In this document: positions 1-38,351 of the stretch, one piece after another
Layout of the letters: the number at the start of each line of letters is the position of its first letter
Numbering within the stretch: position 1 is the first letter of the stretch
IMG/VR virus record: IMGVR_UViG_3300032073_000077
Location: 1 to 38,351 of that record
Reading direction: 5' to 3' (one strand)
DNA length: 38,351 nt
Source: a virus
Program-made: the position numbers and the translations under genes
Notes under the pieces: model-generated
Databases searched by the model: none
What the model was told of the DNA's origin: nothing
The model's input: only the letters and a program-made list of their open reading frames with translations

Positions 1-7
1 GACAATA

Positions 8-199
8 ATGTATGAAATAAATTACCAACAGCTTTTGGATAACTACGATCAGATGATAAATACTCTTGAGTATGACTCAATGCGTAGTGGTGGAAAGGCT
101 AAACTTAACGCAGATACATTGCATCATTTATATTCAATGAAATCTGTATATGAGAAAAAATTAATACCTGCTAAAAAGGAGGTAAAGAAGAATGGATAA
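8..199 (+). CDS. Small hypothetical protein upstream of scaffold
   Basis: This is a 63-residue charged protein rich in Tyr, Lys and Asn, with no membrane segment. Its final codons overlap the start of the scaffold gene by 8 bases, and the scaffold's ribosome binding site (AAGGAGG) lies inside it. The two genes are therefore probably translationally coupled and belong to the head-assembly operon. The family is not recognised. The sequence looks mostly helical, and a head-assembly or portal-accessory role is only a guess from position. Just seven bases precede the start in this window, so the upstream gene (portal would be usual) cannot be seen. Confidence 0.7.
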   Translation: MYEINYQQLLDNYDQMINTLEYDSMRSGGKAKLNADTLHHLYSMKSVYEKKLIPAKKEVKKNG

Positions 200-1283
200 A
201 AATACCGAAGCAACAGTAGACTCTACCCCATCAGATGACTCTACAGCAACGGATAGTCGAACAGAAGAACAGATGCTGGCTGACATTGTAGCGAACTCCG
301 AGTTCACTGAATCTCTACCCAATGAGCAAGACGTTCCTGAGTTAGACACGGAAGAACCTGCTGAAGAAGACCCAGAAGCAGAGGAATCCGAAACTGAAGA
401 AGTTGAAGAAGAAGTCGAGACAGAAGAAGAAGAAGCGACAGATGAGGATGATACGTCTACCCAAGAATCTGAAGTGTATTCTACTGAAGACTTAGACTTA
501 GATGCTAAAGTGGCTATCAAAATAGATGGCAAAGACACTGAAGTATCTTTTAGTGACCTGATTAAAGGTTATTCTACTGAACAACATCTTTCTAATGAGG
601 GTCGAAAACTTGGCGATGCAAGAAAACAACTTGATGAAGAATATGGAAAGAAGTTTAAAGAAATAAACGATCTTGGACAAGCTTCTTCGGCAGTGTTGTA
701 TCGAGAAGAGCAAGCCTTGGCAAAAGATTATCACGATATAGAAGCTCAAATAGACGAGGCTAGAAAGGATGGTGATGCGTATCGAGTGAATGAACTAAAA
801 GATAAGCGAGAACAAGCTCAAAAGAAATATTGGGATGCCAGAAATGGTAGAGAACAATTAGTAAAGCGAGTTCAAGCCCAAGTTCAAGAACAAAATACTA
901 AACAATGGAATGAGCAATTAGAAAATTTTCAAAAGGCTATTCCAGAAATGATACCTGACTTCAATGAGAAGACAGCTAAAGCAATAAGAGAGTTTGCTAT
1001 AGCAGAAGGTATACAACCAGAAATTCTAGACACTATTGTAGACCCTGTTATTGTGAAGTTTGTAGATGACTACAGACGATTAAAACAAGGAGTAACTAAA
1101 GGCAGTGCTAAAAGAAAGAATACTGTTGTTAAAAAAGCTCCTGTTCGTAAAGCCAAAACTAGGTCTCAAAAAGAAGTAGATCAAGAGACTATGATAAGGC
1201 AACGAGCTTTTGCTGAAGATTCATCTAACGATGATCAAATGCTTTTTCTTCGAGGACTTGCAAATAAATCATTAAACTTATAA
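192..1283 (+). CDS. Capsid scaffolding protein
   Basis: This 363-residue protein lies directly before the major capsid gene, the usual place for a podovirus scaffold. Residues about 45-95 are extremely acidic, with runs of Glu and Asp. A segment around 108-135 (KIDGKDTEVSFSDLIKGY) resembles the conserved core of scaffolding proteins in T7-like and marine podoviruses. After it come long Lys/Glu/Gln-rich stretches that should form helices or coiled coils (about 140-245). The C-terminal third is basic (KRKNTVVKKAPVRKAK near 305-325), as expected for a tail that contacts the inner capsid surface. It would assemble inside the procapsid and leave before or during DNA packaging. Translation starts at ATG 192 behind a strong AAGGAGG. 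The call rests on composition, motif and position. Confidence 0.85.
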   Translation: MDKNTEATVDSTPSDDSTATDSRTEEQMLADIVANSEFTESLPNEQDVPELDTEEPAEEDPEAEESETEEVEEEVETEEEEATDEDDTSTQESEVYSTEDLDLDAKVAIKIDGKDTEVSFSDLIKGYSTEQHLSNEGRKLGDARKQLDEEYGKKFKEINDLGQASSAVLYREEQALAKDYHDIEAQIDEARKDGDAYRVNELKDKREQAQKKYWDARNGREQLVKRVQAQVQEQNTKQWNEQLENFQKAIPEMIPDFNEKTAKAIREFAIAEGIQPEILDTIVDPVIVKFVDDYRRLKQGVTKGSAKRKNTVVKKAPVRKAKTRSQKEVDQETMIRQRAFAEDSSNDDQMLFLRGLANKSLNL

Positions 1284-1298
1284 TACCTCGGAGGGTAT
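1283..1298 (+). promoter_or_regulatory. Small hairpin presenting the capsid-gene Shine-Dalgarno
   Basis: ATACC (1283-1287) can pair with GGTAT (1294-1298), leaving most of the ribosome binding site (CGGAGGG) in the loop. The capsid start codon follows at 1305. The stem is only five pairs, so regulation is speculative, but it is the only structured start site noticed in the head operon. Confidence 0.3.
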
Positions 1299-1304
1299 AA
1301 TACA

Positions 1305-2435
1305 ATGGCGACTTTAGGCGTAAGAGCTTCTGGTGGACCACAAGGTCCAGCTAGAGCTACCAGTGCAAACGTCTCTCAAAGAGAAGACCTTGCAAACTTT
1401 ATTACGATGATTACAAGGGATGAAACTCCTTTTATGTCATCTATCGGCAGTGCAAAAGCAACTGCTATCTATCACGAATGGCAAACAGATCAGCTAGAAG
1501 CACCTGGAAACTCAAGAGTTGGTGAGGGTACAGACTACCTAGAGCCTTCAGCAAACGGTGGTGGTGGAGTAGGTACTGATGGTGCTTTCTTCAATAAATC
1601 AGGTCCAAACAGAACCAGACTAGGTAACTACACACAGATCAACGGTAAAACTATTGCTGTGTCAGGAACTAGAAGGGCTGTAGATCAAGCTGGTGTTGCA
1701 GATGAATATGCATATCAGTTAAAGAAAAGAGGCACAGAGCTAAGAAGAGACGTTGAGCATGACATGGTTCATTCTTTTAACGTATCTGCAGCTGTTGCCG
1801 CCCAAGCTGGAACTGCAAGAAGTTCAGGTGGATATCAATCATTTATTAATAATACAGCTACAGTTAATTACTTAGGTGGTTGGGAAGCCCCAGCAACTCA
1901 AGGTGACGGTACTGGAAAGATTAAATCAAATGCCGCTGCAGCTGGACAACCAGCTAAAGGCTCACTATCACTTTCAGAAATTGATTCTGTTATGCAGAAG
2001 ATCTATGAAGAGGGTGGTAAGGCAACTAAGGTGATGATGTCACCTAAGTTAAGAAGGGATTTCTCCGACTTAATGATCAGTGATACTGGTGTTGTAAGAA
2101 ACATCGATGAGAAGGGAAAGTTAAGACAGTCAGTAGATGTATACATGTCAGACTTTGGTGATCTAATGGTAGTACCAAACTACATCATGGGATTAACTAA
2201 TGCTGTTCAGTTTACTCAAACTAACGGTTCAACTAACCTAGGTGCAACAACTGATGTTGCTAACTTCTCAGCACTTATCTATGATCCACAGTGGTTCGCT
2301 ATGGCTTCACTAAGACCTTTAAAAGAGGTTGATGTAGGGCAGAAAGGTGACTCTACTGTCGGTATGATGGTTGAAGAATCAACTCTAGAAGTACGCAATC
2401 CAAAAGGTTGTGGTGCTATCTACGGTTTAAATTAA
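1305..2435 (+). CDS. Major capsid protein, DUF5309/SU10 type
   Basis: This 376-residue protein matches the family of HK97-fold capsid proteins typified by phage SU10 (DUF5309). Recognisable features are the N-terminal 'ITRDETPFMSSIG' block (about residues 36-50), 'HEWQTDQLEAP' (about 58-68), and the long central signature with 'LGNYTQINGKTIAVSGT' (about 106-122). This is followed by a helical 'YAYQLKKRGTELRRDVEH' spine-helix-like segment. The C-terminal part has 'DPQWFAMASLRPLKEVDVGQ', typical of the end of this family. It should form the icosahedral shell on the preceding scaffold. Start ATG 1305 has a strong upstream GGAGGG, and a terminator follows the stop. This pattern fits high, separate expression of the shell protein. 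Confidence 0.93.
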   Translation: MATLGVRASGGPQGPARATSANVSQREDLANFITMITRDETPFMSSIGSAKATAIYHEWQTDQLEAPGNSRVGEGTDYLEPSANGGGGVGTDGAFFNKSGPNRTRLGNYTQINGKTIAVSGTRRAVDQAGVADEYAYQLKKRGTELRRDVEHDMVHSFNVSAAVAAQAGTARSSGGYQSFINNTATVNYLGGWEAPATQGDGTGKIKSNAAAAGQPAKGSLSLSEIDSVMQKIYEEGGKATKVMMSPKLRRDFSDLMISDTGVVRNIDEKGKLRQSVDVYMSDFGDLMVVPNYIMGLTNAVQFTQTNGSTNLGATTDVANFSALIYDPQWFAMASLRPLKEVDVGQKGDSTVGMMVEESTLEVRNPKGCGAIYGLN

Positions 2436-2445
2436 CTGTTATTTT

Positions 2446-2475
2446 AAGGGAAGTCAACATGGCTTCCCTTTTTTT
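2446..2475 (+). terminator. Intrinsic terminator after capsid gene
   Basis: AAGGGAAG (2446-2453) pairs perfectly with CTTCCCTT (2463-2470) around a nine-base loop, and the stem runs into a T tract (2469-2475). It begins 11 bases after the capsid stop codon. It would separate highly transcribed capsid mRNA from the downstream genes, comparable in position to the T7 terminator after gene 10. Confidence 0.85.
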
Positions 2476-2492
2476 ATATAGGAGAATACAAT

Positions 2493-3152
2493 ATGGTAAT
2501 GTCACTAGCAGAAGCTAAAAAGAAAACTGATGCTAAAATAAAAAAAAATAGAAAAAAATATTTTGGTACAAAAGAATCAGGACCGCCTAGTTCAGATAAA
2601 AGACTTGGAAAAACAATTAAAAATGTTGGAAATAAAATTAAAAACTTTGTAAGTTCTGCAAGCAGTGAACCAAAAACTTTTGGTCAAGCCTTTGCAGCGG
2701 CTAGAAAAAAATTAGGTGCTGGAAAAACATTTACTTATAAAGGTAAAAAATATACTACTAATAGAGCAGATGACAAAAAGAAAGTTAATAAGCCTATGTA
2801 TAGTAACGATACTGCCGATAAGAAAAATCCTAGAGGTCCAAAAGTAAGTGTTCGTCAAGGTACTCCAGATCAAAAACGAGGTTCAAAAACTCAAACAGCT
2901 CCTGCCGAAAAGAAATCTATTTTTAGTAAAGTAAAAAATGAATTTGGTAAAATGAAATCTGATTTTAATAAAGCAGTTAAAGAAACTAAAAGAAATTTTG
3001 GTCCAGATCGAATGAAAAGTGCAAACAAAAAGAAATTAGATTCTAAAGGTAACTATAAAGGAACTAATATTAAACCTACTAAGTTACAATTAAGTAGAAT
3101 GAAAATGGCTAAAGGCTACAGTGCTGGTGGAACAGTATTTACAGGGAGATAA
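2493..3152 (+). CDS. Lysine-rich basic virion-associated protein
   Basis: This 219-residue protein has very high Lys content and low predicted order. Two landmarks stand out. A short block at about residues 61-85 (FGQAFAAARKKLGAG, then KTFTYKGKKYTT) resembles a module repeatedly seen in small basic proteins of marine podoviruses near the head genes. The C-terminus (KGYSAGGTVFTGR) carries the same GG-[hydrophobic] mini-motif that recurs in the internal virion proteins of this window. It may be a DNA-contacting internal head protein or a decoration protein; neither role is established. ATG 2493 lies behind GGAGAA, just after the capsid terminator, so this gene needs readthrough or its own promoter. 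Confidence 0.7.
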   Translation: MVMSLAEAKKKTDAKIKKNRKKYFGTKESGPPSSDKRLGKTIKNVGNKIKNFVSSASSEPKTFGQAFAAARKKLGAGKTFTYKGKKYTTNRADDKKKVNKPMYSNDTADKKNPRGPKVSVRQGTPDQKRGSKTQTAPAEKKSIFSKVKNEFGKMKSDFNKAVKETKRNFGPDRMKSANKKKLDSKGNYKGTNIKPTKLQLSRMKMAKGYSAGGTVFTGR

Positions 3153-3154
3153 TA

Positions 3155-3367
3155 ATGAACGAACTTTACATTTTTGATGCTAGCAGTGGTAATATTTTTG
3201 CGGCATCACAATCAACAATTCGTATTACAGAAGCGACAGGTGGTGGTTATAAACTAACTCACTTTAAAGCAGGTATTAATGTAACACCTGATGCTGCAGC
3301 TACTGGTGATGAGTTAGGTTATATAGGTAAATCAGGTCGATTTGTAGCAATTACAGAACCAGCTTAA
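3155..3367 (+). CDS. Small hypothetical protein, beta-rich
   Basis: This 70-residue protein has alternating polar and hydrophobic residues that suggest a small beta fold (for example ASQSTIRITEATGGGYKL and LGYIGKSGRFVAITEPA). It starts two bases after the preceding stop and uses an AGGGAGA ribosome binding site within the end of that gene. It has no membrane segment or cysteines. Its place between capsid and adaptor genes suggests a minor head or decoration protein, but no family is recognised. Confidence 0.65.
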   Translation: MNELYIFDASSGNIFAASQSTIRITEATGGGYKLTHFKAGINVTPDAAATGDELGYIGKSGRFVAITEPA

Positions 3368-3380
3368 GGAGTTTGAGGAC

Positions 3381-3722
3381 ATGGCTAAAGAAAATAATTT
3401 TGTCTTCTCAAGTGCCACTGTAGATCAAAAAGAGTCTATTAAGGCTGGTTTTGATTTACAGACAGGCGAATGGGAAGCAAAACAAAACATAGATCAATAT
3501 AAAGAACACGCTAAAAACGAAAGAGACAGACAAGATTACTTTGGAAAGACTAAAGATGGTTATAGAAAGCTAGCTACAATACCAGATATCGTTGCAATAG
3601 ATATACTACAAAAACATAAGTTAGATCTACATGATCAACACTTTATGAATAATCCAGCTAACCTAACCAAGTTAAGAAGTATTCTTATGACTGAATACCG
3701 TGATTTAGTGATCAACACTTAG
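3381..3722 (+). CDS. Conserved hypothetical head-region protein
   Basis: This 113-residue charged protein has an N-terminal extended part and a helical second half (TIPDIVAIDILQKHKLDLHD, then MTEYRDLVINT). Proteins of this size and pattern commonly sit between capsid and tail-adaptor genes in marine podoviruses, but no function is known to me. It is soluble with no signal peptide. It starts at ATG 3381 behind AAGGAG and ends nine bases before the adaptor gene. A role in head completion or connector assembly is inferred from position only. Confidence 0.65.
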   Translation: MAKENNFVFSSATVDQKESIKAGFDLQTGEWEAKQNIDQYKEHAKNERDRQDYFGKTKDGYRKLATIPDIVAIDILQKHKLDLHDQHFMNNPANLTKLRSILMTEYRDLVINT

Positions 3723-3731
3723 GAGTAAGAT

Positions 3732-4817
3732 ATGGCATTAACATATACTGAGCTTACTACACTCGTTAGAAACTGGTGTAACCGAGACGAAGAGGTTGTG
3801 AGTGATGCGATCATTCAAGATTGCTTAAAGTATGCCGCAGATAAGGCTTACCGAACACTTCGTGTTCCTCCTTTAGAAAACGTAGCAATATACGAAAAGT
3901 CTTTATTAGAGACAGCAACCGCAACAGGTCAAAGTGGATTAACTATAACAGAATTACAGTTACCTTTTGACTTAATAGAATTTATACAGATAAAAGAATT
4001 AGATAGTGATAGTAAGTCGTTAAGAGTGTTTAATGAAAAACTAGATATACGAACATTTAATGATGTTAATGCAGAGAAATATTCCAATATGAACTATTGG
4101 ACTAGACAAAGGAATGTTGTCCTACTCACTCCTGGATTTAATAGTACAGGAAGTGCCAATAGTATAGAAATGTTATACTATAGAAGACTACCAGCTTTAG
4201 ATGCATTATATTCAGTTACAGTATTAAACTATAATGCTGGGTTCTTAACCACAACTGGTGGAACTACATACTTATACTTTACCACAACTGGTGGTGTAGC
4301 TAATACAACAGCATATGCAACTCAAGCAGAAGCTGTCACAGCAGCTACAGGAAATATAACTGCTAAAGTAAATGTGGCAGTAAATAATAGTACAAGTATA
4401 ACAAACGATAATAGATCAGGTACAGTTGTTGTTGGACAAGAGCTATCAGGTACAGGAGTTGTAGCAAATGCATCAACAGGTGCTCCTCCAAAGGTAACTA
4501 ATGTAAGTAATCAAAATAGTATAACAGTAGATACTGCACAGACAATAGCTGATAATGTAGATATAACATTCTCAAATACAACAGCTACAAAATATATAGG
4601 AACACTTGTCCCTAACTGGCTTAGAGATCAAAATGAAAGAGTATTACTTATGGGTGCTCTTGCAGAAATATTCTCGTTTACACAAGAAGATGACCAAGCC
4701 CAAAAGTATGGTACAATGTTCTTTAATGAAATAAAAGAATTAAATGACGAAGATGGAAAGAGGAATGCATCTGGTGGTAATCTACAAATAAACTTTAATG
4801 GAAGAGGGTTAATATAA
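3732..4817 (+). CDS. Head-tail adaptor protein with inserted beta domain
   Basis: This 361-residue protein is a short-tail adaptor (T7 gp11 / SU10 adaptor-like). The N-terminus (LTTLVRNWCNRDEEV, then DCLKYAADKAYRTLRVP) is the usual start of this family. 'LPFDLIEFIQIKEL' and 'IEMLYYRRLPAL' follow, and the family ends with 'NWLRDQNERVLLMGALAEIF', a helical segment and a C-terminal tail. The adaptor ring would join the portal to the nozzle. In most relatives the 'YYRRLPAL' block runs almost straight into 'NWLRD'. Here about 135 residues (about 158-292) rich in Thr, Asn, Val and Gly are inserted, with an Ig-like or bacterial-surface-domain look. The inserted stretch contains a 14-base in-frame direct repeat. 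Confidence 0.85.
   Translation: MALTYTELTTLVRNWCNRDEEVVSDAIIQDCLKYAADKAYRTLRVPPLENVAIYEKSLLETATATGQSGLTITELQLPFDLIEFIQIKELDSDSKSLRVFNEKLDIRTFNDVNAEKYSNMNYWTRQRNVVLLTPGFNSTGSANSIEMLYYRRLPALDALYSVTVLNYNAGFLTTTGGTTYLYFTTTGGVANTTAYATQAEAVTAATGNITAKVNVAVNNSTSITNDNRSGTVVVGQELSGTGVVANASTGAPPKVTNVSNQNSITVDTAQTIADNVDITFSNTTATKYIGTLVPNWLRDQNERVLLMGALAEIFSFTQEDDQAQKYGTMFFNEIKELNDEDGKRNASGGNLQINFNGRGLI
4248..4294 (+). repeat. 14-bp in-frame direct repeat in adaptor insertion
   Basis: ACCACAACTGGTGG occurs at 4248-4261 and again at 4281-4294, a 33-base period equal to 11 codons. Each copy encodes a Thr-Thr-Gly-Gly turn. It lies inside the inserted beta-rich domain of the adaptor and suggests local duplication. 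Confidence 0.7.
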
Positions 4818-6139
4818 TGACAACTGCAGCAAGACCTGGACAGTTTACAGGTGCAACAGATAACTCTGCCAACGGTGGCTTGTTTGGTGATACTAAAATA
4901 GATGGTATTCCTGATCTAGTCGGTGCAGATGTCCTCGCAGCTCAAACGGCTGCAACAAATGCAAAGACTTCGGAAACAAATGCAGCAACAAGTGCAACCA
5001 ATGCAGCAACAAGTGAAACAAATGCTGGTAATAGTGCCACTAGTGCAAGTACGAGTGCAACAAATGCGAGTACAAGTGCTACAAACGCTAGTAACAGTGC
5101 CAGTACAACTGCGGCAGATGCAGCAACAGCAACAGCTAAGGCAACTGCGGCAAGTACAAGTGCAACTAATGCGGCAGCATCTGAAAGTGCAGCAGCAGGT
5201 AGTGCAACAAGTGCAAGTACAAGTGCATCTACAGCAACTACACAAGCCAACAATGCAACTACAAATGCATCATTGGCAACAACTGCAAAGAATGCAGCAG
5301 TCGTAGCTCAAACAGCGGCAGAAACAGCCGAGACTAATGCAGAGACTGCAGAGACTAATGCAGAAACAGCTGAGGCTAATGCAGTAACTGCTAAAAACAC
5401 TGCAACAACTCAAGCAACTAATGCATCTAGTAGTGCAACTGCAGCAGCAACTAGTGCAACTGCTAGTGCAACAAGTGCTACTGCAAGTGCCAGTAGTGCA
5501 ACAGCATCAGGGACTAGTGCAAGTACTGCAAGTGGACATGCAACAACTGCTACAACACAAGCAACCAAGTCACAGAACTACGCTATAAAAGTAGACGGAG
5601 CTATCACAGGATCAGAGTTCTCATCTAAAGCATGGGCTGTAGGTGGTACAGGTGTTGATAATGCTTCTGGTGGTGGTAGTGCCAAGGACTGGGCAACAGA
5701 TACAACTAATACAGTAGATAATACAGAATACAGTGCTAAAGAATATGCAATAGGAATACAGGCAGCTCAATCAAATGGTTCAGCTAAACAGTGGGCGTTA
5801 GGTGGCGGTAACTTTGTTATGTCCACAGCAGTCTCTGGTGGTCAATACTCAGCAAAGTATTGGGCAGATCAAGCAGCTTCCTCGGTAGCTAACTTCGATG
5901 AGAAGTACTATGGGAACTATGCAAGTGATGCTGCAGCAGAAAATGCCCATGAAGCCGCAGGTAAAACTGTAACTGTTGGTGATCTATACTATAGCACCTC
6001 GGTTAATGCAGTTAGATATTGTCAAGTAGCACCTTCAGGCACAGGAGCACCAGTAGGTACATGGCAATCAATAGCACAACAAGATTTATCAAGCTATGCA
6101 ACAAATGGTTTTGCAATAGCTATGTCAATAGCTTTATAG
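4817..6139 (+). CDS. Tail fibre with Ala/Thr/Ser/Asn repeat stalk
   Basis: This 440-residue protein has a short N-terminal region (about 1-40) that probably docks to the tail. A long degenerate repeat stalk (about 45-255) follows, built of units such as ATSATNAATSETNA. Such low-complexity coiled stalks are typical of trimeric phage fibres. The C-terminal part (about 255-440) has several AKxWA-type repeats (SSKAWAVGG, SAKDWATD, SAKEYAIG, SAKQWALGG, SAKYWADQ), a recurrent module in phage fibres, then a terminal domain ending AMSIAL. It starts at a TAATG overlap with the adaptor gene. It is likely the main T7-gp17-like fibre shaft to which the small fibre proteins downstream may attach. That partnership is inferred. 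Confidence 0.85.
   Translation: MTTAARPGQFTGATDNSANGGLFGDTKIDGIPDLVGADVLAAQTAATNAKTSETNAATSATNAATSETNAGNSATSASTSATNASTSATNASNSASTTAADAATATAKATAASTSATNAAASESAAAGSATSASTSASTATTQANNATTNASLATTAKNAAVVAQTAAETAETNAETAETNAETAEANAVTAKNTATTQATNASSSATAAATSATASATSATASASSATASGTSASTASGHATTATTQATKSQNYAIKVDGAITGSEFSSKAWAVGGTGVDNASGGGSAKDWATDTTNTVDNTEYSAKEYAIGIQAAQSNGSAKQWALGGGNFVMSTAVSGGQYSAKYWADQAASSVANFDEKYYGNYASDAAAENAHEAAGKTVTVGDLYYSTSVNAVRYCQVAPSGTGAPVGTWQSIAQQDLSSYATNGFAIAMSIAL
4945..5570 (+). repeat. Degenerate short repeats coding the fibre stalk
   Basis: The tract is dominated by variants of AGTGCAACAA and AATGCAGCAACA, in frame with the fibre stalk. The skewed composition also opens long spurious frames on both strands, which are not genes. 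The repeats would allow length variation by slippage or recombination. Confidence 0.8.
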
Positions 6140-6148
6140 GAGAATAAG

Positions 6149-6514
6149 ATGGCACAAAATTTTAGAAGATATGCCGAAAAAAATATCGGAACAACGCCAG
6201 TTGATATCCCTGACGCAGCTAACTTTGATAGCTTTGATACAATAGTCGGTATTAACTTAGCAAACAGATCAGCTTTAGCTATTAAGGCTTCAGTATTTAT
6301 AATAGTGAACGTAGGTGTAGGGGGTGTAGATACAAGTGAACAATATCGACATTATTATATTAAAGATGCACCTATCCCAACAGGAGGTACACTGCAGGTT
6401 TTAGACGGTGGAGCTAAGTTTGTAGTACAAGCATTAGATAGATTATATGTTGTATCAGATACTGCAAGTAGTCTTGACGTATGGGTATCGGCAGTAGACG
6501 CAATTAGCACATAG
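6149..6514 (+). CDS. Small tail-associated beta-sandwich protein
   Basis: This 121-residue protein begins MAQNFRRYAEKNIGTTPV and continues with 'GINLANRSALAIKASVFI', 'HYYIKDAPIPTGGTLQVL' and 'KFVVQALDRLYVVSDTASS'. This order is typical of small tail or fibre-associated proteins found among fibre genes of marine podo- and myoviruses, and predicts an all-beta sandwich. The exact role (fibre tip, collar or chaperone) is unknown. It follows the repeat fibre by nine bases with a stop-fused ribosome binding site (TAGGAG) and precedes another fibre module with the same junction. Confidence 0.7.
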   Translation: MAQNFRRYAEKNIGTTPVDIPDAANFDSFDTIVGINLANRSALAIKASVFIIVNVGVGGVDTSEQYRHYYIKDAPIPTGGTLQVLDGGAKFVVQALDRLYVVSDTASSLDVWVSAVDAIST

Positions 6515-6523
6515 GAGAATAAC

Positions 6524-7015
6524 ATGGGATACGTAGGAAATCAAAGTAGTAGTTCTTTTAGCAGTATGATTAAACAAGATATTACTGGTGATGGTGGAAC
6601 TAGTTATACTCTATCACATGCAGTGGCTAACTCAAATGAGATAGAAGTGTTTGTGAATAATGTAAGACAAGAGCCTACAGATGCATACAGTGCAAGTGGA
6701 ACAGCTCTCACTATGACAGGTGCAGTGGCTAATTCAGATAACTTTTACGTTGTCTATATAGGTAAAGCTCTTCAAACAGTTGTACCTCCAGCAAACTCTA
6801 TAACTGCAGCTATGATGACAGGTGCAGCTGGTGTAGGATCGTTTCTTGGAGATACAGGTACAGCTCTCGGAAATATAATAAGAGTACATGAACAAGAATT
6901 AAATACAAGTGTTACAGTCGCAGCAAATACAAATGGTGTTGCAGCTGGACCTTTAACAATAGCTAGTGGTGTTACGTTAACAATTACTGCTGGTGCAAGT
7001 TTGGCGGTGGTGTGA
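6524..7015 (+). CDS. Tail fibre module, paralogue of the 10129 gene
   Basis: This 163-residue protein starts MGYVGNQSSSSFSSMIKQD and contains a beta-rich core ('NEIEVFVNNVRQEPTDAYSA', then 'DNFYVVYIGKA'). It ends with a hydrophobic strand set (ASGVTLTITAGASLAVV). The same plan appears in the 156-residue protein at 10129 (VSLNGVTQAPIDAYSV, VINYVVALGE, PSSVTLTVNGTFTVV), so the two are diverged paralogues. This architecture is frequent in marine phage fibre proteins. It is probably a structural receptor-binding or fibre-spacer component. The stop codon overlaps the next start codon by one base. Confidence 0.75.
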   Translation: MGYVGNQSSSSFSSMIKQDITGDGGTSYTLSHAVANSNEIEVFVNNVRQEPTDAYSASGTALTMTGAVANSDNFYVVYIGKALQTVVPPANSITAAMMTGAAGVGSFLGDTGTALGNIIRVHEQELNTSVTVAANTNGVAAGPLTIASGVTLTITAGASLAVV

Positions 7016-7617
7016 TGAGTACAATAAAAGTAAATCAAATACAAGACACAAGTACAAACGTTGCAGCAAATATTAGTGGTGGTGTAGTATCTTTAACAAC
7101 ACCTTTAGCAGTATCCAGTGGTGGAACTGGTGTAAGTGCAAAAGATGCTTTTTGTTATGTTTTGATAAACAATGGTAGCACAATGTATATGGACGGAGGA
7201 GATTGGGATACTTTCGTAAATAGTGTTACTAATGTTCATGCTTCAACACCTTACTCAAATAATAGTTTTCAGCCAGATGGCATAGGAAGTAACTTTAATG
7301 TTGCTACTGGAATATGGACTTGTTCTGTTGCTGGTAGATATTATGTTCATACTCATGCAACTTTATATTACCCAAGTGCTGTATCTACGAGTTATCTCGC
7401 TTTGGCTTATAGAGCAAGTTCAAGTGATAGTTGGAACTATGGAGTAAGTGGATATTCTTTATACTACAGCAATGATGCAGCATGGTTAAATGGAGAAGTA
7501 TCTGGAATATTTGATTTAGCTGTAGGCAATCAACTATGTGTTTATGGATATTCTAGTGGTGCTGGTTCAACAAGTGTTCAGATGAACAATCATAGTTTTA
7601 TGGGGTATATGATATAA
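7015..7617 (+). CDS. C1q-like tail fibre/receptor-binding protein
   Basis: This is a protein of about 200 residues. The N-terminal tag MSTIKVNQIQDTS is shared in kind with several neighbours and probably attaches the module. The C-terminal domain (about 45-200) has the spacing of a C1q/TNF-like jelly roll: 'NNSFQPDGIGSNFNVATGIW', 'CSVAGRYYVHTHATL', 'LAVGNQLCVYGYSS' and the terminal 'NHSFMGYMI'. Such domains form trimeric knobs that bind surface ligands. I prefer ATG 7015, in a TGATG overlap with the preceding gene, to the in-frame GTG at 7012, because all related proteins begin MS. The cell-surface target is unknown. Confidence 0.75.
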   Translation: MSTIKVNQIQDTSTNVAANISGGVVSLTTPLAVSSGGTGVSAKDAFCYVLINNGSTMYMDGGDWDTFVNSVTNVHASTPYSNNSFQPDGIGSNFNVATGIWTCSVAGRYYVHTHATLYYPSAVSTSYLALAYRASSSDSWNYGVSGYSLYYSNDAAWLNGEVSGIFDLAVGNQLCVYGYSSGAGSTSVQMNNHSFMGYMI

Positions 7618-8159
7618 TGAGTGAATTAAGATCAAATAGGATTACGGATATCGCTGGAACAGCATCTCCTATAATTCCTGGTGGTGTATTGCAAATTCAA
7701 TATACTCAATACACATCTACAAGTACTCAAGCTATATCAGCTAATACCAATACTGTTGTACCTGTATTAACAGTAAATATAACACCAAAGTCTACAAGCT
7801 CAATAATAAAATTAGATGCACATGTATTCTTTGAATGGCAGACTTCAGCAGCTTCTTTTAATAGTGTTTGGTTTTTTTACAGAGATACAACAAAATTAGC
7901 TATCGCCCAAGCTGGCAATAGATTGTGTGGAATAAGTGCTACTTCAATCTCTGAAAATGCAGATGGAGCAAGCACACCTGAAACAGCTAAGTATACATAT
8001 TTTGATACGCCTAGTACAACTAGTCAAATAACTTATAAGGTAGGTGTAATTACACACTATACCACTAATTTCGGTATCAATAGATGCTATGCAGATTCAG
8101 ATACTACAGAATATGAAAGAGGGCTTAGCCTTATTTCAGCAACTGAGATAGGAGGATAG
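7617..8159 (+). CDS. Tail fibre module, TEIGG family copy 1
   Basis: This 180-residue protein is clearly paralogous to the protein at 12501. They share 'TQYTSTSTQ/TQYTSTTTQ', 'VLTVNITPKSTSSII(K/R)LD', 'WFFYRDTTKLA', 'AQAG(N/S)RLCGIS' and the terminal 'SLISATEIGG/SFISATEIGG'. The first 40 residues differ, which suggests a modular N-terminal docking tag followed by a jelly-roll-like receptor domain. The family motif order (ITPxSTSS, FYRD, DTPxTTSQITYK, TEIGG) is typical of small fibre proteins in marine phages. The start overlaps the previous stop (TAATG), so translation is coupled. Function is inferred as host-surface recognition. Confidence 0.78.
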   Translation: MSELRSNRITDIAGTASPIIPGGVLQIQYTQYTSTSTQAISANTNTVVPVLTVNITPKSTSSIIKLDAHVFFEWQTSAASFNSVWFFYRDTTKLAIAQAGNRLCGISATSISENADGASTPETAKYTYFDTPSTTSQITYKVGVITHYTTNFGINRCYADSDTTEYERGLSLISATEIGG

Positions 8160-8160
8160 C

Positions 8161-8691
8161 ATGAGTACATTAAAAGTCGGTGCTATACAGAGCACAACAG
8201 GTAATGCTGCTATTACTGTAGCGAATACAGGTGTGGCTACGTTTACTAGTACACCAGTAGGTGCAGGTAAAATATTGCAAGTCGTTAATACTAGTACAAC
8301 AACTGCTACAGCAACAATAACTGCAAGTGGACAACATGCTGTTTTAACTGCATCTATTACCCCAAGTTCTACCTCAAGTAAAATCTTTATTACTGCTGGA
8401 GCATCATGTACTGTTGTTGGAGGTTCAAGTAGTCTTTTAACTTCTGATATATACAGAGGAACTACGAGTGATACAGTAGTTTCAAGAGAATATACTGGTA
8501 ATGGAGTCGAAACAAATACCCATACTTGTTATTGGACAGCTAGTCATGTTGTAGTTGATTCTCCAAGTACGACTAGTGCTCAGACCTACACCTTTAGTAT
8601 AGGAAGAGGTTCTGGTGGAACAACAAGTGTTAAAACAATAGGAAGCTCTGGACACCCAGCAGTTATGTCTTTAATGGAAATAGGAGCTTAA
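8161..8691 (+). CDS. Tail fibre module, TEIGG family copy 2
   Basis: This 176-residue protein begins with the tag MSTLKVGAIQSTTGN, close to that of the C1q-like gene at 7015. The rest is a diverged version of the jelly-roll-like family at 7617, 12501 and 13051: 'ITPSSTSSKIFITAG', 'SDIYRGTT', 'DSPSTTSAQTYTFSIG' and the terminus 'MSLMEIGA'. It lies one base after the preceding stop. The low Cys content, many Thr/Ser residues and lack of signal or membrane segments fit an extracellular virion part. It is probably part of a set of alternative or jointly assembled tip proteins. Confidence 0.75.
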   Translation: MSTLKVGAIQSTTGNAAITVANTGVATFTSTPVGAGKILQVVNTSTTTATATITASGQHAVLTASITPSSTSSKIFITAGASCTVVGGSSSLLTSDIYRGTTSDTVVSREYTGNGVETNTHTCYWTASHVVVDSPSTTSAQTYTFSIGRGSGGTTSVKTIGSSGHPAVMSLMEIGA

Positions 8692-8692
8692 A

Positions 8693-8974
8693 ATGGAAAA
8701 TGATATAGTCCAAGCAATACTCGCAATTAATTCAAAAGCAGAAGTCCTAGTCAAAGGTGACGATGTAGATACTTGCGATATTCAATGGGTAAATGGAACT
8801 AAAGAGATATCAAAGGCAGATATAAAGGCTAAGATAACAGCAATAGCATATATAGGAAAAAGACAAGCAGAATATCCAACAATAATAAATCAATTAGATG
8901 ACCTATATCATAATGGAATAGATGGTTGGAAAAAGACTATTAAAGCAATTAAAGATAAATACCCAAAGGAGTAG
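8693..8974 (+). CDS. Fibre-region small protein (XkdW-like tail-end motif)
   Basis: This 93-residue soluble protein has the C-terminal pattern 'EYPTIINQLDDLYHNGIDGW' followed by 'KKTIKAIKDKYPKE'. The pattern Y-P-x-I-x-x-Q-L-D-x-x-[YF]-H-N-G-x-D-x-W...KAKYP is widespread in small phage proteins encoded beside tail-fibre genes, often annotated as XkdW-like or tail assembly proteins. The N-terminal half (AILAINSKAEVLVKGDDV, IQWVNG) is beta-like. Its likely role is fibre assembly or attachment. It follows the previous gene closely and precedes the large carbohydrate-binding-type fibre gene. Confidence 0.7.
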   Translation: MENDIVQAILAINSKAEVLVKGDDVDTCDIQWVNGTKEISKADIKAKITAIAYIGKRQAEYPTIINQLDDLYHNGIDGWKKTIKAIKDKYPKE

Positions 8975-8977
8975 AGC

Positions 8978-9946
8978 ATGGCATTAAGTAAAATATTAAA
9001 CGCTAGTGTAACAGATAGTACACTGACAACAACTAAGCTAGCAACTCCTAACTTGGGTAGACGTAATATTATTATTAATGGTGCAATGCAATGTTGGCAA
9101 AGAGCAACCTCAGCCTCTGCAATAGGTTATACTTCTGTTGATAGGTGGTCTTATTATGCCCCATCAAGTTTAGCTATATCAAGGTCAACAGACGTACCTA
9201 CTGGTTTTCAGTATGCTACTTCAGTAGGTGGTGGTGGAGACTCGAGTGGTCTTACACAAAAAATAGAAGCATCTACTTGTAAACAATTAGTTGGAGCAAC
9301 AATAACTGTTAGTTTTTATTTAAAACAAACAACTGGTGCAGGTACAGATAAAATTGCAGTAGCCTTATCAAGAGCAAATTCTGAAGACAACTTTGGTGGT
9401 ACAACATCTATATCAAGTCAAACAATATCTACAACATCATCTTATGCAAGATATACTTGTACTTTTGCATCTTTACCTGCTGAAGTTGCAAATGGATTAC
9501 AACTTACTATAAAATCAAATGGCTCTGGTTCTGTAGTTTATTTGATTACTGGAGTTCAAGTAGAAGCAAATTCACAAGCTACACCGTTTGAGTATAGACC
9601 ATATGCAGAAGAATTAACTCTATGCCATAGATATTTTGTTAAAACAAATCCTGCAGATGATAATAGAGCTAGTGGTGTTACTGGAGTTGTGTATTCAACT
9701 ACTCAAGCAGTTTTGGATATGGTACTTCCAGTTATAATGAGAGCAGCACCAACTGTGAGTATCGGTGGTAGTAATAATAGCTACTGGATTGCAGGAATAC
9801 ATGGTACTGCGTCAGCTACAATAGCATCATCAATGTATCAACCAAATGTAATTTGGTGGGAGTTAAGTTCTATTAGTGGAGGTTCTCCACAACGAGGTTA
9901 TCAAATAACATACAGTGGTCAAGTATCAATAGATGCAGAATTATAG
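8978..9946 (+). CDS. Tail fibre with carbohydrate-binding-like domain
   Basis: This 322-residue protein has the widespread marine-phage fibre signature 'GRRNIIINGAMQCWQRAT' (about 28-45), then 'SVDRWSYY', a beta-sandwich core resembling carbohydrate-binding modules ('CKQLVGATITVSFYLKQT'), and 'TGVQVEANSQATPFEYRPYA' with 'EELTLCHRYF' (about 190-220). A variable C-terminal domain (about 225-322) follows. The N-terminal ten residues (MALSKILNAS) look like a docking tag, as in the neighbours. It is expected to recognise glycans on the host surface. The family assignment is by motif; the ligand is unknown. Confidence 0.8.
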   Translation: MALSKILNASVTDSTLTTTKLATPNLGRRNIIINGAMQCWQRATSASAIGYTSVDRWSYYAPSSLAISRSTDVPTGFQYATSVGGGGDSSGLTQKIEASTCKQLVGATITVSFYLKQTTGAGTDKIAVALSRANSEDNFGGTTSISSQTISTTSSYARYTCTFASLPAEVANGLQLTIKSNGSGSVVYLITGVQVEANSQATPFEYRPYAEELTLCHRYFVKTNPADDNRASGVTGVVYSTTQAVLDMVLPVIMRAAPTVSIGGSNNSYWIAGIHGTASATIASSMYQPNVIWWELSSISGGSPQRGYQITYSGQVSIDAEL

Positions 9947-9952
9947 GAGTAT

Positions 9953-10129
9953 ATGATGAATATAACAAAAGCACAATATATGAAGGGCAGTTTAGATACT
10001 TCTAATACCTCTATAAAAGCTACAATAGATAGTCAAGAAATGACTGTACCACTAGACCCTGCCAACAGACACTACGCAGCAATCCTTGAATGGGTTAAGA
10101 AAGGAAATAAAATAGAGGAGGCAGAATAA
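9953..10129 (+). CDS. 58-residue fibre-region microprotein
   Basis: ATG 9953 opens a 58-residue frame that ends at 10129, where TAA overlaps the ATG of the next gene. A stop-fused GGAG lies just upstream. The C-terminal 'VPLDPANRHYAAILEWVKKG' is a conserved motif of short proteins in phage tail-fibre regions (LD-x-A-N-R-H-Y-x-A-I-L-x-W-V). This supports it as a real gene despite its size. The function is unknown. It may pair with the fibre-region protein at 8693, which has a similar distribution in other phages. Confidence 0.75.
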   Translation: MMNITKAQYMKGSLDTSNTSIKATIDSQEMTVPLDPANRHYAAILEWVKKGNKIEEAE

Positions 10130-10599
10130 TGCCATATATAGGAAAACAACCTCTCACAGGAGAGTTTATAAAGCTAGATGCATTAACAGCTAGTGCCACT
10201 GCAACATACGCCTTACAAAGAGGTGGTGCTGCATTTACACCAGCCAGTGCAGAACAGCTTATTGTATCACTCAACGGTGTTACACAAGCACCTATTGATG
10301 CATATAGTGTCAGTGGGAGCAATATAGTATTCTCAGAAAACCTCAGCAGTAACGATGTAATAAACTACGTAGTCGCTCTAGGTGAAGTCGGTGATAGTGT
10401 TGTACCTACAGATGGATCTGTTACAAGTGCAAAGCTATCGTCTACGTTAGGTCGAGGAACAGCACCGATAAGGGTGAATACAAATAGTCTTACAACGAAT
10501 CAAACAATAGCATCAGGTGAGAATGCTGGAGTGTTTGGTCCGTTTACAATCCCAAGCAGTGTGACACTCACAGTCAACGGAACTTTTACGGTGGTATAA
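10129..10599 (+). CDS. Tail fibre module, paralogue of the 6524 gene
   Basis: This 156-residue protein begins MPYIGKQPLTGEFIKLDAL, a common opening of marine phage fibre proteins. It then carries 'EQLIVSLNGVTQAPIDAYSV', 'NYVVALGEVGDSVVPTDGSV' and the terminal 'IPSSVTLTVNGTFTVV'. Core and terminus match the 6524 protein in order and pattern. The N-terminus differs, consistent with domain shuffling. It is probably a trimeric fibre segment or small tip. A GAGGAGG ribosome binding site precedes its start, within the end of the 58-residue gene. Confidence 0.77.
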   Translation: MPYIGKQPLTGEFIKLDALTASATATYALQRGGAAFTPASAEQLIVSLNGVTQAPIDAYSVSGSNIVFSENLSSNDVINYVVALGEVGDSVVPTDGSVTSAKLSSTLGRGTAPIRVNTNSLTTNQTIASGENAGVFGPFTIPSSVTLTVNGTFTVV

Positions 10600-10600
10600 T

Positions 10601-11080
10601 ATGAGTAAATTATATGTAAATGAATTACATCCAAAAACTACAGGGGGAGTAATTACACAACCAAATGTACCAGCGTTTTATGTTAATCCAACTAGCAAAC
10701 AAGAGAATATTGCAATAAACTCAAATGTTACAATTACATTTAATAATAAAGTTACTGATAACGGTAACAATTTTGCAAACAATTCTTTTACTGCTCCTGT
10801 AAACGGATTTTATCATTTTAGCACATATTTAAGATTAGAAAACATAGATTCTGCTGCTGGATACTATTTACTTATGTGGCAGATAGGTGGTACTACTATA
10901 CAAGGGCATTTGTTTGACCCTGATTTTGGACAAGACAACACTTTCTTTGCTATGAATTCTAGCTTAACCTATTATGTAGCAGCAAATACAGCAGTATCAC
11001 TTTTAATTAACCAAAGTGGCGGCACAAGCCAAACTGATATTGATGATGACAGTTGGTTTAGCGGTCATTTAGTAGGATAG
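10601..11080 (+). CDS. C1q-like tail fibre knob protein
   Basis: This 159-residue protein has a short tag MSKLYVNELHPKTTG and then a C1q-like jelly roll: 'VPAFYVNPTS', 'NVTITFNNKVTDNGNNF', 'NSFTAPVNGFYHFSTYLRLE', 'LTYYVAANTAVSLLINQSGG' and the closing 'DDSWFSGHLVG'. Order and spacing are typical of C1q domains, which build compact trimers and bind proteins or glycans. It is a second C1q-type module beside the 7015 gene, diverged from it. It lies one base after the preceding stop. Confidence 0.78.
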   Translation: MSKLYVNELHPKTTGGVITQPNVPAFYVNPTSKQENIAINSNVTITFNNKVTDNGNNFANNSFTAPVNGFYHFSTYLRLENIDSAAGYYLLMWQIGGTTIQGHLFDPDFGQDNTFFAMNSSLTYYVAANTAVSLLINQSGGTSQTDIDDDSWFSGHLVG

Positions 11081-11089
11081 GAGTATAAC

Positions 11090-12499
11090 ATGAGTAGTAA
11101 AATAGGCGTGCAGAATATTGCACATACAAACGGAACTGTTGCAGCAACTGTAGCAAGTGACGGAGATATAACTGCAAGTGCAGATCTAAGTGTTACTGGC
11201 GACATAAAAAAAATTACAAGTGGCACAAGCAACTTTGCAGCAGGTGTCAATGCAGGTAACTCCATTGCAAATGGTGGTGATTATAATGTTTGTGTTGGCG
11301 ATGAAGCAGGAACAGCACTAACTACTGGAGATAAAAATACTTTAATTGGTTATACAGCAGGGGATGCATTAATTGATTCAAGTTTTAATACAGCAGTTGG
11401 TAATAATGCTTTAGGAGCAGATACAAAAGGTAGTAGGTCGGTTGCGATTGGTCATGGCACATTATCAACACAAAACTTTACAAGTTCTACCGATACTTAC
11501 AATACGGCAGTTGGATTTGGTGCAGGGAATGCAATAACAACTGGAGATCACAATACTTTAATTGGTGGTCAATCAGGGGCTTCAATGTCAACTGGTACAT
11601 CTAATACTCTAATTGGTGCTTATTCAGGAACTTCAATTAATACTGCAGTTAGAAACGTAGCGATTGGTCATCAAGCTATGTATAGTCAAACTGATGGAAG
11701 TAATAACACATATATTGGTTGGCAGTCAGGCTATGGTAATAATGGTCATAACAATGTTGCTATCGGTTGGCAGGCTTTGTATAGTGGTAATGGTTCTGAT
11801 AGCTGTGTGGCTATTGGTAGAGGAGCATTAGAAGTTGCTACTGGAGACAGTAATTTAGCAATCGGTTATCAGGCAGGGGGAGGACTAACAACTGGTGTTA
11901 ACAATATTGAGATTGGGTATCAATCAGGAACATACTCAACACCTTTGCAAACTGGTGGTCAAAATATATTAATTGGTAATTATTCTAAAACAAGTTCAAG
12001 TACTATAGATTACGAAATTGTTATCGGCTATAACACATCAGGGCAAGGCACTCAAACATTTACATTCGGTCAAGGTTCGGTAGATACTAGTATAGGTTTC
12101 GGAGGAACTAGTTGGAATGCACCATCAGATGAAAGATTAAAAGAAGATATTAAAGATGAAACTGTAGGTCTTGCATTTATTAATGAACTTAGACCAGTAA
12201 CATTTCAATGGAAAAAAGAAAAAGACATTCCAGAAGAGATGGAAGGTTACGATAAAGATTCCGATGAAAGAGTTATGAATGGTAAATATAATCATGGTTT
12301 TATAGCACAAGAAGTTAAAGAGGTTATAGATAAATATGATATCAAAGATGGTCTAGGTCTTTGGATGGAATCAGGGAAAGATAAAAGACAAAGATTAGCA
12401 GAAGGTGAGCTTATACCATTCTTAACAAAAGCAATCCAAGAATTATCAGCTAAGAATAATGCACTTGAAGCAAGAATAGCAAAATTAGAAGGAGCATAA
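11090..12499 (+). CDS. Tail fibre with head-type repeats and S74 autochaperone
   Basis: This 469-residue protein starts with the tag MSSKIGVQNIAHTNG. Residues about 60-310 hold many copies of a short repeat with the pattern N-[TV]-x-I-G-x-x-[AS]-G (GDKNTLIGYTAGDAL, NNVAIGWQALYSG, DSNLAIGYQAGGG), comparable to YadA-type head repeats that form a trimeric beta roll. The C-terminus is an intramolecular chaperone domain of family S74. S346 and K351 lie in SDERLKEDI, where such proteins self-cleave before the Ser, and the domain ends in a coiled coil (ELSAKNNALEARIAKLEGA). After folding, about 124 residues should be released. It is a likely receptor-binding spike. Confidence 0.9.
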   Translation: MSSKIGVQNIAHTNGTVAATVASDGDITASADLSVTGDIKKITSGTSNFAAGVNAGNSIANGGDYNVCVGDEAGTALTTGDKNTLIGYTAGDALIDSSFNTAVGNNALGADTKGSRSVAIGHGTLSTQNFTSSTDTYNTAVGFGAGNAITTGDHNTLIGGQSGASMSTGTSNTLIGAYSGTSINTAVRNVAIGHQAMYSQTDGSNNTYIGWQSGYGNNGHNNVAIGWQALYSGNGSDSCVAIGRGALEVATGDSNLAIGYQAGGGLTTGVNNIEIGYQSGTYSTPLQTGGQNILIGNYSKTSSSTIDYEIVIGYNTSGQGTQTFTFGQGSVDTSIGFGGTSWNAPSDERLKEDIKDETVGLAFINELRPVTFQWKKEKDIPEEMEGYDKDSDERVMNGKYNHGFIAQEVKEVIDKYDIKDGLGLWMESGKDKRQRLAEGELIPFLTKAIQELSAKNNALEARIAKLEGA

Positions 12500-12500
12500 C

Positions 12501-13049
12501 ATGACAAGTATACTTAAAGTAGACAACCTCCAAAATGCTAGTGGTTCTGGCACTCCTTATATAAAAGATGCTGTGTTGCAAATGCCTTTTACACAATACA
12601 CAAGCACAACTACTCAATCTATTACAGGACAAACATCTACTGCAATAACTGTATTAACAGTAAATATAACACCAAAAAGTACTTCATCTATAATAAGATT
12701 AGACTCTAATATAATGTTTGAATGGGGAGTTGCATCAAATACATATAGTGGTATGTGGTTCTTTTATAGAGATACAACAAAATTAGCTCATGCTCAAGCT
12801 GGTAGTCGATTATGTGGTATATCAACTAGCTTATCTTCTCATAGTGCATCTGATGATGATAGTACACCTGAAATGGCTATTGTAACATATTTTGATTCTC
12901 CTAATACAACAAGTCAAATAACTTATAAACTTGGAGTTGAGTGTTATAGTAATGACACCTTACATATTAATAGAACTGTTGGAGATACTGATAATAAATC
13001 ATTTGATAGGGGTCTTAGCTTCATATCAGCCACAGAGATAGGAGGATAG
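12501..13049 (+). CDS. Tail fibre module, TEIGG family copy 3
   Basis: This 182-residue protein is the closest paralogue of the 7617 gene: nearly the same core (VLTVNITPKSTSSII, WFFYRDTTKLA, QAGSRLCGIS, TTSQITYKLGVE) and the same end (SFISATEIGG). The N-terminal 35 residues (MTSILKVDNLQNASGSG) instead resemble the tag on the 7015 and 8161 genes. The mid-domain loop (STSLSSHSASDDDSTPEM) differs in length and sequence from copy 1, as expected of a variable ligand-binding loop. It begins one base after the S74 fibre stop. Confidence 0.78.
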   Translation: MTSILKVDNLQNASGSGTPYIKDAVLQMPFTQYTSTTTQSITGQTSTAITVLTVNITPKSTSSIIRLDSNIMFEWGVASNTYSGMWFFYRDTTKLAHAQAGSRLCGISTSLSSHSASDDDSTPEMAIVTYFDSPNTTSQITYKLGVECYSNDTLHINRTVGDTDNKSFDRGLSFISATEIGG

Positions 13050-13050
13050 T

Positions 13051-13602
13051 ATGGCACTAACAAAATTAAACTTCGGTGGCAATCAGCAAGCACTCGTTGC
13101 GGCTAATATCCCTACTCTCAATCCAACAAGTATGCCTGCTGGTAGTGTTATTCAAACACAAGTAGCACAATTTCAAGAAGGTATAAATGGACATACACGA
13201 GTTGAAACATCTTCTCAAAGTCCAACAGCAACTAATATACTTGTAACAATAACACCTAAGCTTTCAACAAGTAAGTTACTAGTTAACTTTAATGCACAAG
13301 GTGCTTTTAATAGTGCTGTAACTGGTAATGCGATAGAACTATATCTATATAGAAGTGTTGGTGGTGCTAGTTTTGCTGCAGCAGATTTAGATTCTGGAAA
13401 AGTTGCTAATTATAATTCTTATGCTAACGATACTACTGGAGTTATACATAACTCGGCTTTTAGTTGGCTCGATAATCCAGCTACTACAAGTGCAGTTATA
13501 TATAAAATTTATATTGCTTCAGCGAATGGTGGTGGTCTAGTTAAATTTGGTGCTAATACAAATGATTTAAAATTTATAAGTGTTCAAGAGATTAAACAAT
13601 AA
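13051..13602 (+). CDS. Tail fibre module, TEIGG family copy 4 (diverged)
   Basis: This 183-residue protein keeps the skeleton of the jelly-roll-like family: 'QTQVAQFQEG', 'ILVTITPKLSTSKLLVNFNA', 'IELYLYRSVGG', 'WLDNPATTSAVIYKIYIAS' and 'LKFISVQEIKQ' at the end. It also has the common marine-phage lead-in 'NPTSMPAGSVIQTQ'. The N-terminal MALTKLNFGGNQQ tag differs from those of the others. It closes the fibre array and overlaps the first lysis-region gene by one base (TAATG). Confidence 0.75.
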   Translation: MALTKLNFGGNQQALVAANIPTLNPTSMPAGSVIQTQVAQFQEGINGHTRVETSSQSPTATNILVTITPKLSTSKLLVNFNAQGAFNSAVTGNAIELYLYRSVGGASFAAADLDSGKVANYNSYANDTTGVIHNSAFSWLDNPATTSAVIYKIYIASANGGGLVKFGANTNDLKFISVQEIKQ

Positions 13603-13802
13603 TGAAACAAAAAATGGAGATAACACCTGAGCTTAGAGTTCAGATGGATCTACTGGCACATGAAAAAGAATGTGCAATTAGATACCAAGCAGTAGATGAT
13701 CGATTAAGAAACCTAGATAAACGTATGTGGAGACTAGAGGCTATGTCAATGGCAAGCACATTCGGAGTAATTGCTTTAGTCGTAGCCATAGTAATGAAGT
13801 AA
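13602..13802 (+). CDS. Small C-terminally anchored membrane protein (holin/XhlA-like)
   Basis: This 66-residue protein has a charged helical N-terminal part (about 1-45, with heptad-like DDRLRNLDKRMWRLEAM) followed by one hydrophobic segment at the very end (MASTFGVIALVVAIVM). The layout resembles XhlA-type lysis accessory proteins, which sit on the inner membrane and help holins. It opens the block of membrane microproteins before the holin and endolysin. Start and stop both overlap neighbours by one base. The exact role is unproved. Confidence 0.65.
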   Translation: MKQKMEITPELRVQMDLLAHEKECAIRYQAVDDRLRNLDKRMWRLEAMSMASTFGVIALVVAIVMK

Positions 13803-14005
13803 TGGAACTAGTCTTCGTTCTCATTACCTATCTAGGAACAGCAAAACTTGATCAATCTTATTTCAAGAGTATAGATGATTGTCTATACTTTGCAAAAAGA
13901 ATAAACAGTAACGTATCAATACCAACAATACAGCAAGGTACACCGAGGAAATACACCGCTGTTTGTGAACCAAGGAAAGTAAATAATAAAACAAAGGTGT
14001 ACTAA
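13802..14005 (+). CDS. Small secreted/membrane protein of lysis region
   Basis: ATG 13802 overlaps the previous TAA by one base and gives a 67-residue protein. I choose it over the longer in-frame ATG at 13727, which would overlap the previous gene by 76 bases. The N-terminus MELVFVLITYLGTAK is hydrophobic and may be a signal peptide or anchor. The rest is polar with two cysteines (DDCLYF and AVCEP) that could form a disulphide in the periplasm. Similar two-cysteine small proteins occur near phage lysis genes. The function is unknown; an accessory lysis or superinfection role is possible. Confidence 0.6.
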   Translation: MELVFVLITYLGTAKLDQSYFKSIDDCLYFAKRINSNVSIPTIQQGTPRKYTAVCEPRKVNNKTKVY

Positions 14006-14769
14006 TGATAGATCCAGTGACGATATCGGTAGCAGTGGGAGTCGCAAGTAAAGCATTCTCTGCCATCAAACAAGGATTTGCTATGGGTAGAGACATAGAG
14101 CAAATGTCAGGAGACATCGGTAGATGGATGGGAGCAGTATCAGACGTTGATAACGCTGAGAAACAAGCTAAGAATCCCCCTATCTTTGGAAAACTATTTC
14201 AAGCAGGCTCTGTCGAAGAGGCAGCGATGGCAGCATATGCAGCAAAAAAGAAACTTGAAGAACAAAGATATGAACTTAAAATGTTTTTAAACATGACACA
14301 TGGACCACAAGCCTATGATGAGCTACTCCAGATGGAAGGTCAAATAAGAAAACAAAGACAACAAACAATATATAAACAACAACAGCTAAGAAGGCAACTC
14401 GGTGAAGGGATTGCTTGGTTATTTTTAGTTGCTGCTATAGGTGGGCTTATCCTATTATTAGTTAGCGTATTTACAAGTAAGTCTTATGCAGACACCTATA
14501 AGTATGTACCTAAGCCTTACACTAAACAACAACTATTACAGCAAGGGAAGATACTCGAAAAGAAGTATACAACCTGTAGACTAAAAAAGATAATCAAATC
14601 AAAGTATACAAATAAACAAGCCTGTATTTATCTGGGTGGAAATAAAACGTATACTTTAATGTACGAAGCTAACTGCCCTAAACAATATAAGTGTGTTTAT
14701 AACCCTAATAGTAAAGAGCCTAACATAGATAATGTTATGGAAAGTCTAAGGAGTATAGGGAAGAAATGA
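14005..14769 (+). CDS. Single-pass membrane protein of lysis region
   Basis: This 254-residue protein has a helical, charged N-terminal domain (about 1-130, ending with a Gln/Arg/Lys-rich coiled segment GQIRKQRQQTIYKQQQLRRQ). A strong membrane helix at about 137-158 (AWLFLVAAIGGLILLLVSVF) follows. The C-terminal part has several cysteines (TTCRLK, QACIYL, ANCPKQYKC) that would lie in the periplasm. The N-terminal region resembles a protein family common in marine T7-like phages, located beside lysis genes and of unknown role. An inner-membrane spanin-like or injection function is possible but not shown. It is coupled on both sides by short overlaps. Confidence 0.65.
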   Translation: MIDPVTISVAVGVASKAFSAIKQGFAMGRDIEQMSGDIGRWMGAVSDVDNAEKQAKNPPIFGKLFQAGSVEEAAMAAYAAKKKLEEQRYELKMFLNMTHGPQAYDELLQMEGQIRKQRQQTIYKQQQLRRQLGEGIAWLFLVAAIGGLILLLVSVFTSKSYADTYKYVPKPYTKQQLLQQGKILEKKYTTCRLKKIIKSKYTNKQACIYLGGNKTYTLMYEANCPKQYKCVYNPNSKEPNIDNVMESLRSIGKK

Positions 14770-14936
14770 CGGTATATGAGGATGGTGATTATAGATTAGA
14801 ATTAGATAGAAAGGGTAAGGTGTATCATAAAGAGCAGTTATGCTTTATTGGAGATACACACTTAGCAATCTCTATGTTTATAAGACACAGTACGAATATA
14901 AAAATTAATATGAAATTAAAACGGAGGATAAATTAA
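14766..14936 (+). CDS. 56-residue hypothetical microprotein
   Basis: ATG 14766 overlaps the preceding TGA (ATGA), giving a 56-residue frame that fills the space up to the lipoprotein gene. The product is polar and basic at the end (NMKLKRRIN), with no membrane segment. No family is recognised. Support comes from the coupled start, the lack of gaps and codon use like its neighbours. It could be spurious, though the intervening region would then be empty. Confidence 0.5.
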   Translation: MTVYEDGDYRLELDRKGKVYHKEQLCFIGDTHLAISMFIRHSTNIKINMKLKRRIN

Positions 14937-14941
14937 GGAGT

Positions 14942-15079
14942 ATGAAATGGTTAAAGAAAAATTATTACAGATTAGGTTTATTAGGTATATCTATAATGTT
15001 GCTAAGTTCATGTGGCATGGGTGTTGTAAAAACTGCGAATGTGCCTGTAAGTAAACACTGTCACTTAGGACACATATAA
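14942..15079 (+). CDS. 45-residue lipoprotein, possible outer-membrane spanin
   Basis: ATG 14942 sits behind AAGGAG and encodes a 45-residue peptide with a textbook lipoprotein signal: a basic start (MKWLKKNYYR), a hydrophobic core (LGLLGISIML) and the lipobox LSSC at residues 21-24. The mature peptide would be only about 22 residues, starting at Cys24. The stop overlaps the holin start (TAATG). Size, lipobox and position in a lysis cassette match Rz1-like outer-membrane spanins, but the mature part is not Pro-rich, so this role is an inference. Confidence 0.68.
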   Translation: MKWLKKNYYRLGLLGISIMLLSSCGMGVVKTANVPVSKHCHLGHI

Positions 15080-15474
15080 TGCTTACTGCACTTATAGGAC
15101 CAGTCAGTAATCTTCTTGGAAAGTTTATAGAAGACAAAGACATGAAGAATAAACTTGCTCATGAGGTAGCCACAATGGCTGAGACTCATGCACAAGAGTT
15201 AGCCAAAGGTCAGCTAGCGATCAATCAAGCAGAAGCTAAACATAAGAGTATATTCGTAGCTGGATGGAGACCCTTTATAGGGTGGACATGTGGTATAGCT
15301 TTGTGTTGGCACTTTGTACTCGCACCTGTGACAATGTTCGTATGTGCATATCTATCAGTGGTGATACCAGAGTTACCGACATTTGATATGGGTAGTCTTA
15401 TGACTGTACTCATGGGTATGTTGGGTCTTGGTGGTCTTAGAACTTATGAAAAGCAGAAAGGATTAACCAAGTGA
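15079..15474 (+). CDS. Holin of the 3TM superfamily
   Basis: This 131-residue protein matches the 3TM holin type (as in GTA and pelagiphage holins). It has an N-terminal amphipathic part (MLTALIGPVSNLLGKFIEDK), a Gln/Glu-rich helix (about 30-58) and the signature 'IFVAGWRPFIGWTCGIALCW' leading into membrane helices (about 63-100). A last hydrophobic helix (MTVLMGMLGLGGLRTYEKQKG) follows. It would accumulate in the inner membrane and form the lesion that lets the endolysin encoded at 15778 reach the wall. It is coupled to the lipoprotein gene by a one-base overlap. Confidence 0.85.
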   Translation: MLTALIGPVSNLLGKFIEDKDMKNKLAHEVATMAETHAQELAKGQLAINQAEAKHKSIFVAGWRPFIGWTCGIALCWHFVLAPVTMFVCAYLSVVIPELPTFDMGSLMTVLMGMLGLGGLRTYEKQKGLTK

Positions 15475-15629
15475 TAAAGTGGTTTCGGAAGTTTAAATCA
15501 AAGATTAAATGCCGAATCCATATATTTAGTTTATCGGAACAATTAAAAGGATTCCAACCTTTTGGAAGACGAGATCGGCTAGTAAAAAAATTAGAGGAGC
15601 TAAAGCAAACACTTGAGCAACTAAGTTAA
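15471..15629 (+). CDS. 52-residue basic microprotein (GTG start)
   Basis: GTG 15471 overlaps the holin stop (GTGA) and opens a 52-residue frame, with AAAGGA about nine bases upstream. The product has a basic N-terminus (MIKWFRKFKSKIK) and a helical C-terminus (RLVKKLEELKQTLEQLS) with leucine heptads. No family is recognised. It may be a small cytoplasmic partner of lysis proteins. The start codon choice and coding status are moderately supported by coupling and by complete filling of the gap. Confidence 0.5.
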   Translation: MIKWFRKFKSKIKCRIHIFSLSEQLKGFQPFGRRDRLVKKLEELKQTLEQLS

Positions 15630-15640
15630 GAGGAGAATAA

Positions 15641-15787
15641 ATGAGTAATAAAGCAGTTCCAAAGAAAAAACAAGGATTATTACATAATATTAAACAAAGA
15701 CAAAAGAAAAATATATCTAGAAGTAAAAAGAATACCACTATCAGTTCAAAAAATTATAATAAAATGAAAACAGGTAAATGGACATGA
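15641..15787 (+). CDS. 48-residue very basic microprotein
   Basis: ATG 15641 follows a strong AGGAGAATAA ribosome binding site and encodes 48 residues with about 16 Lys/Arg. The pattern 'VPKKKQGLLHNIKQRQKKNI' followed by 'SRSKKNTTISSKNY' resembles small basic proteins found near the lysozyme genes of marine podoviruses (K-Q-G-L-L-H-N-I... I-S-R-S-K-K). The function is unknown; nucleic-acid binding or head association is possible. Its last bases overlap the endolysin start. Confidence 0.68.
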   Translation: MSNKAVPKKKQGLLHNIKQRQKKNISRSKKNTTISSKNYNKMKTGKWT

Positions 15788-16200
15788 GCAAACTTATAGA
15801 AACACTAAGAAGACACGAAGGAGTAAAGAATACACTCTATAAATGTACTTCAGATAAATGGACAATAGGAGTAGGTAGAAACCTAGAAGATGTAGGTCTC
15901 TCAGATGAAGAGATAGATATACTACTACTCAATGATATTGTAAGAACTAAAGAGCTTATGGATGATTACATTCCATGGCATAATGACCTTGATGAGGTGA
16001 GACAAGAAGCACTTATCAACTTCGTATTTAATGTAGGCATAGGTACTACAATGAAGTTTAAAAATGCTATGGCTGCACTAGAAGAACAAGACTACGATAC
16101 TGCAGCTCTTGAAATGATGGACTCAAATTGGGCAAAACAAGTAGGAAATAGAGCAATAGAAATTACCGAGATGATTAAGACTGGCGAATACCAAGACTAG
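15778..16200 (+). CDS. Endolysin, GH24 T4-type lysozyme
   Basis: This 140-residue muramidase matches the T4 lysozyme family. The catalytic region reads E14 (LRRHEG), then eight residues, C23 (LYKCTS), then five residues, T29 (KWTIGVG). This is the E-8aa-[D/C]-5aa-T triad, with Cys where T4 has Asp20. 'RQEALINFVFNVGIGTTMKF' is the family's second signature and 'MMDSNWAKQVGNRAIEITEM' the third (NxR helix). There is no signal peptide or anchor, so it depends on the holin. An alternative start at 15784 (MSKLIETLRR) would shorten it by two residues and may suit the AGG upstream better. Confidence 0.92.
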   Translation: MDMSKLIETLRRHEGVKNTLYKCTSDKWTIGVGRNLEDVGLSDEEIDILLLNDIVRTKELMDDYIPWHNDLDEVRQEALINFVFNVGIGTTMKFKNAMAALEEQDYDTAALEMMDSNWAKQVGNRAIEITEMIKTGEYQD

Positions 16201-16206
16201 CATAAA

Positions 16207-16226
16207 ATACGCCCTTTAAGGGGCAG
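16207..16226 (+). promoter_or_regulatory. Near-palindromic intergenic motif before the reductase gene
   Basis: In the 53-base gap between lysozyme and reductase lies CGCCCTTTAAGGGG (16210-16223). The same 14-base core, CRCCCTTWWAGGGG, recurs at 28091-28104 before the 1488-residue ejection protein gene. CCCTT and AAGGG can pair, but no T tract follows, so it is a poor terminator. A phage promoter or operator is the favoured reading. Confidence 0.4.
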
Positions 16227-16253
16227 TCCGTCATTAACAATAGAGGTAAAATT

Positions 16254-18002
16254 ATGCTAAGAAATAGAAACTATGAAGGTCCAATCATGACCATCGCTCA
16301 AGAAATAGATGAAATGAAATACAGACAGAAGGGAGAGACCTTCGATGATAAAATAAAGAGGATAGCAAGAGCATTATCAGATGGAGACGAACATAGATTC
16401 GTACTTGAAGATATATTAGGTGAGATGAGATTCCTTCCTGCAGGTAGAGTACAATCTGCAATAGGTTCTAACCGTATTACTACTGCTTATAATTGTTTTG
16501 TATCAGGAGAAATAGAGGATAGTATGGACTCTATTATGGAAAGAGCAAAAGAAGCCGCAGAGACAATGAGAAAAGGTGGTGGCATAGGCTATGACTTTAG
16601 TAAGCTAAGACCTAGAGGAGACCTTATAAAGTCTCTTGATAGTAAGTCTAGTGGACCAATCTCGTTTATGCAAGTCTTTGATTCTGTTTGTCAAACTATA
16701 GCTAGCTCTGGACATAGACGAGGAGCACAGATGGGTGTCTTAAGAATCGATCATCCTGACGTACTTGACTTTATAAGAGCTAAAAGAAATAATGACAAGC
16801 TAACTGGATTTAATATTTCAGTCGGTATCACAGATGCTTTCATGGATGCATTAGAAAATGGAACTGAATATGAGTTAATATTTAATGGTGAAGTCCGTGG
16901 TAGTCTTTCAGCTCAAGAAGTATGGGATGAAGTTATGTCGTCTACTTGGGATTGGGCAGAGCCTGGAGTTTTATTTATTGATCGTATTAAAGAGATGAAT
17001 AACCTTTGGTACTGTGAAGAGATATATGCAACAAATCCTTGTGGTGAACAACCTTTGCCAGCTTATGGTGCTTGTTTATTAGGATCATTCAATCTTACTA
17101 AGTATCTTGAGAAAGAAAAGAAAGGCTATGTATTTAACTTTAAACAATTTAAATCAGATATAAAGCCAGTTGTTCAAGCCATGGATAATGTTGTCGATAG
17201 AACTATCTATCCACTCAAGGCACAAGAAGATGAGGCAAAAAATAAAAGACGTATGGGATTAGGTGTTACTGGTATGGCAAATGCTGGTGAAATGCTTGGT
17301 TATCCATATGCTTCAAAAGAATTTATGACATGGGCTGAAAAAATATTCGCATGTCTAAGAGATAACTGCTATAAAGCTTCGGCTATGTTAGCAAAAGAAA
17401 AAGGTGCTTTTCCTTTATTTAGAAGGGAATACCTTAAAAGTAATTATATTAGGTCGTTACCAGCTTCCGTACAAAGCCTTATAAGAGAACACGGAATACG
17501 TAATAGCCATCTTACATCAATCGCACCTACAGGTACAATTAGTATCATAGGAGATAACGTTAGTGGAGGAATTGAACCTGTTTACAGTCATAAATATGAT
17601 AGAACTATACAGACATTTGATGGTCCAATCGTTGAAACCGTAGAAGACTATGCCTACTCGCATGGAGTAGAAGGTCGTACTGCGGATAGTATTAGTGTTA
17701 ATGATCATCTAGAGGTGCTATTATTAGCTCAACACTATATTGACAGTGCATGTTCAAAAACTTGTAACGTAAGTGGTGATGTGGACTATGATTCATTTAA
17801 ACAAGTATATGTTAATGCATGGAAAGGTGGGGCGAAAGGATGCACTACGTTCCGTATTGACGGAAAGAGATTCGGAATCTTTAACGAAACCGTGGAAGAA
17901 GAAACGAAGGTATCTAGCGAGACTGAGGCAGTGGCTCAAGAAGAAGACAAAGTTGAGGCTTGCTTTATCGACCCAGCGACTGGCATACGAGAGTGTGCTT
18001 AG
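16254..18002 (+). CDS. nrdJ: Class II (adenosylcobalamin-dependent) ribonucleotide reductase
   Basis: This 582-residue protein carries the ten-stranded barrel motifs of class II reductases, which convert ribonucleotides to deoxyribonucleotides with coenzyme B12. Visible residues are redox Cys81 (TAYNCFVSG), the radical-site triad N261/C263/E265 (NPCGEQPLP) and redox Cys274 (AYGACLLGSFNL). The barrel loop IAPTGTISIIG is also present. The C263 to C274 spacing equals that of Thermotoga NrdJ. C-terminal Cys570 and Cys581 should relay electrons from thioredoxin-type donors, though ten residues between them is wider than the usual CxxC. ATG 16254 has AGAGG upstream. It lies unusually between lysis and tail genes. 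No nrdR, metal-binding small subunit or thioredoxin gene is seen nearby. Confidence 0.92.
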   Translation: MLRNRNYEGPIMTIAQEIDEMKYRQKGETFDDKIKRIARALSDGDEHRFVLEDILGEMRFLPAGRVQSAIGSNRITTAYNCFVSGEIEDSMDSIMERAKEAAETMRKGGGIGYDFSKLRPRGDLIKSLDSKSSGPISFMQVFDSVCQTIASSGHRRGAQMGVLRIDHPDVLDFIRAKRNNDKLTGFNISVGITDAFMDALENGTEYELIFNGEVRGSLSAQEVWDEVMSSTWDWAEPGVLFIDRIKEMNNLWYCEEIYATNPCGEQPLPAYGACLLGSFNLTKYLEKEKKGYVFNFKQFKSDIKPVVQAMDNVVDRTIYPLKAQEDEAKNKRRMGLGVTGMANAGEMLGYPYASKEFMTWAEKIFACLRDNCYKASAMLAKEKGAFPLFRREYLKSNYIRSLPASVQSLIREHGIRNSHLTSIAPTGTISIIGDNVSGGIEPVYSHKYDRTIQTFDGPIVETVEDYAYSHGVEGRTADSISVNDHLEVLLLAQHYIDSACSKTCNVSGDVDYDSFKQVYVNAWKGGAKGCTTFRIDGKRFGIFNETVEEETKVSSETEAVAQEEDKVEACFIDPATGIRECA

Positions 18003-18024
18003 ACAAGAACAAAAGGAGAAGTGA

Positions 18025-21000
18025 ATGGCAGAAGACAATGTGATTAATGTTACTGATGTAGCATCTAAGGGTGTCGTGTTTGACACTCCTCCTGTGGCTC
18101 TCTCACCCAGCATATTTACAGATGTTAGAAATGTTAGATTTAAAGATGGTGCTATCAGAAAAATAGAAGGAGAATTATTACTCAATAATATAACTGAAGA
18201 CCTTGTACCAGCCAACGAAGAATTTGGTCGAGTAAGATACTTTGCAGTATGGGAAAATCCTAACAGACAGCCATTGGGTTGTTATTATATTTGGGTAGTT
18301 GATTACATCAGAGCAAGTGTTACAGTAGGTCAGAAGGTCTATATACAAGATCATACAGGAACTAAGAAAGATATTACACCTAGTACTATGTCTAATGGTT
18401 TTCAATTTACAACAACTGGTTGGCAACATACCTTATTCACTGGTGGTTTTTCTTTCATTATAAACAATGGGTTAGATAAACCACATTACATATTAGACAC
18501 AGCAGGTAATACAAACATAAACAATATAACATTAGCAGAACTTCCTGGATGGGATAGCTATAATGTTAATCAAACAGTTACCAGTGATACCTTTAGTACT
18601 GGAGAAAGAGAAGTGTTTGATCTCGGTCAGAAAGTAGATTTTTCTTTGAACAGTATTACAGTAGACGTAGGTGGAACTGCTAAAACAGTAGAGGCTGGAA
18701 CACCAGCAGGAACTAATACTCCAAACGGTAATACATTTGTTCCTGGAAATTATCCTTCCTACGGTTCGTTACCTTCAGTTACAAGTAGTAAATTTCAAAT
18801 TTATACAGATACACTAACCAATACAACAGTAGTTTATGTAGGTGGCTTAACCGATGGTGCTATTGCAACTGTAAAGATTGTATCTAGAAACCCTGTAACA
18901 GTTACTTGTGGAGTAATTGAATCGTTTGGTAACCTATTAGTTGCTGGTAATCTTACTGAGAAAGACGGTAATAATACGGTCAGAAGACTATCAGGTGTTG
19001 TAAGAACATCAGATGTTGCAGTTCCAGGTTCTGTACCTAACAACTGGAATCCTTTTGAGACTGGTGTAAATACAGCAGATGAATTTACTTTATCTGAAAC
19101 TAGTGTTATTAAAGATATGAAGTCTTTACAAAGTAATATGTATATTTATGCAACAGATAGTATTCATGTTATGAGACTTACAGGAAATGTAAATGCACCT
19201 GTATCTTTTAGTCCTGTAACAGATGAATATGGTTTACTTACAAAAGGCGGTGTAATAGAATATGATGGTAAGCACTTTATTATAGGTGGAAATGATATTT
19301 ATGTATTTGCTGGAAACCCAGGAGATATACAATCATTATCTGATTCTAGAATTAGACAATATTTCTTTAATAACCTTAATCCTATTTATGAACAACAGCT
19401 ATTTACTCTCTTAAATCATAGAGAAAATGAAATATGGGTTTGTTACCCAACACTGGCTTCCTTAGCTGGTGAATGTGACGAAGCTCTTATATGGAATTAT
19501 AGAGACAATGCTTGGACTGTTAGAGATCTTGATAGTGTTACAGGTGGAGATGTTGGACCAATTAAAGGTGGAGGTATACCAACAGCAACTATAGCTCTTA
19601 CAGGTAATTCAGGTAATGCTGGTTATACTAATAGAGGAAAGAAAGAAATACAAGCAGTCACAATCAATGGTGGCACACCAAAGAAGACAGTGGGAACTAA
19701 GGCTATTAAAACAGTAGCAGTAGGCACATTTAGTAACTTTACTACAGATACACTTGAGGTAATAGACCTTACTCTTACAGGAGATAGTGGTCCAAATACT
19801 GTCACAGCAAGAAGCACATTAACATTTAATGCAGGCAGTACATTCACCTATGATAGAGACGGAAGTACTTATCTTGACGGTGGAGCAAGTGTAATCATAA
19901 CTGGTGATAGTAGTATTGGTACGGTAAATCTCCCAGCAACTGCATTATTAGGAACTAATCAAGCAGAAGGTGCAACTATTAATATGACAATATTAGTAGC
20001 GGCAATTAGAGATTATATCAATAATAACAATGCCTTATCAGACTGGACAGCAACTGCAAGTACAAATGTATTGACATTAACTTCAGATGTTCCAGGACCA
20101 AGAGCATTCAGTACAAGTTCATTGGCTATCGGTGGTGGTGCAACTACTAGTATTGCAGTCGCTTCAACGAGAACTGGAGTAGGTATATACGGTATTACTT
20201 CAGCACTTAGTCCAGCTATCAGTATGAGAATACAAGCTAGTGCTGTCGGTGGTTTACACGATGCCATTGATGAAACAATAACATTTAGTACTGGAAAAAA
20301 TAGTCAGGCTTTATTAGCAGCAGATGCTTTACCTTTGTTACAAGCTAAAACAGTATTCAACGGTGGCAATAGCTCTATCTATAGTGTATCAAATGTTAGT
20401 AACAAGATTAGATTCACCTCTAGACTAGGAGGAAATCATAGTGCTCTCACTATTACATTTAAAACTAGTTATGGTGGAACTGATTACACTGAAACAACTT
20501 TCGGTGGTGATGTAACAAGTAGTGTTAGTGTAGTAACTGCTGGAGTAGATAGAAGTATACCTCCAATTACTATGACACTAACTTTCCCAGCAGGGAATAC
20601 TGCAGTAAAAATATTAGAAGGTACATTTAGTCGTGCTAATATAGTAACTGAAATAGATACGCTAGTAGATGCAGACAATAATTGGACAGGTGCTACAGGT
20701 ACAGGTCTAGTTACAGCTACAGCTAGTGCAATCGGAGTTCAGAGTAATAACTTTGGAGTCGCTTTAACAAGCATAGGTTCGTTACCAAGTGGATTTGCAA
20801 ATAGTACTTTTACTCTAGCACAAACAAGAGCTGGTCGAGCAGCACATAGTACAACAGATACTATAACGCTCACACCTCCTTTAGGTAATCCAATATCAGT
20901 TAATTTTAATAGTACAACTGCGTTTGATCCTGATTCAGGAAGTAGTCCTACTAACGTTGAGACTATAACTGCAACAGAGATAGCCACAGCATTACAAGCA

Positions 21001-22281
21001 GCATGGACAGACACTACACATTTTACTGTGACTAGAAATAATGCAATATTAACTTTTACCAGTGTATTAAGAACAAACGTATCTGGTTCATTTAGTTATA
21101 CAGTAGCACAAGGCACATCGAGAACTGGCACACTAGTCAGTCCTCTTATTGCTAACTCTACAGGAGGTAACATCTCAGTTACGGAAGGTATAACAGCAAT
21201 ATATGCTAAGATGACTCGTGTTACAATAACCCTACAAACACTCTCAGGAGATAGTGTTATATTCGATAGACACTATGGAGAAGGTCCAGGAAGGCTATTA
21301 GATCCTGACTTTACTTTACTTCCAGGAGATAGCAGGTATGGAGATACAGGGTTAAGCAGTGATGCTGCATACTTAGCAACTTACTATAATCCAGATGCAA
21401 CTCAAAACGCAACGGAATTAGCAAAACCTAACGGTGCTGTCGTAAATACTCTTACTGCAATGCAGGCGGCATTAGCATCTATAAGTTCTAATCAATTACT
21501 ATTGGTAACTCCCAACAGTTCGAGTTCACCGACTAGTATTGTTATAAGTCCTAGTCAATTTAGTTCTAATGCTAACTATGTTAAATCATTTAGTCCAGCT
21601 ACACAAGTAGTTACTGCGAGTGTTGCACCTACAACTACTGCACTCACTAATGTGGCAGAGGGTAATACGGTTGCAGCAGGTAGTCCTACCCAAAGCACAA
21701 GTGGAACTACTATAAATACTACATTTGATATCGTTAGACCATGGAGTAATCTTAATGTAAATCCTAATAAATCTTTTCCCATCTTTGCAGAAAGTGGATT
21801 TAATAGTGGTACGTTATTTAATCGTATAAGAGCTGGAGATCTCGGATTTGATTTTGCAGGCACTAACTATATATCTTATTTTGAAAGACAACAGATGTCT
21901 ATTACACCTACATTCGATACTGAAACTATAGAGAGTATTTCTTTATGGGCAGATGGAGGAACGATAACAACTGTTGGAGGAGAGCCCCAGAGGGCTACAC
22001 TTCATGTGCGAGCAAGAGGTACTAACTATTCTGGAGAAGATCCTTATTTAACTGTACCAGAAGATAATACTCAGACCAACGCTAAGCGTAATAAACTTGT
22101 CATTAATGATTTTACTGTAGGCACTAGCCATAAGGTAGATGCACGAACACAAGGTCGATATATTAATTATCGAGTTGATGACGCTGTAAAGAGCTTGGCT
22201 GGCGGCTATCTAGCTAATAATAATAAGGCATGGAATATATCTGGTCTACAGATGAAGGTTAGAAAAGGAGGAGATAGATAA
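18025..22281 (+). CDS. Giant tail nozzle (gp12-like) protein with inserted beta domains
   Basis: This is a 1418-residue protein. Residues 1 to about 510 follow the T7 gp12/SU10-like nozzle plan: 'DTPPVALSPSIFTDVRNVRF', 'GRVRYFAVW', 'VICG/VIESFGNLLVAGN' and beta-propeller-type repeats, with 'FAGNPGDIQSLSDSRIRQYF', 'WVCYPT' and 'ALIWNYRDNAWTVRDL' near 430-500. Residues about 1230-1418 resume the family ('FAESGFNSGTLFNRIRAGDL', 'GRYINYRVDD', ending LQMKVRKGGDR). Between them about 700 residues form at least four Thr/Val/Ser-rich beta repeats, each ending in a TRTG/TRAG-like turn (for example VASTRTGVGIYG, LAQTRAGRAAHS). The core should form the hexameric tail tube exit; the insert probably projects outward. 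AAGGAG precedes ATG 18025. Confidence 0.85.
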   Translation: MAEDNVINVTDVASKGVVFDTPPVALSPSIFTDVRNVRFKDGAIRKIEGELLLNNITEDLVPANEEFGRVRYFAVWENPNRQPLGCYYIWVVDYIRASVTVGQKVYIQDHTGTKKDITPSTMSNGFQFTTTGWQHTLFTGGFSFIINNGLDKPHYILDTAGNTNINNITLAELPGWDSYNVNQTVTSDTFSTGEREVFDLGQKVDFSLNSITVDVGGTAKTVEAGTPAGTNTPNGNTFVPGNYPSYGSLPSVTSSKFQIYTDTLTNTTVVYVGGLTDGAIATVKIVSRNPVTVTCGVIESFGNLLVAGNLTEKDGNNTVRRLSGVVRTSDVAVPGSVPNNWNPFETGVNTADEFTLSETSVIKDMKSLQSNMYIYATDSIHVMRLTGNVNAPVSFSPVTDEYGLLTKGGVIEYDGKHFIIGGNDIYVFAGNPGDIQSLSDSRIRQYFFNNLNPIYEQQLFTLLNHRENEIWVCYPTLASLAGECDEALIWNYRDNAWTVRDLDSVTGGDVGPIKGGGIPTATIALTGNSGNAGYTNRGKKEIQAVTINGGTPKKTVGTKAIKTVAVGTFSNFTTDTLEVIDLTLTGDSGPNTVTARSTLTFNAGSTFTYDRDGSTYLDGGASVIITGDSSIGTVNLPATALLGTNQAEGATINMTILVAAIRDYINNNNALSDWTATASTNVLTLTSDVPGPRAFSTSSLAIGGGATTSIAVASTRTGVGIYGITSALSPAISMRIQASAVGGLHDAIDETITFSTGKNSQALLAADALPLLQAKTVFNGGNSSIYSVSNVSNKIRFTSRLGGNHSALTITFKTSYGGTDYTETTFGGDVTSSVSVVTAGVDRSIPPITMTLTFPAGNTAVKILEGTFSRANIVTEIDTLVDADNNWTGATGTGLVTATASAIGVQSNNFGVALTSIGSLPSGFANSTFTLAQTRAGRAAHSTTDTITLTPPLGNPISVNFNSTTAFDPDSGSSPTNVETITATEIATALQAAWTDTTHFTVTRNNAILTFTSVLRTNVSGSFSYTVAQGTSRTGTLVSPLIANSTGGNISVTEGITAIYAKMTRVTITLQTLSGDSVIFDRHYGEGPGRLLDPDFTLLPGDSRYGDTGLSSDAAYLATYYNPDATQNATELAKPNGAVVNTLTAMQAALASISSNQLLLVTPNSSSSPTSIVISPSQFSSNANYVKSFSPATQVVTASVAPTTTALTNVAEGNTVAAGSPTQSTSGTTINTTFDIVRPWSNLNVNPNKSFPIFAESGFNSGTLFNRIRAGDLGFDFAGTNYISYFERQQMSITPTFDTETIESISLWADGGTITTVGGEPQRATLHVRARGTNYSGEDPYLTVPEDNTQTNAKRNKLVINDFTVGTSHKVDARTQGRYINYRVDDAVKSLAGGYLANNNKAWNISGLQMKVRKGGDR

Positions 22282-22448
22282 TGGCTATTAATAACCCTCC
22301 TTTAACTGAAAATAGTACTCTTAATATGGTTTTATTAGAGCTAGTAAGAGAAGTAAACCTATTAGAACAAAGACAGTTAAAGCTTTTGGCAGATATAAGA
22401 GCAGCAAGTGACTTTGCAGATTTAAAAGTAAGGATAGATCAACAATGA
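22281..22448 (+). CDS. 55-residue coiled-coil microprotein
   Basis: ATG 22281 overlaps the nozzle stop (TAATG) and gives 55 residues, with AGGAGG upstream. After a short extended start (MAINNPPLTENS) the product is one amphipathic helix with Leu heptads (NMVLLELVREVNLLEQRQLK). The stop overlaps the next gene (ATGA). It could be a small tail-assembly chaperone or a trimeric plug. No family is recognised; coupled overlaps on both sides are the main support. Confidence 0.65.
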   Translation: MAINNPPLTENSTLNMVLLELVREVNLLEQRQLKLLADIRAASDFADLKVRIDQQ

Positions 22449-22930
22449 TAAAACTTATAGAAGATAATGATGTATTTGAAGCTATAAAGCTTATGAATAA
22501 ATCTTGTCAAGAGAATGAGTACAAAGGCTATGATAGAAATGAAGCAGTTTGGATAGAATATTTCTTATCATTAGTTAAAAAACAAAAGGAAGGAAGCCCA
22601 CATGCTCTTGTCATAGGAGACTATGATGACACTACAAGGCTAAAGGGTTTTCTCTCTGCTTCTACATTTACTAATTATTATAATAATCAATGGGTTATGG
22701 ATGTTAAGGACTGTATAGTTGACCATGATTGTAACAATGCTTATGTGGTTTATCGACTGTTTGATTACATGATGGAACATATAAAGAAGCATGGTGGAAA
22801 AAATTGGAGAGCAGATTCTGTTCGTAATGAAAAAGAAGCTATAGATTATGGTCGCTTCTTACAAAAAAGGTATAATGCACAAGTACATGTCTCTGTGAGA
22901 GGTGTAATACAGGAGAATAAAGATGAATAA
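22445..22930 (+). CDS. GNAT-like acetyltransferase
   Basis: This 161-residue protein has the order of a GNAT fold: an N-terminal strand and helix (IKLIEDNDVFEAIKLMNKSC), a central strand pair (HALVIGDYD, LKGFLSASTF), 'WVMDVKDCIVD' as the long strand before the acetyl-CoA loop, a helix 'YVVYRLFDYMMEHIKKHG' and 'NWRADSVRNEKEA' with 'RFLQKRYNAQVHVSVRGVI' at the end. The acetyl-CoA loop is poorly matched to the QxxGxG/A consensus. Small GNAT proteins often sit beside internal virion genes in marine podoviruses; their substrates are unknown. An assembly or protein-modifying role is possible. Confidence 0.55.
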   Translation: MIKLIEDNDVFEAIKLMNKSCQENEYKGYDRNEAVWIEYFLSLVKKQKEGSPHALVIGDYDDTTRLKGFLSASTFTNYYNNQWVMDVKDCIVDHDCNNAYVVYRLFDYMMEHIKKHGGKNWRADSVRNEKEAIDYGRFLQKRYNAQVHVSVRGVIQENKDE

Positions 22931-23570
22931 CGATTATGAACCTAATCTAGGTCTATATGATATGAGAAGAGACACTACAGGGATGCCTGAGAGTCTCGCC
23001 AACAAAATAAATATTAATATATGTATGAAAGGTGGCGGAGGAGGTGGTAGTACTACTTACACTGGTATTGATCCTGAGTTTAAACCCTACCTTGAAAGGG
23101 CATTATCAGATGTGACTGCAAGATATGAGGCAGATGTTGCTACTGGACCTGATGCTGTCGTAGCTAAGATGACACCTGAACAAATTGCAGCTTTAGAAAA
23201 TCAAAAAGCTTTAGCCACGGATAAAATGAAAGGCACAGGAATATACAACACTGCTGCAGCTAATGAAGAAGCACTTAAAAATATTATGGGTACAGGTATG
23301 GGACAAGCAGCTGGAGCTGGATCATTAGGTTCTGCTCGTTCACAATTAGCTATGAATAAAGCATTGGCAACTGAAGCTTCTGGTCAACAAAGAGAAAGAG
23401 CAAAAACAGCTGAATCAGGAGTTGAAGACTTAGGTAAAGTTGGAACAACACTACAAAAGTATCAACAAGAAAGATTAGATGCACCACATACAAGTGCCAA
23501 AAGATACTTTGGTTACTTATCAGGTGCTCCTCAACAAAGTAAAGTAGAACAGTCAGGCGGAGGTAAGTAA
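22923..23570 (+). CDS. Internal virion/tail structural protein
   Basis: This 215-residue protein has a short N-terminal peptide, a Gly run (MKGGGGGGSTTYTG, about 35-48), then helical repeats rich in Ala, Glu and Gln (PEQIAALENQKALATDKM, GSARSQLAMNKALATEASGQ). The end 'RYFGYLSGAPQQSKVEQSGG' is a terminus widespread in phage virion proteins encoded just before large internal proteins. It may be the smallest of the ejected proteins, comparable in position to T7 gp14. It overlaps its upstream neighbour by eight bases and its downstream neighbour by one. Confidence 0.72.
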   Translation: MNNDYEPNLGLYDMRRDTTGMPESLANKININICMKGGGGGGSTTYTGIDPEFKPYLERALSDVTARYEADVATGPDAVVAKMTPEQIAALENQKALATDKMKGTGIYNTAAANEEALKNIMGTGMGQAAGAGSLGSARSQLAMNKALATEASGQQRERAKTAESGVEDLGKVGTTLQKYQQERLDAPHTSAKRYFGYLSGAPQQSKVEQSGGGK

Positions 23571-24508
23571 TGGAATTAGGATTGGCAAGCCCAAATGAAG
23601 AAGAAAAAATGCAAATGAAACAATATCAAGCACAAGCAGCCCCTCTTGCTCAACAGGAAAAAGGAATGGGTGGACAAATGCTAGACATGGCTAAACAAAG
23701 AGCTATGGAAGGTGCATTAAATGCTGGACAGACTGCAGTAACTGGTGGGATTAAAAGTGCATTAGCACCTACAGTAGGCAGTGCAATAGAAGGCGGTGCT
23801 GTATTAGGTCCAACTGCAGGTGCTGGCGGAATGGCAGCATTAGGAACAGCAGTACCTTATGTTGGTGCTGGTTTACTTGCTGGTAAAGCACTCGGATTGT
23901 TTAATGAAGGTGGACAAGTTGGACCATTGAGTACACAGTATGCTGCTGGCGGTGATAAAATAGATCGGAATAAAAAGTATACTGAAGATCAACAAAAGCA
24001 AAATTTTGAAGAAATAATAAGACAACAAATGTATAATAAATATAATATGCAACAAAACCCTACAAGAGGAATTGATTACCTTGGTGCTTTCCAAGCAGCT
24101 GCAACAAATGATCCTATTATGAGTAAAATTTATGATGTAGGTAGAGCTCCTGGACACACTGGATTATTTAGTTTTAATGAATTTATGAGACCAGATAGCA
24201 GAGGGTATCTTGCAAGAGATAGCTATGATGCTCCTAATTCTAGAGGTGAATTAAATCCTAAAAATTATTACGATCAAGGTGGACCAGTAGGCATGACAGA
24301 GGCAGATGCAAGAGCACTGATGAATAATCAACCAAATCCAGATCAGTTATACGATGAGATAGTAGCTGAAAGCATGACTGAGGCAGCAATAGGTACTCCA
24401 ATGGCTATGCCAATGATGAGACCTCCTTTAGCAGCAGACCCTCTCAATGCTGATAGAACACATAGTCCTTACGACATGATAAGACCAGACAACGCACCAA
24501 GTACTTAG
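23570..24508 (+). CDS. Internal virion protein with glycine-rich membrane-like segment
   Basis: In this 312-residue protein, residues about 60-110 are Gly/Ala-rich and moderately hydrophobic (GGAVLGPTAGAGGMAALGTA, then VPYVGAGLLAGKALGLF), as in ejection proteins that insert in membranes. Short GG motifs follow (NEGGQVGP near 115, DQGGPVGM near 240). The C-terminus is Met/Pro-rich (GTPMAMPMMRPPLAADP) and probably unfolded. The gene lies in the ejection-protein block and is coupled to the preceding gene by TAATG. Its role in DNA delivery is inferred from context. Confidence 0.65.
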   Translation: MELGLASPNEEEKMQMKQYQAQAAPLAQQEKGMGGQMLDMAKQRAMEGALNAGQTAVTGGIKSALAPTVGSAIEGGAVLGPTAGAGGMAALGTAVPYVGAGLLAGKALGLFNEGGQVGPLSTQYAAGGDKIDRNKKYTEDQQKQNFEEIIRQQMYNKYNMQQNPTRGIDYLGAFQAAATNDPIMSKIYDVGRAPGHTGLFSFNEFMRPDSRGYLARDSYDAPNSRGELNPKNYYDQGGPVGMTEADARALMNNQPNPDQLYDEIVAESMTEAAIGTPMAMPMMRPPLAADPLNADRTHSPYDMIRPDNAPST

Positions 24509-24517
24509 GAGAATAAT

Positions 24518-25570
24518 ATGGTAGGATTTAGATCAGCTGGACCGTCAGGTACACTAAGTAAAGCACAAAATATAATAACTAAACCTTATCAAGGCATTGA
24601 CCCTATTGTACCGACTCCTTATGCTCCCCCTGCAGCACCACCAATAGATTACTCTGATTTAGACCATGATGATGGTGGCAATAATAGTAATCAGACTAGC
24701 CTTGATTATATTAATAATTATAATAATCAAATTGATGCTAACAATCAATTTGGTCCAGGCGGTATGATGCAAGCTAACATAGATAATCCAGTTGCTAATC
24801 CAACAGATTTCTATGGTAATCCTATAAAGAAAGAAGTACATGGACCTACATTTGATCCTTCAATACTTGTTCCTGGGGGCAGCTTCATGGCTCTCAATAA
24901 GCCATCAATACCTACTAGTGGTTATGGTACTCCTGGAACATATAGTAGTATTAGTGGCGGGAAGTTTAATGCTGACGGACAAGCAATTAATCCAATTACA
25001 GGACAACCTCTTCAAGAGTATGCTACTGTAGGTGCATTTAAAGACAGTGTATTAAGTAATCCATTAGGTGAAACTTCTCAGGGTCAACTTAAAGATATGG
25101 AATATGCTAAACAGAAAAGTGAATACGCTACATTAAAAGAAGGTGGAACAGATGTTATGGGAAATCCTGTAAGCACAGGGCTATCTAAAGAAGCTGAACA
25201 AAAAGTAGCTCAAGCTTTAGGTGAAGATATGGGATTTCCATCTTATACAGTTGCTCCTGGAACTGCTACTAATCAAGCAATAATATCAGGGAAAGTAGTT
25301 CCTGGATCTCAGCATAGCAAAACAAATACATTTACAAATAAAACTGGTGCTGGTTCATTAACTAAAGGACCACCTCCAGGTCATCCAGAAACTCATGGTG
25401 GTGGTGAACATGAAAGTAATGAGGATCATTCAGAACATCAAGATGAAAGTGGAGGCTGGGATGATTACAGCTTTAACACAGGTGGTTTAGTACCAGAGTT
25501 AGGTATACCTAAGAGAGATAGAGATATATCGCATCCAATGATGCAAGATCCACTTGTTGGTTTTATATAG
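24518..25570 (+). CDS. Internal virion protein with His/Glu-rich segment
   Basis: This 350-residue protein is low in hydrophobic core residues and rich in Pro, Gly, Asn and Gln. It is probably largely disordered. A His/Glu/Asp cluster at about 287-311 (PGHPETHGGGEHESNEDHSE) could bind metal or act as a pH-sensitive tail. Near the C-terminus is the recurring mini-motif NTGGLVPE, then 'RDRDISHPMMQDPLVGFI'. No family is recognised. It belongs to the ejection-protein block by position and motif sharing. Stop-fused GGAG ribosome binding sites lie on both sides. Confidence 0.6.
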   Translation: MVGFRSAGPSGTLSKAQNIITKPYQGIDPIVPTPYAPPAAPPIDYSDLDHDDGGNNSNQTSLDYINNYNNQIDANNQFGPGGMMQANIDNPVANPTDFYGNPIKKEVHGPTFDPSILVPGGSFMALNKPSIPTSGYGTPGTYSSISGGKFNADGQAINPITGQPLQEYATVGAFKDSVLSNPLGETSQGQLKDMEYAKQKSEYATLKEGGTDVMGNPVSTGLSKEAEQKVAQALGEDMGFPSYTVAPGTATNQAIISGKVVPGSQHSKTNTFTNKTGAGSLTKGPPPGHPETHGGGEHESNEDHSEHQDESGGWDDYSFNTGGLVPELGIPKRDRDISHPMMQDPLVGFI

Positions 25571-25580
25571 GAGATAAGGA

Positions 25581-28061
25581 ATGAACTTAAAAAAATATAC
25601 ACAAAAAGATAGGTATGGAAATATGTTTTCCTACGAGTTCGATGTACCCTCTATGCAAGAGATTCCTCAACCAGATCCAGAGATATTTAAACCAAAGGGA
25701 ACTGATACTGTACCTGCTATGTTAACTCCTGGAGAGAATGTAGTGAATGCAGAAGCATCTAGACTTCCTGGAGTACAACCTATGCTTGATAAACTCAATG
25801 ACAAAGGTCGTGCTATACAGAAAGAACAAGGTGGACCGATACCTAGTTACAATTCAAGAGGAGATAAAGTAGACTACTATGGTAATAATTATGGTCAATC
25901 AACTATCAATGCAGAAATAAACACATTAAAAGGAATGGGATTATCTGATGCACAGATTATACAGGCTCTTATGAATAACCTTAATATGTCTCAAGGAGAA
26001 GCTCAATCGGCTTTAATGCCTACCTATAAACAAGAAGGCGGAGTCATCACAGAAGACATGATGCCTAGCGTACTTGATGCTATAAGGAAAGTAGAATCTG
26101 GTGGTGATGTAAATGCAGTATCTGAAGTAGGTGCAGCAGGACCATATCAGATAATGAAAGCCACAGCATTAAAACCTGGGTATGGTGTAGAAGCTATAAG
26201 TGGTGCTGATAGATTTAATGAGGTAAAGTCGAGAGCCTTTGCTAAACAATACCTACAAGGTATTATGAAGGCACACCCAGAGTTTACTAAAGATGAAGTG
26301 ATAACAGCTTATCACTCAGGAGTTGGTAATGTTCTCAAGGCTAAAGGTGGCGTAGAAGAACTCGGTACTCGTGGTAAGAGATATGCTGGTAAAGTAAACA
26401 CCGCTATGGGTATACCTAAGATAATTGAATATGATGCTACACCTCAAGAAGCAGGATTTATGTCTGCACAGGCGAGCACTATGTCAGATAGAGAAAAGAA
26501 AGATGCTGAATTGTTAAAAGGAATAACACAAGAAAGGGATATCGATGATCGTAATTTCTTTACTAAACTATTTAGCGATGCACCTCCAGCTGAAGATCCA
26601 GTATTACCTATGGATGAGAGTGAGAATGCTTTAGGTGTTATCCCTGATTTTAAAAGTAAATTTCCTCAAATGGTTAATACTTTATTTAAAGCTCCTCCTA
26701 AAACAGTTGAAAGCATAGTCGATGATGACCCATCTGGAGCAGAAATAACTGCTAATAGTGCTGCTAAATTGATTGAAGAAATGGAGGCTTCAGAGGGTTA
26801 CGCAGAAGAAGAAGGTAAGCTAACCTTAGATAAGGCAGATACTGAATGGGCTAAAAAGAATCTTACAGGTAAATACGAAGGTGACTTTAGTCAATACCTT
26901 ATTAATAAAGGAAAAGAATATGGCGGTATTGCATTAGATAAATCTATAGAGTATTTTAAAAATACTTTTTCAAATATGTTTGATGGAGAAGAGCTTGCTC
27001 GAATGGCTCTTATGTATACTGGTTCTCGTGCATTAGGCTATGACCATCTTTCTTCTATTAAATATGGAATGAAAAACTATATTAAGCGTGTTGATAACGA
27101 AATAGCTCAACGTAAAAAGAATGTTGCAAGTGCTGCATGGATTAAGGAGTATACTCCAGAATCAATGGCTCTCTATTTAAAGTCAGGAGATATGAGTGAT
27201 CTAGCAAAGAAAGGAGCAACACTAAAGAAACCTAGTGGTAGTGTTTATGTTGTAGGTGAGGGAGAAGTACCTACATTTACAATGTCAGATGGAACTGAAA
27301 CAGCATTTCATAAAGGACAATATAAACCTTTTACACATAAAGACTTGATAGGTCGAGTAGACAAAATGAATAATGATGTCTATGGTGATGTGGCTGTTAG
27401 TAAACGATTTGCAGAGTATGCTAAAGAACAAATTAAAAAGGCTAATGCAGATGCTGGTCTTAAAGCAGGTAGAAAAGACGATGATACCTACGATACTATG
27501 TTTAGAGAGAATGCTAATTCGATTGGAACTAGAGCTAATGCAGTATATAGGGAAGTTCTTAGATCTAACTTTATATCAATAAAACAAGCTCCTCGCTATG
27601 AGATGGCTATACAAAGAGGTATAGATGCATATCTCAGAGATGTTGCCCTTGCTAAAAAGAACAACAGAACTGCTCCAAAGAGCGTAGAAGCCTATATAAG
27701 AGAGCAAGTGTTTGTTCCGTTATCAGGCGTTGGAGGAGATCAGGTCGGAAAGACCTCTACTCAGCATATAACTGAGATAAATAGAGAGGTTAAGAGAGGT
27801 ATTCCAGGAGCTCCAGACAGTCAAGAGTATTTAGAAGAATACAAAAGACGATGGGCAAAGAAGACTGTAGCTTGGAATCAACTACGATTGACTAATCCTA
27901 AACAATACCAAAAGATTAAAGACGGTGTTGATAGGCGTAATAATATCTGGCTCAAAGAACAACCAGATAAAACAACTATAATAAAAAATTGGGATCCATT
28001 TACATATTGGGTCTCCATAACTCCAGAAAGTGAAATTGATAGGCTGATTGACACAGCATAA
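25581..28061 (+). CDS. Internal virion protein with lytic transglycosylase domain
   Basis: This is an 826-residue protein. The N-terminal 'DTVPAMLTPGENVVNAEAS' (about 40-60) is a motif common at the start of ejection and tape-measure proteins, followed by GG mini-motifs (KEQGGPIP, KQEGGVIT). Residues about 155-270 form a soluble lytic transglycosylase (SLT) domain: catalytic E172 in 'RKVESGGD', 'GAAGPYQIMKATA', and 'AYHSGVGNVLKAKGG' in place of the usual AYNAGxG. It should cut peptidoglycan glycan strands when ejected, like the N-terminus of T7 gp16. The remaining about 550 residues are helical and charged. A strong hairpin terminator follows the gene. Confidence 0.85.
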   Translation: MNLKKYTQKDRYGNMFSYEFDVPSMQEIPQPDPEIFKPKGTDTVPAMLTPGENVVNAEASRLPGVQPMLDKLNDKGRAIQKEQGGPIPSYNSRGDKVDYYGNNYGQSTINAEINTLKGMGLSDAQIIQALMNNLNMSQGEAQSALMPTYKQEGGVITEDMMPSVLDAIRKVESGGDVNAVSEVGAAGPYQIMKATALKPGYGVEAISGADRFNEVKSRAFAKQYLQGIMKAHPEFTKDEVITAYHSGVGNVLKAKGGVEELGTRGKRYAGKVNTAMGIPKIIEYDATPQEAGFMSAQASTMSDREKKDAELLKGITQERDIDDRNFFTKLFSDAPPAEDPVLPMDESENALGVIPDFKSKFPQMVNTLFKAPPKTVESIVDDDPSGAEITANSAAKLIEEMEASEGYAEEEGKLTLDKADTEWAKKNLTGKYEGDFSQYLINKGKEYGGIALDKSIEYFKNTFSNMFDGEELARMALMYTGSRALGYDHLSSIKYGMKNYIKRVDNEIAQRKKNVASAAWIKEYTPESMALYLKSGDMSDLAKKGATLKKPSGSVYVVGEGEVPTFTMSDGTETAFHKGQYKPFTHKDLIGRVDKMNNDVYGDVAVSKRFAEYAKEQIKKANADAGLKAGRKDDDTYDTMFRENANSIGTRANAVYREVLRSNFISIKQAPRYEMAIQRGIDAYLRDVALAKKNNRTAPKSVEAYIREQVFVPLSGVGGDQVGKTSTQHITEINREVKRGIPGAPDSQEYLEEYKRRWAKKTVAWNQLRLTNPKQYQKIKDGVDRRNNIWLKEQPDKTTIIKNWDPFTYWVSITPESEIDRLIDTA

Positions 28062-28068
28062 TAACACT

Positions 28069-28132
28069 TATCCCTAAAGGATTCTTAACACACCCTTATA
28101 GGGGAGAATCCCTTTAGGGATACCTTATTTTA
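28069..28132 (+). terminator. Long hairpin, probable terminator, after the 826-residue gene
   Basis: The segment 28069-28085 (TATCCCTAAAGGATTCT) pairs with 28105-28122 over 17 base pairs with a single bulged C. The loop holds a second short stem, CCCTT/AGGGG. CCTTATTTT follows, an imperfect T tract. It could be a terminator, or an RNA processing site like those cut by RNase III in T7. Confidence 0.65.
28085..28108 (+). promoter_or_regulatory. Second copy of the intergenic motif, before the 1488-residue gene
   Basis: CACCCTTATAGGGG (28091-28104) matches the motif at 16210-16223. In its context, ACACACCCTTATAGGGGAGA, it also recalls single-subunit RNA polymerase promoters of the T7 group around their TATAGGGAGA end. 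It sits in the loop of the long hairpin. Promoter function is a hypothesis. Confidence 0.35.
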
Positions 28133-28146
28133 ATCAGGAGGTCTAT

Positions 28147-31100
28147 ATGGCTACATTTCAAGATAATCAAGGCAAACAATACACATGGGTAGATAGTGAT
28201 ACCATAGCAGATAACGACAGAAGTTATCGTATTGTAGGTTATAATGCTAGAGAGACCTCTAAGGTTGTTCCTGACAATGAAACAGGTTTACCTAGATTTA
28301 TTATGGGTCAACAAGGTGGTGACGAACAATCCGAAGCTACGCAGAGAATAGCTGCTGCTGGCGGTTTTAATATTATTGAAAGCACAGGAGAGTTTGATTC
28401 TTATGGAAGAGAACTGATTAGAATAAAAGATGCTAAAGGAAATGATCTTAGTAATACACTAATAAGATCAGGAGCAGTCGGTATTAATCGATATACCGAT
28501 GAACAAGGCTTAAAGGCATACGAAGATGGTTTAATGGCTAGAGAGTCAGGGAAGGTATCTAACTATGGTAAAATAGCTGATGAAGTAATTACAAAGAGAC
28601 CTATCTATTTTAAAGATACTCCGTTAATGGAGAAAGCATTTGGATCAAGTCCTACTACTGAGAATGATTATGCCCAACAAGTACTACAAGTTATTGCAGA
28701 ACAAAGAGGTTTAAATCTACAAGACGATGATCAGTTAAGAGAAGCAACTAAAATATTAGATAGCGGAAACTATGATCAACGTAGCATACCTTTTACTGCT
28801 ATAGCTTTTAGGTCTCCTGATAGAACAAAAGAAGGAATAGCCTACAATCAATTCTCAACTTCATGGAATCAAGGCTGGGCTGGAATGGCTAGAGGTCTTA
28901 TGGGTTTTTCAGAGCTAATGGGAGTTACCATTGGCAACGAAGAAATGAAAGAATGGGGTGGTGAAGGTGTTAAAATATATAGTGAAGAATTAAAAAGAGC
29001 ACCTAGACTTGAGAGCATGGATTACCGTGATGTTGATGATGTATGGGATGCATATAGATTTATTTCAAATAACTTAGCCATGTCAGCACCTTATCTCGTT
29101 ACACTTACTACAGGTGCATTATTAACACCAGTTACTGCAGGTGTTTCTATGGGTATTGCCTATGGATCAGTCGGAGGCAGTTATGCTGGTCAAGTATGGA
29201 ACGATATTGAAGGACCGAAAGGTAGACAAGAAGCTGGATTATCTTTATTAGCTGGTACTGCTATGGCAGTTATTGATGCCTTCGGTTTTAAAGGCTTGAT
29301 AAGTCCATCCAGAATACTTAGCAAAGAGGGGAGAGAATATCTAGCCGAAGAAATAGCTAAACGAAGTAAAGGAGAGATAACAGTTGAACAGGCAAGAGAA
29401 TCAGTTAGAGTAATGTCTGTTAAAAAGATGAAAGAGACCATGGAAGGTATGGGTAACTTCGCCTACGATCTTGCTAAACAAGGGAGGCTTGCTCCGTTAA
29501 TTGCGAAGTCACAGTTCATTAAAAGTGGAATTAAAGGTGGTCTTCGAGAGGCTGGCACTGAAGCTGCTCAAGAAGGTCTTGGTTACCTTGCCTCTAAAGC
29601 GATGTCAGAAGGTGGTCTTGATAAAAACTTTGATATGGAAAAGTTTAAAAACTTATTAGCACAAGCTGCAGTGGCAGGTGGTACTCTTGGTACTGGATTT
29701 GCAACTGCTGGTGAGCTAGTTCAAGTTGGAAAGAATAAGGTTCTTAAGCGTGATCTTGAAGAAGGTAAACTAGATAGTTTAAATCCATTTGATAGAATTA
29801 GACGAGAGTTTAATCCTGAAGAAAAAATAACTGATCCTGTTACTGGAATAGAAAGATCTTTCGGTAACAATGATATTATAGATGAGAACAAAAAAGGATC
29901 GGTCAGCCTAAATGTTAATAGTATGGATGAAGCCAATATTAATAGGCTTAATAAAGAACGAATCCTACTAGGTAAACTATCTGATACAGAGCTTAATCAA
30001 AAACTTTCGGATATAGAAAATCGAATAGCTAAAAACGATGAAAGTATTGCTTTAAATTCTGATATAGCAAATCATCCTGATGTAGCTGAAAAAGACAAAG
30101 CAGAGGCTAGGGTAAGAAATAGAAATCTTGAAGGGGATAGGAGAAGAAATCTAGTAAATAAGGAACAAGTAGAAAGAGAGACAACTGGAAGAGCACAAGG
30201 AAGGATAGCTGAGCTAACTCCTAAAGAAGTAGAAAGGATAGAAAACGATATAGCTAAATATGAAGCTAGACCAAAAGATGTTGAACCTCAAGAGTCTAAA
30301 GTAAAACAAGCTACAGAAGCAAGACAAAAAACTTTAGAATCAAGAAAAAGAGACAGAACTTTTTGGGATAAACTTAAAAACTTTAAAGAGTATTTACCAA
30401 AAGGATATCGTGCAGCAGCAACTTCTATCTTTAGACCAGAGTTACTTAGACTAAGTGAGACATTAAGAAAATTAGCTTCTCTAATAGGATCACCTTTAGG
30501 TTCTATGTACAGTGGTAGAAATGTAGAACACTATTCAGATCATTTATTCAGTAACAGATTTATGTCTATACTAAAAGCAAAAAATATATTTCAAAGATTC
30601 GGTTATATAGATACCTTAAGTAACTCAAAAGAAATATCTGAAATAATATATAGATATATGAATGCACAAAAATTAGATCCCACTAGTGCAGAGGCTATTG
30701 CTTACTTTAATAGTAAAGAATACATCAAGCACAAATCAGCTCTTGAAATAACAGTCAATGATCTAAATGACTTAGTACAAACTATGTTTGATTTAGAATA
30801 TGAAATGATGGTTAAAGAAATAGGGGCTGGTGCTGCCATAAGAAGAATCAATGACCCTAAAGATCCTTTCTGGATGAATACAGGTTCTTTTGATTGGAAA
30901 AAAGTTAGACAGAACGAGTCTGCTTGGAAAGCTTTTATGGCTAAGAATGCTAGAAAAATGAATGGAGAAAAATATACTTATTCAGAGATTAACGATCTTT
31001 ATATTAAGATATCTAATCAAGAAGAAGCCAGTGATTTTTCTTTAGTTGAAGGAGACTTCTGGCAACCTAACACTTTTAAAACTAGTAAAGGTCAAAACCT

Positions 31101-32613
31101 CTCTACTGCTGATGGCTTTAGTGATTTTGCTAATACTGACATCATACTTAATATGACTCACTTGTCTAGACAGTATGCTAAGTATATTGCGTACACTACT
31201 TACTTCGGAGCAGGTGGTAAAGACCTTGACTATATGCTTGGTCAAATGAAGGAAGAAGGTTTAAGTGATGACCAAATAGCTGAAGTGGCTCAAGGTGTAA
31301 AAGATATTATTGATGCAGGTACAGGTAACTTTAACAATATTAAAAGTAAAAACTTAAACTTTTGGCAAAGAAAAGCTTCTTTCTTTTCTACGTTAATAGG
31401 ATTACCCTTCTCTGTTCTCGCATCCTTTGCAGAATTTGCTATGTTACTTTATAATGATCCTGGATTTCCTGTGATTAAAGAGGGAATTAAAAAAGCAATG
31501 GGTGAAATGATTACTATATTTAAAGATATAGAAAAAGGAACTCAAAACCCAGCATTAGAAAATGTACCTAATTCAGCTAAAGATTCAAAGGCTTTACATA
31601 GACTAATGATGAATGGACTAGTACATGAAGACGCAGTCGGTGCAACAAGATTAGGGATGGGTGAAACAGATGTTGCCCAAGCTTGGTTTTTAAAGAAATT
31701 TTTTAAGGTTACTTTAATATCACCTTTAACTTTATTCCAAAGAATACTAGCACAAAGTCAAGTAGCTGGTTTTGTTAGTGATAGATTAAGACTATTAGCA
31801 GCAATACCTGAAGGCTACCCTATGAATAACCGACAACAAGAAGTCTATACTCAAATGCTTAATATGGGAATGGATGTTGATACAATGGTTGCTATGTATA
31901 TCAAGTATGATGGCAATCAAGCGTTATTTGATAGCCTTATGGAAGACACTACAGATAAAGTTGCTCAAGCTGATATGGATTTTATGAATGAGCAAATGGA
32001 AATAGGATCTTATGCTTTTATAAATGAAAGAGTTCAAAACCCTAAGGCATACAATAGACCTTTGTTATTCCAAGACCCTCATTACCAACTATTCTTACAG
32101 TTTAACGGTTTTATAAGTACATTTACTGCTAATATTATACCGAAGTTATGGATTGACTATACTAAAAATGGTTCTCCTAGAATGAGATATAATACCTTTG
32201 CATTAATGATCATTATGTTTGCCTTAGCTGGATTATCACAGTGGTTAAAAGACTATATCAAGTTTAAAGACAGTACACCTTACCTAACTAAAGAACAATT
32301 ACTTCAAAGAGCACTTATGGCTTCTGGAATATTAGGTTCAGGTGAAAGAGTATTACAAGCAGCATTTCCACTGTATAGGAGTAGAGATGAGAGCATAGTC
32401 GATAGAGTCTTTGGTGAAACAATAGGTGGTGCTCCCTTTGTCCGTAACGTTGCTAACATAGGTAAATCAATAGGTTCTGCTCTAGAAGGAAAAACTGAGC
32501 AGGCAGTTAGACAAGGGTTAACAGCAACTCCGTTAATCGCACCAGCAACACCAATAAGAAATATAATACACGATTCAATATTTAATCCAACAGATATTAG
32601 ACCGTACAAATAA
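28147..32613 (+). CDS. Giant internal virion protein with N-terminal SNase-like domain
   Basis: This is a 1488-residue protein. Residues 10-112 match a staphylococcal nuclease fold: D18 in DSDT (cf. SNase D21), R28 (R35), N33 (D40), E36 (E43) in 'RIVGYNARET', and R88 (R87) in 'DSYGRELIRI', followed by 'NTLIRSGAVG'. The three catalytic residues Arg/Glu/Arg are kept with the SNase spacing; one metal ligand is Asn. The rest resembles a very large ejection protein of the T7 gp15/gp16 kind: hydrophobic stretches at about 308-350, 1078-1101 and 1351-1368, long charged helices around 600-750, and 'GYRAAATSIFRPELLRLSET'. AGGAGG precedes the start. A role in DNA delivery is inferred; the nuclease activity is a prediction. 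Confidence 0.8.
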   Translation: MATFQDNQGKQYTWVDSDTIADNDRSYRIVGYNARETSKVVPDNETGLPRFIMGQQGGDEQSEATQRIAAAGGFNIIESTGEFDSYGRELIRIKDAKGNDLSNTLIRSGAVGINRYTDEQGLKAYEDGLMARESGKVSNYGKIADEVITKRPIYFKDTPLMEKAFGSSPTTENDYAQQVLQVIAEQRGLNLQDDDQLREATKILDSGNYDQRSIPFTAIAFRSPDRTKEGIAYNQFSTSWNQGWAGMARGLMGFSELMGVTIGNEEMKEWGGEGVKIYSEELKRAPRLESMDYRDVDDVWDAYRFISNNLAMSAPYLVTLTTGALLTPVTAGVSMGIAYGSVGGSYAGQVWNDIEGPKGRQEAGLSLLAGTAMAVIDAFGFKGLISPSRILSKEGREYLAEEIAKRSKGEITVEQARESVRVMSVKKMKETMEGMGNFAYDLAKQGRLAPLIAKSQFIKSGIKGGLREAGTEAAQEGLGYLASKAMSEGGLDKNFDMEKFKNLLAQAAVAGGTLGTGFATAGELVQVGKNKVLKRDLEEGKLDSLNPFDRIRREFNPEEKITDPVTGIERSFGNNDIIDENKKGSVSLNVNSMDEANINRLNKERILLGKLSDTELNQKLSDIENRIAKNDESIALNSDIANHPDVAEKDKAEARVRNRNLEGDRRRNLVNKEQVERETTGRAQGRIAELTPKEVERIENDIAKYEARPKDVEPQESKVKQATEARQKTLESRKRDRTFWDKLKNFKEYLPKGYRAAATSIFRPELLRLSETLRKLASLIGSPLGSMYSGRNVEHYSDHLFSNRFMSILKAKNIFQRFGYIDTLSNSKEISEIIYRYMNAQKLDPTSAEAIAYFNSKEYIKHKSALEITVNDLNDLVQTMFDLEYEMMVKEIGAGAAIRRINDPKDPFWMNTGSFDWKKVRQNESAWKAFMAKNARKMNGEKYTYSEINDLYIKISNQEEASDFSLVEGDFWQPNTFKTSKGQNLSTADGFSDFANTDIILNMTHLSRQYAKYIAYTTYFGAGGKDLDYMLGQMKEEGLSDDQIAEVAQGVKDIIDAGTGNFNNIKSKNLNFWQRKASFFSTLIGLPFSVLASFAEFAMLLYNDPGFPVIKEGIKKAMGEMITIFKDIEKGTQNPALENVPNSAKDSKALHRLMMNGLVHEDAVGATRLGMGETDVAQAWFLKKFFKVTLISPLTLFQRILAQSQVAGFVSDRLRLLAAIPEGYPMNNRQQEVYTQMLNMGMDVDTMVAMYIKYDGNQALFDSLMEDTTDKVAQADMDFMNEQMEIGSYAFINERVQNPKAYNRPLLFQDPHYQLFLQFNGFISTFTANIIPKLWIDYTKNGSPRMRYNTFALMIIMFALAGLSQWLKDYIKFKDSTPYLTKEQLLQRALMASGILGSGERVLQAAFPLYRSRDESIVDRVFGETIGGAPFVRNVANIGKSIGSALEGKTEQAVRQGLTATPLIAPATPIRNIIHDSIFNPTDIRPYK

Positions 32614-32625
32614 TAGGAGACTTAA

Positions 32626-35600
32626 ATGGCTAAACGTTATACAACAGCGGAGCTTCAAAAAATTAAATTAGATCAGGAGAATCAATTAAATTTTGATGCT
32701 GCTAATCCGATATTAGAATCTGCGGATAATATTATGTCTGGTAATTTACCTTCAGAAACGGTAGGCAGTAATACGCCTATCGAATCTATTGCAAACACAT
32801 CAGTAGTAACAGGGAGACCCTCTCCTTCTACTATAGGTGGACCAACTCCAGATATAGGTTCTCCAGCTAGAGGGCTAGGGGTTGTTCCAACACAAGCTGA
32901 TTACGAAGATCAAGCACAGGCAGGTGATCTTGCTATTAACGTTGATGCTGCAGATCCTTTTGCAGTAGTATCACCTACTTTAGCTACACCAGAAGAATCT
33001 AAGGGGTTGTTACAATCAACAGTTAGTAGAGGGGCTATTAATAGAGAAAACTTTAAAGAAGAAAATCTTAAAGCCATACCTGAATTAATTAATTTACAAC
33101 AACAACTAACTAATGATGAATTAAAATATGGTAATAGGGAAGCAGAGTATATCGCTAAATTATTTGAAGCAACTTCTAAAGCAACTACTGATGCCACTAA
33201 TATATTTGATTCTGACTCATTAGCAATAACTAATGAACAAAAAACTCAGGCATTTGGTAATGCTCAAAATTATTTAAACGAAAATGCTGATGAAGTAAAC
33301 TATATAATAAGAAGTGTAGACTTATTAAATATGTCTGAAGATTCTAGTGATATTAATTCACCACTTAAAAAAGATCTCGGTCCAATCATAGCAGCTGCAG
33401 CTATATTAGAAACTGCTCAAATACTAAGTGATCAAGCTGCAGAAGTAGACGATCAGGATTCTGAGAAAAGACATTCTAACGATATGTCGAAGGAAGTTAT
33501 CGGTCCAAGGGTCGGAGCTAAAATTGAACAAATGATTTTTGGTTCTAAAGACTTAGATACACCTAATAGGTCAGGATTACCTAGAGATTATGGATATGTA
33601 TCGAGATTAACTGGACAACAACGAAGTCTTTTAGGTCAAATATCAATGGATGCTATGGCAAGGAGTCCTTTATTTGATTTCCTTACAGAAGAAGAAGTGA
33701 TTGATATTAATACTGGAAAACCTAAGACCATATATAACACTACAAGACTGCAATATTATAATTTAAATAGGGTTGTTAATGCTGTTAGGGATATGTTAGG
33801 AGAAAGTGGTCCTCAAAAACCTGTCAGACATAGTAAGAAAGGTAAAGGAAGGCTAGCTCCTATGAGTGAGAAGGGAGCTTATAAAACCTCTAAGATGACT
33901 AAGAATGTATCTAAGAGTGAAGCAGTAGAGGAAATGGATACTGCTCGTCATAAAGCAGACAATATAGTACATACTGTACCTCCTCAAATACCTATAATAT
34001 ATGCTGGATTTCTTAATGCTGGATTAGATGCCGCAGCTCTTCAAAAGAACGGTACTGATTTAACATCGAGTGCAGCAGCTAAATATACTAAGCAAGACTA
34101 CGAATACTACCAAGATAAGGTTCAAGACTATCTCGAAGATTACCTATTAAAAGAAGAAAAGCTTGGATTAAAAGTAGAAGATCTTAAAACATATGATCCA
34201 CTTACAGGAGCACCAGCCACTACCTTCATGAGAGCCGCAGAATTAAAAGCTGATGGCGTAGTTGCTCGACATAAAGAACGCTGGGAGCGTAGAATAAGTG
34301 AAGGCTTTGACAATATAGGTAAGCCAATATACTTTGATAATAGATCAATTTCTTTTGGTATGAGAATGTTTGGTTCACAGGATGAATTAAACTATTGGCA
34401 AGATAAAATAGCGAGGGGCTTATTACATCCAGCCTTCCCTACAATATTTAAGAAGACTGGAGAAGCAAAGAATTTAACAGGTCAAGTAGATATGCTTGGA
34501 ACACCTTTAAATGTAAATGATTATTACTCCTCAGTAATAGATAGTGCTATAGAGAAATCAAAAAATAATTTAGAATACGATAAATTTACTGATGAAGAAA
34601 ACTATCATCGTATAATGGCAAGAACTCTCGTTCCAGATGCTGATAAATATATCTTTGAAAACTATGCAGATGTTCTTCAAGTATACAAAGAAATGTATAC
34701 AGAGCTTGTGTCTCTCGGTCAACAAATCAATGAATTTAAAGATTCTCAAAAAGAAAAGGTAGCTACACCTGAGGCGATTGATCTCAGTGCTCGAAATCCT
34801 AATGCAATAGACAGAATGCCTATCAGTGCTTCTCTTAATGAGTACTTAGAAAAAATAGGTAAGGATGAATTCTATTACGCATTAAACAACCTACCTGATT
34901 TAGCTTTGTATGATGCTAAAGGTGTTGATCAAGACTTTGCAACTAAAGTAAAAGCAGGTGCTGATGGAGTAGCTAACGGTGCTACTATTCTAGGTTACCA
35001 ACTAGGAATAGAAGAAATAATAACAAGAGGAGGCATACTCCTTAATGGTAGAGAAACTATCGAAGAAGACCTAAGAGATTATGTGTTCAATAAGATGGCT
35101 CAACTCCCTGAAATAAAAGCAGATAATGGAGACCCTGATCAATGGGATCTTTCATTCAGAGCAATGGCAGCTGATAACAAAAAGAAAGACCTAATGAAAA
35201 GCCCAGTCATGACTACTATGTATGGTCTTGAAGCTGATTTTCAAAAAGGTGCAGCTGAACAATTTGTTAAGAAGAATCCTAAATACTTTAAACATCTTGA
35301 TGAGACTAATCCAACTAAAATAATCGAAGGCTTAAGAAATTATATGGCTGACGGATTAAAACTTGGATTGGGTCCAGCACTAGATCATGCAAATTTAGCT
35401 AAACGTATTGGTCGTCTTTTCGTATTGGCAGATGAACCTGCAATAATGCGTGGACCAAAACTAGGCGAAACAGATTCTAGTCGCTTTCCTCTAGTTGCTA
35501 CAGGTGTTAAATCATTAGTTACTAGTGATGACACATATATGCTAGGTACAGGAGCAACACCTGAAGGTCAAGACATAGCAACTACTCGAATCAAGACTAC

Positions 35601-36369
35601 TAAAGCAGTAGCTGATGTCGTAGAACCTAAAGCATCAAAGCTAATAGGTGCTGGCGGACAAAGGAGTAAGCCAGGAAAAGGCAGTGGAACTATGGATAAG
35701 ATACCAGTTGCATCTACAACAGCTCAAGATGCTGCAGTTATTATTAAGTATCTTAATGGAGAACTAGAGCCTGACGAATTCTTTATGCAAATTTATGATG
35801 GTGTTATTGGTGATGTTAAATCTTTCTTCAAGATGACTGAAGCAATCAATAGAATCTTTTTAGATGTGGTTCAAAATTATAAATTACTAGAAGAAGAACA
35901 GCGAATGGTTGTTAATCTTAAAGAGAAGTTTAAAGCAGAAGCGAAAAGCAATCCTGATGGGATAAAAGATTTAAGTCCAACAGGAAGATATGCATATCTG
36001 GGTGAATTTCTATCAAATGGTTATATGAGAAATGAAACTCTTAAAAAAGATTTACCGTTTAGAACTTCAGATAGTAGAATTGCTAATCTAGATAACACTA
36101 AGGCTAGTCCAGAAGATACTCGACATAAAGCAAATCATCGAAGATTACAAGCAGTTAAAGCAGACATTAAAAATATAGCAGATAAGTTAAATTATAACAA
36201 CAGATACGCTGCTACTAAACAACTAACCAATGTGGAATTTAGTAAACTCTTTAATGAACTAATAACTGCACTCGGTACTTTATCTGAGTTAGATAAAAGA
36301 GTAATTGAAGCTAAAGTAAAACAAAAGAAAATTGCAGATAAAATTAGAAAGACTATGCAATATAAATAA
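32626..36369 (+). CDS. Putative virion RNA polymerase (N4 vRNAP-like single-subunit RNAP)
   Basis: This 1247-residue protein lies at the end of the ejection block. Residues 1 to about 540 are low-complexity then helical, with no assignable family. From about 566 it follows the order of single-subunit RNA polymerases: 'YFDNRSISFGMRMFG' with R573 resembles the D-x-R-G-R region, although the T7 R425 position is Ile. Motif A has D780 (GADGVANGATI). Motif B has K858 and Y866 eight residues apart (MKSPVMTTMYG, cf. T7 K631/Y639). 'STTAQDAAVI' resembles the HSxDxxH segment. Motif C has D1058 (MQIYDGVIGD, cf. T7 HDSFG D812). It is probably packaged and ejected to transcribe early genes. No sequence search has been made. 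Confidence 0.72.
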   Translation: MAKRYTTAELQKIKLDQENQLNFDAANPILESADNIMSGNLPSETVGSNTPIESIANTSVVTGRPSPSTIGGPTPDIGSPARGLGVVPTQADYEDQAQAGDLAINVDAADPFAVVSPTLATPEESKGLLQSTVSRGAINRENFKEENLKAIPELINLQQQLTNDELKYGNREAEYIAKLFEATSKATTDATNIFDSDSLAITNEQKTQAFGNAQNYLNENADEVNYIIRSVDLLNMSEDSSDINSPLKKDLGPIIAAAAILETAQILSDQAAEVDDQDSEKRHSNDMSKEVIGPRVGAKIEQMIFGSKDLDTPNRSGLPRDYGYVSRLTGQQRSLLGQISMDAMARSPLFDFLTEEEVIDINTGKPKTIYNTTRLQYYNLNRVVNAVRDMLGESGPQKPVRHSKKGKGRLAPMSEKGAYKTSKMTKNVSKSEAVEEMDTARHKADNIVHTVPPQIPIIYAGFLNAGLDAAALQKNGTDLTSSAAAKYTKQDYEYYQDKVQDYLEDYLLKEEKLGLKVEDLKTYDPLTGAPATTFMRAAELKADGVVARHKERWERRISEGFDNIGKPIYFDNRSISFGMRMFGSQDELNYWQDKIARGLLHPAFPTIFKKTGEAKNLTGQVDMLGTPLNVNDYYSSVIDSAIEKSKNNLEYDKFTDEENYHRIMARTLVPDADKYIFENYADVLQVYKEMYTELVSLGQQINEFKDSQKEKVATPEAIDLSARNPNAIDRMPISASLNEYLEKIGKDEFYYALNNLPDLALYDAKGVDQDFATKVKAGADGVANGATILGYQLGIEEIITRGGILLNGRETIEEDLRDYVFNKMAQLPEIKADNGDPDQWDLSFRAMAADNKKKDLMKSPVMTTMYGLEADFQKGAAEQFVKKNPKYFKHLDETNPTKIIEGLRNYMADGLKLGLGPALDHANLAKRIGRLFVLADEPAIMRGPKLGETDSSRFPLVATGVKSLVTSDDTYMLGTGATPEGQDIATTRIKTTKAVADVVEPKASKLIGAGGQRSKPGKGSGTMDKIPVASTTAQDAAVIIKYLNGELEPDEFFMQIYDGVIGDVKSFFKMTEAINRIFLDVVQNYKLLEEEQRMVVNLKEKFKAEAKSNPDGIKDLSPTGRYAYLGEFLSNGYMRNETLKKDLPFRTSDSRIANLDNTKASPEDTRHKANHRRLQAVKADIKNIADKLNYNNRYAATKQLTNVEFSKLFNELITALGTLSELDKRVIEAKVKQKKIADKIRKTMQYK

Positions 36370-36371
36370 AC

Positions 36372-36420
36372 ATACCCCACAGGGAATCCTTATGGAAACC
36401 TTGTGGGGTATCTTTATTTT
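36372..36420. terminator. Bidirectional terminator between convergent operons
   Basis: ATACCCCACAGG (36372-36383) pairs with CCTTGTGGGGTAT (36399-36411) with one bulge. TCTTTATTTT follows on the plus strand. On the minus strand the stem is followed by GTTTATTTAT. It lies between the rightward structural block and the leftward RNA polymerase block and can stop transcription from both sides. Confidence 0.8.
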
Positions 36421-36670
36421 AAAATGTTAATCCATTGGCTTTTGCAGCTTGAATTGCTAAGCTCTTTCTTCTATCTGCTTTCCTCTTAGCCTCCGTTTCA
36501 GTAAAGCCTTGCTCCATGTAACCTTCAACATTCATCGCATGTACTCTATCTAACATAAATCTATTTATATTATCGTTACCTAAATCGGTAATGCTAGCTC
36601 CAAACTCTGCAAAGTCTGCATCTTTAATTTCAGTCCAGCCTGCCTGAGCTAACCAATTTTTATCTGCCAT
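36419..36670 (-). CDS. Small helical hypothetical protein, downstream of RNA polymerase
   Basis: This 83-residue protein has an acidic and amphipathic N-terminal half (AGWTEIKDADFAEFGASITD) and a basic C-terminal helix (TEAKRKADRRKSLAIQAAKA). It is preceded by a TAGGAG ribosome binding site in the 12-base gap after the polymerase gene, so the two form one leftward operon. No family is recognised. A DNA- or polymerase-binding early regulator is conceivable, but nothing in the sequence proves this. The stop codon lies against the shared terminator. Confidence 0.65.
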   Translation of the reverse strand: MADKNWLAQAGWTEIKDADFAEFGASITDLGNDNINRFMLDRVHAMNVEGYMEQGFTETEAKRKADRRKSLAIQAAKANGLTF

Positions 36671-36682
36671 ATTAATCTCCTA

Positions 36683-38351
36683 TTAACAGAAGAAGTAATC
36701 TGATTGAACTACTTCTTTAATATTTAAAGCACCGATAGTCGGTTGCTCACCTTCATAGCCTCTTCCAAATGGAATTGAGTCATAGAAGTTTTCTTTATCG
36801 TATAGCTTAACGAACTTATCTCGTGCCTCTATCATAAGGTCTTCTACCTTAGTGGCATGAGCACTAAATGAGTCATGTACTGCTCCGAAGTCACCATCCC
36901 AATCGGCTACTACAAGAGCCATATGAGCTGCATCAGAGCTATGAACAAAGTTAGGACTGATACCACACATAAACCCTCGTCTATCTGGTATATCTGTCTT
37001 CTCTCGTATCACATGCTTGAATCTCAGTTCACCTTCTGGTGTATTGAATCCGTAACAGTCTACCTTTGCAGGTCTAGTACGATAACATTCGTATATCACT
37101 GGAAAACCTGACTCGGATTCCCATTGTATACCACGACCTCTATCAGTACCATAAGTTGCTAACCAATTAGAGATTTCTTTATCAGCTAATCGTTGCAGAT
37201 ATCTCATAGTATCTAATGGACCTGGACAGACCTCTTGTATAGCTCTTATTACTTGATTACTAAGCTCATCACAATCCCAAGTATTGATATTGTAATCTTT
37301 AGTATAACCAAACTGATAACAGTCACTATACATAGACTCTGACATTTTCTTCTGACCACAGCTGTAAGCCCTAGTCATAGCCCCTCTCTTAGCTATCCCT
37401 TTCCTGATATGCTTCATAGGCATCTGCCTTTCTTCAAACCATTCAGGCATCCTCTCGCATAATCTCTTTGCCACTTGAACATAGAAATCATTGGGTACAT
37501 CTTCAGAGGTTAATCCTACTAGTCTACCTGTAAGGGAGTCTTTAGACATAGCACCTAAGTGTTGCCAACCATTATTAGCACCATCAATAGGTATCGGTAG
37601 CTGAGTATAGAACTCTCCTTTACTCTGGGAGTACTTATACCACTCGATACAACAAGCCATGAATGCTATTCGTTTCTCTGCTTCTTCTGCAAAGATCCTC
37701 ATCTCACCCATCTCAATTATCGTATCAATATTCTCTTGAGTCCATCTAGCTCTATCATCTAGTGTCATCTTATCTACAGATATAGTATCAAGTTCTTCTT
37801 CCTGTAATATCTTCTTATAGTCTGAAGATGCCCAGTTAGGTATCTGATCTATACTGTATGACTGATTAAATGAACAAGCAGTATGTACTGCCAACCAGAA
37901 GTTAGCTGTCTCATCAAAGAGTTTTCCTTTGGCAAAGAGTAACTGACTACGAGCTATATCTGCTCCTTGAAAGTTAAAGAACGGTTCACTATAATATAGT
38001 CTACCTCTATAGTCTGCATCTAAGTAGAAGCTAAACTCTTTGTCTAACCACTTATCAGCTGCTGCCATAACCTCTTTGACTTCTCTATTCTTTGACGCTT
38101 GGCGTTGATATAGCTTAGCGTTCTCATTCTTATCCTCACCATCAAAGGTATCGTTGCTAATAAACGTATCCCAATTCTCTAGGATAGCCTTATGTACATC
38201 AGGGTTTACAGTAAACCTAGTTGCCTGTAACTTATCGATTGCCTTTACAAATGGCTTATCGAGATACTTAAAGAACTTATGCTCTTTAGATTTATCCCAA
38301 GTCTTTATAACTGACTTCCCATTATTTTGGAATAGGCTCTTTATAGGAGGT
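36683..38351 (-). CDS. T7-like single-subunit RNA polymerase (5' end beyond window)
   Basis: About 555 codons are visible. The frame stays open from the ATG at 38068 to the window edge (PPIKSLFQNNGKSVIKTWD, AIDKLQATRFTVNPDVHKAI), so that Met is internal and the N-terminal promoter-binding domain lies outside. Landmarks match T7 RNA polymerase: 'DADYRGRLYYSEPFFNFQG' (D-x-R-G-R), motif A 'IPIDGANNGWQHLGAM', motif B 'RKGIAKRGAMTRAYSCG' (Lys and Tyr eight apart), 'NFVHSSDAAHM', and motif C 'GAVHDSFSAHA' near 36870. The terminus is hydrophobic-aromatic (SDYFFC), like the Phe-Ala-Phe-Ala foot of T7. It should transcribe the middle and late genes. Its leftward direction is opposite to the structural genes, unlike T7. 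Confidence 0.95.
   Translation of the reverse strand, partial: PPIKSLFQNNGKSVIKTWDKSKEHKFFKYLDKPFVKAIDKLQATRFTVNPDVHKAILENWDTFISNDTFDGEDKNENAKLYQRQASKNREVKEVMAAADKWLDKEFSFYLDADYRGRLYYSEPFFNFQGADIARSQLLFAKGKLFDETANFWLAVHTACSFNQSYSIDQIPNWASSDYKKILQEEELDTISVDKMTLDDRARWTQENIDTIIEMGEMRIFAEEAEKRIAFMACCIEWYKYSQSKGEFYTQLPIPIDGANNGWQHLGAMSKDSLTGRLVGLTSEDVPNDFYVQVAKRLCERMPEWFEERQMPMKHIRKGIAKRGAMTRAYSCGQKKMSESMYSDCYQFGYTKDYNINTWDCDELSNQVIRAIQEVCPGPLDTMRYLQRLADKEISNWLATYGTDRGRGIQWESESGFPVIYECYRTRPAKVDCYGFNTPEGELRFKHVIREKTDIPDRRGFMCGISPNFVHSSDAAHMALVVADWDGDFGAVHDSFSAHATKVEDLMIEARDKFVKLYDKENFYDSIPFGRGYEGEQPTIGALNIKEVVQSDYFFC

Follow-up and report, generated by a model that had tools for sequence, protein, structure and literature searches.

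Gene order at the locus

The window, by which we mean the whole 38,351-base stretch of DNA analyzed here, is a virus record from a podovirus-type phage, and its capsid protein is 53% identical to the capsid protein of Roseobacter phage CRP-7. We focused on a very large gene in the window and on the genes that flank it:

25581-28061, + strand: upstream neighbor, 826 aa, with an SLT transglycosylase domain at residues 160-260 (PF01464, E 2.2e-12)
28147-32613, + strand: 1488-aa protein with an SNase domain at its N-terminus, predicted to be an ejection (internal virion) protein; an ORF homologous to CRP-7 gp34 and matching phrog_6958
29095-29301, + strand: hydrophobic, glycine-rich stretch, residues 317-385, with hydropathy peaks at 317-335 and 363-385; a possible membrane-active segment
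31177-32169, + strand: C-terminal region common to LUZ24-like virion proteins (residues 1011-1341 by phrog_6958, residues 1011-1335 by tblastn)
32626-36369, + strand: downstream neighbor, 1247 aa, without a recognized domain, presumed to be the third protein of the ejection set

The gene for the 1488-aa protein belongs to a group of very large late genes adjoining a wall hydrolase. The protein is also related to a protein found in virions, with virion data that are those of its relatives and not of this phage group. The relationship was detected toward the C-terminus, where residues 1011-1341 of the window protein matched phrog_6958, annotated as a virion structural protein (E 1.8e-18). The same phrog was found in all five further family members scanned (5/5), and in tblastn residues 1011-1335 matched Pseudomonas phages Lyrsu01-03. 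According to the accessible text of the paper on phage tf, nine proteins of LUZ24 virions were detected by mass spectrometry (PMC3517423). A model of the C-terminal 608 residues was all-helical and poor in confidence (pLDDT 64.4), and its comparison with the PDB gave no match at E <= 0.001 and no ejection-protein fold. Given the low model confidence and the lack of a useful PDB match, no claim made here rests on the C-terminal fold.

The gene upstream of the 1488-aa protein encodes a wall hydrolase in all six phages examined, which matches the expectation for an injection set. The hydrolase was an SLT protein in the window, G003 and G015, a phage lysozyme in G026 and G020, and a pesticin-like lysozyme in CRP-7. 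The family of the upstream hydrolase varies (25581-28061 in the window; L112:4968-8807, L113:3531-6905 and L001:4181-7852) while the adjoining SNase domain is constant. We make no claim for sequence conservation of the upstream protein, because its DRYGN motif was found in only 22 of 62 relatives. Downstream, a large same-strand ORF was present in 65 of the 65 relatives with enough sequence. In the window this 1247-aa protein had no PHROG match at E <= 0.1 and a best Pfam E of 0.54, and its gene is followed by a T7-like RNA polymerase gene on the opposite strand. The gene order, the size of the protein and its C-terminal resemblance to virion proteins of the LUZ24 group lead us to predict that the window protein is an ejection protein. 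The same label had been given to it when the sequence was first read on its own, and these three lines of evidence support it as a prediction for this phage.

Several other features of the window were observed. An inverted repeat at 28070-28121, ATCCCTAAAGGATTCT versus AGAATCCCTTTAGGGAT, lies between the SLT and SNase genes and looks hairpin-like by eye. A 582-aa large subunit of ribonucleotide reductase (16254-18002; phrog_84, E 1.6e-133) is encoded among the structural genes, which would fit a phage that recycles host nucleotides. At 18025-22281, a 1418-aa protein matches the virion-structural phrog_3287, with its best stretch at residues 284-580. For a 461-aa ORF at 36683-38068 (- strand), similarity to phage RNA polymerases is confined to their C-terminal part, best at positions 440-816 of the 816 in phrog_414.

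A divergent SNase domain at the N-terminus

The 1488-aa ORF at 28147-32613 (+ strand) begins with a divergent staphylococcal-nuclease (SNase) domain that extends to about residue 133:

28147-28545, + strand: SNase-fold domain, residues 1-133 (AlphaFold model, VIA and profile search)

As a single sequence, the window protein makes a weak case. The Pfam SNase model (PF00565) matched residues 42-117 with 13.6 bits and an E of 0.092; this score is under the curated cut-off of 21, and so by itself it does not justify an SNase assignment. A single 170-aa piece of the protein gave no SNase match at E <= 0.1. A phmmer search of the PDB with the single window sequence returned only an unrelated chitinase (E 0.88) and was not decisive.

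When alignment A7, made of 53 relatives (rows) whose loci the structure-prediction tool accepted, was used as a profile against the whole PDB, 226 matches were obtained at E <= 1, and the best 60 of these were all SNase, the first at E 1.2e-5. A smaller profile of nine sequences found SNase in the PDB at E 6.1e-4. Single members of A7 were matched by Pfam SNase in 5 of 53 cases at E <= 0.1 (best E 3.7e-5), by the NCBIfam thermonuclease model NucI in 6 of 53 (best E 6.5e-5) and by EcnA in 1 of 53.

An AlphaFold2 model of residues 1-170 (pLDDT 87.7, pTM 0.79) has the SNase-type OB fold, with a helix between strands 3 and 4 and helices at the C-terminal end. All of the 50 best Foldseek matches listed for the domain model were SNase (best E 6.3e-5). 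In VIA-align, model residues 7-132 were superposed on SNase residues 9-136 with a Z of 11.1 over 109 residues at 2.9 A and about 20% identity, and Z ranged from 10.7 to 11.1 across the 50 best matches listed, every one an SNase. Among viral models (BFVD), the best match to the domain was a 1368-aa protein (E 7.3e-9), the same length as CRP-7 gp34, and the second was a 208-aa COG1525 protein.

With these results, we conclude that the N-terminal part of the window protein belongs to the SNase superfamily by homology and by fold. The sequence-only reading had placed an SNase-like domain at 28147-28500 and had set the OB fold as its structural check. The profile search (E 1.2e-5), Foldseek (E 6.3e-5) and VIA (Z 11.1) bear out the domain, and the AlphaFold model, Foldseek and VIA agree on the SNase OB fold. 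The start of the interval held; the end did not, since the domain continues to about residue 133 (28545).

Distribution of the domain and conservation of its active site

We scanned viral contigs (A5) with two peptides from the protein, one placed on the DxD motif of the SNase domain and the other more distal. The scan yielded 69 loci, all with the distal peptide, and 54 of these were without the SNase peptide. Among those 54, the 5' end was intact in 51, and every one (51/51) carried the SNase motif D-x-D-T/S ... R-x4-[DESNQ]-x2-E. We weighed ascertainment bias here: one A5 peptide covers the SNase DxD, and R28, E36 and R88 lie outside both peptides. Scanning the viral contigs with the window protein alone gave no relatives and scanning with CRP-7 gp34 gave seven loci; scans with A3 and A2 returned only contigs already found, and the window/G003 pair returned only the contig of G003. 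When whole records were searched for CRP-7 and 42 of the 80 capsid-gene loci, longer ones predominating, the protein was found in 6 of 43, most of the others being short contigs in which the gene may lie beyond reach. In six control loci, no ORF of at least 60 aa scored E < 0.08 for the domain, and the parts of Venkman and HTVC106P examined contained no SNase domain. Because the KPP25 gene spans the start of the record, this phage did not serve as a full control for absence of the domain. Three contigs with relatives of the protein (L191, L192 and L193) fall in the bins of metagenome-assembled genomes from a Dehalococcoidia, Pelagibacter and a Bacteroidetes; we base no host or prophage claim on them.

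The domain was absent from all three LUZ24-like counterparts that share only the C-terminal half (tf_51, 1021 aa; JB8, 1043 aa; KIT05_21, 927 aa). Presence in 51 of 51 loci and absence from these three indicate that the module marks the marine group, through gain here or loss there. This distribution bears on two alternative roles. The nuclease could be directed at the phage itself, trimming or nicking phage DNA, for example to free or process the genome end at the portal during ejection. In favor of this, the protein that carries the domain presumably lies close to the packaged DNA, and the genome of the LUZ24-like phage tf has localized nicks according to the accessible text of its paper (PMC3517423). 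Against it, the tf counterpart, tf_51, is without the domain, and SNase, which is sequence-unspecific, would be a poor choice for precise end processing. We consider a self-directed nuclease improbable. The nuclease could also have its target elsewhere than in the cytoplasm: beside the upstream wall hydrolase, it would act on nucleic acid that blocks the virion and is extracellular or associated with the envelope. The pairing with a wall hydrolase in the six phages examined would agree with such a barrier function, and sea water would supply Ca2+; on the other side, near-universal retention points to a core step, and planktonic hosts such as that of CRP-7 are not known to form biofilms. A role in clearing barriers seems to us very improbable.

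To describe the active site, we used SNase numbering (D19, D21, R35, D40, E43 and R87) taken from the PDB profile alignments. Capsid-gene relatives and profile searches together supplied 76 N-termini belonging to this protein family, and 56 of these were distinct. Left out of the counts were L123 and L177, whose 5' ends run off the contig, L131, whose frame is broken with the SNase motif still visible in its upstream frame, and L006 and L007, whose N-termini equal that of L005 over 220 residues. The positions in the window are:

28192-28203, + strand: DSDT motif, D16-T19, equivalent to SNase D19-T22, with D18 as D21; D16 and D18 in 56/56, T19 in 54/56
28228-28230, + strand: R28, equivalent to SNase R35; identical in 56/56
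28243-28245, + strand: N33, at the position of Ca ligand D40; in the family D 29, E 11, S 9, N 6 and Q 1 of 56
28252-28254, + strand: E36, equivalent to SNase E43; identical in 56/56
28408-28410, + strand: R88, equivalent to SNase R87; identical in 56/56

Pairwise identity of the domain among the 56 distinct N-termini averaged 33% and fell as low as 15%. The only invariant columns were D16, D18, R28, E36 and R88, which are D19, D21, R35, E43 and R87 of SNase. Position 19 was T in 54 sequences and S in two, D84 was D in 53 of 56, and G87 was G in 51 of 56. After clustering at 90, 70 and 50% (48, 37 and 22 representatives), D18, R28, E36 and R88 were still invariant. The R28-E36 spacing of 8 is the same as that of R35-E43 in SNase, and N33 falls at R+5, the place of D40. 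The D18-R28 spacing is 10 versus 14 in SNase, and the E36-R88 spacing is 52 versus 44, the longer distance accompanying an extra stretch with two strands (E39-42 and E49-52) in the model. R28, E36, R88, D18 and N33, which had been picked out from the sequence alone, were all found in their proposed places, with D18 as SNase D21, and R28, E36 or R88 was missing from none of the 56 distinct N-termini bearing the domain. The accompanying statement that R28, E36 and R88 keep SNase spacing was exact only for the R/E pair (8).

The position of metal ligand D40 behaves differently from the fixed residues. The window protein has N33 there, as had been noticed at the outset. An aspartate is absent in 27 of the 56 distinct sequences, and all 27 keep D18, R28, E36 and R88. 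We built a tree of 54 rows on the last 608 residues, with the SNase domain excluded, and found about 10 changes at the D40 position and none at D18, R28, E36 or R88. Scored as D versus not-D, the position changed nine times, eight of them forced by starred branches; these counts are approximate because the tree is a quick one with long branches. The window protein thus has the R/E/R set and the D21 equivalent of a Ca-dependent thermonuclease and an asparagine in place of its D40 ligand, and because of N33 we do not file it as a proven Ca-dependent nuclease.

N33 in the window, together with the loss of the aspartate in 27 of 56 distinct relatives, counts against a catalytic reading. It would be accommodated if the SNase fold had been kept as a non-catalytic, nucleic-acid-binding tip, one that grips the front end of the genome or steers DNA along the channel, an option that the sequence-only reading had also listed. 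Loss of D40 with about 10 changes on the tree is in keeping with such a tip, and the review of ejection proteins describes, in its accessible text, a cytoplasmic DNA-binding part in T7 gp16 (PMC8954989). Binding alone does not explain why R28, E36, R88 and D18 are unchanged in 56 of 56 sequences, even in those without D40. Strict retention of R28, E36 and R88 disfavors the non-catalytic option, which we regard as unlikely. Catalysis is favored because both arginines and the glutamate are retained even where D40 is lost, and pure binding would not need all three.

Substitutions at SNase D40 lower activity without abolishing it, and SNase requires millimolar Ca2+, which is scarce in the cytoplasm. 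The Mycoplasma SNase MAG_5040 has the same R/E/R set, cuts DNA and uses Mg2+, which it prefers, and is inhibited by Ca2+, as stated in the available portion of its description (PMC3585158). Because MAG_5040 uses Mg2+, an SNase could function at cytoplasmic metal levels. The combination of an unchanging R/E/R set and a metal ligand that drifts fits an enzyme re-tuned in metal use or rate better than it fits a dead one.

A proposed role at entry and its relation to known systems

Computation shows that the domain is homologous to SNase and shares its fold, that its catalytic residues are invariant, that nearly the whole phage group has it and that the gene neighborhood is conserved. We propose that the N-terminal SNase is a catalytically competent nuclease on an ejection protein that cuts host nucleic acid at entry. 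This is the best explanation we have, and we hold it tentatively, at slightly less than an even chance. Behind it we rank, in descending order of probability, a binding-only domain, a self-directed nuclease, exclusion of rival phages and a barrier role. We infer presence in the virion, ejection, cleavage activity and host nucleic acid as the target. The 1488-aa protein would be packed in the head with the genome and its two neighbors, and would leave with or before the DNA alongside them, one neighbor opening the cell wall. The SNase domain would then get to the periplasm or cytoplasm, where the tethered domain would cleave host DNA and/or RNA near the entry point. Such cleavage could aid take-over and free nucleotides at time zero, ahead of any phage gene expression.

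One point against our explanation is that the phage's own DNA would be at risk from an active nuclease packed alongside it. The shifting D40 ligand may contribute to protecting that DNA. A more specific and doubtful possibility is that this marine podovirus lineage injects a tethered SNase with every genome and uses the D40 position as a safety catch. The ligand would be tuned by lineage (E, S, N or Q, in about 10 changes) with R/E/R fixed, so that the enzyme is near-inactive in the packed, Ca-bathed genome and armed after ejection by refolding or by host metal conditions.

The place of action also matters for a role in defense at the entry site, in which the nuclease would stay in the envelope channel and cut the DNA of later-injecting rival phages (superinfection exclusion). 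The periplasm and sea water are Ca-rich, conditions to which an SNase is suited. The N-terminus of T7 gp16 acts in the periplasm according to the accessible text of the ejection-protein review (PMC8954989), but a nuclease in the channel would meet the phage's own DNA too. We rate exclusion of rivals as improbable.

If the domain is active, as our preferred reading of cleavage of host nucleic acid at entry holds, nucleic acid would be cut at the very start of infection by an effector that is coupled to the machine injecting the DNA and needs no phage gene expression. The results suggest that SNase-bearing phages may cut nucleic acid from the moment of entry. The phage group turns up repeatedly in sea-water metagenomes, and the finding raises the question of how a virus packs a general nuclease beside its own genome. 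In addition, a family deposited as hypothetical in CRP-7, the only isolate found here to carry it, receives a label.

The enzyme fold is known and the protein class is known; we did not find their combination, or this conservation pattern, described in the literature searched. Among the papers listed by our search, which covered few subscription journals, none was about an SNase domain in a podoviral ejection protein. In the accessible texts, no word beginning with "nuclease" or "SNase" occurs in the ejection-protein review (PMC8954989), no word beginning with "nuclease" occurs in the main text of the CRP-7 paper (PMC6918029), and "SNase" and "staphylococcal" have no occurrences in the main text of a survey of polyvalent proteins (PMC5512222). 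Polyvalent proteins (Iyer 2017) have several effector domains per polypeptide; one enzymatic domain was recognized in the window protein. Databases already hold an SNase label for a giant phage protein: the third BFVD match (E 3.6e-4) was UniProt A0A6J5NQ80, a 1342-aa protein of an uncultured Caudovirales phage named "Staphylococcal nuclease (SNase-like), OB-fold", which is a name only and apparently automatic.

Compared with SNase itself (PDB 1ey0 and variants; PF00565), the domain shares the fold (Z about 11), the R/E/R set, the D19/D21/T22 motif and the D83-x-x-G86-R87 block. It differs in its identity of about 20%, in N33 for D40, in a two-strand insert after E36, and in lying within a 1488-aa phage protein, whereas SNase is a secreted enzyme. 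CRP-7 gp34 (QBQ72827.1), deposited as a hypothetical protein, is homologous along the protein, with 24% identity over the alignment and 34% at window residues 15-119. The same N-terminal domain is present in it, where the motif residues read DGDT, R, D (the D40 position), E and YGR, and the three giant genes and the opposite-strand T7-like RNA polymerase gene of CRP-7 are arranged as in the window. In the accessible part of their paper, its authors describe CRP-7 as a short-tailed phage that represents a novel group (PMC6918029).

The LUZ24-like particle proteins (tf_51, UFV-P2 ORF58 and PaP3 p19) resemble the window protein in the C-terminal region and in a position ending the late gene block; tf_51 and UFV-P2 ORF58 are about 1,000 aa. 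As far as the accessible text of the review goes, T7 gp16, which serves as a model for the window protein, is ejected and has an enzyme at its N-terminus and a cytoplasmic part that binds DNA (PMC8954989). Like other podoviral ejection proteins, it is giant, belongs to a set with a wall hydrolase and has an enzymatic N-terminus (PMC8954989); gp16 itself carries the transglycosylase, whereas here the transglycosylase is on the neighboring protein.

The initial reading had called nuclease modules on injected virion proteins unusual, and our literature search agrees, with one close published analogue, the baseplate hub of prophage BtI1. This homologue of gp147 of Bacillus phage 0305phi8-36 has an SNase-related N-terminal domain where 0305phi8-36 has a transglycosylase, and its purpose was not obvious to the authors in the part of their paper available (Virol J 2007, PMC2147016). 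The likeness lies in an SNase-related N-terminus on a virion protein, there replacing the wall hydrolase of a relative (PMC2147016). The BtI1 protein is a tail hub in an unrelated phage-like element and a single case, whereas the domain described here sits on a podoviral ejection-type protein and is a conserved trait of its family.

Follow-up and report, generated by a model that had tools for sequence, protein, structure and literature searches.

The late gene block of a viral genome recorded in IMG/VR (IMGVR_UViG_3300032073_000077; the window below is the whole 38,351-nucleotide stretch analysed) ends with a long open reading frame, and the question raised by this locus is whether its product is an RNA polymerase (RNAP) that is carried in the virion and injected into the host. 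A first-pass annotation made from the letters alone had proposed a packaged single-subunit RNAP of the T7/N4 type. The reading frame was found where that annotation placed it, running from an ATG to a stop codon (Table 1), and the analysis supports a compact relative of the phage N4 virion RNAP (vRNAP) in a marine phage outside the known N4 family.

The gene is the last of the late block and follows those for a transglycosylase protein and a large virion protein. Convergent to it lies a gene, not named in the first-pass annotation, for a canonical T7-like RNAP (Pfam RNA_pol, E 9e-53), and such phages therefore have two single-subunit RNAPs. The window encodes a major capsid protein of the SU10_MCP type (PF17236) and its T7-like RNAP is of the one-piece form; portal, TerL and DNA polymerase are encoded beyond its ends. 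Other features of the window included a ribonucleotide reductase gene inside the late block (16254-18002), and in Roseobacter phage CRP-7 the annotated ribonucleotide reductase region (L002:22053-24671) is split in two by an intervening ORF, which may be an insertion. The lysis genes comprised a gene-transfer-agent-type holin (PF11351, 15079-15474) followed by a phage lysozyme (PF00959, 15778-16200). An Ala/Thr/Ser-rich repetitive ORF in the tail-fibre region (4817-6139) contained many repeats spaced by 21 bp, and similar repeats occurred in several related genomes.

Table 1. Positions of the features discussed; coordinates refer to the window unless a locus of a related genome is given
Feature	Position	Strand	Details
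Ejection-block virion protein with SLT transglycosylase domain	25581..28061	+	826 aa, 0 Cys
Large ejection-block virion protein	28147..32613	+	1488 aa, 0 Cys; homologue of a LUZ24-like virion structural protein
Compact N4-type single-subunit RNAP (putative vRNAP)	32626..36369	+	1247 aa, 0 Cys
N-terminal ~85 residues	32626..32880	+	Low confidence in AlphaFold2 model; residues 48-85 with pLDDT < 50
T/DxxGR-equivalent motif, residues 576-600	34351..34425	+	R580 and R597 invariant; N589, K594
Motif A, residues 778-794 (GADGVANGATILGYQLG region)	34957..35007	+	D780 and G785 invariant
Motif B, residues 855-868 (DLMKSPVMTTMYGL)	35188..35229	+	K858 (K/R), M862, Y866, G867
Motif C first half (T7 HSQD equivalent), residues 1030-1036, STTAQDA region	35713..35733	+	D1035 in 40/41
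Motif C, residues 1054-1063 (MQIYDGVIGD)	35785..35814	+	D1058 invariant
Canonical T7-like RNAP (Pfam PF00940)	36683..38351	-	555 codons present, 12 Cys; window end cuts gene
Palindrome ATAGnnCCACTTTGGnnCTAT	L102:1513-1545; L103:1318-1350, 2923-2955		
Palindrome ATAGnnCCACTTTGGnnCTAT	L105 13890-13922, 14517-14549 (-); L113 12649-12681 (-)		
Three conserved TAAC-loop hairpins	L120:2451, 2667, 3418; also L121, L132		L064 group

Homologue family and catalytic residues

No match to the window protein was found in Pfam, NCBIfam, PHROGs, PDB sequences, 50,697 phage genomes or IMG/VR patterns, and an hmmsearch of the A2 profile against the PDB returned just a weak PadR match on a helical stretch (E 0.007). 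Relatives were reached through the adjoining T7-like RNAP gene, for which an IMG/VR scan yielded 76 loci, and iterated HMM searches of the ORFs from these loci recovered about 60 homologues of 1092-1365 aa with 13-31% identity to the window protein. The failed library and single-sequence searches show divergence and not an absence of kinship. The homologue gene was present, and convergent to the T7-like RNAP gene, in all 62 loci that extended far enough past the latter, while every one of the 14 loci without it ended less than 600 bases from the RNAP, so that its linkage to this neighbour, as to the ejection block, was strict. A further homologue beside a T7-like RNAP was located on a contig binned as Candidatus Pelagibacter (L134; MED605), which hints at SAR11 hosts or at a mis-binned phage.

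The only cultured relative found was phage CRP-7, in which gp33 occupies the same genomic place. When five family members were compared by tblastn with the 50,697 phages, CRP-7 itself was the sole match. CRP-7 gp33 gave no BLASTP match to the window protein, and the profile of the gp33 group matched that of the family at 5.5e-16 over 672 columns. The CRP-7 motif A had been sought at GDAGSAS, which was wrong, and the alignments fit EADARQSNAG. ICP2 gp6 (Zobellviridae), a LUZ24-like particle protein, HTVC106P gp41 and pCB2047-C gp14 gave no match to the profile.

The motif residues named in the first-pass annotation were present in the translation as claimed: D780 in GADGVANG, K858 and Y866 exactly eight apart in MKSPVMTTMYG, D1035 in STTAQD and, 23 residues later, D1058 in IYDGV. 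Their conservation in 41 diverse, non-redundant homologues went beyond chance, with D780 and D1058 invariant and Y866 and D1035 each kept in 40 of the 41. R580, R597, G785, G803, D815, R817 and N1075 were likewise invariant, and K594, M862, G867, Q1032 and D1063 were near-invariant, the window protein itself having T at 1032. Residue 858 was K in 34 and R in 7 homologues, and the presence of Arg in place of the motif B Lys in these and in the CRP-7 group counts against the vRNAP reading. The Arg of the DxRGR motif had been thought replaced by Ile, a register error of seven residues, as residue 573 is variable and the invariant residue is R580. The latter aligned with R424 of N4 and R425 of T7 (N4 VGR424..NPQ..K..R; T7 RGR425), D780 with N4 D559 (EAD559GVTNG), K858/Y866 with N4 K670/Y678 and D1058 with N4 D951 (IFD951GMN; T7 counterpart HD812S). 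The motif set of the single-subunit RNAP superfamily, namely the Asp of motifs A and C, the motif B K..Y spacing of 8 and the DxxGR Arg, was thus found in the window protein.

Kinship with N4 polymerases and predicted fold

Comparison of profiles with hhalign matched the family to 13 N4-like vRNAPs at P = 6.9e-23 over 727 columns (window-protein residues ~188 to ~1102) and to T7-like RNAPs at P = 1.2e-8. The controls, which were the families of the two neighbouring virion proteins, profiles in reverse and the N4 profile with its columns shuffled in five ways, gave no match. They scored at most 35, compared with 217 for the N4-like vRNAPs, and a chance occurrence of the motifs was ruled out by these profile controls. 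The N4-vRNAP HMM also matched homologues directly in hmmsearch (best E = 3.5e-14). A tree built on the motif blocks (104 columns) set the family, N4 and the CRP-7 group apart from the T7-like RNAPs with support of 100/99; the N4 group received 84/92, and the split between the new family and N4 was not firm at 83/68. Judged by sequence, the family is closer to N4 vRNAP than to the T7-like RNAPs.

An AlphaFold2 model of residues 48-1247 made with 46 sequences had a mean pLDDT of 72.9 and a pTM of 0.76. The 50 matches listed by Foldseek in the PDB were all single-subunit RNAPs (mitochondrial, T7 and N4; E 1e-13 to 3e-9), and matches in a predicted-viral structure library were likewise phage RNAPs and virion-encapsulated RNAPs. 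VIA-align returned Z scores of 22.0 for yeast mitochondrial RNAP (715 aligned), 20.6 for T7 and 19.2 for N4 mini-vRNAP (3c46; 760 residues aligned, 6.2 A). The palm/fingers fold, set beforehand as the point on which the polymerase proposal could fail, was present in the model, which matched T7, mitochondrial and N4 RNAPs full-length. This fold match and the N4 vRNAP profile match (P = 7e-23 when rounded) together support the proposed identity as a T7/N4-type single-subunit RNAP. In the model D780 is at the end of a palm strand, K858 is in a helix with Y866 just beyond it, and D1058 is in a beta-hairpin turn; read from this predicted secondary structure, the placement appears to be that which a single-subunit RNAP active site requires. 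A protein of the CRP-7 group was modelled as well, at lower confidence (pLDDT 56, pTM 0.58), and this model too matched single-subunit RNAPs (E 1e-8, Z 17.8).

The earlier claim of about 540 extra N-terminal residues was wrong. The profile alignment with N4 mini-vRNAP begins at residue ~188 and the structural alignment near 103, so that only ~100 residues, mostly disordered, are additional. As the predicted polymerase fold starts from ~103, the protein would amount to the polymerase domain of N4 vRNAP (residues 998-2103 of 3500) preceded by a short disordered stretch.

Probable virion packaging and proposed infection programme

Cysteine was absent from 40 of 41 family sequences (median length 1220 aa), from all seven of the CRP-7 group and all 13 N4-like sequences, and from 35/41 and 35/35 members of the two adjacent ejection-block families. 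None of the 47 T7-like RNAPs of the same phages (Cys content ~1.9%) and none of 115 other phage ORFs of at least 300 aa was Cys-free. A connection has been drawn between the lack of Cys in N4-like vRNAPs and transit through the tail (PMC3915230), and the N4 vRNAP gene likewise ends the late block beside the ejection proteins (PMC12633501). Because Cys is absent and the gene closes the late block, behind the ejection-block genes, packaging in the virion is likely. The larger of these neighbours matched a LUZ24-like virion structural protein (hhalign 5e-26, 806 columns), which itself gave no match to the vRNAP profile. In N4 vRNAP the N-terminal domain (NTD) has been described as likely membrane-spanning and the C-terminal domain (CTD) as autoinhibitory (PMC12633501). 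The giant size of ~3500 aa with these two domains was not a property of the family, and neither domain could be matched to the family or to its two neighbours from the ejection block; delivery would therefore have to differ from that of N4.

An active N4-like RNAP that is not packaged, and is instead made and used in the cell for example in late transcription or replication priming, could have its gene in the late block too, and RNAP synthesis in the cell by such phages is evident from the adjoining T7-like RNAP. This is nevertheless improbable, since in-cell synthesis is already covered by that RNAP, the gene directly follows the ejection-block genes as the last of its block, and the absence of Cys is common to the family, the CRP-7 group, the adjacent ejection-block families and N4 vRNAP, whereas the T7-like RNAPs and other proteins of the same phages do contain Cys. 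A former polymerase retained as a catalytically inactive structural ejection (core) protein is less probable still. The high divergence from the window protein noted above, the change of the motif B Lys to Arg in some homologues and the structural ejection proteins encoded next to the gene would agree with such a role, but 41 sequences otherwise little alike have kept the catalytic Asp pair, R580, Y866 and G785 with hardly an exception, as expected under selection for catalysis. That the product is an ordinary structural protein with motifs arisen by chance is hardly credible; the lack of a sequence match in Pfam, NCBIfam, PHROGs and the PDB would fit, and the profile and fold matches with their clean controls refute it.

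Perfect hairpins with 7-bp stems and loops of 3-5 nt were not enriched in early regions, and no clear N4-style promoter hairpin with a 3-nt loop was found, which may count against the vRNAP reading. A repeat search and a comparison of divergent regions yielded two candidate elements. One is an imperfect palindrome, ATAGnnCCACTTTGGnnCTAT, with varying arms in the early intergenic regions of several genomes including the distant CRP-7, where it lies near 1521, sometimes paired at 21 or 31 bp; the part common to distant genomes is 20 nt at 95% between CRP-7 and G005. The other consists of the TAAC-loop hairpins found where the early region of the L064 group begins, which show compensating stem differences and are followed by TTTCC. 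The palindrome could be a promoter, operator or terminator, and the same three roles could apply to the hairpins. An inverted repeat of ~20 bp, ACTTTAAGGGGACATTTAAATT ... TTTAAATGTCTCCTTAAAG, was also conserved in the late/early divergent region near the TerL start of three genomes (G008/G009/G019; L108, L110, L117).

It is very probable that the gene encodes a compact N4-type virion RNAP which is packed, ejected and transcribes early genes, after which the T7-like RNAP takes over. We infer packaging, ejection, activity, early promoters and the order of the cascade as follows. The enzyme would be made late, along with the proteins of head and tail, enter the capsid together with the 826-aa and 1488-aa proteins, and be ejected through the tail along with the DNA. 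Once in the cell it would take on the right-hand polymerase fold, with Asp 780 and 1058 as its catalytic residues, and transcribe the early genes, so that early expression need not await the host RNA polymerase. The T7-like RNAP would be an early or middle product and would then serve middle and late genes. N4 runs a three-polymerase cascade and uses its two-subunit T7-like RNAPII in the corresponding middle/late role. The wider proposition, of a marine phage lineage outside Schitoviridae that relies on an injected minimal N4-type vRNAP for early genes and then on a T7-like RNAP with little or no host RNAP, is quite possible, if tentative.

If this proposition is true, the minimal enzyme would show that the N4 NTD and CTD are dispensable for polymerase packaging and ejection. 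Delivery of a transcription enzyme of their own may be commoner among phages than thought, and might be how those that infect slow-growing marine bacteria begin transcription unaided. A natural version ~1,200 residues long, from phages with another type of capsid and probably packaged as argued above, would give a picture of the minimal packaged enzyme, and raises the question of how loading and ejection proceed without the extra domains of N4. Since the cultured CRP-7 carries the gene, this question is directly testable. The presence of an N4-type and a T7-type enzyme in one genome also bears on the origin of the N4 cascade.

Comparison with known systems

Injected single-subunit RNAPs have been treated as a hallmark of the N4-like viruses (PMC10654107), the Schitoviridae, where the enzyme is a giant of ~3,500 residues. 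The window protein resembles vRNAP gp50 of Escherichia phage N4 in fold over ~760 residues, in all catalytic motifs (N4 R424/D559/K670/Y678/D951 corresponding to R580/D780/K858/Y866/D1058), in the lack of Cys and in the terminal position of its gene in the late block beside ejection proteins. It differs from gp50 in length (1247 vs 3500 aa), in sequence (about 13% identity) and in having no detected counterpart of the NTD or autoinhibitory CTD. Unlike N4, the phages that carry the family combine a capsid protein of the SU10 type with a T7-like RNAP in one piece and are not placed in Schitoviridae. The T7-like RNAPs of Autographiviridae, as well as that encoded in the window, belong to the same superfamily and share the catalytic residues, but they form a separate clade and carry Cys, and in the family loci their gene and the virion genes lie on opposite strands.

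A compact N4-type vRNAP was not reported earlier in the literature searched, which excluded most subscription journals and preprints. Size, position and the absence of Cys have led to the guess that Stenotrophomonas phage StenR_269 and Zobellviridae have vRNAPs (PMC10747016), a proposal made without sequence or fold support, unlike the present family; the Zobellviridae example compared, ICP2 gp6, matched neither the family profile nor that of N4. In the CRP-7 paper the T7-like RNAP (ORF30) alone was recognised (PMC6918029), and the deposited record labels gp33 a 'hypothetical protein'. CRP-7 gp33 (QBQ72826.1) and its IMG/VR relatives differ from the window protein in having Arg in place of the motif B Lys and EADARQSNAG as motif A, and are like it in synteny, motifs, a fold match to single-subunit RNAPs and the absence of Cys.
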